DNA of 37,627 nt from a virus. Shown here in pieces: positions 1 through 37,627 of this stretch. The DNA lies in IMG/VR virus record IMGVR_UViG_3300025810_000022, positions 1-37,627 of that record. The stretch is one strand, 5' to 3'. The position numbers and the translations under genes are program-made. A model generated the notes under the pieces. That model saw only the letters and a program-made list of their open reading frames with translations, was not told the origin of the DNA and searched no databases. The number at the start of each line of letters is the position of its first letter. Position 1 is the first letter of the stretch.

Positions 1-983
1 TGATCGCCAATTTTTATATATCTTTTACCATTTATAGTCTTTACATTATTACCTTCTAAAAATTCTTGATCGTAATTTTTAGATAATGTAGATAAAGTTT
101 TTCTTTCATCATCAGATATTAAAGGATTTTCTTTATGAAAATTAGATGTAAATTGTGACCAACTTTTACCACTTACTTTATCTTTTTTAGATAATCCACC
201 ATTTCTTTCCACCCAATCATTAGCTTCTTCATTATATTTTAAAGTAATTTCATTACCTTTTTTTTGTAAAGAAATATTTGCTGAAATACCTTCTTTAGAC
301 ATATTTAAACCTGGATTAATGTCTTTAACAAATTGTCTTTCTCCATCTGAAATTGAACCTTTAAAATTAGATAAACCTTCTAATACCAATTTACCAGTAG
401 TTGCACTTAAAACTTCAGCTGCACCTACATTTTGAAAATCAAAATTTAAACCAAATTCACTAGCCAATTTTCCAGCACTTGTTCTTAACTCTCCAAAATA
501 TCCTGTCTTTAAATCTGGTTGTTGTATTAAAGTTTCAATAGTTGCAATATTAGATTGATTTTTTATAGCAGATTCTGCTGCTGAATTTATTGTTGTAAAT
601 TTTTTACCAAATGCTTTTCCAATTTCTTTTTGTTCTTCTGTTTCTCCAGCTGCCATTAATGGTGTTTTTTTAGCAGGAGAATATAAATCTGGATTAGCCC
701 TATATTCTGCTTGTGTAATAAGTTCTTGTTTACCTGTTTGTGTATTTGTAACAGCAAAGGGTTTAGATGCTTTAGGAGTCATTAATTTTTGTAGTTGTGC
801 TGTTTGAGTTACAGCAGGAAGAAGTGATTCAAAAGGATCTTTACCTTTTATACCTTGACCATAGATAGCAGAACCTAATAAAGCAGCTTGAGGTATGTTA
901 CCTAATAGTCCACCACCTTGATTATTTGGTGTATTTAATAAACCTTGTAATTGCTCATATCTTTTTCTTAAATTGTCTATCAT
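1..983 (-). CDS. Virion-associated protein, copy A (3' end cut by window edge)
   Basis: This reading frame starts at the ATG at 983-981 and runs off the left edge without a stop, giving about 327 codons. It is almost identical to the complete 332-aa protein at 36606-37604, lacking only that protein's last few residues. The protein is hydrophilic, has a Gly/Leu-rich N-terminus (residues about 20-50) and a long helical middle, and has no enzyme motif I recognise. Its start overlaps the stop of the 357-aa gene upstream (TAATG), so the two are probably translationally coupled. By position, after the tail genes and beside a 777-aa protein, it is probably an internal or ejected virion protein. That role is inference. 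Confidence 0.8.
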   Translation of the reverse strand, partial: MIDNLRKRYEQLQGLLNTPNNQGGGLLGNIPQAALLGSAIYGQGIKGKDPFESLLPAVTQTAQLQKLMTPKASKPFAVTNTQTGKQELITQAEYRANPDLYSPAKKTPLMAAGETEEQKEIGKAFGKKFTTINSAAESAIKNQSNIATIETLIQQPDLKTGYFGELRTSAGKLASEFGLNFDFQNVGAAEVLSATTGKLVLEGLSNFKGSISDGERQFVKDINPGLNMSKEGISANISLQKKGNEITLKYNEEANDWVERNGGLSKKDKVSGKSWSQFTSNFHKENPLISDDERKTLSTLSKNYDQEFLEGNNVKTINGKRYIKIGD

Positions 984-1006
984 TATATTAATCCTCTTTT
1001 TTTCAA
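1..1006. repeat. Left copy of a ~1 kb terminal direct repeat (partner 36622-37627)
   Basis: Window bases 1-1006 align without gaps to 36622-37627 with a constant offset of 36621. The first 122 bases are identical; after that there are scattered single-base differences, mostly at third codon positions (for example 123, 135, 141, 144 and 156). The repeat covers the copy A/copy B gene and the last eight codons of the gene upstream. This fits either end redundancy of one circular genome sampled from two variants or a true tandem duplication. Confidence 0.9.
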
Positions 1007-2056
1007 ATAGTCTATGTTGAAAGGGTTGGCTGCCATATTTGTACTACTTAATAAGCCATATGGCTGTGCTGAGTAGCCAAACTGTTGACTTGTGGGTGTT
1101 ATACCCAATATACTATTAACATTAGTTTTAGCATTATTATAGTCTGTTTGCAATTCAGAACTTAGTGGTGAACCTTGAGTCATATTCATATTATTAAAAT
1201 ATTCTTGAGCTACAGAATCAGGTCTAGTTAAATCTGGTCTTACAATATAAGGTGCATCTGGAGCTACTCTATTCATTAAATCTCTATCAGAATCACCTGT
1301 ATTAAAATTGCTTGGTGGATTATATGAATCTCTACCTTGACCATATCCTAATGCAGAATTACCTAATACACCTCTTTGACCAGCTTCGTTAAATCCCATA
1401 AAGTTTTTTCTAGTAGAATAATCTCCTATACTTTTACCACCTGCCATTAAAAATCTTGCAGTCAGAGGTATATAATTTGGTAGATTTCTAAAGTTTTCTG
1501 CAAATGTTGCATCAGCTGGGTTATCAATTATATCTCCAGTTTCAGGATCAACAACTTTGTTACCCATTATATCTTCACCAGTATTGGGATCTTTAGCAAT
1601 AATACCTGTACTATACATTTGACCTTTGGTCATAGTTTTACCATTAACATTAGCTAATGGTTCACCATATTCAGTATAACCTTTTTCTATTTCTTCAGGT
1701 GTAAAAGCACCAGATACAAATTTTTGTTCTCCTCTAGTGTCAGTAACTATACGACCATTTTCTACAGAGCCTACAGTAGATGTATCAGCACCTAATCTAG
1801 CTTCCGCTAATTTAGGATCTACTTGACCTTCTCCATATCCGATTGTTGTAGTGACTATATTTCCTTGAGAGTCAGCATAATCAATTTCATTATTACCTCT
1901 AATTTCATCATTACCTCTACTAAAAGAAGTATTTGAAACTCTAGTATCTGCTGCTGTGCTTATGCCTTTTTCACTAGATAAAGCAGCTTCCATTCCTGAT
2001 ACTTGCATATCATTTCCGCCACCTCCACCTGAATCTGAACCTGATCTTGAACCCAT
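983..2056 (-). CDS. Probable virion structural protein, 357 aa
   Basis: The protein has no domain I recognise. It opens with a Ser/Gly-rich segment (a run of five glycines near residue 11), is hydrophilic and Asn/Gly/Asp-rich throughout, and lacks signal peptide and membrane segments. It lies between a small membrane peptide (2066-2176) and the copy A virion protein, with a TAATG overlap to the latter. A second version of this gene appears to exist, because the last eight codons at 37604-37627 encode a close relative of its C-terminus (LRRLGLI against LKKRGLI). A structural or internal virion role is inferred from position only. Confidence 0.75.
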   Translation of the reverse strand: MGSRSGSDSGGGGGNDMQVSGMEAALSSEKGISTAADTRVSNTSFSRGNDEIRGNNEIDYADSQGNIVTTTIGYGEGQVDPKLAEARLGADTSTVGSVENGRIVTDTRGEQKFVSGAFTPEEIEKGYTEYGEPLANVNGKTMTKGQMYSTGIIAKDPNTGEDIMGNKVVDPETGDIIDNPADATFAENFRNLPNYIPLTARFLMAGGKSIGDYSTRKNFMGFNEAGQRGVLGNSALGYGQGRDSYNPPSNFNTGDSDRDLMNRVAPDAPYIVRPDLTRPDSVAQEYFNNMNMTQGSPLSSELQTDYNNAKTNVNSILGITPTSQQFGYSAQPYGLLSSTNMAANPFNIDYLKKRGLI

Positions 2057-2065
2057 GTAATATCC

Positions 2066-2176
2066 TTACAAGATTATTGAAATTACGAATAGTACACCAA
2101 GAATAATAATATATTTAGATGTATTATTATCTATGTCTGTCTTAACATCGTAAATTATTTTTTTTATTTTATCCAT
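2066..2176 (-). CDS. Small single-span membrane protein, 36 aa
   Basis: This short frame starts at ATG 2176-2174, overlapping the stop of the 232-aa gene upstream (TAATG). The N-terminal half is charged (MDKIKKIIYDVKTD), and residues about 22-36 form a continuous hydrophobic stretch ending at the stop. It fills the otherwise empty space between two virion genes in the right strand and register for the operon. Function unknown; a small tail-anchored membrane peptide is what the sequence shows. Confidence 0.5.
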   Translation of the reverse strand: MDKIKKIIYDVKTDIDNNTSKYIIILGVLFVISIIL

Positions 2177-2874
2177 TATAATAGTCCTCCTAATAAACCA
2201 CCAATTCCACCGATAACCGCACCTGGAGCTCCGCCAAATTGTCCACCAACTAAAGCACCTCCTAACGCAGTTGAAAATGGATTAGATTGAGTTTGTTGTT
2301 GTGCAGTTGTTACTGGAAAACCAGATGCAATAGGTGTAGCAAAACTTGCATATTGTCTTAATGCTTGAGATGGAGCTAATTGTGCTTGTCTTTGAATATC
2401 TTCTAATTGTAAACCAGTCTGTAATACTGAAGGAGCTCTTGATGCAATACCTAGTTGTCTGCCTCTTTCAGTTTCGTACTGACCAAAAGCTAAAGGTAAA
2501 GCAGCTTGTGCTACTTGTGAAACTATTTGTTGTTGCGACATGGGAGAACCTGGTGTTCTTCCTGCTGCACTAAATTGTGATTGGACTCCTGTTGCTATAT
2601 CAGCAGCAGATTTTTGAATCATTGGAGCTAAAAAAGGATTTAAATATTGACCAGATAAAGTATCTGCTAATTGTTGTTGTGATGCAGTACCTAATGCTTC
2701 TTGTTGAGCAAGACCTGTTAATGTTTGTTGAGTAGGTGCTACATAACCTGCTGCACCTGCACCTTGACCATAAATAGTTCCAGCTTCAGATAAAATTTGA
2801 GCTAATGCTGGTTCAGCTGGTGCATAAGGTGTAACCTGTTGTTGTGTAGTGTTTCCTCCTCCGCCTGATGACAT
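2176..2874 (-). CDS. Probable internal virion / DNA-ejection-type protein, 232 aa
   Basis: The protein begins MSSGGGG and is dominated by Gln, Ala, Gly and Thr, with many short Gln runs and helix-forming Ala/Gln segments. The last 30 residues are a glycine-zipper-like stretch (repeated GG separated by small hydrophobics, ending GGLLGGLL) able to enter a membrane. Such composition is common in short-tailed phage proteins placed inside the capsid and ejected with the DNA, but no family is recognised with certainty. It sits four bases downstream of the GNAT-like gene. Confidence 0.7.
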   Translation of the reverse strand: MSSGGGGNTTQQQVTPYAPAEPALAQILSEAGTIYGQGAGAAGYVAPTQQTLTGLAQQEALGTASQQQLADTLSGQYLNPFLAPMIQKSAADIATGVQSQFSAAGRTPGSPMSQQQIVSQVAQAALPLAFGQYETERGRQLGIASRAPSVLQTGLQLEDIQRQAQLAPSQALRQYASFATPIASGFPVTTAQQQTQSNPFSTALGGALVGGQFGGAPGAVIGGIGGLLGGLL

Positions 2875-2877
2875 AAT

Positions 2878-3315
2878 TTATTTCTCCTGTTTTATTTCTT
2901 TTTCTAAAACTACATGGGTTCTTTTGTAGTCAAAGATTTTTAAAACTTTTTGCCAACCTGGTCTAGCAATTAGTTCCATCATTTCGCAACCTTCTTCTTT
3001 AGCAAAATTTTCTATCTTACTAATTAAGTGTTGCCACTTGTGTCTTTGTCTGCCAGTCATAATATAGATATGACAAACTTTACCAAATTTTCTTTTTATC
3101 AACTCAGTTACTACAACACCAAAGTATTTATTTGTTGTAATCTTTTGTTCTTTATCCCACAATACCCAAACTTGAAATTTACCTTGTTTGGCAAGATCAT
3201 AAACAAAATCTGAATCGGTAAGTTGACTTGAATAAGCTAGAGCAGATTTAATATCTTTTTCTACCATACCCCAAACTTTATCAAGTTCTTCAATTGGTAT
3301 TCGTACTACTTCCAT
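2878..3315 (-). CDS. GNAT-like acetyltransferase-fold protein, 145 aa
   Basis: Length and layout resemble small GNAT domains. There is an N-terminal helical region, a central strand pair (residues about 45-75, VWVLWDKE then YFGVVVTEL), a strand with HIYIMTGRQRHKWQHLISKIENF at about 82-104 matching the acetyl-CoA-binding turn and following helix, and a C-terminal EGCEMMELIARPGW strand plus KIFDYKRTHVVLEK ending. Similar proteins occur among virion genes of many marine podoviruses; whether they are catalytic is not known. The classical R/Q-x-x-G-x-G/A loop is only loosely kept (TGRQRHKW). Confidence 0.6.
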   Translation of the reverse strand: MEVVRIPIEELDKVWGMVEKDIKSALAYSSQLTDSDFVYDLAKQGKFQVWVLWDKEQKITTNKYFGVVVTELIKRKFGKVCHIYIMTGRQRHKWQHLISKIENFAKEEGCEMMELIARPGWQKVLKIFDYKRTHVVLEKEIKQEK

Positions 3316-3350
3316 AAATACATTAAAAAATACTTAATAACAATATATTA

Positions 3351-3692
3351 TTACGCACTCTTTTCGTCAAATATTTCTACATAGCTAACAATACCTGCTA
3401 TGTTATTAGCAGAGGCAGCTTTTACTTTTAAAGCATCTCCAGATTCTAAAACCATAGTACCTTTGACAAGATTATCTACTGTTTTAGATGATAAATTTAT
3501 ATGTGCTACTTCATGTTCTGCGTTAGATGCTGAACTATCTGTAGTAAAGGCTTCAACCTCAACTGCACCAGAATGAATATTAGTTATTTGAATAGATTTT
3601 ACTAAAGCTGTTCTGTCAGTTGGACAGGTATATACAGTTGTCTTATCTGTAGTTGTTAGATCAAACATAGCATTTTTATATATATTAGCCAT
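3351..3692 (-). CDS. Small beta-rich tail-associated protein, 113 aa (paralogue of 7735-8064)
   Basis: A beta-rich protein with no cysteine pattern or membrane segment. It shares its layout with the 109-aa protein at 7735-8064: an N-terminal strand with T-x-V, a N-x-x-SG-x-V-x-V strand, a Leu-rich middle, then K-x-V/M-V-L-x-SGD-x-L-x-V/A-x-(S/A), and a final S-x-V/E strand. Probably an accessory of the tail fibres or a small adhesin-like domain; this is inferred from position at the distal end of the fibre block. It overlaps the stop of 3685-4008 by eight bases. Confidence 0.65.
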   Translation of the reverse strand: MANIYKNAMFDLTTTDKTTVYTCPTDRTALVKSIQITNIHSGAVEVEAFTTDSSASNAEHEVAHINLSSKTVDNLVKGTMVLESGDALKVKAASANNIAGIVSYVEIFDEKSA

Positions 3693-4008
3693 TCTTAGGA
3701 TGCTTTACTTTAACTGCTTTTATAGCTTCATAGAACTCAAAGTATTGAGATTTTAATGCTGGGTTTTGATCTATAGAGTGCCATAGCATATCTAGCTGAT
3801 CTCCAATGCTAGGATAAACTCTATCTCTTTGATATTGGTTAGCATCATACTCTGCTTGTACCTCTACCATTTTAGCTTCTATGTCAGCTACTGGTATAGG
3901 TGTTGTTCCATTTTCCCAAGTAATTGTATTTATATTATCATCTGCAACAGATACTTGAGCATTAGGATTTATTTTAAGTATTGCATTTATTATAATTTCA
4001 TTTGTCAT
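3685..4008 (-). CDS. Tail-fibre-linked accessory protein, 107 aa (paralogue of 5814-6143)
   Basis: The N-terminal half has a W-x-N-x-x-x-P-I-P motif followed by an Ala/Glu helix, and the C-terminal half has Y-P-S-I-G-D-Q-L-D-M-L-W (residues about 68-79) and ends with KxKHPK. The same order (W..., then R...Y-x-D/S-I-G-D/E-Q-L-D, then I-K-x-x-x-P-K) is seen in the 109-aa protein at 5814-6143. Proteins of this type usually follow tail-fibre genes in marine phages and may help fibre assembly; that role is inference. Confidence 0.65.
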   Translation of the reverse strand: MTNEIIINAILKINPNAQVSVADDNINTITWENGTTPIPVADIEAKMVEVQAEYDANQYQRDRVYPSIGDQLDMLWHSIDQNPALKSQYFEFYEAIKAVKVKHPKNG

Positions 4009-4011
4009 AAT

Positions 4012-4500
4012 TTATCCTGATATTTCAAAAGCTGTAATTGTTCCTTGATTATTGTTATCAATACCATTTAGATAAGCAGTTCCAGAACCAACAGCTCTAA
4101 AATAAACTTGATATGTTAATTGTGATGTTGATGATGGACTATCAAGATATTGCATAGTGTGAGGAACATTTATTAAAGCACTAACTTTAGACCAAACTGT
4201 TCCCATTCCTAAATTAGAATTTCCTAAATTGGTAGAATCTCTAAATATTGTTGCTGTAGTATAACTTTCGTTATTGTTATTTCTAATACATGTACTTGCC
4301 ATAACAAAAACTTTATTTGAAGTTGAACTTGGAGTTATATTTACAGTTAATCCATTACTAGCTGTAACAAAAGAAGTTGAAGTTGTTGTTACTCTACTAC
4401 TTGTATTTGCAGTAACTATTTGCAAAACCTTACCACCTACACCAGCTGGTAAAGCAGTTATCGCTGAGATGGTATTATTATTAGGCTTGATTATAGACAT
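4012..4500 (-). CDS. Putative tail fibre / receptor-binding protein, 162 aa
   Basis: The N-terminus MSIIKPNNNTISAIT followed by LPAGVGGKVLQ resembles a short virion-attachment segment, and the rest is Ser/Thr/Asn-rich beta sequence with alternating hydrophobics, typical of small fibre-tip domains. No enzymatic motif is visible. Its start is preceded by GATGAGGAGATTCTGAG, with a GAGGAG ribosome site. Directly upstream lies a truncated copy of its first 13 codons (4491-4577), evidence of recombination at this spot. Confidence 0.65.
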   Translation of the reverse strand: MSIIKPNNNTISAITALPAGVGGKVLQIVTANTSSRVTTTSTSFVTASNGLTVNITPSSTSNKVFVMASTCIRNNNNESYTTATIFRDSTNLGNSNLGMGTVWSKVSALINVPHTMQYLDSPSSTSQLTYQVYFRAVGSGTAYLNGIDNNNQGTITAFEISG

Positions 4501-4577
4501 CTCAGAATCTCCTCATCTTTGTTAAACTTGTTTAACGAAGCAGATATTGTATTATTGTTTGGTTTAATTATTGCCAT
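4491..4577 (-). pseudogene. Truncated relic of a tail-protein N-terminus
   Basis: A 28-codon frame starts at ATG 4577-4575, overlapping the stop of the S74 fibre gene. Its first 13 residues, MAIIKPNNNTISA, match the next gene's MSIIKPNNNTISA except for one residue. After codon 14 the similarity ends and the frame runs through the ribosome site of the intact gene to a stop. The copies differ at several silent positions, so the duplication is not recent. It looks like the stub of an exchanged tail gene. Confidence 0.6.
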
Positions 4578-5803
4578 TATGCGTTCTCCAATGCTGTTAC
4601 TTTAGCTTCAAGTGTTTCAATTCTTTCCATAGCTTCTTGTAATGCTTTAACTGATTTCATGTATAAAACAGAATATTTAACTTCTTTATAACTTTCTTCT
4701 TTTATATCTCCGATATTTTTACCTTCTGGCAAAACATCATTTTCAGTATAAAGTACATCTGGTTTATCTTTAACAAGACCATTCATACCAGATGCTTCTA
4801 AGTCTTGTGCTATAACTCCAAGAAGTTGTTTGTCTGGAGAAATTTTAAGATTATAATTTTTTATTTTTAATTTTTTAATATCATTCCATTGAGAATTAGC
4901 ATCAGTTTCATTTTCTTTAAATTTTCTATCTGATAAAGAACCATAGCTATTAAAAGTATTAAAAACATCTCCATCAGCTTCAATTAAAAAATGTCTTGTT
5001 TCTGTTCCAGCATGGTCTGAATTTATAGCAAAAACATCAAATGTGCTTGTGCTTCTTTGATCATAAAATGTAACTAATGGACTTCCTGTATTTCCTTTTA
5101 CATATAATGTATTATTACCTAATGATGTTTCGCCAATACCAACTTGACCAGTACTAAAAATACGCATACGTTCTGTATCATTAGTAGCAAAAACCATATC
5201 AGAATTTTCAAAATTCCAAAGTTCAACTCTTGGTGTGCTATCAATTCTTGCAACAAAACCATCACCAGTACCAGAGCCAGTTGCTGTTGATGATAATTTC
5301 ATTACTGGATAAGTTGAATGAATATGTAATCCACCATAAGCAGTTGGAGGTGTTGGAGAAATTCCTATCCCAACATTCTCACTACTATCAATAGTTATAG
5401 CTGTTGCGTCTGCACTTGATGTAATACCAGCCACTCCACCTACACCACTTGCAAGTTTCGCAGAAGTTATTGCACCATCTGCAACTTTAGCAGTTGTAAC
5501 TGTAGCATCACTAGGTACACCAAGATCAAGAACATCACCAAGTATCTGAATAAAATCTATAACATCTCCTGTAGCAAGGTTGCTAGCAAAAGTAATTGTA
5601 GAACCACTAACAGTAAAAGATGGATTAGCTCCACCAGGTTTTTGGATTGTACCATTTAAAGATACAATCATGTGATTTGAACTCTGTGGAATTACATTAA
5701 CTGATCCTACTTGCATAGTGTATGCAGCTTGACCATTAACTACAGATATTGCATCACAAATCTGAAAGTTTCCTACTGTGGGTTTACGACCTATATAACT
5801 CAA
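4577..5803 (-). CDS. Tail fibre with C-terminal S74 chaperone domain
   Basis: The N-terminal ~110 residues (Y-x-x-x-x-G-S-V... V-S-L-N-G-T-I-Q-K-P-G, then S-G-S-T-I-T-F, then G-D-V-I-D-F) form an attachment domain also seen in the 292-aa fibre at 6845-7723. The middle is Ser/Thr/Gly-rich beta sequence. From about residue 285, YGSLSDRKFKEN followed by I-K-K-L-K-I-K-N-Y and L-G-V-I-A-Q-D-L-E marks a Peptidase_S74 intramolecular chaperone, which trimerises fibres and is released by self-cleavage; the conserved Ser (in GSLSD) and the downstream Asp/Lys are present. It ends in a coiled coil (ALQEAMERIETLEAKVTALE). The start is TTG at 5803, chosen for the strong AAGGAG seven bases upstream. Confidence 0.9.
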   Translation of the reverse strand: MSYIGRKPTVGNFQICDAISVVNGQAAYTMQVGSVNVIPQSSNHMIVSLNGTIQKPGGANPSFTVSGSTITFASNLATGDVIDFIQILGDVLDLGVPSDATVTTAKVADGAITSAKLASGVGGVAGITSSADATAITIDSSENVGIGISPTPPTAYGGLHIHSTYPVMKLSSTATGSGTGDGFVARIDSTPRVELWNFENSDMVFATNDTERMRIFSTGQVGIGETSLGNNTLYVKGNTGSPLVTFYDQRSTSTFDVFAINSDHAGTETRHFLIEADGDVFNTFNSYGSLSDRKFKENETDANSQWNDIKKLKIKNYNLKISPDKQLLGVIAQDLEASGMNGLVKDKPDVLYTENDVLPEGKNIGDIKEESYKEVKYSVLYMKSVKALQEAMERIETLEAKVTALENA

Positions 5804-5813
5804 TTCTTACTCC

Positions 5814-6143
5814 TTAACTTTTTGGGTTATTATCTTTTATACTTTTAATTCTAGCTTTCCAAGAATTTATATCTTTATAAATTTCATCTAGCTGTTCACC
5901 AATATCGCCATAAGCTGATCTTCTTGTTGATCTAACTTGTGCATTGGCTTCTTCTTTGTTAGCTGCTGATTCTTGTGCTGATAATTGTGCGTCTGTTGGT
6001 TGTGCAATATCTAAATTCCACTCCTTAATGTAAGCACCATTGCCATCACTATCGTCTTGCAACATAACATCTTTAGTAAAATCTACATTTGAAACTCCAT
6101 TAGCTTCGCAGTATGATTTTATTTTTGTACTTAGTTGTGCCAT
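5814..6143 (-). CDS. Tail-fibre-linked accessory protein, 109 aa (paralogue of 3685-4008)
   Basis: The N-terminal half is mixed, with W-N-L-D-I-A-Q-P-T-D-A-Q-L at about 43-55. It continues into an Ala/Glu-rich helix and the motif R-S-A-Y-G-D-I-G-E-Q-L-D-E-I-Y-K-D-I (about 76-93), then WKARIKSIKDNNPK. This domain order is shared with the 107-aa protein at 3685-4008. One copy lies just upstream of the S74 fibre and one downstream of the 162-aa fibre. Fits a small fibre chaperone or connector; no function is proven. Confidence 0.65.
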   Translation of the reverse strand: MAQLSTKIKSYCEANGVSNVDFTKDVMLQDDSDGNGAYIKEWNLDIAQPTDAQLSAQESAANKEEANAQVRSTRRSAYGDIGEQLDEIYKDINSWKARIKSIKDNNPKS

Positions 6144-6161
6144 AGTTTGTCCTCCTTAATT

Positions 6162-6752
6162 TTATGTTATAATTTTTTCTCCTGAAAAACCTGCGAAATT
6201 ATTTGTTCCAAATACATTTATAACGTCACTTCCAACATTAGCATATCCACTACAATTAAAATAATCTGAAGTTCCATTAGCGTCTACTACTGCTGACATA
6301 CAAATACCTACTCTTTCAACTGTATTTGCAGTAGCAAATTTAAAACTATAAAATCTCATTAAACCACCACTAGTATTTCCATTTTTTAAAATTTCTCCTA
6401 TAAAAAGGTCTCCATTATTGTCTACTGAATCAAGTGCAAAAAAAGAATTTAATCTATATTTTCCAGCTACATTAGGTGCAAAAGAATAAGATGGTACAGA
6501 TATTCCATTTAAAGTTGCTGTACTTCCAGTATTATTGTAACAACCACCTTCGTTATATGCAAAAATACTTCCATCTGTAGTCAAATCATCAAATTGAATT
6601 TTAGTCCATGTACTATCACTTATTGTTTGAGCAGTAGAAAGAAAGGCTTGAAAACAAGGTTTATTATCTCCACCAGCACCACTTACAGTTCCTGTAAATG
6701 CAAAGTTATCTGCAAGGTTAATTGATTCTGATTGTATTTTATCTATTGCCAT
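6162..6752 (-). CDS. Fibre-tip protein with C1q-like jelly-roll pattern, 196 aa
   Basis: After a short N-terminal segment (MAIDKIQSESINL) the protein shows the pattern of a C1q/TNF-like beta sandwich: P-C-F-Q-A-F-L-S, then K-I-Q-F-D-D, a segment ending F-A-P-N-V-A-G-K-Y-R-L-N, later V-G-I-C-M-S-A, and a final F-S-G-E-K-I-I-T. The C-terminal half of 6845-7723 has the same order and a matching end (WIGYKLIT). Such domains trimerise and bind receptors in phage tail tips, so a receptor-binding role is likely. Confidence 0.65.
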   Translation of the reverse strand: MAIDKIQSESINLADNFAFTGTVSGAGGDNKPCFQAFLSTAQTISDSTWTKIQFDDLTTDGSIFAYNEGGCYNNTGSTATLNGISVPSYSFAPNVAGKYRLNSFFALDSVDNNGDLFIGEILKNGNTSGGLMRFYSFKFATANTVERVGICMSAVVDANGTSDYFNCSGYANVGSDVINVFGTNNFAGFSGEKIIT

Positions 6753-6836
6753 TTAATTATTCTCCTTAAAATTTTCTTTGCTTTGATAAATCAAAGAATG
6801 AAGTTCTTTGCATGAGTGTAACGAATGTAAAGCCAT
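6753..6836 (-). CDS. Possible 27-aa peptide between fibre genes
   Basis: The only frame that fills the 92-base gap between two fibre genes starts at ATG 6836-6834 behind TAGGATAAATT and ends in a TAA just before the next gene's ATG. The product begins MALHSLHSCKELHSL and resembles nothing I know. The DNA contains a 6-bp hairpin (CTTTGA-TAAA-TCAAAG, 6781-6796). It may be a recombination scar and not a gene. Confidence 0.25.
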   Translation of the reverse strand: MALHSLHSCKELHSLIYQSKENFKENN

Positions 6837-6844
6837 AATTTATC

Positions 6845-7723
6845 CTATGTAATTAATTTGTATCCTATCCACCAACATCTTGAAGTATTTGCTGGATTAT
6901 CTTGATTAACATTAAAAGTTCCTCCATTATTTACATCTACTCTTGCATAAACTTTAACTGTATCTCCAGCAGATAAATCTAAAACTCCAGTATGAACTAA
7001 TCCAGCTTGTGTATGTGCATTTTGTTGAGTATTGGTATAAATATTTTGTGCATCATTTATATAAAAATAAATTTCACAAGTATTTAATGACTGAGAACTA
7101 TTTGTTTCTATATGCAAAGTAACATTAAAAAAATATTTTCCATCTTCTCCACTTGGAACTGTAAAAGTGCTAGAAGCAAAAGCGTTATCAGTATCAAAAT
7201 TTTCTTGACCAAAAGTAATTTGAGTTAAAGTATTATCAGCAATATTAGATTGGTCTGTACTAGGTGTTACATAAAAAGCTGGAGTGTTATCTCCACCAAT
7301 GCCAGATACAAAGTTTGCTCTAGTCATTTTTCTTAATGCACTAGCTGATGTGTCATGGATTAATATTGTGTCATCTGTTGCGATAGAAGTTTCAGCAGTT
7401 TGACCAGTAATTATTGTAGGTGCAGTTTGTGAGTTTCCAACAGATGCGTTTGGTGGATTAACAGTTTGTAAAGCTCTGCCAAGATAAACTGCATACATGG
7501 AATCTCCAGATACTGTTGCACTTGATAGTGTCAGAGTTGTACCACTAGCTGTGTATGCTTTACCAGATCCAGGTTGTTGAACTACTCCATTGATAACTAA
7601 TCTAATTTCATTCTCATTGGTTACTGCATGAGATAAAGTATAGTTAGCTGTAGCAGAAACTGTAAATGTTTCTGTTTCAAAACTTGCGTAACTTTCTGCT
7701 GGTATATTACCAATATAAGCCAT
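6845..7723 (-). CDS. Tail fibre protein with shared attachment domain and C1q-like tip, 292 aa
   Basis: Residues 1-95 form the same attachment-domain pattern as the S74 fibre: M-A-Y-I-G, Y-T-L-S, L-V-I-N-G-V-V-Q-Q-P-G, A-S-G-T-T-L-T-L-S, then D-S-M-Y-A-V-Y-L-G. A linker (I-A-T-D-D-T-I-L-I-H-D) leads to a C-terminal C1q-like beta sandwich from about residue 145: P-A-F-Y-V, Q-I-T-F, T-V-P-S-G-E-D-G-K-Y-F-F-N-V, L-D-L-S-A-G-D-T-V-K-V-Y-A, ending W-I-G-Y-K-L-I-T. It is probably a trimeric receptor-binding fibre. The shared N-terminus suggests that this fibre and the S74 fibre dock on similar sites. Confidence 0.75.
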   Translation of the reverse strand: MAYIGNIPAESYASFETETFTVSATANYTLSHAVTNENEIRLVINGVVQQPGSGKAYTASGTTLTLSSATVSGDSMYAVYLGRALQTVNPPNASVGNSQTAPTIITGQTAETSIATDDTILIHDTSASALRKMTRANFVSGIGGDNTPAFYVTPSTDQSNIADNTLTQITFGQENFDTDNAFASSTFTVPSGEDGKYFFNVTLHIETNSSQSLNTCEIYFYINDAQNIYTNTQQNAHTQAGLVHTGVLDLSAGDTVKVYARVDVNNGGTFNVNQDNPANTSRCWWIGYKLIT

Positions 7724-7734
7724 TTATATAATCC

Positions 7735-8064
7735 TTATGTACTAATTGAATCTACTACTGATAAAATGCAGTCCACAGCACTTGCTGTATCTGATAATGC
7801 TTCAACACTATCTCCTGATTGTAGAACTACTTTTGAACCACCATCTATAAGTTCTAAAGAACCTCCAGCTGGTATTGGTGCATCTTTTATCAAATAATAG
7901 CTTGTACTTGAGTTTTTAACAGTAGCATCTACAGTTACAGCTGAACCTGATTTATTAGCAAATCTCATACCAATAATTGCGTCATCACTATTAGCTGCTG
8001 CTCTAACTTCTGTAGCAGATGTGCCTATGCTAGTTTTTAAAACTCTTTCAAAATCTTGTGCCAT
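7735..8064 (-). CDS. Small beta-rich tail-associated protein, 109 aa (paralogue of 3351-3692)
   Basis: A compact beta protein with the pattern N-K-S-G-S-A-V-T-V-D-A-T-V, then Y-Y-L-I-K-D-A-P-I-P-A-G-G-S-L-E-L, then K-V-V-L-Q-S-G-D-S-V-E-A. This arrangement recurs in short proteins near the tail fibres of marine phages and, more divergently, at 3351-3692 in this genome. It lies between the long fibre (8084-9841) and the 292-aa fibre. No enzyme motif; probably structural. Confidence 0.65.
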   Translation of the reverse strand: MAQDFERVLKTSIGTSATEVRAAANSDDAIIGMRFANKSGSAVTVDATVKNSSTSYYLIKDAPIPAGGSLELIDGGSKVVLQSGDSVEALSDTASAVDCILSVVDSIST

Positions 8065-8083
8065 TATTTTTTCCTTTTATTAA

Positions 8084-9841
8084 TTAAAGTGCAATTGCCA
8101 TAGCAACTGCAAATCCAGCTGAAGCTGCATCTATGTTTGTTAATTGACTACCATCTACAGCAGGTAATTTCGCAGAACCATCAAGTTGTACCACATTGTT
8201 TGCAGAAGTTCCAACAGTTTTTGTGGAAGCTGTTCCTAATCCTGTAATTTTAGTATTAGCAATAGAATTGACTGCTAGTGTAATTGTACCTGATGAAGTA
8301 ATTGGTGAGTTTGCTACTGTAAATTCTGAAGAACCTGAATCTGCTACTGCTACTGAAGTTACTGTTCCAACATTAGATGGAGTAATAACAGTATAAGTAA
8401 TATTAGTTGAACCTACTGATCCAGTATTATCAGTAGTACATAAAAATATTTTATTATCATTTGTTGAACCTTGATTAACTACAACCATTCCACCAGATAA
8501 TTCTGCAATACTATCATGCTCTGGATCTCTTGATGCAGCACCACTTGATACTGCTAAGTATAATCCATTTTCAGTAGCATCTGTTTGATCTTTTAATAAA
8601 ACTCTGTCACCAGCAACAAGGGTAACACCATCAATACTATCACCAGCTTCTAAACCATTTGATAAATTTACATTTGCTGTAGAAGCACATTCGGCTATCG
8701 TTCTAGTTCTTAGTCCAGCAACAGCTTGATCTACATAATTTTTAGTAGCAGCATCTGAACTAGCAGATGGAGAACCAAGTCCTGTTACAGCTCCACCAGA
8801 TATTGAAACATTGTTTGCAGCTTGTGTTGCAATTGAACCTAATCCTAAAGAAGTTCTAGCAGTAGCACCACTCTCTGTTACAAAATTTGATCCATCCCCA
8901 ACAATAAAATTACTATCAGTTGGTGTTAGTCCAGCAATGTCAGTTAATTGAGCATCGCTTGTTTGTTTTGCATCTAACTGAGTTTGAATTGCAGATGATA
9001 CTCCATCTAAATATCCTAGTTCAGTTGTTGTAACATCACTAACTTCTACTTTACCTGAACCATTTGATTGTAATGCTCTTGAAGCGGTTAAGTCAGACGA
9101 TGCTATAGTTGATGCACCACCAGTTATGGTAGCTTGTTTTGAATCTATTTGAGTTTGTACTGCACTTGTAACCCCATCTAAATAACCTAATTCAGTATCG
9201 GTTACATCTGATACTGCAATCTTTTGTGAGCCATTAGAAATAACAGCTCTGTTTGCAGTTAAAGATTCTGTATCAATTGTTGTAGCTGATCCTGTTATAG
9301 TTGCTTGTTTAGCATCTAATTGAGTTTGGATAGCACTTGATACACCATTTAAATATTGAAATTCTGTATCTGAAATTGTTCCATCTGCAATTTTAGTTGC
9401 AGAAATTCCTGTAGGTATAGAGTCATTCGTTTTTGTAAGTATTGCAAGATAAACTGATAAAGTTTCATTTGCTAATGATCCACTATCAAAAGTTACATTG
9501 ACAGTTGTGTTTGTAGAAAAAGATGAACTAGCAATTACTCCATATCTAAATGCAGCTGTAGTTGCTAAATAAATTTTTATTCTTCTACCTGCATGATATT
9601 CTGAAGTTACATCAGCACCATTAATTGTAAAAGAAGTTCCACTTACATAAGCTGCTGTGTAAGAACCTGAACCATCACCATATTCTACCCATTGTGCATC
9701 ATTGTAAAAATCTCTAGTGTTCTTCATCAATGCTCTGATTGCATTGTTTAGATTAGAAGGTAGCATTCCTTCTGCCGTAGAAATACCATTTAGTGAAGTG
9801 TTATTTGCTTGGGTTGTTGAGTAATCTTTTATACCTGCCAT
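8084..9841 (-). CDS. Main tail fibre protein with internal repeats, 585 aa
   Basis: The N-terminus (MAGIKDYSTTQANNTSLNG, then M-L-P-S-N-L-N-N-A-I-R-A-L-M) is the tail-attachment signature often seen in marine podovirus fibres. From about residue 160, 57-residue units recur, each with (E-L-G/Q)-Y-L-(D/N)-G-V-(S/T)-S-A-(I/V)-Q-T-Q-(L/I)-D-(A/S)-K-Q, typical of rod-like trimeric fibres. The C-terminal half is Ser/Thr/Gly-rich with an A-T-K-N-Y-V-D-Q motif near 370. It is the first fibre gene after the tail-tube genes, so it is likely the primary fibre on which the other tips assemble. An AGGAGATTAA ribosome site precedes the ATG. Confidence 0.8.
   Translation of the reverse strand: MAGIKDYSTTQANNTSLNGISTAEGMLPSNLNNAIRALMKNTRDFYNDAQWVEYGDGSGSYTAAYVSGTSFTINGADVTSEYHAGRRIKIYLATTAAFRYGVIASSSFSTNTTVNVTFDSGSLANETLSVYLAILTKTNDSIPTGISATKIADGTISDTEFQYLNGVSSAIQTQLDAKQATITGSATTIDTESLTANRAVISNGSQKIAVSDVTDTELGYLDGVTSAVQTQIDSKQATITGGASTIASSDLTASRALQSNGSGKVEVSDVTTTELGYLDGVSSAIQTQLDAKQTSDAQLTDIAGLTPTDSNFIVGDGSNFVTESGATARTSLGLGSIATQAANNVSISGGAVTGLGSPSASSDAATKNYVDQAVAGLRTRTIAECASTANVNLSNGLEAGDSIDGVTLVAGDRVLLKDQTDATENGLYLAVSSGAASRDPEHDSIAELSGGMVVVNQGSTNDNKIFLCTTDNTGSVGSTNITYTVITPSNVGTVTSVAVADSGSSEFTVANSPITSSGTITLAVNSIANTKITGLGTASTKTVGTSANNVVQLDGSAKLPAVDGSQLTNIDAASAGFAVAMAIAL
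8965..9367 (-). repeat. 171-bp coding repeats within the tail fibre gene
   Basis: Three copies of a segment encoding Y-L-D/N-G-V-x-S-A-x-Q-T-Q-x-D-x-K-Q occur at a spacing of 171 bases (landmark TCTAA/TCTAT sequences at about 8972, 9142 and 9314). The copies differ at many silent sites. They form the shaft repeats of the fibre and could mediate length change by recombination. Confidence 0.7.
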
Positions 9842-9991
9842 TTAATCTCCTATAAACCATGAGAAAGCCTTGTCGCTTTCTTTATTACGATCATTTATTA
9901 ATGTATTGATAGCTTCTTCAATTTGTCTTTGAAAAAACTCTTGAGTTTCAAAACTATATCTAACATTATCTATATCAGTTTTTTCCGTCAT
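9842..9991 (-). CDS. Conserved-looking 49-aa acidic protein
   Basis: The frame begins at ATG 9991-9989, overlapping the stop of the 603-aa tail protein (ATGA), and ends two bases before the tail-fibre ATG. The product (MTEKTDIDNV..., Q-R-Q-I-E-E-A-I-N-T-L-I-N at about 21-33, ending AFSWFIGD) is acidic and mostly helical. Perfect coupling on both sides supports a real gene. Unknown function, probably a tail assembly accessory by position. Confidence 0.6.
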   Translation of the reverse strand: MTEKTDIDNVRYSFETQEFFQRQIEEAINTLINDRNKESDKAFSWFIGD

Positions 9992-11799
9992 CTCAAACCT
10001 ATTCTTGAAGCAATTATATCAACACCTTGAGCATGAGTCCAAACTGATCCAGATGGTGTTATTACTTTAATTTTAAAATATCTACCAGACTGTCTTACTG
10101 GATTATCTCCACTTGTAACCATTGTTGAAGATGTAGATTCGGTAGCTGTATCAGCTAATCGTTCTTTACTTTTGATAGTTACTGTAGATGTAGCATCCAC
10201 AATCGGTCTGACATTGGTTATACTACTTCTATGTCCTGGAAACAACTCCATTTCTCTAGTTTCTATAGTACCTTCATTTTCAGTACCTGAAAATATAGCT
10301 GCTTTATAATTATTATCTATTGCACCCAAATATCTTTGTCCACCATTCCAAAAATCAGTATCTAATGCAATATTAATATTATCTAAGTTTTCAGAAATAA
10401 TATCCATTAATTCTACAGTATAAGCACCAACGAATTGTGAGAATATAGAACTAGCACTAGCATCTGCTGTACTCCATTTTTGAGTAGCATAATTATAAAT
10501 AATTACTTTATCACAAATACCAGTAGTATTAGATGTATCATTTTTAGATGGATATAACCACATAGCTAATTGATTAAAAGGATCTACCGCTGCACAAATT
10601 CTATCTGTGTATGCTTTGTTTAAATCTAAATCAAAAAATCTATTTACTTTTTCTGCACCAATAGAAACTACTTGATCTCCATTTAATTCATAAAATCCAT
10701 CATCCGCATAAAAGAAAACTCTACGATTATCTTGACAGACAGTTCTTCCATAAACAGCTCCTCTGTTTGGTGATATAACTGATAGACGGAATACTGTTGC
10801 ACCGCCAACATAGTCCATTCTAATTATTTGATTTTGTCTAAAGACATAAGCAATTTCACCAGAGGTTATATGAGTTATTTGTCCACCTGATCCTGGTAGG
10901 TCTTGCAAGTCTGATTGTTTAGTACCTGGTTGCCAAGTTGTTAAATCATTTATTCCTGACCATTGTATTCTATTTGAAAAACCAACATGATTACCTGTTA
11001 CAAAAAAATCTCTAACTACACCTGAACATTTAAAAGTTGGTACAGTACCAGATGTTGAAATAGTTGAAAGGTCTGCAAAAGAAGATGAAGTTCCCATTAA
11101 ATAAAATTGTGGTGCATCTACACCATTAGATACAACTATATAATTTCCAAATTGGGTAAAGGTAATGTAATCGGTAGCTTCTCCAGTTAAAGGAGTTCCA
11201 CCATAAAAATTTGTAGTAGTTAGTCTTGCAGTATCAGACGAAACATTTGTTAAATTATTATTTCCAACTGTGGCTCTTGTAACAGTAACAACTGCATCTG
11301 TTACTGTTGCTGAAAAATCTGCATGACCATTAATAGTATTTTTTAAATTTGTAGCAGTAGTGTCGTTGTTTGTTTGTACTTGAAATTCATTAGTAGAAGG
11401 TGTTCCAGTAACAGATGTAAAGACAACAGTTGTACCATCATTTTTTTTTAATGTAATAGTTTTACTTGCACCAATATTTGCATAGTCTGAAACTGTAATT
11501 GTACAAGTCGCAAAAGCTGTACTTAAAACTTTACCTCTTGCTCCTCTTTCTGTAAATGTTCCAGATGATAATTGATAAATAGTTTCTTCATTAGCAACAA
11601 AATTAAATACAGTATTAGAATTATCTCTAAAAGAACCTGCACCTCTACTATCTTTAGTTATGTTGTTACTTGAATAATTTACTAATGAGGGGAATCTTTT
11701 ATATGATGATGCTGCGAAATAAACATTGTTAGCTGTGTTTGCACCAGGATTATTATATTCTGGTTGGTCAGGTAGCCATTCTCCAAAAGGTATTTGCAT
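9988..11799 (-). CDS. Tail nozzle / tubular protein B-like, 603 aa
   Basis: The start MQIPFGEWLPDQPEYNNPG, followed by A-N-N-V-Y-F-A-A-S-S-Y-K-R-F-P-S-L, is the usual beginning of nozzle-type proteins that close the tail of short-tailed phages. Further on are repeated beta segments typical of a beta-propeller (G-N-Y-I-V-V-S-N-G, D-F-F-V-T-G-N-H-V-G-F-S-N-R-I-Q-W-S, N-R-G-A-V-Y-G-R-T-V) and a late K-V-I-I-Y-N-Y-A-T-Q-K-W-S blade. It follows the tail tube A gene by seven bases. The assignment rests on layout and neighbours; it might equally be described as P22 gp10-like. Confidence 0.75.
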   Translation of the reverse strand: MQIPFGEWLPDQPEYNNPGANTANNVYFAASSYKRFPSLVNYSSNNITKDSRGAGSFRDNSNTVFNFVANEETIYQLSSGTFTERGARGKVLSTAFATCTITVSDYANIGASKTITLKKNDGTTVVFTSVTGTPSTNEFQVQTNNDTTATNLKNTINGHADFSATVTDAVVTVTRATVGNNNLTNVSSDTARLTTTNFYGGTPLTGEATDYITFTQFGNYIVVSNGVDAPQFYLMGTSSSFADLSTISTSGTVPTFKCSGVVRDFFVTGNHVGFSNRIQWSGINDLTTWQPGTKQSDLQDLPGSGGQITHITSGEIAYVFRQNQIIRMDYVGGATVFRLSVISPNRGAVYGRTVCQDNRRVFFYADDGFYELNGDQVVSIGAEKVNRFFDLDLNKAYTDRICAAVDPFNQLAMWLYPSKNDTSNTTGICDKVIIYNYATQKWSTADASASSIFSQFVGAYTVELMDIISENLDNINIALDTDFWNGGQRYLGAIDNNYKAAIFSGTENEGTIETREMELFPGHRSSITNVRPIVDATSTVTIKSKERLADTATESTSSTMVTSGDNPVRQSGRYFKIKVITPSGSVWTHAQGVDIIASRIGLR

Positions 11800-11806
11800 T
11801 ATTCTC

Positions 11807-12484
11807 CTATTGGTTATTGTTTGTTACAAATTTAGATACATCATTAAATGAACCTGCAACAGTTACATCACCTCTTTGTTGTAAAGGTGCATTACCATAT
11901 TGATCTTCTCTATCGTTTCTCTCAAGTCTTTCTAAAGCAGTTGTGTACATTCCTTGCCATTGTTGAAGTCTTTGAGGATCAACACCACCTAAAAAATTAG
12001 CAGCATGATATAATGAACCATATAAATAAATTGCAGGATGACTTGCTAATATATAATTAGAAGTATTGGTATCTGATAAAGCTGCAAACTTAGCATAATA
12101 ATTTAATGTTCCTGTGTATGCAGAATCTGGAATTGGTGCAAATCTAAAATTATCACCAAGTATAGTATATGCTGAAGGCATACCAGTTGTAGATGAACCT
12201 CTAATTTGATCCATTTGAGCTGGAGTAATATATTTTAAAGCATACTTAGTTCCGCCTGATGTTATAAAAAAATCTCTTACTTGTAAAAAATCTGTAGGCA
12301 CAGATTCTGTTTCTGAATCTATTGTAATAGAAGTTGAGGTATTCATTTTTCTAATTCTTAATTTAGAATTAAAATCAGCTTCTGCTAAAACTATAAAATC
12401 TTCTGCAATCTCAGTTGTTAAATCTGATCTGTTTAACCAGTTTGCTATTGATGTTTTTAAATCTGAATATGTTGCAAGTGCCAT
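11807..12484 (-). CDS. Tail tubular protein A / head-tail adaptor-like, 225 aa
   Basis: The sequence starts M-A-L-A-T-Y-S-D-L-K-T-S-I-A-N-W-L-N-R-S-D, followed by F-I-x-L-A-E-A-D-F-N-x-K-L-R-I-R-x-M, a signature shared by adaptor proteins of SU10- and T7-type podoviruses that join the portal to the nozzle. Length fits the family (about 190-230 aa). It has a helical N-terminus, a beta middle (F-R-F-A-P-I-P) and a C-terminal helix with Y-H-A-A-N-F-L-G. The gene starts at the stop of the 110-aa gene (TAATG type), in head-to-tail order. Confidence 0.75.
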   Translation of the reverse strand: MALATYSDLKTSIANWLNRSDLTTEIAEDFIVLAEADFNSKLRIRKMNTSTSITIDSETESVPTDFLQVRDFFITSGGTKYALKYITPAQMDQIRGSSTTGMPSAYTILGDNFRFAPIPDSAYTGTLNYYAKFAALSDTNTSNYILASHPAIYLYGSLYHAANFLGGVDPQRLQQWQGMYTTALERLERNDREDQYGNAPLQQRGDVTVAGSFNDVSKFVTNNNQ

Positions 12485-12816
12485 TATATTTTACCTTCTG
12501 CTGTTTTAAAATATTTAAACTCATTACTATTTAATTTTGTTTTTAATATTTTTGTTTGAACTTCTTTAGGAAGTGCGAACCAATTACTATCTCCATTATA
12601 CTCATTCGCCCAAACAGATAAAGCTAAAGTTGGAATAGAAGCTACTCTTTTTAAATCTCTGGATTTAGAATATCCATCATTTAAATTAAATAATCTTTTA
12701 TTATGTTGTAAATGAGGATCTATATTTACTTCTTCATTTAAAACAATTTTCTTTTCCATTTCGTCTATAGAAAATGTTTCTTTTTTTAAACCATCAATAC
12801 TTATATCTTTTCTCAT
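12484..12816 (-). CDS. Conserved-looking 110-aa protein between head and tail genes
   Basis: A hydrophilic protein with a Lys/Glu-rich first half, a segment D-G-Y-S-K-S-R-D-L-K-R-V-A-S-I-P near 48-63 and a C-terminal half W-A-N-E-Y-N-G-D-S-N-W-F, then L-P-K-E-V-Q-T-K-I-L. It has no recognised domain. Its stop overlaps the adaptor start and its own ATG overlaps the stop of the 44-aa gene, so it is in a coupled run. A head-completion role is possible, but this is position-based inference. Confidence 0.7.
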   Translation of the reverse strand: MRKDISIDGLKKETFSIDEMEKKIVLNEEVNIDPHLQHNKRLFNLNDGYSKSRDLKRVASIPTLALSVWANEYNGDSNWFALPKEVQTKILKTKLNSNEFKYFKTAEGKI

Positions 12817-12947
12817 CTACCTTGACCTTTGTATCTTGTTTGCTTTTTTTGTCTGCTCTCTGATTTGTTTTGAGATTTTTTATGACAACCAGGTCTTTTT
12901 TTAGGTTGATCTCTTGGAACAAAGTGAACAAACTTTTGTCTAGCCAC
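12813..12947 (-). CDS. Small basic protein, 44 aa, GTG start
   Basis: The frame starts at GTG 12947-12945, inside the stop of the preceding gene (TAGTG), and ends in TGA overlapping the next ATG. The product (MARQKFVHFVPRDQPKKRPG, then H-K-K-S-Q-N-K-S) is strongly basic. Short proteins beginning RQKFVHFVPR occur in the head region of several marine phages as I recall them. Function unknown; DNA or capsid binding would fit the charge. Confidence 0.6.
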   Translation of the reverse strand: MARQKFVHFVPRDQPKKRPGCHKKSQNKSESRQKKQTRYKGQGR

Positions 12948-13231
12948 TAAGCACTCATTTCAGTAATAGAAACTTCAGCAGTACCAATAAAAGCTACTTT
13001 CTCACCAGGTGAAACTTTAAAAATTTCAGGTTGGTCAGCAGGTATAAAAATAGTTGATGAATTAGCAGTTGCAACAGCAGTTGGGTTTGCACCGAATAAA
13101 ATATAAATATCAGCAGTTGATGCTATTCTTACATATTCAGTTTGTGATCCAAATGCAGCAGATTGTGCTGATGTTCCACCACTTGTTTTACCTTGATGTG
13201 TAGTAGGTCTTAATCCGTAATTAAAACTCAT
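12947..13231 (-). CDS. Probable head decoration / stabilising protein, 94 aa
   Basis: A small Ala/Ser/Thr-rich beta protein (Y-V-R-I-A-S-T-A-D-I-Y-I-L-F-G-A-N-P near 33-50, then F-I-P-A-D-Q-P-E-I-F-K-V-S-P-G-E-K-V-A-F). This pattern is common in small phage proteins that follow the major capsid gene. No catalytic motif. It is separated from the 113-aa gene upstream by a G/C hairpin (13252-13282), suggesting its own expression level. Confidence 0.65.
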   Translation of the reverse strand: MSFNYGLRPTTHQGKTSGGTSAQSAAFGSQTEYVRIASTADIYILFGANPTAVATANSSTIFIPADQPEIFKVSPGEKVAFIGTAEVSITEMSA

Positions 13232-13251
13232 ATTTTTCTCCTAATTAATTA

Positions 13252-13282
13252 TGGGGGAAATACCGCTAGGCAAGATCCCCCA
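13252..13282 (-). promoter_or_regulatory. Intercistronic G/C hairpin downstream of the 113-aa head gene
   Basis: TGGGGGA (13252-13258) pairs with TCCCCCA (13276-13282), with a possible inner CC/GG pair. It lies between two minus-strand head genes and lacks a U-tract on the transcript, so it looks more like an mRNA-stabilising or processing stem than a full terminator. A near-twin lies at 13713-13730. Confidence 0.65.
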
Positions 13283-13299
13283 AATATTGTTATATACTA

Positions 13300-13641
13300 T
13301 TATCTTCTAATTACGAAAGTAATTTCCATTTTAGAAGTATTTGATGAACCACCATTAGTAATACATTCAATAGTACCATCTTCAGCAACAGTATTTAAAG
13401 CTGTTGGAAAAGCAGTTGCTACTTTACCAGCTGAACCTGAAGCTACATGACTTATAGCACCTCCAGTTACTGCAACACCACCTATTTCAAAAGAGATAGC
13501 TGCTGTGCCAGTTGTAGTTGCTTTGTTGTGAGTGATGATTTTTACAATTTTTCCACCATCAGGTACACAAACAAAAGTTGATGAAGCTGTTGAAACATCT
13601 GGAATTGCAGATGTTAAAAAGTAATCGTTTAATGTTCTCAT
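13300..13641 (-). CDS. Head decoration / head-fibre-like protein, 113 aa
   Basis: The N-terminus (MRTLNDYFLTSAIPDVSTAS, then F-V-C-V-P-D-G-G-K-I-V-K) and the alternating Gly/Ala/Thr beta strands that follow resemble small proteins encoded just after the capsid gene in many marine podoviruses and siphoviruses. It is flanked by two almost identical G/C hairpins, 13252-13282 and 13713-13730. The position next to the major capsid gene favours a capsid surface protein; not proven. Confidence 0.65.
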   Translation of the reverse strand: MRTLNDYFLTSAIPDVSTASSTFVCVPDGGKIVKIITHNKATTTGTAAISFEIGGVAVTGGAISHVASGSAGKVATAFPTALNTVAEDGTIECITNGGSSNTSKMEITFVIRR

Positions 13642-13712
13642 TTTTTTATCCTATTTATTTGCTTCGTTCCGTCATTGACTTCAAAGACCAAACAAAATTG
13701 TTAATTGAATGA

Positions 13713-13730
13713 TGGGGGATAATTCCCCCA
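13713..13730 (-). promoter_or_regulatory. Tight G/C hairpin just downstream of the capsid gene
   Basis: TGGGGGA (13713-13719), a TAAT loop and TCCCCCA (13724-13730) form a seven-base-pair stem starting 15 bases after the capsid stop codon on the transcribed strand. There is no U-run after it, so partial termination or protection of the capsid mRNA 3' end is more likely than full termination, since the operon continues. Confidence 0.7.
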
Positions 13731-13744
13731 CCACTTTAGATTTA

Positions 13745-14695
13745 TTATGAAGTAGTTAAATCTGTGATTAAACCACTTGCTTTTTCATTTCTTGACTCAA
13801 GAGTGTACTCAGCAACCATAAATCTCTGATCTGCGTCTGCAGTCTGAGCTGGTGTTTGTAGAGAGAAATCTCTTAAGAAAGAAACTGCCCAGTATTCCAT
13901 ATCTAGAATGTGAGCATCTTGACCGATTTTAGCAGCAGTACCATTAGCACCTCTGATAAATCTGTTTGGTGATACTTGCATAGTTCCAAAGTCAGATTCG
14001 TACACATCAATAGAAGTAATTAATCTTCTATCTTCCGCAGCATCAAATCTAGTAGAACCGCCTGTAAAGCCAGATAGTTTCTGTTTATTGAAAGCATTTA
14101 CCATAATCATGTTAGGGTTTCCGCCTTCATTGTAACAGCTAACTAAAATACCTTTTAACTGATCTTCAGTAAAAGCTCTTTGAGTTCCATCTGTTCTTAT
14201 AGCACCATTACCAGCACCAGAACCACCAGCACCTGCATCAACATTAGTTTCGTACCAAGTTGGACATCCACCTAGTTTTCTTGCAGCTGTTGCACTACCA
14301 GCAGATTTAGCAACATTAGATAAAAGAGCTGTTTCCATATCTCTTTTTAATTCTTTTGCAGCTTTAGCTACTTGGTAAGCCATCTCATTATTTCTTCCAG
14401 CAGAAGTTACAGCTTCGTTAGTTGCAGTAACTTGAATTCCTTTAGTAGAAATTTGAGTGTGGTTATTTTCTAATACAGTTGGTGACATAGTTCCATAAGA
14501 AATATCAGCACCTTCAACAGCAGCATTTGCAGCAACATCAGCTAGTGCATCTGTTTGCCATTGGTGTAAAGTATTAGTTGCTTTTGTTTTTGCAACTCCA
14601 GACATAAAAGGTGTTTCTGTTGGACTAATTGAATAAATTATGTCCGCTAGATCTTCTCTTATACCTATAGTCGTATATGTTTGGTATTTAGCCAT
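13745..14695 (-). CDS. Major capsid protein (SU10 / DUF5309 type), 316 aa
   Basis: The sequence fits the SU10-type HK97-fold capsid family: M-A-K-Y-Q-T-Y-T-T-I-G-I-R-E-D-L-A-D-I, then I-S-P-T-E-T-P-F at about 23-30, H-Q-W-Q-T-D-A-L near 45, and an E-x-x-N-x-x-Q-I-S segment followed by K-E-L-K-R-D-M-E-T-A-L-L. The C-terminal part has the P-domain/A-domain strands (I-M-V-N-A-F-N-K-Q) and ends with Y-T-L-E-S-R-N-E-K-A-S-G. The length of 316 is normal for the family. It follows the scaffold gene by 17 bases, as expected, and is followed by a strong hairpin. Confidence 0.9.
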   Translation of the reverse strand: MAKYQTYTTIGIREDLADIIYSISPTETPFMSGVAKTKATNTLHQWQTDALADVAANAAVEGADISYGTMSPTVLENNHTQISTKGIQVTATNEAVTSAGRNNEMAYQVAKAAKELKRDMETALLSNVAKSAGSATAARKLGGCPTWYETNVDAGAGGSGAGNGAIRTDGTQRAFTEDQLKGILVSCYNEGGNPNMIMVNAFNKQKLSGFTGGSTRFDAAEDRRLITSIDVYESDFGTMQVSPNRFIRGANGTAAKIGQDAHILDMEYWAVSFLRDFSLQTPAQTADADQRFMVAEYTLESRNEKASGLITDLTTS

Positions 14696-14719
14696 TTGTT
14701 TTCTCCGTTAGGTTATTGT

Positions 14720-15712
14720 TTATAGATAACGCATCAGTAAATCGGTAGCATCTTTTGCACTTCCGCTTTTCTTCAACGCATTCATCTTCTTCAACCTAGA
14801 CTGATTATTCAAATCTTCTTTAGTAGCTTTAACTCCTGATTTAACAACTGCATTTGGCTTGACTTTTTTACTTACTAAATTGGGTTTAGTCGCATTAGCT
14901 TTCATGCCATCCATTATCACATCAAAATATCTTGAATCATAAATTCTTGAAACATCATCATTTGTGAAGCCTTTAGAATTTAAATAACTCATAATATTAT
15001 TTTTAACTGTAGAACCCTTGATAGGGTCAGCAATTTCAGGATGTTTTAAATGAAGTTTTTTTTGTTCATTTTTTAATATTTCCTGAAACTGAGATTCTTG
15101 ATGTTCTCTCAGTTTTTGCTGTGCTTGTTGAATTGATTGTTTTCGTTTTTGTATCTTACGATCAACTCTAGCAGCTTCAGTTGGATCTTCATCCCAAAGA
15201 GCATCAAGCTCTTTAGAATTCATATCATTGTTAATCTCAGCATTTAAGGTAACTACTAATGAATTTAAATCATCCATCTTAGTTGAATACTGATTTTTAA
15301 GACGATCTTCTTCAGATTTTAGCTCTCTTTTTTCAATCGCTATCTCCTCAGTTTTTCGTCTGTAGTCAGCATCTTTTTGATAACCTGCTTTTAATTCTTC
15401 AAGGTCAACATCAATCTTTTCACCATTAACAATAACTTGGTGTAGATCGGTTTCTTGTTCTTCAATTGCATTTTCATCTTGTGATGCTTGTTCTTCATCT
15501 GCTACTTCCATTGTTTCCTCTGGTTGAGCAACAGGTTGTTGTTGTTCTTCGGTTTCAGTTTCCACTTTCGCTTCAACTTCTTCTTTTGGTTCAACTGGTG
15601 CAACTTCTTCTTGAGGTTTTTTGATAACACCTTTGGTGTCCATTAAACTTTCAATAGATTTTGCTGCACCTTGTACTGAAGCATTATTCAGTAAAGGGTT
15701 TGTTTCAGACAT
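14720..15712 (-). CDS. Capsid scaffold-like protein, 330 aa
   Basis: A highly charged protein between portal and capsid genes. The first third is Glu/Gln-rich and acidic, the middle (about 130-200) is a long helix or coiled coil rich in Lys, Glu and Gln, and the C-terminus is basic. This is typical of scaffolds that fill the prohead and bind the capsid by a basic tail. I chose the second ATG (15712) because GGAGG lies five bases in front of it and inside the longer frame that begins at 15724. Confidence 0.8.
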   Translation of the reverse strand: MSETNPLLNNASVQGAAKSIESLMDTKGVIKKPQEEVAPVEPKEEVEAKVETETEEQQQPVAQPEETMEVADEEQASQDENAIEEQETDLHQVIVNGEKIDVDLEELKAGYQKDADYRRKTEEIAIEKRELKSEEDRLKNQYSTKMDDLNSLVVTLNAEINNDMNSKELDALWDEDPTEAARVDRKIQKRKQSIQQAQQKLREHQESQFQEILKNEQKKLHLKHPEIADPIKGSTVKNNIMSYLNSKGFTNDDVSRIYDSRYFDVIMDGMKANATKPNLVSKKVKPNAVVKSGVKATKEDLNNQSRLKKMNALKKSGSAKDATDLLMRYL

Positions 15713-15766
15713 TAAGTCCTCCATAGTTAAGTTGTCGTTAGACTTGACTTATTTTAACCTTGATGG

Positions 15767-16063
15767 TTAAAATTTTGTATTATCTTGTTGTTTTCTAAAA
15801 TCTTCCAACTGTTTAGCTGCAAGTTTTCCTGTTTCAATAACAGTAAGTAGATGTTGCTCTACTTTTCCAACAACATTGTAAGCAATCCAAAGTTTTTCTC
15901 TGGTATCACTCTCTTTAGCACCTGTTTTTTCTAAAAGTGCCTCAGAATAAATTTTTTTAAGAGTTTCCATACTCTCTTGAAAAAGTTTACTCTCTAATAT
16001 CTGTTTGGCTTCGTTGGATCGGCTGATTTCTACCGCCCTGTCCGCCTGGTCTTTCGCTTTCAT
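15767..16063 (-). CDS. Conserved-looking 98-aa helical protein of the portal region
   Basis: An all-helical, charged protein (MKAKDQADRAVEISRSNEAK, then L-F-Q-E-S-M-E-T-L, later K-V-E-Q-H-L-L-T-V-I-E-T-G-K-L-A-A-K-Q-L). I recognise this type from many marine podoviruses, always between portal and scaffold genes, but its function is not known to me. It begins inside the portal gene and overlaps it by 77 bases in another frame. A role in head assembly is inferred from position. Confidence 0.7.
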   Translation of the reverse strand: MKAKDQADRAVEISRSNEAKQILESKLFQESMETLKKIYSEALLEKTGAKESDTREKLWIAYNVVGKVEQHLLTVIETGKLAAKQLEDFRKQQDNTKF

Positions 16064-18218
16064 TTATTCCTTGTAGTTGTTTGCCAAACATATTAGTAGA
16101 TTTTGCCGCTTCTTCAAGTATTTTGTTATCTCCAGCAACCATCATCTTATCTAAATCTGCATCTGCTTTAATTTTTGCAGTATCAAGTTGCGTATTATAT
16201 TTTAAAGCCATCTCTTTTATCTTAGCCTCAAAGTCTAATTGCATTTCTTGAGTTTTTTGTTGTAATTCTTGAGATTGTAATTCTAGGTCTGCAAGTTTTC
16301 TCTTATTCTCAGCATCAATTCTAGTAAATTCTATCTTCTCAATCGGTGTTAGTGGTGGTGGTTGAGGTGGTGGCATCATTTGTTTGCCCACATCAGGATC
16401 TACAAAGTAAGTTTCTACATTTTTTAGACCTGCGTTCTCTACCATCTTAGTCAAAGTGTTATACATATTTTTAAGATTAACCATTGGCATCTCTTTTCCA
16501 CCTTGTATTTGGAATGCTTGTAGTTGTCTTTCTAAAATACTGTTTAGCATAATTGTTTGTTGCTCTTTAGAACCAGTTCCAAGTCCAACAACTATTGAAA
16601 TATTAAATCTATCTTTCCATTCAGTAGGTCTTACTGGAATATACTGATTACTCATCATAATAATTTTTTCTTTATCTTGATATTTAACCATTAGTTCAAA
16701 TATTTTTTTAAATAAACTCTTAACACCTGTTTCTGCAAAGACTCTAGCAATCAATTCTGATCTCATTTGAGTTTGTTGCATTAAAGCATTTACACCAGTA
16801 GCTGTTTTAGCATTAAGTGTATCAGGACTTAAACCTTGAGCTTCTTTTGAAACACCAGTTCTACCTTCTCTAACTGAATCTAAATAAGATAATAATGGAA
16901 AGGCTTGTTGTGAAATTGGTTGAGCTTGTAATGGTTGCATTACTTGGTTCGGTGGTTGTTTAGTTCTTACAATTCCACCAGGTCTAGTCGTAAGTAAATC
17001 ATCCATATTTACCATACCATCCATAACTGCAACTCTGTTGTTATTTGTTAAATACATATTGTCTAACAACTGTCGCATCACAGTAGATTTCATTAACTGA
17101 ACATCTTCTACTAATTCTGCAATTGATCTTCCATAAAATCTATGAGGCATTGGAATAGGAGTGATCGTTACGAAAGGAACATTATCGCAAGGCATATTAG
17201 ATAATATGTGATTACCATCTGAACCAGCTGAAACTATTTTTCTAAGTTCAGCAATTCCATCTTCATCGTAATCATATTTTACATAAGACTCATAAACTAA
17301 AACTTTTTCTGTTGTAGTATCTGTTGCAGATGAAATATTATAATCATCCACATCAGTTAATCTTACATTCTGTTCATCATTGTAAATATCTAAATCTGAT
17401 TTTGGTAGTTCATCAATCTCATCTTGAGGATAACCCATCGCAACTAAATCTGATCTTGTCATTAAAACTTTATGAGAAACAAAATCTGCATCCTCAATTG
17501 TTTTAGCACTTCTATCAATTAAAAATTCTTCAGGTGGAATACTTTCAATTTTTACTCTACCTGTTTTTTTAATTCTTTTAATTTTGCAATTATATAAATC
17601 AAAATTAGGAACTTGAACTTGAGATGTATCTACTCCTTGAGCTTGGTATTGTTCTAATACTTTTTCAAATTCTTCTTTGGCAGACTCATCTTCAAATACT
17701 TCTTCCTCTACAATTTCTATTTCATCTTTAGTATCTTGCAAAGCCTCTTTTTCAACTATAGATAAATTTTCATAAGTTTCGTAATCTACTTTTTCAGAGT
17801 CATCCCAATAAATTTTTAAGAAACCATTTTTTTCAATTAAGGCATCTTTGAAAAAATTATATAATAATTGGAAGCCATCATTCTCTTTATAAAAAACATG
17901 ATTTAAATAAGCTGTCGCTTGTGCTGCCATTGGAACATCTTCTGCTGTCATTGGTTCACAATGAACAACTTTATCGGATGCTGTAAATACTCTTAATAAA
18001 TTTGGTAATAAACTTTCAATCGTATCTGCAACATCGGTTGATACTACTTGACTACGACCATCTATTTCTGTTCCTAGTTTATCACCTAAATAATATTCTA
18101 ATGATTTAGTTCTAGAGTCTGATAACTGACCACCTAGATAACCTAAAGCATTTTGTATTTGATTTGATAATAAACTTTGTAATTCTATGTTTGATTTTTC
18201 TTTATTTTTTTTTGCCAT
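15987..18218 (-). CDS. Portal protein (P22-like), 743 aa
   Basis: It forms the dodecameric ring through which DNA is packed. The length and the pattern near the start (residues about 55-75, R-S-Q-V-V-S-T-D-V-A-D-T-I-E, then L-L-P-N-L-L-R-V-F) and G-F-Q-L-L-Y-N-F-F-K-D-A-L-I-E-K-N-G-F-L-K-I-Y-W match P22-type portals of marine podoviruses. The middle has P-F-V-T-I-T-P-I-P-M-P-H-R-F-Y-G-R-S-I-A-E-L, the clip/stem region. The C-terminal 130 residues are a coiled-coil barrel (Gln/Glu/Lys-rich). It follows TerL after one base. The 98-aa gene starts inside its 3' end. Confidence 0.9.
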   Translation of the reverse strand: MAKKNKEKSNIELQSLLSNQIQNALGYLGGQLSDSRTKSLEYYLGDKLGTEIDGRSQVVSTDVADTIESLLPNLLRVFTASDKVVHCEPMTAEDVPMAAQATAYLNHVFYKENDGFQLLYNFFKDALIEKNGFLKIYWDDSEKVDYETYENLSIVEKEALQDTKDEIEIVEEEVFEDESAKEEFEKVLEQYQAQGVDTSQVQVPNFDLYNCKIKRIKKTGRVKIESIPPEEFLIDRSAKTIEDADFVSHKVLMTRSDLVAMGYPQDEIDELPKSDLDIYNDEQNVRLTDVDDYNISSATDTTTEKVLVYESYVKYDYDEDGIAELRKIVSAGSDGNHILSNMPCDNVPFVTITPIPMPHRFYGRSIAELVEDVQLMKSTVMRQLLDNMYLTNNNRVAVMDGMVNMDDLLTTRPGGIVRTKQPPNQVMQPLQAQPISQQAFPLLSYLDSVREGRTGVSKEAQGLSPDTLNAKTATGVNALMQQTQMRSELIARVFAETGVKSLFKKIFELMVKYQDKEKIIMMSNQYIPVRPTEWKDRFNISIVVGLGTGSKEQQTIMLNSILERQLQAFQIQGGKEMPMVNLKNMYNTLTKMVENAGLKNVETYFVDPDVGKQMMPPPQPPPLTPIEKIEFTRIDAENKRKLADLELQSQELQQKTQEMQLDFEAKIKEMALKYNTQLDTAKIKADADLDKMMVAGDNKILEEAAKSTNMFGKQLQGINESERPGGQGGRNQPIQRSQTDIRE

Positions 18219-18219
18219 A

Positions 18220-19491
18220 TTAAACTATATAATTTGTATCTACTTCTATTGGCTTATCCCAATCGGTTGTTTGTAGTGGTTCTGTAACAGCACCATACCT
18301 TACCGAATCGCAAAAGTGTGATGCCCAATTGTGTAGGGGTTTATTCCTAAAACAATTATTTTTTTCATCCCACCGCTTACAATATGATTTTAATGCTTCT
18401 ACTAGCTTATTGCAATTGTTTTTATGAAAAAAACACTTGGGTAACATTCGTCTTACTTGCTCAATACCATCTTCTACACTAAGTTTGGGTGCTATGTCAA
18501 ATTCTAAGCCTAGCTCTTTAGCGGTTTCCCATCTGGATTTATTTGTGCCGATTTCTCTAACTCTAATATCATGGGGAGCTATGTGCTTTGAATAGTTATA
18601 AGGTTTACTATCTATGACATTTATATAATGCTCTAATCCCTCACCAGAATTTTCGTAGCAATCAATTATTCTAATTTCGCCATTTGTCCTTCGTTGAGCA
18701 AAGGTGATTACTGTACTATCGTTCATTCCTAAATCCCACCAGGTTTCAACATCTAAACTATCGTCTATATCAAAGTTCTTAACATTGCCAGACTCCTCTA
18801 GCTCCTCAATTATAGATCCAAAATAAGAACCACTTATTCCAGCTTGAAATGAGCATTCAAATTCTTGTTCGTAACTTTCAGGCGACATTGTTTGTTTAGC
18901 AGCATCTAATTCTTCTTGAGCTATGATCTTTGTTTCACTAGCTTTAAATACTTTAGTAAACCAATCTTTATTTGTTTTAGCTTTCTCATGTAATTCGTAG
19001 AACCAGTTTCTTCCCATCGGTGTGCCTATGAAGATTGCGAAGCCTTTTCTGTCCGATAGACATGGTCTTAAAATGGTATCAAAAAGGTCTGGCGAAAGGT
19101 TTTGTGTTTCATCGCAAACTATACCATCAAAGTATTGACCTCTAATAGCTGCACTATTCTCACCACCCAAGATTTGTATTCTTGAATTGTTTATAGAAAA
19201 GTCCACCCTTAATTCTGACTCATTAAACTTAACTCCTGGAATTGTGGCAGAAAATTGTTTCATGTAATCCCATGCAGTAGATTTTCCCTGCAAACGATAT
19301 GGAGAGATGAAAGCATATCTAGGATAGGGTTTAGTGCTTGTCAGAGCAGCTCTAATGAGATGGTTGATAGCAAAGACAGTCTTACCCCCTCTACGATGAA
19401 CAATCACTACATTGAAGCGGTTCTTATCGCATTTTTCATGCAAAAAATTTTGGATTTGTCTTGGCGAATAAGGAATTACAATTTGTTTCAT
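18220..19491 (-). CDS. terL: Terminase large subunit
   Basis: This packaging motor has an N-terminal ATPase and a C-terminal nuclease. The Walker A motif is H-R-R-G-G-K-T at residues 32-38, Walker B with catalytic Glu is I-V-C-D-E-T (125-130), and the coupling motif is F-I-G-T-P at about 154-158. The RNase-H-like nuclease starts with W-W-D-L-G-M-N-D-S-T (251-260, Asp253), and further acidic positions lie near A-P-H-D-I and F-C-D-S-V-R. Length of 423 is slightly short but normal for this group. A run of seven G residues in the mRNA just before the start may serve as ribosome site. Confidence 0.93.
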   Translation of the reverse strand: MKQIVIPYSPRQIQNFLHEKCDKNRFNVVIVHRRGGKTVFAINHLIRAALTSTKPYPRYAFISPYRLQGKSTAWDYMKQFSATIPGVKFNESELRVDFSINNSRIQILGGENSAAIRGQYFDGIVCDETQNLSPDLFDTILRPCLSDRKGFAIFIGTPMGRNWFYELHEKAKTNKDWFTKVFKASETKIIAQEELDAAKQTMSPESYEQEFECSFQAGISGSYFGSIIEELEESGNVKNFDIDDSLDVETWWDLGMNDSTVITFAQRRTNGEIRIIDCYENSGEGLEHYINVIDSKPYNYSKHIAPHDIRVREIGTNKSRWETAKELGLEFDIAPKLSVEDGIEQVRRMLPKCFFHKNNCNKLVEALKSYCKRWDEKNNCFRNKPLHNWASHFCDSVRYGAVTEPLQTTDWDKPIEVDTNYIV

Positions 19492-19509
19492 TTTAAAACA
19501 AAACCCCCC

Positions 19510-19695
19510 CTAATGAATTGTTTCATTTGAATCAGGATAATCGCTTGGTAAAATAAATTGTGTTCTAAGAAACTCTGAAAAGTCGTTAGCTTCTGCCTCA
19601 TCCTCAAAACCTTGAAAGTGTGTAATCACAATTGGTTTCTTGGTTTTCTTATCTTTCATAATGAAGATTATTGTTTTTAGAAAAGTATCATCCAT
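19510..19695 (-). CDS. Small unknown protein, 61 aa, in front of TerL
   Basis: The product has a lysine-rich beta segment (M-K-D-K-K-T-K-K-P-I-V-I-T-H-F) followed by an acidic helix (F-E-D-E-A-E-A-N-D-F-S-E-F-L). It could start at the first ATG (19695, AAGG ten bases upstream) or at the internal ATG 13 codons later. Unknown function. It ends 18 bases before TerL, so it is co-transcribed with the packaging genes. Confidence 0.6.
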   Translation of the reverse strand: MDDTFLKTIIFIMKDKKTKKPIVITHFQGFEDEAEANDFSEFLRTQFILPSDYPDSNETIH

Positions 19696-20025
19696 TTGTT
19701 TATGCCTTGTATCAATATTATTTTAGAAGGTAACGCAAAAAGTGGGTATACCACTTTTAAAACCCCCCATGTTCGCTATTTGTTCTTCATAATTCAGTTA
19801 TTACAACCACAACATTCATAATGATAATTTATCGTTACTGATATAAAACTTCCGATAATAAACGATTATAGCCGATTTAAATAATTGTGTGATAATTGTG
19901 CAACAATTTGGTATTTTTGCAACACTCATGTATAATATCTGCTTTTTATGTGTGCAGTTTTTACCACAACATTAATTAAATCAACAATTCTAGAAGGTTT
20001 AGCAAAAGATTTAATCATAATTAAT
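19696..20025. other. 330-base noncoding region between small and large terminase genes
   Basis: No frame fits the operon here. It holds the direct repeat ATAATTGTG twice at 11-base spacing (19881-19889 and 19892-19900), an inverted repeat AATTGT-GCA-ACAATT (19894-19908), several CGAT(A/T)A-type elements (19829-19834 inverted, 19853-19858, 19863-19868), and a hairpin at 19738-19758. Two -10-like hexamers are visible (plus strand TATAAT 19931-19936, minus strand 19865-19870). Position next to TerS makes it a candidate packaging site, leader or replication origin; none is proven. Confidence 0.6.
19738..19758. terminator. Hairpin, possible attenuator in front of the TerL operon
   Basis: AAAAGTGG (19738-19745), a five-base loop and CCACTTTT (19751-19758) form an eight-pair stem. 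On the minus-strand transcript the stem ends in a run of U residues, as in an intrinsic terminator, but the stem is AU-rich. It lies between TerS and the 61-aa gene and may limit read-through. Confidence 0.5.
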
Positions 20026-20454
20026 CTAAGGTTTAGTCCAAGATATTGACAATGGTTGGTTGTTATCACCTTTTATTTGCAATGTTTCGGCTGCTTTGCC
20101 ATAAGTTTTGGATGATAATTTACTAGCAGACCATTGATTATGTGCAGTAATAATTTTATAAAGATTAACCATAGATTGAGCAGCTTTTGGATCTAAATCA
20201 CCAGACTCAATCTTTAATTCTAGTTCTTTTCTTTTATCTTCCAAGTCAGATAATTTTAAATCAATTGCCAATTCTTTTGATCTGACATAATTAGCCATCA
20301 ATTCATTATCTTTTATTAAATAAGCTCTGAATGATTGCCAAGTTATAGGAACATCATCTCTAGAGAAACATTCTCTAATTGTTAATCCATCTGCAATTAA
20401 AGACAATATATGAGCTTTTAATTTATCTGTTAGTTTTCTGGGTCGACCTGCCAT
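20026..20454 (-). CDS. terS: Terminase small subunit
   Basis: This DNA-recognition subunit of the packaging enzyme has 142 aa. It begins M-A-G-R-P-R-K-L-T-D-K-L-K-A-H-I-L-S-L-I-A-D-G-L-T-I-R-E, a helix-turn-helix start typical of small terminases, followed by a V-P-I-T-W-Q-S-F-R recognition helix. There is a central long helical stretch (L-S-D-L-E-D-K-R-K-E-L-E) and a K-T-Y-G-K motif near residue 116. TerL follows downstream after a 330-base gap and one small gene, fitting the pair. Confidence 0.8.
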   Translation of the reverse strand: MAGRPRKLTDKLKAHILSLIADGLTIRECFSRDDVPITWQSFRAYLIKDNELMANYVRSKELAIDLKLSDLEDKRKELELKIESGDLDPKAAQSMVNLYKIITAHNQWSASKLSSKTYGKAAETLQIKGDNNQPLSISWTKP

Positions 20455-20475
20455 AATTTTTATTTATTAAGCGAC

Positions 20476-20517
20476 CTGGCAAGGCAAGAAAGAAAGGAAT
20501 AGAAAAGCACTTGCCAG
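20476..20517. repeat. Inverted repeat CTGGCAAG / CTTGCCAG
   Basis: A perfect eight-base inverted repeat (20476-20483 with 20510-20517) with a 26-base loop lies in the 138-base gap between the regulator operon and TerS. It is just upstream of the TerS start on the minus strand. It might act in the mRNA leader or as a binding site. Confidence 0.55.
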
Positions 20518-20535
20518 ATCTAGTTATAACTTATT

Positions 20536-20564
20536 TAGACTAACGCAAGGGAGCTAGTAGTCTA
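20536..20564. terminator. Hairpin after the regulator operon (possible terminator)
   Basis: TAGACTA (20536-20542) pairs with TAGTCTA (20558-20564) around a 15-base loop, 29 bases after the stop of the 95-aa gene on the minus strand. A clear U-run is missing, so any termination would be weak. Together with the neighbouring inverted repeat, it separates the regulator operon from TerS. Confidence 0.4.
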
Positions 20565-20592
20565 TAATTTCTTTAACACAATATATAGTATA

Positions 20593-20880
20593 TTACAAAT
20601 CAAAAGGAGTTGGTTTCTTTTTAAATGTTCTATTATCAAGGGTAATTGGATTAATCTTAATCTTGTTGTTAAACATCATTTTATCTATAATATTTTGGAC
20701 AGTCCAAGCACCAAACTTAAGATTGTTGACTATCCAACGCATCTGCTCAGCGGAGAGCATTCCAGAATTAAAGTCATTTTCTATCTTTAAAACAATTTCA
20801 ATTTTGTCTTGGGGGGTGTAGGTGTTCCTATAGCTTAACTGTAAAGGTTCATTATTATAGTAATATTCATCTTCATTCAT
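20593..20880 (-). CDS. Unknown acidic protein, 95 aa
   Basis: The start is Tyr/Asn/Glu-rich (MNEDEYYYNNEPLQLSYRNT), and the middle is helical with W-I-V-N-N-L-K-F-G-A-W-T-V-Q-N. The C-terminus is basic. No family recognised. It overlaps the HTH gene by four bases (ATGA), so they form a two-gene operon running away from the early promoter; it may be a partner of the regulator. Confidence 0.65.
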   Translation of the reverse strand: MNEDEYYYNNEPLQLSYRNTYTPQDKIEIVLKIENDFNSGMLSAEQMRWIVNNLKFGAWTVQNIIDKMMFNNKIKINPITLDNRTFKKKPTPFDL

Positions 20881-21269
20881 TTCTTAAAACCTTTAAACTT
20901 TTTCTTATTACTATTGTTATTATTATTATTGTTATTACTCTCTAAATACTGCCCAAATTTTGGGTAGTCTGACTGCTTAGATTTTGACACCCTGATTACC
21001 CTATTTTTGGGTAGTCTTAAGGTATATCTATTAGCACTTGATAACCTGTGAATAACTAAATAGCCATTATCAACCAGCTCTTTTTTAGCCTTTTGTAAAG
21101 TATTAACAGAAACACCAAGTTTCTTGCATAAATTAGAGTTTCTTAAGTTCCTATAATTAGCAGATAATGACTTTATATAGCAAAATAAGACTTTAGCCTC
21201 ATTTCCAAGTTTATCGTCATATATTATTGAATTTGGGATCATAGCGAACCCATTCTTAGTCTTTTCCAT
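20877..21269 (-). CDS. Winged helix-turn-helix DNA-binding protein, 130 aa
   Basis: Residues about 5-95 show the HTH_36 / replication-initiator-like layout: F-A-M-I-P-N-S-I-I-Y-D, A-K-V-L-F-C-Y-I-K-S-L, then helix-turn-helix L-C-K-K-L-G-V-S-V-N-T-L-Q-K-A-K-K-E-L and the wing L-V-D-N-G-Y-L-V-I-H-R. It ends with an Asn run (eight in a row) and a basic tail. It is the first leftward gene opposite the early promoter, so it may control the early/late switch or start replication. Its coding DNA carries two copies of a repeat found also in front of it. Confidence 0.75.
   Translation of the reverse strand: MEKTKNGFAMIPNSIIYDDKLGNEAKVLFCYIKSLSANYRNLRNSNLCKKLGVSVNTLQKAKKELVDNGYLVIHRLSSANRYTLRLPKNRVIRVSKSKQSDYPKFGQYLESNNNNNNNNSNKKKFKGFKK
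20954..20969. promoter_or_regulatory. Operator-like repeat, copy 1 (inside the HTH gene)
   Basis: CAAATTTTGGGTAGTC, 15 of 16 bases equal to the copy at 21307-21322 and 14 of 16 to the one at 21001-21016. The left part also shows a weak mirrored half-site (ACTGCCC). It lies in coding DNA but in a different reading frame from copy 2, so the protein sequence does not explain the repetition. Confidence 0.5.
20994..21016. promoter_or_regulatory. Operator-like palindrome, copy 2 (inside the HTH gene)
   Basis: GATTACCC (20994-21001) and GGGTAGTC (21009-21016) form an inverted repeat with a seven-base spacer, one mismatch in eight. The right half is shared with copies 1 and 3. The geometry suits a dimeric regulator. 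Confidence 0.55.
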
Positions 21270-21306
21270 ATTCTTTTATTCCTTCCTTGCTAGACCTTCT
21301 ATATGT

Positions 21307-21322
21307 CAAATTTTGGGTAATC
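21307..21322. promoter_or_regulatory. Operator-like repeat, copy 3 (in front of the HTH gene)
   Basis: CAAATTTTGGGTAATC lies in the divergent intergenic region and overlaps a minus-strand TTGACA-like -35 element (TGTCAA at 21304-21309 on plus). It is positioned to repress the HTH gene's own promoter, suggesting autoregulation. No good -10 partner was found for that -35, so the promoter itself is uncertain. Confidence 0.5.
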
Positions 21323-21374
21323 AATCAGAACATTCAGCGAACATTAATATTTTTACAATCTTAGCTTATATAGT

Positions 21375-21403
21375 TTGACAATATAGTACAAAACTTGTAT
21401 AAG
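21375..21403 (+). promoter_or_regulatory. Early rightward promoter (sigma70-like)
   Basis: TTGACA (21375-21380), a 17-base spacer and TATAAG (21398-21403): a consensus -35 and five of six -10 bases at the ideal distance. It starts the plus-strand early operon and shows that the first gene begins at ATG 21440, since a start at 21395 would lie inside the -10 box. Confidence 0.8.
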
Positions 21404-21439
21404 TTTAGTATGTTTAACGAATCAAGAAAGGAAAGAAAC

Positions 21440-21808
21440 ATGACTAAACTACATCACACAGAATATAAAAAGAATTATAAAAATTATATTCTATCTACTA
21501 TTGAAGAAGACTCAGAAGGTAAGCCAATCACTAAAGACCAAGAAAAAATAAATTATATTTTTGATAGATTCAATTCTGAGTATGGTTGGAATATTGAAAG
21601 AGTTGGAAAGTATAAAGCTATGTCTGAATGGTTATCTGGTCTTGCATTAGATATTGAATACTATGACGATGCAATAGTTGACCTAGCTGTCAAAATGGGT
21701 TCAATAGATCCTAACCCTAGCGACAAATTAAAAGATAAAGTTGCAGCTAATTACTGGAATTTTATGGCTAATGTTATTTTATGGTTTGAACCAAAGAAGG
21801 GAGCATAA
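21440..21808 (+). CDS. First early gene, unknown protein, 122 aa
   Basis: The ATG at 21440 follows AAAGGAAAG and lies downstream of the early promoter. The acidic, helical protein (MTKLHHTEYKKNY..., then F-N-S-E-Y-G-W-N-I near 41-49 and later A-N-Y-W-N-F-M-A-N-V-I-L-W-F) has no recognised domain. As the first gene expressed it may act on the host, but this is inference from position. Confidence 0.75.
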   Translation: MTKLHHTEYKKNYKNYILSTIEEDSEGKPITKDQEKINYIFDRFNSEYGWNIERVGKYKAMSEWLSGLALDIEYYDDAIVDLAVKMGSIDPNPSDKLKDKVAANYWNFMANVILWFEPKKGA

Positions 21809-21984
21809 TGAAAGCTAAAGACTATAAATCAATAACAGAAGACCTAGAACAAAGAAATCCAGGAAAGAAGTTCTATTCATTCATGGATATGGAAGACGCA
21901 GAAATTAGGAAAAAGGAAGTAATTTTGCCTTTGCCTAAAAAATACTTTAATAAAATAGTTAAATTTATAAAGGGGGAGAAATGA
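21808..21984 (+). CDS. Unknown small early protein, 58 aa
   Basis: The frame starts at ATG 21808, sharing a base with the previous stop (TAATG), and ends in TGA overlapping the next ATG. The product (MKAKDYKSITEDLEQRNPGK, then P-L-P-K-K-Y-F-N-K-I near 41-50) is lysine-rich. Coupling at both ends supports a real gene. Function unknown. Confidence 0.65.
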   Translation: MKAKDYKSITEDLEQRNPGKKFYSFMDMEDAEIRKKEVILPLPKKYFNKIVKFIKGEK

Positions 21985-22169
21985 ATATTAAAGAATATGG
22001 AGTCAAAAAAACTTGGGATAATAAATGGCAAACTTTTGCCAATGCTCAAGATGGCAAATATTTAATGCCTATAACTTGGTTAAGATATACCTCAAAACAC
22101 AAAACAAATGCTCAAGAGTGGTTAAGAAAAGAACTTAAAAAATTGGGGGTAAATTATGACAAAAAATAA
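21981..22169 (+). CDS. Unknown small early protein, 62 aa
   Basis: Basic protein with several Trp residues (K-K-T-W-D-N-K-W-Q-T-F near 9-19, P-I-T-W-L-R-Y at 31-37, E-W-L-R-K-E-L). A GGGGGAGAA ribosome site precedes the ATG, which overlaps the previous stop. No domain recognised. Confidence 0.65.
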   Translation: MNIKEYGVKKTWDNKWQTFANAQDGKYLMPITWLRYTSKHKTNAQEWLRKELKKLGVNYDKK

Positions 22170-22860
22170 TTTACCTAAATATTCTCATCCTGCTTATAAT
22201 AGTTTATTAGCAACACTAGAAACACCAGTTAATTTAGTTAAATCAATTGCTAGTGAAAATTCTAATAATTTAGCTGATTTAAAAAAAGAGTGGGTTGAAA
22301 CATCAAGAAAAGAAATAAATTTAAAAAAAGTATTAGATATATTTAAAAATGCTAGATCATATACAGATGAACATAAATTTAGAGAATATAAATTTGATGG
22401 TAATTTAGAATTTAAAAATAAAAATATAAGAACAGTAAGAAAATTAATAGAAGTTGAGCCTAGATTAATTAAATACATTTACGATGATGCAAAAAGAATG
22501 TTTAATTATATAAAAGATATGGAATTAAAAACCTTAAAATATGAAAGACTTTATAAATTAAACTGTGAAAATAATCATTATAATAAATTGTTATTGAAAT
22601 TAGAGAAAGAACATCAAGAAGAAATAAAAAATTGGAGTGATTTAAACGAATATGGTTTATATCCAAATGATGATTATTGTCCAATTGATGATTATTCAGA
22701 ACAAGAACAATTAGAATTAAAATTAAAACATCAAACAAAAATAACTAGTATTGTTAATAATATTAAAGATATAAAAAATAATATTAGTAACAATGATATA
22801 AAAATTAGTAATATTTTTAGTGAAGGCATTAAAGAAAGTGATATTGCTAATACATTTTAA
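22156..22860 (+). CDS. Unknown helical early protein, 234 aa
   Basis: An Asn/Lys/Glu/Leu-rich protein with long predicted helices and probable coiled coils (about 110-160 and 190-220), no cysteine cluster, no membrane segment. Base composition is even more AT-rich than its neighbours. It overlaps the previous gene by 14 bases and starts after a GGGGG run. I do not recognise it. Confidence 0.7.
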   Translation: MTKNNLPKYSHPAYNSLLATLETPVNLVKSIASENSNNLADLKKEWVETSRKEINLKKVLDIFKNARSYTDEHKFREYKFDGNLEFKNKNIRTVRKLIEVEPRLIKYIYDDAKRMFNYIKDMELKTLKYERLYKLNCENNHYNKLLLKLEKEHQEEIKNWSDLNEYGLYPNDDYCPIDDYSEQEQLELKLKHQTKITSIVNNIKDIKNNISNNDIKISNIFSEGIKESDIANTF

Positions 22861-22877
22861 AAAATAAAGGGAGATAA

Positions 22878-23063
22878 ATGAGAAATAAATATGGTTTGCC
22901 TTTAGTCTATGATTTTAATATAGATTTAAGGGATAAAAGGAGAATAAGGAACTTAGAATATATGAAATGGAACTGTCCTAAAGGTTGGAAAGAGCTTTGG
23001 AGCAATAAATTAGACCAATTAAAAAAGAATATAAGTGAAAGAAAAAATAAAACTCTCAACTAA
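22878..23063 (+). CDS. Unknown small basic early protein, 61 aa
   Basis: The ATG is preceded by GGGAGATAA at good distance. The product has Y-G-L-P-L-V-Y-D-F-N-I-D-L-R-D at the start, W-N-C-P-K-G-W-K-E-L-W in the middle and a Lys-rich end. The phrase N-C-P-K-G also occurs in the HNH protein at 23801, probably by chance. Function unknown. Confidence 0.6.
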   Translation: MRNKYGLPLVYDFNIDLRDKRRIRNLEYMKWNCPKGWKELWSNKLDQLKKNISERKNKTLN

Positions 23064-23205
23064 TATAGACAAAGAAAAATTGGCTATACAAACTTTCAAG
23101 AACATCATTGAGGGATCTAGGTCTATCAATGGTGTTACTTGGAATAGAATTAAAAACCTAAAACCAAAGGAAAAAATAGAATGTTTGAAATTAATAAAGC
23201 AGTAA
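23035..23205 (+). CDS. Possible 56-aa early protein with GTG start
   Basis: A GTG-started frame bridges the 117-base gap between two accepted genes, overlapping both by about 25 bases. The product (K-E-K-I-K-L-S-T-N-I-D-K-E-K-L-A-I-Q-T-F, then I-I-E-G-S-R-S-I, ending E-K-I-E-C-L-K-L-I-K-Q) has sensible helical composition. There is no clear ribosome site, so it is uncertain. Confidence 0.4.
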   Translation: MKEKIKLSTNIDKEKLAIQTFKNIIEGSRSINGVTWNRIKNLKPKEKIECLKLIKQ

Positions 23206-23387
23206 AAAAAGCACTAGCAGAAAAAGGTATAGATGTTCAAAATGAATATAATAAAGCATCAAATGAAAGAGTATGTATAATTAGTATTCCACCAAATAAA
23301 GGTAGTAAAAGAAATCATCTACATAAAGGAATATTACATAAAGATCACATAATACAAAAACCAACAGGAAAGGAAAATAATGAGTAA
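23181..23387 (+). CDS. Unknown small basic early protein, 68 aa
   Basis: AAAGGAAAAAATAGA precedes the ATG. The product starts with a helix (F-E-I-N-K-A-V-K-K-A-L-A-E-K-G-I-D-V), and the second half is His/Lys-rich (G-S-K-R-N-H-L-H-K-G-I-L-H-K-D-H). Metal or nucleic-acid binding is possible, but no family is recognised. It overlaps the next gene by eight bases. Confidence 0.6.
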   Translation: MFEINKAVKKALAEKGIDVQNEYNKASNERVCIISIPPNKGSKRNHLHKGILHKDHIIQKPTGKENNE

Positions 23388-23751
23388 CGAAAAAATAAAG
23401 TTAGTACCTATAAAAAGGTCAAAGGGTGAATATGAATATGATAAAAAAGTTTTAAAAGGTGTTGTTCAAGGTTCTTTAATATTAAATAAAGCCTTTGGTA
23501 AAATTACAGCTCATTTTCATTTTATGGGTACAGCAGGAGGTAATGAAATAACAATTAAAGAAGGTGATAAAATTATTTTAGAAGGAATAAAATTAAATAA
23601 AGAAAGTCATTCAACACATTGGGGTAGTCAAGGACTTTATAAATTACCCATAACCACTTCAGCCTTTGTTGGTAATTGTGAATCAATAGAAGAATTTGAA
23701 TATAAATGTGCAGCTTTAGATGGCAAAAAAACTTTATATGGAGGTGAATAA
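23380..23751 (+). CDS. Unknown beta-rich early protein, 123 aa
   Basis: A Gly/Lys-rich protein with alternating strands (I-K-L-V-P-I-K-R, then K-I-T-A-H-F-H-F-M-G near 42-51, D-K-I-I-L-E-G-I-K-L near 63-72) and no cysteine cluster. No known domain. The gene is coupled to both neighbours. Confidence 0.65.
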   Translation: MSNEKIKLVPIKRSKGEYEYDKKVLKGVVQGSLILNKAFGKITAHFHFMGTAGGNEITIKEGDKIILEGIKLNKESHSTHWGSQGLYKLPITTSAFVGNCESIEEFEYKCAALDGKKTLYGGE

Positions 23752-23814
23752 ATGCTTGAAACAATTATCGCAGTAGAGATCGCATTACTTATTTTTTATT
23801 ATGCAACCAATTAA
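23752..23814 (+). CDS. Possible 20-aa membrane peptide
   Basis: The ATG at 23752 sits behind an excellent GGAGGTGA ribosome site and ends in TAA at 23812-23814. [20 protein letters not shown] is almost wholly hydrophobic after the first residues, enough for one membrane span. The strong ribosome site supports translation; alternatively it serves only to couple translation to the HNH gene, whose ATG at 23801 overlaps and has no ribosome site of its own. Confidence 0.45.
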
Positions 23815-24658
23815 AAATAAATGTTTAAACTGTAATAAACTTTTTATTGATAAAAGTAAAAATAAAGTAAAAAAATATTGCAGTAAATATTGTGGAGGTT
23901 CTTTTTTAAATAAATTTAAAAGAAAATTTAAAGATATTGAAGAAAAAAATTGCAAAATTTGTAATAAAAAATTTAAAGATAAATCAAAAGGAAAAACAAA
24001 AAAATATTGCTCAAGAAAATGTTGTTTAACATTTTGGAGAGTTTCAGGAAAAAGAAAAGAAGCATTAAAAAGATATAGACAAACTGAACATTGTAAAGAA
24101 CAACAAAAAAAATATAGATTATCTAAAAAAGGTATTATTAAAAGAAAAAAAAATGCTAAAATTCTTTGGCAAAACATAAAACTAGCTAGAAAAATAAAAA
24201 AATTAAAATTACTAAATAAAAAAATAAATTTAAAACAACAAAGACATTTAGAAATATTTGATAAATATATAATTAGAATAAATAAAGAACAAAGAAAGTA
24301 TAGAAGTAATCCAGAAGCATATAAAAAGAAAAAAATTTCAGATAAGAAATATCATTCAAATCCTATTAATAAGGAAAAACAAAGATTATATAGAAAAAAA
24401 TATTATTCTACTAAAGAAGGTAAGGCAAAAATGAATGCTAAAACTAATAAAAGGAGAGCAGCTAAATTTAATGCAATTCCTAAATGGTCTAATTTAGATA
24501 GGATAAAAGAAATATATAAAAATTGTCCTAAAGGTTATCATGTAGATCATATTGTGCCACTTCAGGGTAAAAATGTTTCTGGACTTCATGTTGAAAATAA
24601 CCTTCAATATTTGATTGCTAGTAAAAATATAAGTAAAGGTAATAGATATAGTGAATGA
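23801..24658 (+). CDS. HNH endonuclease with two zinc-ribbon repeats, 285 aa
   Basis: Two cysteine modules with the same spacing, C-x2-C-x15-C-x3-C, lie at residues 8-31 and 51-74. A long basic helical linker follows (about 85-225, Lys/Arg about one third). The C-terminal HNH domain has [11 protein letters not shown], then G-L-H-V-E-N-N-L-Q and K-G-N-R. This is the layout of free-standing phage homing-type nucleases: zinc ribbons and basic linker bind DNA, the HNH part cuts. The DNA is extremely A-rich compared with neighbouring genes. Translation may depend on the tiny upstream gene. Confidence 0.85.
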
Positions 24659-24843
24659 ATATGTATGGTGATATAAGAACCTGTATTAAATGTAAAAACA
24701 AAGCTGATGTAGTTGAGAAAGGCAAAGATTATTGTGCAGAATGTTGGTTTAAATATTTTTCTGGTGAAAGCATTGAAGAATATGAAAAAAGGGTTAAACA
24801 ATTAGATCAAGTCAGAAATGATAAAAATAAAACTAGAACCTAA
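24655..24843 (+). CDS. Small zinc-ribbon protein, 62 aa
   Basis: Cys pairs C-I-K-C at 10-13 and C-A-E-C at 27-30 form a four-cysteine zinc ribbon, followed by an acidic/basic helix ([14 protein letters not shown]). It overlaps the HNH stop by four bases. Likely a nucleic-acid- or protein-binding adapter; function unknown. Confidence 0.65.
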
Positions 24844-25330
24844 CGAAGTAGAACTAGCCTTAAATATTGCTGCCAAAAGATATATTGGTAATTTAAAGAT
24901 GGGTAAAACCTTTTCTTATGGTTACACTAAAGGAATTAAATCACAACTAACAGATGGCATCTTAGGAACTTTAGGAGAGGTTGCTTATGCAAAGGCAACT
25001 AATAGCTTTTATAATGGTTCTTATAGTGATGATAACCAATTCTATTCAGACTCAGACTTTCAAAACAATATAGAGATAAGAACCCAAGAAAAAAAATCAT
25101 ATAATTTTTTACTAATAAGACCTGGAGAAAAGAAAGGTACTTATATATTAATCATTAAAGACAATAACGAAGATTTTAATTTTAGTATTATGGGTTCATT
25201 TATTTATAATGATGATCTACCACCAGAAAAGCTATCAAATTTTGGCTACCAAGATAGACCTGCTGCATATAAAATAGAATTAAAAGAACTTAAACCAATG
25301 GAGGAAGATGTCGGACAAGATAAATTTTAA
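24818..25330 (+). CDS. Possible PD-(D/E)XK nuclease-like protein, 170 aa
   Basis: The layout resembles small restriction-endonuclease folds: a helix with L-G-T-L-G-E-V-A-Y-A-K-A (Glu54), an Asp in a loop (S-D-S-D-F, Asp80), then a strand N-I-E-I-R-T (Glu86, with Arg88 where Lys is usual) and a strand Y-I-L-I-I-K. The Arg-for-Lys change means activity is doubtful. It overlaps both neighbours. It might bind or process DNA in the early phase. Confidence 0.5.
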   Translation: MIKIKLEPNEVELALNIAAKRYIGNLKMGKTFSYGYTKGIKSQLTDGILGTLGEVAYAKATNSFYNGSYSDDNQFYSDSDFQNNIEIRTQEKKSYNFLLIRPGEKKGTYILIIKDNNEDFNFSIMGSFIYNDDLPPEKLSNFGYQDRPAAYKIELKELKPMEEDVGQDKF

Positions 25331-25964
25331 ATTATTTAAACCTTTTGGCTCAACAGTTGCTAAAGCAGTTATGCCATTAGAACTAATGAAAGACTTTCAA
25401 AATGATTTAAAACAAATAAGACAAGATAAAGAAAAACAAAAGAACCATGATTGGTCTAAAAAGTTGGTAGGTCATGTAGATTCAGAGTATCTAATATCAC
25501 CAGAGATTATGCTTAAATGGAAACAAAAATTCTTTGATCCTATTATTAATACTTATGTCAAAAATCATATAGAACATAAAATTAAATCAGTTTTAATTAA
25601 TTCTGCTTGGTATGTAATATCAAAACCTGGAGATTATAACCCTTGCCATACTCACACAGAATATGTTCATGGTAATTATCATTTAAGCTGCGTAGGTTAT
25701 TTAAAAATTCCTAAAATGATTTCAACAACCAATGCAAAAGAACATAATGATTTTTCAGGTCAGACAGAGTTCATAGAAGGATCTGAAAATATGTTTAATA
25801 ATAATTCTTATAGAGTTATGCCTGAGGTTAGGGATTGGATATTATTTCCTAACTCACTATCTCATGTTGTTTATCCATTTAATACAGATGATAAAGATAA
25901 CGAAAGAATCTCATTTAGTTTTAATGCAACCATAATATTTGATAATGATAAACTCTCAAATTGA
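25308..25964 (+). CDS. 2OG-Fe(II) oxygenase-like protein, 218 aa
   Basis: The protein fits the phage 2OG-FeII_Oxy_5 type. The iron ligands H114 and H116 lie in N-P-C-H-T-H-T-E-Y, the distal His186 in S-L-S-H-V-V-Y-P-F, and the 2-oxoglutarate-binding Arg200 in E-R-I-S-F-S-F-N. The usual H-x-D is H-x-H here, as in this subfamily. Such enzymes hydroxylate proteins, nucleotides or small molecules; the substrate in phages is unknown. GGAGGAAG precedes the ATG. Confidence 0.8.
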   Translation: MSDKINFKLFKPFGSTVAKAVMPLELMKDFQNDLKQIRQDKEKQKNHDWSKKLVGHVDSEYLISPEIMLKWKQKFFDPIINTYVKNHIEHKIKSVLINSAWYVISKPGDYNPCHTHTEYVHGNYHLSCVGYLKIPKMISTTNAKEHNDFSGQTEFIEGSENMFNNNSYRVMPEVRDWILFPNSLSHVVYPFNTDDKDNERISFSFNATIIFDNDKLSN

Positions 25965-25974
25965 ATATAATTTG

Positions 25975-26012
25975 TATAATTTATTGACACTTTTTGTATT
26001 AATTAATAAATA
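25975..26012 (+). promoter_or_regulatory. Possible second early promoter
   Basis: The 54-base gap before the next gene contains TATAAT (25975-25980) and TTGACA (25984-25989), the latter followed after 17 bases by TAAATA (26007-26012, three of six). The elements do not form one ideal promoter. It may drive the recombination and regulation genes separately from 21375. Confidence 0.4.
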
Positions 26013-26018
26013 GAATCT

Positions 26019-26273
26019 ATGAAAACAATTGGAAAAGAGTGGAGCAAAAAAGGTGAAGAAGGTGGCTGTTTTACAGCAGATCATTTATCACCTTCGCAGC
26101 TCAATAAAAGTTTAGATATTTGGTTTAATGACTATGTAATATTAACTGCTAAAGAAAGAAAAGCCTTATTAGGTAACTTAAACATGGATATAGGAGCAAT
26201 AGTAGGTCAGGCAGTACAGGATATTATTGTTCATAAATTAACACTTGAAGAAGTAATGAAAGGTAAAAAATGA
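26019..26273 (+). CDS. N-terminal fragment of a PD-(D/E)XK exonuclease-like protein, 84 aa
   Basis: The sequence C-F-T-A-D-H-L-S-P-S-Q-L-N-K (17-30), then a helix to I-W-F-N-D-Y-V, and G-A-I-V-G-Q-A-V-Q-D-I-I (59-70) corresponds to the N-terminal helical part of RecB/Cas4-type phage exonucleases (S-P-S-x-L ... G-x-x-x-H/Q). The catalytic half is missing. A protein at 29022-29660 has precisely the missing part (D72, E81-x-K83, Q116...Y120). I read the two as one enzyme split into separate genes. No clear ribosome site precedes the ATG. Confidence 0.6.
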   Translation: MKTIGKEWSKKGEEGGCFTADHLSPSQLNKSLDIWFNDYVILTAKERKALLGNLNMDIGAIVGQAVQDIIVHKLTLEEVMKGKK

Positions 26274-26557
26274 CAGATACTGTAATGATGGAACTTGCAA
26301 AGATGCAAACTAAAATTAGAACTTATGAGAATAATGAAAAGAAACATATTGAGCAATTACATTTAAGGGATAATGAAATATCAAAACTTAATAAAGAGTT
26401 AGATTTATTAAAGTTAAAAGATCAAATGGTTGCTAAGAACCAAAGCTATTTAGAAGCTAAAGTACAGAAAGATGTAGATCAAATTAAAGAAAACCAAAAG
26501 ATACAAATGAAAGGAAAAAATGAAACTAAAGCCACAGACGACAGAAGAAAAAAGTAA
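26270..26557 (+). CDS. Coiled-coil protein, 95 aa
   Basis: Residues about 5-90 form one long charged helix with heptads (M-M-E-L-A-K-M-Q-T-K-I, later E-I-S-K-L-N-K-E-L-D-L-L-K-L). It ends in a basic stretch. The start overlaps the previous stop (ATGA) and the end overlaps the ERF gene by 38 bases. It may help hold the split nuclease or the ERF protein together; that is speculation. Confidence 0.65.
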   Translation: MTDTVMMELAKMQTKIRTYENNEKKHIEQLHLRDNEISKLNKELDLLKLKDQMVAKNQSYLEAKVQKDVDQIKENQKIQMKGKNETKATDDRRKK

Positions 26558-27113
26558 GGGAGGGTTCAAAGAAAGAAGAAAGGAATGTTTAACAAGTGCT
26601 AATAAAATTCCAACTGTTGATATTAAAGGTAAAAAATATTCTACAGTTAATGAAAGACACAGACACCTTTTGCAATATTTCCCTGAAGCTAGATTTAATG
26701 AAGAAATACTATTCCATGATAATGACAGAGTTGTCGTTAAAACCGAACTATATATTTCTGATACTATTTATGCTGTTGGTCATGCAGAAGAACATAGAAA
26801 TGCTAATTTCATAAATAAAACAAGTGCTATGGAGAACTGTAGTTCAAGCTCTTTGGGAAGATGTTTAGCAGCATTTGGTCTATCAGGTTCAGAATATGCT
26901 AGTGCAGAAGAATTAGTAAATGCCTTAAATAATCAAAAGGGATCTACTCAACAAGTTTCAATTAAAGATACAATTAAAAAGCAAACAACAGAAACCAAGT
27001 TGACAGCTTTGTATTCCGATTGGAAGAAACAAAATGATTCAATAGAAAAAGACTTTGAATCACAACAACAATCAATAAAAAAAAATGGAGGACAAAATGT
27101 CAGACAATGGTAG
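26520..27113 (+). CDS. erf: ERF-family single-strand annealing recombinase, 197 aa
   Basis: The core (residues about 35-140) shows the ERF pattern: V-N-E-R-H-R-H-L-L-Q-Y-F-P-E-A-R, V-K-T-E-L-Y, H-A-E-E-H-R, and T-S-A-M-E-N-C-S-S-S-S-L-G-R-C-L-A-A-F-G-L. In relatives the last motif reads close to S-A-x-E-N-A-x-T-S-A-x-G-R-A-L. These proteins anneal single strands during phage recombination and genome circularisation. The Glu/Lys/Gln-rich C-terminus may bind partners. An SSB-like gene follows with a 17-base overlap. Confidence 0.8.
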   Translation: MKLKPQTTEEKSKGGFKERRKECLTSANKIPTVDIKGKKYSTVNERHRHLLQYFPEARFNEEILFHDNDRVVVKTELYISDTIYAVGHAEEHRNANFINKTSAMENCSSSSLGRCLAAFGLSGSEYASAEELVNALNNQKGSTQQVSIKDTIKKQTTETKLTALYSDWKKQNDSIEKDFESQQQSIKKNGGQNVRQW

Positions 27114-27462
27114 TGGTAAGCAAAAGGATTGGGTATTATTTCCTTATGATGCCAACAATGAAAAAGCCATCAAAATTGATTTCTCAGGAAATGTAAATTT
27201 AGATAGCGGTAATAAAGGAACTATTTTAGGTGTTAAAGGTAGCAGCAAAGATGGTAATACTAAGTTTGTTAAAGTGTTTGCTCAAGTAGGAGTTCTATTC
27301 AAAGGTGATGATAAATTTACTGGCGAAATGAATTACTCTGAAGCTGGTGGACATAAAGGTTTAATTGGTTGGATTAATGAATCAGGTAATATTTTATCTG
27401 GTTATAAAAACGATCCTAGACCTAAACAAGCTAAACCTCAAAGCAAAGAAATTCCTTTCTAG
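27097..27462 (+). CDS. SSB-like single-strand DNA-binding protein, 121 aa
   Basis: A small beta-rich protein (W-V-L-F-P-Y, K-A-I-K-I-D-F-S-G, F-V-K-V-F-A-Q-V-G-V-L-F, H-K-G-L-I-G-W-I) followed by a Pro/Lys/Gln linker and the end S-K-E-I-P-F. Bacterial SSB proteins end in -D-I-P-F, the hook that recruits partners, so this tail is suggestive. With ERF and an exonuclease, it would form a recombination module. The start is taken at ATG 27097, behind GGAGGACAAA. Confidence 0.6.
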   Translation: MSDNGSGKQKDWVLFPYDANNEKAIKIDFSGNVNLDSGNKGTILGVKGSSKDGNTKFVKVFAQVGVLFKGDDKFTGEMNYSEAGGHKGLIGWINESGNILSGYKNDPRPKQAKPQSKEIPF

Positions 27463-27708
27463 TTGAAAGTAGTTTTTTTAATTTTAGTTATATACTCAGG
27501 TGAGGGTAATTTAAAATATGAAAAGATACCTTTTGCATATTCTTTGTTACCCATCACTTGTGATGAAATGTTTGAAAAAAATGTTAAGTATGTTGAGAAC
27601 CCAGATTATACAGAGGGAAATGGACAAGTTTGGATGCTAACTAAATATAAAAATCAAAATGTAGTAGCTCATTACTGCAAAGATAGTGAAGGAAATTATG
27701 TCAGATAA
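27463..27708 (+). CDS. Small possibly exported protein with two cysteines, 81 aa
   Basis: The frame begins with TTG immediately after the stop of the SSB-like gene. The first residues (K-V-V-F-L-I-L-V-I-Y-S) form a short hydrophobic segment. Two cysteines (I-T-C-D-E-M near 32, H-Y-C-K-D near 73) could form a disulfide after export. A similar small-protein style is seen at 32805-33017. Unknown function. Confidence 0.5.
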   Translation: MKVVFLILVIYSGEGNLKYEKIPFAYSLLPITCDEMFEKNVKYVENPDYTEGNGQVWMLTKYKNQNVVAHYCKDSEGNYVR

Positions 27709-27997
27709 TGTAAAGTTTATAAGTGAGATAGAAAGATTATTAAAACAAAAGCAAGATGACTATGGAGAATTTGACCATACCTCTTATGTTATGTCAGGAA
27801 TTTTAGAAAAATATTTATCAGTTCATAATAATTGTGAGGTCAAAGTACCTTTAAAATTATTTGGTATCTTTATGATTTTTTTAAAACTTTGGAGAGTTAT
27901 GCAATCAGAAAATTATAAAAAAGATAGCTTTGATGACATCAATGGCTACTCAGAATTATTAAGGAGGTTAGTAATAAATGAACAAGAAAAGAGGTAA
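27698..27997 (+). CDS. DUF6378 / MazG-like helical protein, 99 aa
   Basis: An all-helical protein with K-Q-D-D-Y-G-E-F-D-H-T near the start, then V-P-L-K-L-F-G-I-F-M-I-F-L-K-L-W-R-V-M-Q and D-S-F-D-D-I-N-G-Y-S-E-L-L, which I associate with a family common in marine phages and distantly like MazG nucleotide pyrophosphohydrolases. Enzyme activity is not shown. The ATG at 27698 was chosen for the GAAGGAAATT in front of it. Confidence 0.6.
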   Translation: MSDNVKFISEIERLLKQKQDDYGEFDHTSYVMSGILEKYLSVHNNCEVKVPLKLFGIFMIFLKLWRVMQSENYKKDSFDDINGYSELLRRLVINEQEKR

Positions 27998-28211
27998 AAG
28001 ACCTATGACTCCTAAAATGCTCAGACTATTGCAATATATTAAAAATTATAGTACAAAACATGGATATATGCCTACTTTTTTAGAAATGGCTAATGAAATG
28101 GGTTATAAAAGTAAAAATTCAATCAGTTCGCTAATTGAAAAGCTAGAACAAAGAGATGAGATTAAAAGAGATTACTCTGGTTATAGCAGAAATATAATTT
28201 TGAATGGTTAA
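27978..28211 (+). CDS. LexA-type DNA-binding domain protein without protease part, 77 aa
   Basis: The sequence matches the LexA N-terminal winged helix: M-T-P-K-M-L-R-L-L-Q-Y-I, G-Y-M-P-T-F-L-E-M-A-N-E-M-G-Y-K-S-K-N-S-I-S-S-L-I-E-K-L-E-Q-R. The serine-protease domain of LexA is absent, so it cannot self-cleave. It probably binds operator DNA as a small regulator. AAGGAGG precedes the ATG. Confidence 0.75.
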   Translation: MNKKRGKRPMTPKMLRLLQYIKNYSTKHGYMPTFLEMANEMGYKSKNSISSLIEKLEQRDEIKRDYSGYSRNIILNG

Positions 28212-28407
28212 AGTTTTAAAAATATCAAGTTTAGAATTAGCAGTTGATTTTGAAGAAATTTTTGATGGTGCTAGTGTTGAAGAAGCTACACAAAAAGCAC
28301 ATAATCAAAAAATGCCTAGTGAGTTTGCAAAAGCAAGTATCACCGATAACAAACTTATTAGTGCAAAAATTAAATTAATCGGTGAGGAGAATAATGGCTC
28401 TAAGTAA
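28204..28407 (+). CDS. Unknown small protein, 67 aa
   Basis: A mixed protein (L-K-I-S-S-L-E-L-A-V-D-F-E-E-I-F, then V-E-E-A-T-Q-K-A-H) with no domain I know. It overlaps the LexA-like gene by eight bases and the next gene by 14. Confidence 0.55.
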   Translation: MVKVLKISSLELAVDFEEIFDGASVEEATQKAHNQKMPSEFAKASITDNKLISAKIKLIGEENNGSK

Positions 28408-28579
28408 CAGTAATGTTAGATTGTATGCAAAGCTAGACAAAACTCATAAAAAGATAATGGGTGGAAAAGAAAAGGGTCGTCAATGCGTACATACTTTGCA
28501 AAACTTTAAAGAGTATAATCAACTCTTTAGAAGAATAGTTGAAGCAGAGAACAAAGATGCTAGATTTTTATATACTTAA
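28394..28579 (+). CDS. Unknown small basic protein, 61 aa
   Basis: The ATG at 28394 follows GAGGAG. The product (M-A-L-S-N-S-N-V-R-L-Y-A-K-L, then M-G-G-K-E-K-G-R-Q-C-V-H-T-L) is Lys/Arg-rich. Its stop lies inside the palindrome at 28569-28590. Function unknown. Confidence 0.6.
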   Translation: MALSNSNVRLYAKLDKTHKKIMGGKEKGRQCVHTLQNFKEYNQLFRRIVEAENKDARFLYT

Positions 28580-28590
28580 TTAAGTATATA
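28569..28590. promoter_or_regulatory. 22-bp perfect palindrome, likely repressor operator
   Basis: The 22 bases are a perfect palindrome (core TACTTAATTAAGTA) that ends just before the promoter of the XRE regulator. Another half-site (AATACTTA, 28605-28612) falls inside that promoter's spacer. Fits a dimeric repressor site, most likely bound by the XRE or LexA-like protein. Absence of a loop argues against a terminator. Confidence 0.65.
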
Positions 28591-28597
28591 TAAAAAG

Positions 28598-28625
28598 TTG
28601 CATAAATACTTAGGGGTACTATACT
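28598..28625 (+). promoter_or_regulatory. Possible promoter of the XRE regulator
   Basis: TTGCAT (28598-28603), a 16-base spacer and TATACT (28620-28625). The -10 matches five of six; the -35 three of six. The palindrome immediately upstream and a half-site in the spacer suggest repression. Confidence 0.5.
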
Positions 28626-28647
28626 CTAAATTAAAGGAAGGAACACA

Positions 28648-29022
28648 ATGAAACTATCAAATAAAGCTAAGAAAAACTTTGAAGAAGATAATGAGTTTTA
28701 CATTAAATTAGGTGAAAGATTAAGACAAGCAAGAAGAACTAAGGTTAATGAATTTACTGGTAAAGAAACTATTATTCCATTAACTAAAGTTGCTAAAGCT
28801 CTAAAGAATACATATCAACAAATAGGTAAATATGAAAAAGGTGAAAACAGAATACCTTTAGTAAATTTAGTCAAAATAAGTAAATTTTTAAAAAAACCAT
28901 TAAGTTATTTTTTAGATGACTACAATGAAATAGATAAAGTTGCAGAAGAATTTAATATAGCTTACGAAAAAGAAAGAGATAACTTTTACAAAGAGCATCA
29001 AAAAACATTAGGTACTAAATAA
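28648..29022 (+). CDS. XRE-family helix-turn-helix regulator, 124 aa
   Basis: Residues about 18-80 form a Cro/CI-type HTH: F-Y-I-K-L-G-E-R-L-R-Q-A-R-R, I-P-L-T-K-V-A-K-A-L-K-N-T-Y-Q-Q-I-G-K-Y-E-K-G-E-N-R-I-P-L, then F-L-K-K-P-L-S-Y-F-L. A charged C-terminal helix may dimerise. It could be a repressor as in temperate phages, but no integrase is seen. AAAGGAAGGAACACA precedes the ATG. It shares a base with the next gene (TAATG). Confidence 0.8.
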   Translation: MKLSNKAKKNFEEDNEFYIKLGERLRQARRTKVNEFTGKETIIPLTKVAKALKNTYQQIGKYEKGENRIPLVNLVKISKFLKKPLSYFLDDYNEIDKVAEEFNIAYEKERDNFYKEHQKTLGTK

Positions 29023-29660
29023 TGTTTGTTTCTGTTCAAGAAAAGCTAGATAAATTAGTTGCACTTACACCTGATGACCAAGAAAAGTTAAGTCATTATA
29101 AAAGTATAGTACCAGCTATGATTGCTAATTGTCATAAGGCTCACCAATCAATACCAGGTTGGGAGTCTTGTAAGCCAGAGATAGAGGCATTTAAATGGTT
29201 TGATGGTATCAATATTCCTGTTCATGGTTACATAGATTTAAAAGGGGATAAGGTTATTATTGAAGATAAATGTAAAATGCCAAGAAGGGGGATCGTCAAG
29301 AAAGATGGTACTAGGTCTTGGTTTCCAGGTAAATTACCTGATAGACCTTCACCCTATAATTTATTACAAGTAGATTTTTATTGGTCAGTATTTGAAGTTC
29401 CTGTTTATCTTTGTTATGTCAATGAGAAAGAATTTAGAGTTTATCATGCAGATAATTGTGATGAACTTAAACCAGAGAATATTAAGAAAAGAATACCTAG
29501 AATAATACAAAGAGCTAAAGTAAGACAAAACTTAATGAAGATCAGTAATGATCCAAATATTCTTAAAGATTACATCCAACCAGACTTTACACACATGTTT
29601 TGGAATAGTGATGCTAACGAAGATTATTTAAACAATGCTAAGAAATTTTGGGGATATTAA
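29022..29660 (+). CDS. Catalytic half of a PD-(D/E)XK exonuclease-like protein, 212 aa
   Basis: The nuclease core is visible: E-I-E-A-F-K-W-F near 53-60, G-Y-I-D-L-K-G with Asp72, V-I-I-E-D-K-C-K with E81-x-K83, then P-Y-N-L-L-Q-V-D-F-Y (Q116...Y120), as in RecB/Cas4-type and lambda-exonuclease-like enzymes. The N-terminal S-P-S and G-x-x-x-H parts of the family are missing here but found in the 84-aa protein at 26019-26273. Together they would make a chain of about 300 residues, the usual size. It likely resects DNA ends for ERF. Confidence 0.7.
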   Translation: MFVSVQEKLDKLVALTPDDQEKLSHYKSIVPAMIANCHKAHQSIPGWESCKPEIEAFKWFDGINIPVHGYIDLKGDKVIIEDKCKMPRRGIVKKDGTRSWFPGKLPDRPSPYNLLQVDFYWSVFEVPVYLCYVNEKEFRVYHADNCDELKPENIKKRIPRIIQRAKVRQNLMKISNDPNILKDYIQPDFTHMFWNSDANEDYLNNAKKFWGY

Positions 29661-29780
29661 AAAATACCTAAAAACCCAAAAACAACTAACATTGTCGCAC
29701 CTAAAATAAACTACCCTAAAAGTTCAATCGTCTATTCTTCAATAAAAGTTTTTTTTCTAAAAATTTTACAAAACTCAATA

Positions 29781-29789
29781 TGATATAAT
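29781..29789 (+). promoter_or_regulatory. Extended -10 promoter before the last early genes
   Basis: TGATATAAT is an extended -10 (TG-N-TATAAT), 29 bases before the ATG at 29818. A -35 at normal distance is not convincing, which extended -10 promoters do not need. The 157-base gap upstream (29661-29817) shows no other feature. Confidence 0.55.
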
Positions 29790-29817
29790 GAGTTATAAAA
29801 AAAAATAAGGAGGAAAA

Positions 29818-29937
29818 ATGACTTATGAATGGAAACACCCTAGCTACTATAAAGAGTTAGCTAAGTTGCGGAAAGAGTCAGAACAAGAAGAACAAACTAA
29901 TGAAGATGGAAAGGAGGATAAAGATGAAAGGGAGTAA
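29818..29937 (+). CDS. Small acidic protein, 39 aa
   Basis: AAGGAGGAAAA directly precedes the ATG. The product begins M-T-Y-E-W-K-H-P-S-Y-Y-K-E-L and ends in a Glu/Gln/Asp-rich helix. It overlaps the next start by 14 bases. Strong ribosome site and promoter support expression; no function known. Confidence 0.6.
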   Translation: MTYEWKHPSYYKELAKLRKESEQEEQTNEDGKEDKDERE

Positions 29938-30133
29938 TCATTTAGAGGATTTGATTAAAGACAATTGGGAGTCTATTAAAGATTGTAGAAATCCAATGGA
30001 TCAAGTTATGCTTTCAGTTGATATGGTTTATCAAAACGAACTTAAAAATTGTAAACCTAATGAGAAAGTACAAATTAAAATAAAACAAGAAAATGGAAAC
30101 ATTGTCATTCATGGCAAATGCGTTCCTAAATAA
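29924..30133 (+). CDS. Last early gene, unknown protein, 69 aa
   Basis: The ATG at 29924 was chosen because AAGGAGG lies six bases in front of it, although an in-frame ATG exists at 29900. The product (M-K-G-S-N-H-L-E-D-L-I-K-D-N-W-E, later K-V-Q-I-K-I-K-Q-E-N-G-N-I-V-I-H-G) has a helical first and a beta second half. No family known. A convergent hairpin follows. Confidence 0.6.
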   Translation: MKGSNHLEDLIKDNWESIKDCRNPMDQVMLSVDMVYQNELKNCKPNEKVQIKIKQENGNIVIHGKCVPK

Positions 30134-30141
30134 TAAGTATA

Positions 30142-30167
30142 AAGGCAGTCTGAAATATGGCTGCCTT
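30142..30167. terminator. Convergent (bidirectional) hairpin between early and late operons
   Basis: AAGGCAGTC (30142-30150) pairs with GGCTGCCTT (30159-30167) in a nine-pair stem with one G-U pair and an eight-base loop. On the minus strand the stem is followed by a U-rich stretch (CTTTATACTTATTATTT). It lies between the last plus gene and the end of the minus operon, overlapping the stop codon of the latter. Confidence 0.8.
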
Positions 30168-30369
30168 ACCAATCAAAATTAGTCTTAGGTTTAGCATCGT
30201 TCTCTTTAACGCAATCGTAGTGAGCATTTTGATATTGATATTTATTTCTTACTAATCTTCCAATTGGAATAAATGAATCTTCTGAGGTCATAGATTGATT
30301 GCAGTATTTACATTTACCTACATCAATAATCTTTTCTTTCCTAACCCAAGTCTTATTAGGTCTTGGCAT
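30166..30369 (-). CDS. Small zinc-finger-like protein, 67 aa
   Basis: C-K-Y-C (20-23) and H-Y-D-C (50-53) make a possible four-ligand zinc site, within a basic sequence starting MPRPNKTWVRKEKI. It is the last gene of the leftward unit and its stop lies inside the convergent terminator. Function unknown. Confidence 0.6.
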   Translation of the reverse strand: MPRPNKTWVRKEKIIDVGKCKYCNQSMTSEDSFIPIGRLVRNKYQYQNAHYDCVKENDAKPKTNFDW

Positions 30370-30595
30370 AGTTAGGTTTCTTTCCTTTTCTTGATTTTCT
30401 CTCTGCTGTTTTCTTTCTTGAAACTGCTGCTCTCCTCTGACTTGCAGTCATGGATCTAGCTTTAGATGACTTTACGCACTTAGGATAGTTCTTTCTTTTC
30501 TCACCTTTTGATCTTCCACATGGAGGAAAACCACCACCTCTTTTGGGATTAGCAATGTCCACCCATTTCTCTGATGTCCATTTTCTTAAACTCAT
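30356..30595 (-). CDS. Small basic DUF5872-like protein, 79 aa
   Basis: The product (M-S-L-R-K-W-T-S-E-K-W-V-D-I, then F-P-P-C-G-R-S-K-G, Y-P-K-C-V and M-T-A-S-Q-R-R-A-A-V-S-R-K-K) fits a phage family I know as DUF5872, with two cysteines and a strongly basic C-terminus. Role unknown; DNA binding is plausible. Confidence 0.65.
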   Translation of the reverse strand: MSLRKWTSEKWVDIANPKRGGGFPPCGRSKGEKRKNYPKCVKSSKARSMTASQRRAAVSRKKTAERKSRKGKKPNYAKT

Positions 30596-30729
30596 TTCTT
30601 TTTCTTTTTCTTCTTAGGTTTTATTCTACCTGAACATACACCACTAGCATACATATTAGCATAAGCCGAAGGATATACTTTAAACTTTCGTTTAGCTGCT
30701 CTTTTACCTTTTGCACATAGTTTAGCCAT
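30592..30729 (-). CDS. Micro-protein, 45 aa, lysine tail
   Basis: The frame starts at ATG 30729-30727 and its TGA overlaps the next ATG. The product begins MAKLCAKGKRAAKRKFKVYP, continues S-A-Y-A-N-M-Y-A-S-G-V-C-S-G and ends in seven lysines. Proteins with K-R-K-F-K-V-Y-P-S-A-Y-A-N are familiar from diverse marine phages. Unknown role; nucleic-acid binding would fit the charge. Confidence 0.65.
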   Translation of the reverse strand: MAKLCAKGKRAAKRKFKVYPSAYANMYASGVCSGRIKPKKKKKKK

Positions 30730-30862
30730 GTCTTTTTTGTACTGAGAACTTAGCAGTTCTAACAGCTCCTTTATGTGGTTTGTAAGTACCTTTCATTAGT
30801 TTATATCCTTTACCAGATTTCATCCAATGAAAACCTTTTGGTGGTTTAATTGATTTCATCAT
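30722..30862 (-). CDS. Micro-protein, 46 aa, basic
   Basis: MMKSIKPPKGFHWMKSGKGY starts the product, which ends A-V-R-T-A-K-F-S-V-Q-K-R-H-G. The stop overlaps the next gene by eight bases, and its start overlaps the previous stop (ATGA). Basic, no cysteine. Similar small proteins accompany the one at 30592 in other phages as far as I recall. Confidence 0.65.
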   Translation of the reverse strand: MMKSIKPPKGFHWMKSGKGYKLMKGTYKPHKGAVRTAKFSVQKRHG

Positions 30863-30987
30863 ACTTTTTTCTTTTTCTTCTTTTTAAGTTTAGCAAAATC
30901 AGCACCAGTTATTCTATCAAATGGTGCAGCCATTCTAGCTATCTTCATTTGTTTTTTACTATACTTTTTGTTTTTACCTTTAGGCAT
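30859..30987 (-). CDS. Micro-protein, 42 aa, basic
   Basis: GGAGGG lies ahead of ATG 30987-30985. The product (MPKGKNKKYSKKQMKIARMA, then P-F-D-R-I-T-G-A-D-F-A-K-L) ends in a run of lysines plus V. The motif I-T-G-A-D-F recurs in small marine phage proteins. Function unknown. Confidence 0.65.
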   Translation of the reverse strand: MPKGKNKKYSKKQMKIARMAAPFDRITGADFAKLKKKKKKKV

Positions 30988-31032
30988 AATTTTTTAACCC
31001 TCCAACATTCCCAGCTGACAAGCAGCTACTCC

Positions 31033-31107
31033 TAATTATTAATACTTTTTCTTTTTAGTTTTCTTCTTACTTTTTTTCTTTTTATCTTTTTTCTTTTTCA
31101 TATACAT
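31033..31107 (-). CDS. Poly-basic micro-peptide, 24 aa (possibly frameshifted)
   Basis: AGGAGAAAACT precedes ATG 31107-31105. The frame encodes MYMKKKKDKRKKVRRKLKRK then S-I-N-N. One extra A in the homopolymers around 31072-31084 would give instead a K-K-K-S-K-K-K-type tail ending in Y and a TAA, like related lysine-rich proteins. A sequencing slip or a natural shift is possible. Confidence 0.4.
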
Positions 31108-31122
31108 AGTTTTCTCCTATTG

Positions 31123-31362
31123 TTACCATTTTTTGCAAGACCAATATCTAGCAGAAAATACATCTTTAGCACTAGCACATTTATGTCTAGCTCTAAAACT
31201 CTTTCGTCTAGCAGGGTTAGACTTTTTAATAGTCATGTTTGCATCCCCATATCTAATTATCTTTTCTTTGCCACCTTTACAAGCCTTGACTACAAACTTT
31301 TTGCCACCCTGAACTTGTCGTTTAGGTCTGTTGCATTTCATTTTAGACTTGTTTATTGCCAT
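31123..31362 (-). CDS. Small basic cysteine-containing protein, 79 aa
   Basis: The product (M-A-I-N-K-S-K-M-K-C-N, G-G-K-K-F-V-V-K-A-C-K-G-G-K-E-K-I-I-R-Y-G-D, K-K-S-N-P-A-R-R-K-S-F-R-A-R-H-K-C, then A-R-Y-W-S-C-K-K-W) has four cysteines and very high charge. I recognise this type from many large and small phages, but not its function. It follows the M15 peptidase gene with a ten-base overlap. Confidence 0.65.
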   Translation of the reverse strand: MAINKSKMKCNRPKRQVQGGKKFVVKACKGGKEKIIRYGDANMTIKKSNPARRKSFRARHKCASAKDVFSARYWSCKKW

Positions 31363-31802
31363 GTCTTATAGCCTTCTTTATCCTTAGTAAGAGCTTGACC
31401 TCTAGGATTTGGCGACCAAGATACATGAATCCATCCACTATTAATATCTGATTCATCATAATACTCTAAGATGATTTGATCGTAGGGTAAGTTCTCAATT
31501 ATATGTCTAAATACTTTTTTATTATCTACACCAGGTATTTCAAAGTCAGCTGCTGCACATTCATTAGCACAATGTTGTGAGGTAGATTTTGATCCTATAA
31601 TTTCGCACAAAGCAGGTGATCTAAAACCAGAGGTAATCTTGATTGGGAGCTGAAAGTCCTCTCTAATCGGTTGTAAGATGGTCTGGCAAAGTTGTTTAAG
31701 GTTCTCTATTTGCTCTGCATTAGGTTCATTATCTATATTGTTTTTAAGAGCTGTTTGAGATTGTGTCATCTCTTTTAAGCTAAAGTTTTCAGTTAATTTC
31801 AT
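31353..31802 (-). CDS. Peptidase M15-type endolysin, 149 aa
   Basis: This zinc D-Ala-D-Ala-type or L-Ala-D-Glu-type peptidase (M15A) cuts peptidoglycan peptides. Visible are S-G-F-R-S-P-A-L, S-Q-H followed by A-A-A-D-F (zinc ligands His at about 77 and Asp at about 86), and G-W-I-H-V-S-W (third ligand His about 125). Between the first His and Asp there are eight residues, against about six in common members. It starts with F-S-L-K-E-M-T-Q-S as usual. ATG 31802 has the better GGAG spacing; 31808 is possible. Downstream of a holin-like gene, it forms the lysis cassette. Confidence 0.85.
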   Translation of the reverse strand: MKLTENFSLKEMTQSQTALKNNIDNEPNAEQIENLKQLCQTILQPIREDFQLPIKITSGFRSPALCEIIGSKSTSQHCANECAAADFEIPGVDNKKVFRHIIENLPYDQIILEYYDESDINSGWIHVSWSPNPRGQALTKDKEGYKTWQ

Positions 31803-31977
31803 CTTCATTTACTCCATTAAAATATTTATATTCATATTTAACTGCTCTGCAATCATGTTTTTTACGCATAGACTTTTGAGCTATTTTAAATTCTGTAGCC
31901 TTTTTTTCAGATTCAAAGATAACATTAGTAAACATACTATAGATATTATTATCATTTTTCCAAATAACACACCACAT
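31789..31977 (-). CDS. Unknown small basic protein, 62 aa
   Basis: Starts M-W-C-V-I-W-K-N-D-N-N-I-Y-S-M-F with a beta-like first part, then F-E-S-E-K-K-A-T-E-F-K-I-A-Q-K-S. It is coupled to both neighbours, overlapping the peptidase start. Function unknown. Confidence 0.6.
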   Translation of the reverse strand: MWCVIWKNDNNIYSMFTNVIFESEKKATEFKIAQKSMRKKHDCRAVKYEYKYFNGVNEDEIN

Positions 31978-32189
31978 TAAGTTTGCTCAATCTTCTTACA
32001 AACAAAACTTACATAAAGCATCTCATCATTTACTCTTTGTTCACCAAAGTTCTTAATAGTTTCACCACCCACTTTATAACCATCTAATGCACAATTAAAA
32101 TGAGATTGATATAATTTATCAATTTTTATAGGTGTCATGCAAGAATTATATAAAGATGAGCATAAAGTAAGTATTAACATAAATTTCAT
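31977..32189 (-). CDS. Small exported or lipoprotein-like protein, 70 aa
   Basis: The N-terminus M-K-F-M-L-I-L-T-L-C-S-S-L-Y-N-S-C is a short signal-like segment with cysteines at 10 and 17, followed by cysteines later (N-C-A-L, V-C-K-K). It may be an outer-membrane-directed part of the lysis system (spanin-like) or a periplasmic protein; no lipobox is perfect. Confidence 0.55.
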   Translation of the reverse strand: MKFMLILTLCSSLYNSCMTPIKIDKLYQSHFNCALDGYKVGGETIKNFGEQRVNDEMLYVSFVCKKIEQT

Positions 32190-32404
32190 TATGGGTGTTC
32201 TAACATCATCTTGTTTGTTTCCTTTAAATCCTCAATTGTTTTGTTAGCATCCTCTAAATCTTTAGATAGATGTTCAAGTTTTTGTAAGCACCTTTTATTA
32301 GCACTATCTTTGGACTTGGAAGAATCTTGAAGCTCTGCGACCTCTTGCTTTAATATTCTAACCTGTTCCTTATATTCGTTTATTATTTCTAAACTGTCAG
32401 ACAT
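32189..32404 (-). CDS. Coiled-coil protein, 71 aa
   Basis: Almost the whole chain is a heptad helix (I-I-N-E-Y-K-E-Q-V-R-I-L-K-Q-E-V-A-E-L, later L-E-H-L-S-K-D-L-E-D-A-N-K-T-I). No membrane segment. It starts on the stop of the holin-like gene (TAATG). It may bridge other lysis proteins. Confidence 0.65.
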   Translation of the reverse strand: MSDSLEIINEYKEQVRILKQEVAELQDSSKSKDSANKRCLQKLEHLSKDLEDANKTIEDLKETNKMMLEHP

Positions 32405-32793
32405 TATTTCTTTTTAAATGTAGATACACCTTTTATACCAAGTATCGTACTAAAAGCACCAACTACAAGTGCTTGATAAAACATTGGTAAATTTGCAAAC
32501 TTATCAAAAAAAATATCTATCTTTGCTTGTATATTAGGATCATCACTAAACACAGACCATGCTAATAAAAGCAGAGGAATTGAAATTAATATGAGACAGA
32601 ACTCATCTTTCCAATCTCCTTTATGGCTATCAATAACAGCTCTTTTAAATTCAACCTCACCATTAGCCATTCGTTCAGCTAATTTTAATTCTGCTACTGA
32701 TTCTAATTCTTTTGTCTTTCTTCTATTGGATGCAATAGACATTCCAGTCTTAATCATACCTGGAACTAATTTAGCTGCTAAGTTTAACCACAT
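32404..32793 (-). CDS. Holin-like protein (GTA holin 3TM type), 129 aa
   Basis: An amphipathic N-terminus (L-A-A-K-L-V-P-G-M-I-K-T-G-M) is followed by a helix with A-E-L-K-L-A-E-R-M, then W-K-D-E-F-C-L-I-L-I-S-I-P-L-L-L-L-A-W (first span) and Y-Q-A-L-V-V-G-A-F-S-T-I-L-G-I-K-G (second span), ending in lysines. This layout, W-K-D-E before the first span and a second span ending in G-x-K, fits the gene-transfer-agent-type holin family. It would open the inner membrane for the M15 peptidase. AAAGGAGTAAATT precedes the ATG. Confidence 0.7.
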   Translation of the reverse strand: MWLNLAAKLVPGMIKTGMSIASNRRKTKELESVAELKLAERMANGEVEFKRAVIDSHKGDWKDEFCLILISIPLLLLAWSVFSDDPNIQAKIDIFFDKFANLPMFYQALVVGAFSTILGIKGVSTFKKK

Positions 32794-32804
32794 AATTTAC
32801 TCCT

Positions 32805-33017
32805 TTATTCTAGTACTAGTTTCTTAATTGACTTTGATCCATCTATGTTTGACTCTAACTCAGCCATTGACTTAATACATTGGTATTGAATATTATTATT
32901 CTTATTAGATCTCATTGCAACCCTTTTTCCTTTAAGGCAATCAGACATAGATTCTTGTATTCTGTGTTCTTTAATCTCTCCATTTACAATCATAAGTAAG
33001 GCTATAATTAACTCCAT
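32805..33017 (-). CDS. Small exported-type protein with two cysteines, 70 aa
   Basis: M-E-L-I-I-A-L-L-M-I-V-N-G-E-I opens with a short hydrophobic segment, and two cysteines (D-C-L-K-G and Y-Q-C-I-K) could pair after export. It starts at the stop of the coiled-coil membrane protein. Unknown role; lysis or envelope. Confidence 0.55.
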   Translation of the reverse strand: MELIIALLMIVNGEIKEHRIQESMSDCLKGKRVAMRSNKNNNIQYQCIKSMAELESNIDGSKSIKKLVLE

Positions 33018-33397
33018 TAATGTGCTGTCTTTCCGTTTGCTCTAACTTTATCTTTTAAATCCTCAATATCTTTTAATGCTTTTTCTAATTGATCTCTTAA
33101 AAACTCTATATTTACTTTGTTAGTCATATTCATCTCTTGAGTTTCTTCCATTTTTTCAACAGACTTATATAAATCTTCCAATAAAAAATGTTGCTCTTGA
33201 TCCACAGGTACTTGTTCTGATTTTTTGAGCAAATCATTTTCAAATAATTCTCTTGAGGTTTCCAGAGATACTAACCTTGATGTTAGTTCTGTATATGCAA
33301 ACACACCCATTGCTACAAGAATTATAAGACTAGCAACTGTTTTCATTGGCATTTGCACAGCTGCCGATTCTGATATATTTAATGGTTTATCTTTCAT
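33017..33397 (-). CDS. Membrane-anchored coiled-coil protein, 126 aa (spanin-like?)
   Basis: A short inside segment is followed by one membrane span (about residues 19-39, V-A-S-L-I-I-L-V-A-M-G-V-F-A-Y), then a long charged coiled coil to the end. This N-in, periplasmic coiled-coil layout matches inner-membrane spanins but also other phage membrane proteins. ATG 33397 overlaps the previous stop (ATGA), and so was preferred to an upstream TTG. Confidence 0.6.
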   Translation of the reverse strand: MKDKPLNISESAAVQMPMKTVASLIILVAMGVFAYTELTSRLVSLETSRELFENDLLKKSEQVPVDQEQHFLLEDLYKSVEKMEETQEMNMTNKVNIEFLRDQLEKALKDIEDLKDKVRANGKTAH

Positions 33398-33465
33398 ATT
33401 GGTTTCACACAAAGTGCTAAGAATACAAAACCTAAAATCAACATACCTGTAAAGTAATAGTTCAT
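33394..33465 (-). CDS. Tiny membrane peptide, 23 aa
   Basis: ATG 33465-33463 behind TGAGGATAAGC, TGA overlapping the next ATG. MNYYFTGMLILGFVFLALCV then K-P-I is a single hydrophobic span. The overlap and ribosome site suggest that it is translated. It belongs to the membrane-protein-rich lysis region. Confidence 0.5.
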   Translation of the reverse strand: MNYYFTGMLILGFVFLALCVKPI

Positions 33466-33480
33466 GCTTATCCTCATAAA

Positions 33481-33645
33481 TTATTTAGCTACTTTGCCTT
33501 TGTTAATACCTTTTTTAATTACATATTCTTTAGTGCCATTTGCACCATGATTTACTTCTTTTTTAAGATTTATAAATAGTTGCATTTCTTTCCATTTCTT
33601 TTGGCTATCTTCAGAAAACTTACTTAATATTTTAGTATCTCTCAT
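33481..33645 (-). CDS. Small basic protein, 54 aa
   Basis: MRDTKILSKFSEDSQKKWKE starts the product, which continues with L-K-K-E-V-N-H-G-A-N-G-T-K-E-Y-V-I-K-K and ends basic. Its ATG overlaps the previous stop (ATGA). No family recognised; coupling supports it. Confidence 0.6.
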   Translation of the reverse strand: MRDTKILSKFSEDSQKKWKEMQLFINLKKEVNHGANGTKEYVIKKGINKGKVAK

Positions 33646-33758
33646 TTTTTTTTCTTTCTCTTTTTAAGGCTAGGATCGTCAGATATAAACTTATCAAATA
33701 GATAACCAAAGAAATTATCTATTACTCCAAATAATCTATAAATAATATTATCAATCAT
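33642..33758 (-). CDS. Small amphipathic peptide with lysine tail, 38 aa
   Basis: The first 25 residues (MIDNIIYRLFGVIDNFFGYL and onwards) are hydrophobic/aromatic and the end is poly-basic. It may lie on the inner membrane. Overlaps the nuclease-like gene by eight bases and the next by four. Confidence 0.55.
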   Translation of the reverse strand: MIDNIIYRLFGVIDNFFGYLFDKFISDDPSLKKRKKKK

Positions 33759-34077
33759 AATCTACCATCATTAACTTTATGCCTAACCTTTTTTGTTCTT
33801 TGGTAGGACTTCTGTGAATTTTATATGAGCCTTTAGGCTTATCTTTAAGACTTTTACCTTTTTTATTTTTTCTAAAGGTATTTGTTTTTATGTCTATTAA
33901 CTGTATTTTACCATTTCTATCTACGATTACAATGTCAAATGGACAGGCAGGATCTACTGATTTAGCAACAAAATAACCTTCTTTAGTCAGCTTTGCTATT
34001 GCTTCGTATTCTCCTACAGTTCCTTTTATTGATGTTTTTTTTTGTCTATCAGAGATTATTTGTTTATCTGATGGCAA
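33751..34077 (-). CDS. PD-(D/E)XK nuclease-like protein (group I intron endonuclease / resolvase type), 108 aa
   Basis: The core is K-G-T-V-G-E-Y-E-A-I-A-K-L (Glu23), P-F-D-I-V-I-V-D (Asp48) and I-Q-L-I-D-I-K-T (Asp62, Lys64), the order E...D...DxK of the PDDEXK_5 type, which includes endonucleases of mobile introns and small resolvases. All key residues are kept. It stands alone among lysis and virion genes. It might cut concatemers or junctions, or be a selfish nuclease. Confidence 0.7.
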   Translation of the reverse strand: MPSDKQIISDRQKKTSIKGTVGEYEAIAKLTKEGYFVAKSVDPACPFDIVIVDRNGKIQLIDIKTNTFRKNKKGKSLKDKPKGSYKIHRSPTKEQKRLGIKLMMVDYD

Positions 34078-34081
34078 GATA

Positions 34082-34258
34082 TTATTTTATAAAGTAATTA
34101 TATCCGCTTGTAATAACTGCTGATATGGCAAGTAATATCCATATAGCACCCTTTCCCTTGTTAATGTCTGCTCTAAGTGATTTAGTTTCATCCTTGAGTT
34201 CCTTTACCTCTTTAACTAAAAAATCAATCTTTACTTCTGTTGCAGATTTTCTTGGCAT
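34082..34258 (-). CDS. XhlA-like coiled-coil membrane protein, 58 aa
   Basis: ATG 34258-34256; the product has a charged coiled coil (V-K-I-D-F-L-V-K-E-V-K-E-L-K-D-E-T-K-S-L) and a C-terminal membrane span (A-I-W-I-L-L-A-I-S-A-V-I-T-S-G). This order and length fit XhlA-type holin helpers. It lies four bases after the 777-aa gene. Confidence 0.6.
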   Translation of the reverse strand: MPRKSATEVKIDFLVKEVKELKDETKSLRADINKGKGAIWILLAISAVITSGYNYFIK

Positions 34259-34262
34259 AATA

Positions 34263-36596
34263 TTATCTTCTTATAAATCCTTGTGGAGCTACAGGAACAT
34301 TTAAAGGTCGTCTGTATCTATCTATTAATTGATTTATACCAACTGTTTCTGCTGCTGTAACAGTTGGTGTTGCAACTCTTTCTGCTCCAGAAACCAATTC
34401 TTCTTGTATTAATTTTTTAGCAGCTTTTTGACCAACAACATCTCTAGCTCTATCAAAAGCACCTCTTGCAGCTAGTAATCCTTGTATGTTTGCAAATTTA
34501 AATCCAAAGATACCTATTAATGCTCTACCAGTTTGTTGTATAATTCTTGATAATGCAGATGCAGTATTTGAAGCATTTACTAAATCTCTAGGTTTAAAAG
34601 TTTTTCTAACTTCTCTTACAAAATCATCAATTAATCTTAACTCATCTGGATCATATAATTGTTTTAAAACATCATTATATTTTTGTCTTGCAGTTGACCA
34701 TTGATTTACAAATTTTTGAGGATTAAATATTCCATTACGACTAGAATCTCTTATTAATTTTTCAAAAGCAGAAGTTCTTAAAGATTGAAAATCTGCACTT
34801 TTTGTAGCTAAATCAGACACATCTTGACCTGCTTCAGCACCAAAAATATTTTTTAATCTTTTAATAATAGTTAAAGAGCCTTGTTTTTGTCCTAATTGTG
34901 CAGAACCAAATATGTAATCAATAGCATTTAAAGGTGTAACATCAGGATCATTTAATATTTTTTGAACTACTTTACCTGCTCTATCATCAATTTTAATACC
35001 ATTTTTTCTTATTGCATTTACACCAAACAACTTTTGTTTTAAATTAAATTTACTTCTAGCTTGTTTAATAGCATTTAAAGCAACTTCTTCTCCACTAAAT
35101 AAAGCATTATCTATAGCGTCATCATAAAATTTATCGTACTCATTAATAATAGCAGTAAGATTTTTTTTATCAGTTGCATTTTTAGCAGTAGGAAATAATG
35201 CAGATATTTTTTTTCGTAAATTTTCAAATTCATTAAATGTAGTTACTGGTAATTTTTTCTTTTTTTGTGGTTTTACTTTTTTTACAAAATTATTTATAAA
35301 TTGATTAGCTCTTATAGTTGAAGGTGTAAGTTCTTTATCAATAACATCAGTTGATTCTTTAATAGCTTTTTGTATAGAACTTGTTAATACATCGATGTTA
35401 CTATCACCTGCATTAAATACTGCATCTTTATCAACCGCATTGTAAGCTGTAGTTACATTATCTGATGCTTTTTGAAATTCTTTTTGAACTGCATTTAAAA
35501 CACTTTGACCTGCTGATTCTAAATCTTCTTTCGCAAGTTCACCTTTATTAAATTTATTAAGTAAACTTTTAGCTGATGTTTCTATATCAATGTTTTGTTG
35601 TTTTAAAAATTGTCTAGCAGCTGTTTGAGCTTCGCTACCATAAGCACCTTTACTAGCTTCAAATAATGCAGCTATACCTTCTTCCTCTCCTATAGCTTGA
35701 GATTTAGCAACTCTAAAACCAAATTTACCAGCACCTGCTTGACCAGCAGCTATATCTGTTTTTACACCTTTAGATAATTCATCGCTAAAACTTTGAACAA
35801 ATTTTTCATCAAGATTATCAGGATCTATACCTGCATCTTTAGCTGCTTTTTTTCCTTTAGAATTTAAAACTAATTTACCATCAACTTTTGTTGAAAATTT
35901 AGGATTACCAACTAAAGATTTCCAAGTTTTTGCTGCAATAGGATTTATTGCACCTTCAAAAACTACTGGTACAGCAGTAGAAATAACTGCTCTAGTAACA
36001 TCAATATCTTCTGATCCTAAAGGCTTAGTTGCAACATCTTGAGCAACAGAAGTTAAACCACCTGCTCCACCAGTATATACAGCTCTTTTTAATAAAGATT
36101 TACCTGCTGCTTTTGCTGCTGAAGAATATCCAGGTATATAAGATAAAATTTGAGATGTTGTTTGTAAAATATCTTGTTCTGATGTTCCAGGTTTATTTAA
36201 ATAAAAAGTTTTACCATCTGGCATAGAAATTAAAATATTATCAAAACTATCTTTTAATATTTTACTCTCTGGAATTTGTGCTTGTATTATTTCTGCTTGT
36301 GCTTTTTGATTGGGATTTATTAATAATCCAGCTGCAATTTTAGCTGCACCTTTACCTTTGTATGCACCTATTTCTGGTAGTTCAGGATATTCAGTTCTTT
36401 TAGTTCCTGTAAAAAATTCTTTTATTGCACCTAATGATTTTTTAACTGTATTTTCTATTCCTTCTTCATTTTCTAATTTATTAAACTGTGTAATTATATT
36501 CTCATCTTCAACTAATTTACCAGGTTTTAAATCAATTTCTTTTTCATCTTCTTTTTCAAAAGCTGATAAAATTTTAGGATCTTCTACAATTTTCAT
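34263..36596 (-). CDS. Large internal virion protein, 777 aa
   Basis: The protein is mostly helical, with an acidic start (P-K-I-L-S-A-F-E-K-E-D-E-K-E), small Gly/Ala-rich stretches near 155-180 (Y-T-G-G-A-G-G-L-T-S-V-A-Q) and a long Lys/Asn/Ala-rich helical body. It has no lysozyme, peptidase or polymerase motif that I can see. Length and place suggest an ejected core protein of a short-tailed phage. The two short virion genes precede it on the same transcript. Family not recognised. Confidence 0.7.
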   Translation of the reverse strand: MKIVEDPKILSAFEKEDEKEIDLKPGKLVEDENIITQFNKLENEEGIENTVKKSLGAIKEFFTGTKRTEYPELPEIGAYKGKGAAKIAAGLLINPNQKAQAEIIQAQIPESKILKDSFDNILISMPDGKTFYLNKPGTSEQDILQTTSQILSYIPGYSSAAKAAGKSLLKRAVYTGGAGGLTSVAQDVATKPLGSEDIDVTRAVISTAVPVVFEGAINPIAAKTWKSLVGNPKFSTKVDGKLVLNSKGKKAAKDAGIDPDNLDEKFVQSFSDELSKGVKTDIAAGQAGAGKFGFRVAKSQAIGEEEGIAALFEASKGAYGSEAQTAARQFLKQQNIDIETSAKSLLNKFNKGELAKEDLESAGQSVLNAVQKEFQKASDNVTTAYNAVDKDAVFNAGDSNIDVLTSSIQKAIKESTDVIDKELTPSTIRANQFINNFVKKVKPQKKKKLPVTTFNEFENLRKKISALFPTAKNATDKKNLTAIINEYDKFYDDAIDNALFSGEEVALNAIKQARSKFNLKQKLFGVNAIRKNGIKIDDRAGKVVQKILNDPDVTPLNAIDYIFGSAQLGQKQGSLTIIKRLKNIFGAEAGQDVSDLATKSADFQSLRTSAFEKLIRDSSRNGIFNPQKFVNQWSTARQKYNDVLKQLYDPDELRLIDDFVREVRKTFKPRDLVNASNTASALSRIIQQTGRALIGIFGFKFANIQGLLAARGAFDRARDVVGQKAAKKLIQEELVSGAERVATPTVTAAETVGINQLIDRYRRPLNVPVAPQGFIRR

Positions 36597-36605
36597 AATT
36601 ATATC

Positions 36606-37604
36606 CTATAGTTCGTAAATTTGATCGCCAATTTTTATATATCTTTTACCATTTATAGTCTTTACATTATTACCTTCTAAAAATTCTTGATCGTAATTTT
36701 TAGATAATGTAGATAAAGTTTTTCTTTCATCATCAGATATTAATGGATTTTCTTTGTGAAAGTTTGATGTAAATTGCGACCAACTTTTACCACTTACTTT
36801 ATCTTTTTTAGATAATCCACCATTTCTTTCTACCCAATCATTAGCTTCTTCATTGTATCTTAAAGTAATTTCATTACCTTTTTTTTGTAATGCAATATTT
36901 GCTGCAATACCTTCTTTAGACATATTTAATCCTGGATTTATGTCTTTTACAAATTGTCTTTCACCATCTGAAATTGAACCTTTAAAATTAGATAAACCTT
37001 CTAAAACTAATTTACCAGTAGTAGCACTTAAAACTTCAGCTGCTCCTACATTTTGAAAATCAAAATTTAAACCAAATTCACTAGCTAATTTTCCTGCACT
37101 TGTTCTTAGTTCTCCAAAATAACCTGTTTTTAAATCTGGTTGTTGTATTAAAGTTTCAATAGTTGCAATATTAGATTGATTTTTTATAGCAGATTCAGCA
37201 GATTCATTTATTGATGTAAATTTTTTACCAAAAGTTTTACCAATTTCTTTTTGTTCTTCTGTTTCTCCAGCTGCCATCAAAGGTGTTTTTTTTGCAGGAG
37301 AATATAAATCTGGATTTGCTCTATATTCTGCTTGTGTAATAAGTTCTTGTTTACCTGTTTTTGTATTAGTTACAGCAAAAGGTTTTGTAGCTTTAGGAGT
37401 CATTAATTTTTGAACTTGTGCTGTCTGAGCAACTGCTGGAAGTAATGCAGAAAAAGGATCTCTACCTTGAAGACCTTGACCAAATATAGCTGAACCTAAT
37501 AAAGCACCTTGAGGTATATTACCTAATAATCCACCACCTTGATTCATTGGTGTATTTAATAAACCTTGTAATTGCTCATATCTTTTTCTTAAATTGTCTA
37601 TCAT
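36606..37604 (-). CDS. Virion-associated protein, copy B, 332 aa
   Basis: The complete version of the gene at the left edge. Gln/Gly/Leu-rich N-terminus (Q-G-G-G-L-L-G-N-I-P-Q-G-A-L-L-G), a Thr/Lys linker, a helical middle with E-E-Q-K-E-I-G-K-T-F-G-K-K-F, a motif G-S-I-S-D-G-E-R-Q-F-V-K-D-I-N-P-G near 212-228, and an end K-R-Y-I-K-I-G-D-Q-I-Y-E-L. Length and middle part recall internal proteins of P22/T7-like phages but no family is certain. It ends ten bases before the 777-aa gene. Confidence 0.8.
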   Translation of the reverse strand: MIDNLRKRYEQLQGLLNTPMNQGGGLLGNIPQGALLGSAIFGQGLQGRDPFSALLPAVAQTAQVQKLMTPKATKPFAVTNTKTGKQELITQAEYRANPDLYSPAKKTPLMAAGETEEQKEIGKTFGKKFTSINESAESAIKNQSNIATIETLIQQPDLKTGYFGELRTSAGKLASEFGLNFDFQNVGAAEVLSATTGKLVLEGLSNFKGSISDGERQFVKDINPGLNMSKEGIAANIALQKKGNEITLRYNEEANDWVERNGGLSKKDKVSGKSWSQFTSNFHKENPLISDDERKTLSTLSKNYDQEFLEGNNVKTINGKRYIKIGDQIYEL

Positions 37605-37627
37605 TATATTAGTCCTAATCTTCTTAA
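36622..37627. repeat. Right copy of the ~1 kb terminal direct repeat (partner 1-1006)
   Basis: Bases 36622-36743 are identical to 1-122; the remainder differs by scattered substitutions and no gap. The similarity reaches the very last base of the window, so the true limit of the repeat is not seen. Confidence 0.9.
37604..37627 (-). CDS. Last eight codons of a relative of the 357-aa virion protein
   Basis: Read on the minus strand from the window edge, the frame gives L-R-R-L-G-L-I and TAA, the stop overlapping the ATG of copy B as in the left copy. The 357-aa protein ends L-K-K-R-G-L-I. Thus the gene order at both ends is the same, and the window ends inside a second version of that gene. 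Confidence 0.65.
   Translation of the reverse strand, partial: LRRLGLI

Follow-up and report, generated by a model that had tools for sequence, protein, structure and literature searches.

The two ends of the window, by which we mean the whole 37,627-nucleotide stretch of IMG/VR record IMGVR_UViG_3300025810_000022, carry diverged copies of the same junction of virion genes, which raises the question whether one genome holds this junction twice or whether one locus was assembled twice. Sequence comparison makes it very probable that the window is a contig of a phage related to Pelagibacter phage HTVC106P, with a circular map of 36,621 bp and one copy of the gene for a 332-aa protein, and that its end runs into a strain like that of contig 3300020191_000370 (L001).

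Copy A (positions 1-1006, minus strand) is the allele of the main strain and copy B (36622-37627, minus strand) is the same locus in an L001-like sister strain. The sequence-only reading had described the two as aligning without gaps, with 122 identical bases at the left edge and mainly silent differences beyond, and all of this was reproduced: at an offset of 36621 the copies showed 77 mismatches (92.3% identity) and no gaps, the first mismatch was base 123 and the leading 122 bases were exactly identical. In the 332-aa gene 60 codons differed between the copies, 41 by silent and 19 by replacement changes (dN 0.031, dS 0.268). When the whole window was scanned with copy A, the best offset (36622) gave 929 of 1006 matches and the runner-up only 381 of 1006, and chance was therefore ruled out as the source of the likeness. 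The further claim that both copies keep the end of the 357-aa gene, the TAATG overlap and the following virion gene held in part. The TAATG overlap is kept in both (985-981 in copy A, 37606-37602 in copy B), but the 332-aa gene of copy A is cut by the window edge and lacks its last 5 codons and stop, and of the 357-aa-type gene of copy B only the last ~24 bases are present; the repeat thus falls short of two full genes and consists of a single virion gene and the gene overlap. The IMG/VR record of the window carries no end-repeat flag.

The genes concerned belong to one late operon on the minus strand. The 232-aa gene (2176-2874) lies upstream and is followed by the 357-aa late gene of the main strain (983-2056), which takes the position of HTVC106P gp43. 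The 332-aa late gene (36606-37604), composed of the copy B allele and a main-strain 3' end, takes the position of gp42 and falls between the gp43 and gp41 positions, and the 777-aa late gene (34263-36596) is the next gene downstream of it in every relative with both. The order 357-332-777, with one copy of each gene, held in every retrieved locus that has all three. HTVC106P (MN698244.1), a complete isolate genome of 36,945 bp and thus similar in length to the 36,621-bp closed circle, is collinear with the circle and keeps the gene order through the join of base 36621 to base 1. Most genes were matched in the same order, with protein identities of 89% for the terminase, 80% for the portal and 81% for the major head protein. 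The 357- and 332-aa genes occupy the places of gp43 and gp42, whereas in sequence gp43 was matched only in its C-terminal part (43%) and gp42 only at residues 13-88 (40%). Between the 777-aa protein and gp41 no match was found. The comparison with related phages that had been suggested beforehand therefore gave single copies in the predicted order, both in the relatives and in the complete isolate. A portal and a major capsid protein of the SU10 type were identified in the window by Pfam (PF23899, 7e-217; PF17236, 4e-93). The phage is a marine one related to HTVC106P, and by analogy with this relative its host may be SAR11 (Pelagibacter). The 603-aa virion protein (9988-11799) is 87.5% identical to a 488-aa HTVC106P protein only over residues 204-603, with its N-terminal part outside the match, and the 218-aa protein of the rightward gene block (25308-25964) belongs to the 2OG-Fe(II) oxygenase family (phrog_81, E 3.7e-23) and is 71% identical in HTVC106P.

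IMG/VR was searched with the 332-aa protein, and copy-A contigs were obtained from three other metagenomes, namely 3300025889_001446, 3300025769_001359 and 3300025543_000410 (L002, L003 and L004). In each of them copy A is identical to that of the window and is followed directly by the 777-aa gene, with flanks of several kb around this passage. The window was then closed into a 36,621-bp circle, base 36621 joined to base 1, and compared with these contigs. No mismatch to the closed circle was seen in L002 over 15,919 bases or in L004 over 13,692 bases, and L003 matched it across the join, with 19 differing positions only near its far end. The 400 bases centred on 36621|1 were exact in all three, whereas the copy-B join of the window occurred in none of them, and each of the four whole records L001-L004 holds one full copy (4/4). 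Independent sequences thus carry the end-to-start join of a circularly mapping genome with over-run ends; no single contig spans the whole circle, and roughly 12-23 kb rests on the window itself and on collinearity with HTVC106P. Exact joins in independent contigs, together with single copies in the relatives and HTVC106P, bear out the proposal of the sequence-only reading that the window holds a single genome of about 36.6 kb, circular or terminally redundant, whose end came from a co-existing strain.

The source of copy B was found in L001, whose 332-aa protein is 99% identical to that of copy B (332/332 residues aligned) and whose 777-aa protein is 95% identical to that of the window, i.e. 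~5% different. Between L001 and the window there was 1 mismatch in ~780 bases (36583-37367), against ~5 per 100 within the 777-aa gene, to the left of 36583. Copy B is thus from a sister strain that has a 777-aa gene of its own. Main strain and L001 have in common an exact run of 161 bases (36583-36743 in the window; 36583-36621 and then 1-122 in the main strain), which is the longest within 6 kb around the join and the only exact run of at least 99 bases within 3 kb on either side; the window therefore crosses from the main to the sister strain inside this run. A scan of the collection with a 36-mer from inside the run recovered only L001-L004, with copy A joined to the main-strain 777-aa gene three times and copy B joined to the L001 777-aa gene once. 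By sequence, then, the last 885 bases of the contig, beyond the short stretch common to both strains, carry the sister-strain allele.

The position of the left edge was also accounted for. In a de Bruijn calculation with the two strains the paths branched at base 122. At k = 123 their last common node was 36621..122 and the first copy-A-specific k-mer started at window base 1, the left edge of the contig, so that the left-edge part of the common run (1-122) has a length of k-1. The earlier suggestion that the left edge looks like an assembly-graph branch is in this way reproduced to the position. The 161-base run is the only one long enough to mislead a graph with k of 99-161. MEGAHIT with a k-list ending in 123 has been used in JGI-linked work (PMC6646334, PMC6243002); SPAdes with k up to 127, which is also named (PMC6646334), would not place the left edge at base 1. 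For the assembly of this contig we infer a k of 123. Conserved stretches between strains of 90-99% identity are known to mislead or break de Bruijn assemblers, which cannot pair upstream with downstream contigs across such a stretch (PMC11443906).

These results suggest that a circularly mapping genome was assembled once round and that the path re-entered the locus where it had started, where, in the stretch identical in the two strains, it would have taken the exit to the sister strain (copy B) instead of that to copy A. The first 1006 bases come again as the last 1006 since the contig continued beyond one full turn, and the copies differ because the path left the 161-base common stretch into the sister strain. 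The repeat calls for no biological mechanism. As for the circle, it would be due to circular permutation or to terminal redundancy, and the virion genome would not be covalently closed. Overlapping ends, a left edge k-1 bases inside a two-strain stretch and a foreign end allele are likewise features of strain-chimeric or over-run circular contigs in de Bruijn metagenome assemblies (PMC11443906), and a strain-switched contig end is ordinary for such assemblies.

Two explanations would leave both copies in one genome. A true tandem duplication of the 357/332-aa junction, which the sequence-only reading had offered as its alternative, would be permitted by the window alone, with two diverged copies both under purifying selection. 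It is contradicted by the three contigs that run from copy A straight into the 777-aa gene with one copy per record, as well as by the single copy in the relatives and in HTVC106P; it is thus excluded for this population, and we give it practically no probability. The terminal repeats within a phage genome are identical, since each is copied from the other. That the genome is linear and A and B are diverged direct terminal repeats at its physical ends is about as improbable as the duplication. Such repeats are known in other pelagiphages, for example 125 bp in Polarivirus skadi (PMC10504331), but A and B differ at 7.7% and cut a gene and an operon, the deposited ends of HTVC106P match the window at about 21.3-22.8 kb and not at the A/B locus, and the join is internal sequence in three contigs, by which diverged physical repeats are ruled out.

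Another explanation is that of a real recombinant strain, in which the main-strain 777-aa gene and an L001-like 332-aa gene were joined within the common 161-base stretch, so that the contig overlaps itself across two strains that both exist. The late module is mosaic in relatives, where the first 65-95 residues of the 332-aa gene are retained but its rest and the next gene are replaced, so recombination within this gene does occur, and the identity between L001 and another contig, L009, reaches as far as codon 22 of this gene, after which the two split. However, the main-strain 777-aa gene was seen with copy B in the window alone, and the switch lies exactly in the only run able to mislead the graph, with the left edge at the k = 123 branch. 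Because the combination occurs only in the window, an assembly chimera appears likelier, and the strain switch would be due to a de Bruijn graph assembler with k of about 123 rather than to recombination in nature; a natural recombinant is unlikely, with a chance that is small but not negligible. We hold a wider proposal to be similarly doubtful, namely that copy B with the main-strain 777-aa gene is a natural recombinant and one case of a general exchange of 332-777 modules (likely DNA-ejection proteins) among HTVC106P-like phages, in which the conserved N-terminal segment of the 332-aa protein would serve as a fixed docking part.

With the contig read as an over-run circle, the genome length is settled at 36,621 bp, one full turn, and a false gene duplication is removed. 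Copy B is redundant with copy A and is not a second gene of the genome, and users of the record should note that its last 885 bases belong to another strain. A near-repeat of this kind at contig ends escapes tools that look for exact end repeats.

As to function, no Pfam or PHROG family was found for the 332- and 777-aa proteins, and comparison with solved structures gave nothing credible, either by sequence or by fold (models with mean pLDDT of 70 and 58). In a viral fold library the models matched only uncharacterised or unnamed phage proteins. A tRNA search found none. At its N-terminus the 232-aa neighbour weakly matches phrog_4287 (DNA ejection protein, E 1.8e-6), which suggests that the 232-357-332-777 block may encode internal virion proteins; from this match and the place in the operon, the 332- and 777-aa proteins may have a role in DNA ejection, and by its position the 332-aa product is likely an internal virion (ejection) protein that would be delivered together with the DNA.

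The first 65-95 residues of the 332-aa protein (LQGLLNTPMNQGGGLLGNIPQ...) are conserved in L007-L010, L024, L025, L039 and L014, whereas the remainder of this gene and the large gene after it have been exchanged between these relatives and are unrelated or much diverged; among relatives there is thus a mosaic boundary inside this virion gene. Over 4 kb, L001 (1-3943) and L009, which come from separate metagenomes, share 98.9% identity. They show 0 mismatches along the 0.9 kb leading up to codon 22 of the 332-aa gene and carry different alleles from there on; this split is either a recombination or a second assembly chimera.

Follow-up and report, generated by a model that had tools for sequence, protein, structure and literature searches.

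The window, the whole 37,627-nucleotide stretch analysed here, probably derives from a virus of SAR11 ocean bacteria, which are among the most abundant marine bacteria. The seven ORFs named in the original prediction of a duplicated fibre-plus-helper region are all present on the minus strand at the coordinates given, and a Shine-Dalgarno-like stretch lies upstream of most of them, with AAGGAG preceding the TTG start of 4577-5803 (Table 1). The gene at 4012-4500, which encodes a third tip protein, T, was absent from that prediction, and the symmetry of two units was missed with it. The better unit is a long fibre with a Y domain, a tip-only protein and a two-half helper, present twice, with the small jelly-roll A proteins outside. 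The nine-gene order is common to the window and the isolate HTVC106P, and all nine genes in order were found at 10 loci, these two counted among them, which favours the cassette model proposed below; two contigs are present twice among the 157 loci compared (L004/L084 and L016/L140), so that locus counts are slightly inflated.

Table 1. Genes of the cassette in the window and the evidence for each assignment.
Feature	Coordinates	Strand	Evidence
S, 585-aa virion/fibre-like protein	8084..9841	-	PHROG matches at residues 340-542; slot comparison
A1, small A-family protein, first slot	7735..8064	-	A-family profile; phrog_1276 E 1.3e-6; slot tree
Y1, long fibre	6845..7723	-	Y domain residues 1-92 (Y profile 110 bits); C-terminal C1q-like tip
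Q, C1q-like tip-only protein	6162..6752	-	homologous to Y1 tip; recurring N-terminal segment
B1, helper: XkdW-type N half + IGDQLD C half	5814..6143	-	PF09636; half profiles
Y2, long fibre	4577..5803	-	Y domain residues 1-99 (Y profile 130 bits); C-terminal S74-type chaperone domain
T, tip-only protein, predicted TNF-like lectin fold	4012..4500	-	predicted model; profile match to 9efk orf22
B2, helper: B2-type N half + IGDQLD C half	3685..4008	-	phrog_9114 E 4.5e-26; half profiles; T covariation
A2, small jelly-roll A-family protein, last slot	3351..3692	-	model pLDDT 92; fold matches; slot tree

The relatedness of the repeated modules was scored by shuffling one partner of each pair 1000 times, giving a Z score and the number of shuffles as high, and by running iterated profiles from either copy over 4405 ORFs (157 loci plus the window). 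The N-terminal pattern proposed to be shared by the fibres Y2 and Y1 is homologous, with Z of 12.4, 0/1000 shuffles as high and identical profile members from either copy (160 and 160). The tips of Q and Y1 are likewise homologous (Z 6.6-7.0, 0/1000; nested member sets, 175 inside 204), the name C1q-like being weak by Pfam, where Y1 scores 17.9 bits against PF00386, below the cut-off of 23.7, and Q has no PF00386 match. The A proteins also form a true pair (Z 4.8, 0/1000; 167 and 167 identical members). For the B pair the predicted homology stands for the C half, where a match of ~46 C-terminal residues gave Z of 3.8 with 2/1000 shuffles as high, and profiles from either copy found 153 and 160 members with 149 in common, but not for the N halves, whose profiles (94 and 61 members) share 0 members and do not align. 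The picture of a cassette of repeated modules bearing several different tips is supported.

Trees of A (167 rows reduced to 159 and then 51), Y (160 to 154 to 53) and B (164 to 143 on length and identical sequence, then 99) group by slot, each copy falling with those in other phages rather than with its partner in the window; genes of unreadable slot (35 for A, 24 for B and 19 for Y) were kept as separate groups. Since the first B tree mixed unrelated N halves, which lengthened its central branch, a second was built from the C half by itself (104 rows over as few as 39 columns, with 3 starred branches), and the XkdW-type label, carried by 70 rows, needs only 2 changes on this tree. Judging from these trees, both slots are old, predating the split of the compared phages, and they persist in relatives that include isolated pelagiphages with T7-like and siphovirus-like genomes. 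Ancient duplication is a possible origin of the slots. It is also quite conceivable, if somewhat less than probable, that the two units were never duplicated in this lineage and that similar modules were gathered separately from the marine-phage gene pool: the B N halves are unrelated by profile, Y domains are also found in 60 records of other marine phages, those of Prochlorococcus, Synechococcus and Methylophilales among them, and cassette parts reassort, but the two units have an identical internal order and hold the Y domain and the B C half in common. A recent repeated duplication of fibre plus helper within the window phage, as originally predicted from the repeated modules within one region, is highly improbable, since each copy is closer to the same slot of other phages than to the other copy and HTVC106P has the identical order.

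In its sequence, the Y domain may be related to the T4gp10-like docking domains known from branched adhesins of phages. The Y profile matches fibres and a depolymerase in the PDB, including the CBA120 tail fibre 6w4q (E 0.012), and comparison by hhalign with the docking-protein family of Klebsiella phage K1-1 ORF28, aligned from 12 of 14 relatives, gave E of 2.4e-4, a probability of 44% and 37% identity over 35 columns (215-249). Two observations count against the cassette model, namely that T4 gp10 is hardly reached (hhalign probability 5%, at 303-349) and that the Y domains of both window fibres begin at residue 1, with no virion anchor ahead; the fibre of P-SCSP1u, which bears its T7-type anchor (PF03906) at 10-155 and Y further on, at 575-663, counts in favour of that model. 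At its C-terminus Y2 matches Peptidase_S74 (PF13884, 26.2 bits, above the cut-off of 22, residues 291-338), beginning with SDRKFK at residue 291, where a Ser/Lys pattern may be catalytic in self-cleavage.

The predicted model of T (pLDDT 88) has a TNF-like lectin fold, with VIA-align Z scores of 15.6 to PLTL (rmsd 1.8 over 123 residues) and 15.2 to the N-domain of BC2L-C, and the T profile matches the C-terminal end (residues 499-658, E 1.1e-15) of 9efk orf22, a phage-type protein whose solved structure was deposited with 18 copies. The likeness to the two lectins lies in the fold, whereas identity is 14-18% and T sits in a phage fibre cassette. Other trimeric proteins rank between the TNF-like lectins and the C1q chains (chlamydial Pgp3, Z 13.7; Bdellovibrio Bd2734, 12.3; BxpB, 11.7) and thus the fold match by itself does not fix a lectin function. 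A direct sequence link between T and the C1q tips was dropped (Z -0.7 with Q; 1.4 with the whole of Y1, 116/1000 shuffles as high); the tip part of Y1 gave Z of 2.7 with 18/1000, and the relation seen is one of fold. The tip-only proteins carry recurring N-terminal segments, that of Q, MAIDKIQSESIN, being found in 27 of 104 in its family. After leaving out Y tips of <61 residues (142/160 kept), the tips of slot 1 form a single linked class in 73/74, and those of slot 2 fall into twelve classes in 57, or nine once three contig-end fragments are left out. Slot 2 therefore holds at least nine tip classes, and its tips are exchanged.

The helper B1 matches PF09636 XkdW (64.9 bits, above the cut-off of 24.6) and the solved XkdW 2hg7 (E 8e-4); B2 has no PF09636 match in Pfam. 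Both consist of a variable N and a shared C part and directly follow a fibre or tip gene, which fits the Tfa-type layout. Neither matches the Pfam chaperone models PF02413 and PF16778, a point against the cassette model, but B helpers swap halves with recognised tail-assembly chaperones of PF16778, a point in its favour, and in HTVC010P and HTVC019P such chaperones occupy the position after tandem T genes. Covariation (77 loci reduced to 72) was highest, among the pairs computed, between T and B2 (rho 0.42, n 39, p 0.0005), other neighbouring gene pairs giving 0.04-0.26; inside one kind of B2 the N-half signal with T was weak (0.21, p 0.03, n 34) or not significant (0.17, p 0.16, n 19), and linkage between neighbours could account for part of the T-B2 covariation. 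For B1, whose diversity is at least that seen because the scan took the best 80 of 344 places, covariation was weak with Q (0.16), not significant with the Y1 tip (0.04) and best with the Y1 N-domain (0.31). A helper that tracks its own tip thus holds for B2 and weakly for B1. Apolipophorin, Hsp70 and ribosomal matches from the B searches were set aside as unsupported. It is unlikely that the B proteins are structural or regulatory tail proteins whose N-half covariation with T is linkage: our literature search found no tested function for XkdW, which is given as unknown in the accessible part of Mizuno et al. 2014 (PMC3909814), and the best PHROG families for B are of unknown function, yet B halves are exchanged with PF16778 chaperones, both are positioned after tip genes, and the T-B2 covariation exceeds that of other neighbours.

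No Pfam family was matched by S, but its PHROG matches include 'head decoration' and other virion families; S occupies the slot of the annotated main tail fibre in HTVC203P and HTVC019P and is the probable anchor. The fold of the A2 model resembles cement and turret proteins. The A-family profile also matched a streptococcal superantigen in the PDB (E 5.7e-5), which we regard as a probable look-alike and discount. The head-decoration match of S and the fold of the A proteins would suit fibres and A proteins that sit on the head as decoration and not on the tail, a placement that is most unlikely given that, in pelagiphages both T7-like and other, the gene annotated as main tail fibre precedes the cassette, as tail genes do in HTVC026P.

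We favour, as probable though far from certain, a two-slot host-adhesion cassette, that is, a modular and probably branched receptor-binding array with dedicated chaperones. In each slot a long fibre would open with the T4gp10-like docking-type domain, and a short tip-only protein, a putative jelly roll of the C1q/TNF type, would probably trimerise and bind a surface glycan. The two-half helper would act as a Tfa-type fibre chaperone whose N half recognises the tip and whose C half is shared. The N-terminal segments of the tip-only proteins may dock to the Y domains, as in the branched adhesins of Klebsiella phages, and the A proteins that flank the pair may serve to cap fibres or join them on the tail, the presumed place of the cassette proteins; the choice of tip would then set host range. 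More tentatively, and with some doubt on our part, the cassette may be a plug-in adhesion system common to SAR11 phages with unlike tails, in which small TNF/C1q-type lectin tips dock through N-terminal segments on the gp10-like domains of two long fibres. Each tip would come with a chaperone whose two halves are exchangeable, the first fitted to the tip and the second shared, so that tips swap between lineages with assembly intact. Viruses seem to trade cassette parts with one another, a trade that may alter the cells to which they attach, and exchangeable chaperone halves hint at a way for tip swapping to remain compatible with fibre assembly. The cassette points to likely receptor-binding tips, tells the exchanged slot from the kept one and provides a sequence-based pairing of tip and helper.

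That marine phages have variable tail-fibre, C1q and XkdW genes is already published: the accessible text of Mizuno et al. 2014 (PMC3909814) on host-recognition islands in marine phages, with pelagiphages as the detailed case, gives tail fibre and C1q-domain genes as variable host-recognition genes and also lists XkdW-like genes within the islands. That text describes single-gene variability, whereas the window adds two fixed slots, exchange between tip-only and fused forms, a TNF-like tip and helper halves; our literature search yielded nothing on the two-slot anatomy, on the TNF-like tip or on helpers that swap halves. In Klebsiella phages, as far as the available portion of Latka et al. 2019 (PMC6872550) goes, anchor-branched receptor-binding proteins carry a T4gp10-like dock; a docking-type domain in long adhesins would be common to both systems, as are partner adhesins whose N-terminal segments are conserved and distal domains that are swapped. 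Their dock, however, lies behind a virion anchor, whereas Y is the N-terminus of two fibres, and their tips are depolymerases, whereas those of the window are C1q/TNF-like with dedicated helpers. With Tfa-type chaperones (PF16778; Pam3 gp25, PMC9608196, from the part of that report at hand) the helpers have in common a small gene after a fibre or tip, a variable N and a conserved C part, although the IGDQLD C half is unrecognised by the Pfam chaperone models and Pam3 gp25 was not found among the PDB matches of the B profile. In the same part of that report, the partner of gp25 is a fibre with a TNF-like end, as T stands beside B2.

We propose that the fibre cassette is likely to act as a receptor-binding array that is modular, probably branched and served by chaperones of its own. 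In marine phages, pelagiphages among them, variable genes for host recognition of this kind are known (PMC3909814). All the ORFs named in the original prediction exist, and its observation of repeated modules stands. By shuffling, and by iterated profiles run on the 4405 ORFs of the window plus 157 loci, the small A proteins, the Y domains, which are N-terminal in the window fibres, and the C1q-like tips were each found to be homologous along their length. The helper pair, B1 and B2, held in part: the C-terminal half (the IGDQLD part) is common to both, but the N halves belong to two different families, of 94 and 61 members, with no member in common and no profile alignment.

The gene T, absent from the predicted list, encodes a tip protein, and therefore both units consist of a Y-domain long fibre, a tip-only protein and a helper. 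The structure model of T (pLDDT 88) resembles the bacterial TNF-like lectins PLTL (Z 15.6, rmsd 1.8 over 123 residues) and BC2L-C N-domain (Z 15.2), other trimeric TNF/C1q-type proteins scoring lower (Z 9 to 14), and a profile of T hits the C-terminal 160 residues of 9efk orf22 (658 residues, 18 copies deposited; E 1.1e-15). The T domain is fused to Y in 13 and the C1q-like domain in 92 of 160 Y proteins, thus tip-only and fused tips come from the same families.

The nine cassette genes in reading order, followed by three other small proteins of the window
Feature	Coordinates	Strand	Description
S	9841-8084	minus	virion/fibre-like protein
A1	7735-8064	minus	small protein
Y1	6845-7723	minus	long fibre, Y domain
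Q	6162-6752	minus	tip-only, C1q-like
B1	5814-6143	minus	helper
Y2	4577-5803	minus	long fibre, Y domain
T	4012-4500	minus	tip-only
B2	3685-4008	minus	helper
A2	3351-3692	minus	small protein
	2878-3315	minus	directly beyond cassette
	12947-13231	minus	beta-rich-looking, close to capsid gene
	13300-13641	minus	beta-rich-looking, close to capsid gene

Pelagiphages are related to the virion genes of the window, and 18 of the 28 phage records matched by the DNA of 3300-8100 are Pelagibacter phages. The best match, HTVC106P (70% identity across 54% of the query), has the identical set and order of nine cassette genes; counting it and the window, the full order is present in 10 loci of a set that holds two contigs twice and many cut contigs. 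The small protein directly beyond the cassette, with good PHROG matches only to PHROGs of unknown function, has a gene of similar length at the equivalent place in HTVC106P.

The predicted repeated duplication was not upheld as a recent event, since the trees group the copies by slot (first slot, A1 to B1; last slot, Y2 to A2) and the copies are therefore old and kept in place. The B tree splits in two: one side has 28 first-slot rows, 9 that are probably first-slot, 8 unplaced and a single last-slot row, and the other 46 last-slot and 7 unplaced rows; the separation is kept in a tree of the C half only, which has few columns. All 15 last-slot A rows lie inside one group of 23 (8 unplaced; SH-aLRT 98). 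Of the 23 first-slot Y rows, 20 lie inside one set of 22 (SH-aLRT 99). Shorter or variant forms of the cassette are carried by HTVC203P, HTVC035P, HTVC100P, T7-like HTVC019P, HTVC010P and HTVC026P. The HTVC026P record contains tape-measure and tail-protein genes and has the same cassette as short-tailed pelagiphages, suggesting exchange across tail types. A tblastn search of 50,697 phage records gave relatives of B1 in 11, which are all Pelagibacter phages and two of which appear in duplicate.

Classing 142 Y tips by blastp linkage, under which separate classes may be distant kin, placed 73 of 74 first-slot tips in one class and the 57 second-slot tips in 12, or nine once three classes of contig-end fragments are removed; the largest class unites C1q and T tips. 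The distance between Y2 N-domains showed no relation to that between their own tips (rho -0.02, n=53). The correlation between T and B2 was the highest of all computed pairs (0.42, n=39, p 0.0005) and stayed between 0.32 and 0.43 when one other slot was controlled for, the remaining neighbouring pairs giving 0.04 to 0.26. It is the N half of B2 that tracks T (0.48), not the C half (-0.08); restricting the comparison to one N-half kind leaves a weak signal (0.21, p 0.03, n=34), and restricting it to one kind of each half leaves no significant one (0.17, p 0.16, n=19). B1 is unlike B2 (Q-B1 0.16, Y1 tip-B1 0.04, Y1 N-domain-B1 0.31).

In HTVC010P and HTVC019P, three tandem T-type tip genes (L002 6005-7963, L155 4402-6237) are followed, in the position of B2 behind T, by a PF16778 protein, a recognised tail-assembly chaperone (E 2.8e-13 and 2e-9). 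Such triple runs number 23 across the loci and suggest that the lectin-like tip has undergone an expansion of its own; the next C half is PF16778-type in 15, IGDQLD in 1 and neither in 7, against 7, 39 and 25, respectively, for 71 single T genes. The XkdW-type N half is joined to IGDQLD in 93 helpers and another C half in 1, with no PF16778-type among those tallied; the B2-type to IGDQLD in 35, other C halves in 20 and PF16778-type in 5; the NING-type to PF16778-type in 33, IGDQLD in 4 and others in 2; and other N halves to PF16778-type in 5 and IGDQLD in 3. This mixing of halves links B to fibre chaperones through exchange of parts, although Pfam chaperone models matched neither window copy. 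In layout the helpers are similar to the Pam3 chaperone, which has a conserved C domain and a variable N domain that grips the fibre beside its TNF-like end (PMC9608196). Two helper-like proteins of ~125 aa (L095 6573-6950, L148 2642-3019) carry the IGDQLD C half after another, different N half.

Searched against the PDB, the Y profile hit the fibre of P-SCSP1u (E 3.8e-12) and, in two copies, a K1 capsule depolymerase (E 2.3e-11). Below them come, for the most part, chains of other phage fibres or adaptors, with E between 0.01 and 0.3, and two unrelated proteins; T4 gp10 gave no confident match (probability 5%). The ORF28 family (13 rows) of Klebsiella phage K1-1, a Drulisvirus, matches the Y stretch of the depolymerase (E 2.2e-6 for the whole sequence, with no stretch by itself below 0.01), and its residues 215-249 align with Y itself (35 columns at 37% identity; E 2.4e-4, probability 44%). 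These residues overlap the T4gp10-like dock, which PMC6872550 places at aa 186-242 in group A KP34viruses, a group that may or may not include K1-1. Our best guess for the attachment partner of Y is S, which sits in the main-fibre slot.

The A2 model (pLDDT 92) is a jelly roll resembling small capsid cement and turret proteins and nucleoplasmin cores, tied at Z 9 to 10, and many small phage virion proteins (best TM 0.90); we guess that the A proteins cap or link. Shuffling tests did not significantly relate the two beta-rich-looking proteins close to the capsid gene to the A proteins; the two are faintly similar to each other (blastp E 0.001, 16-protein set).
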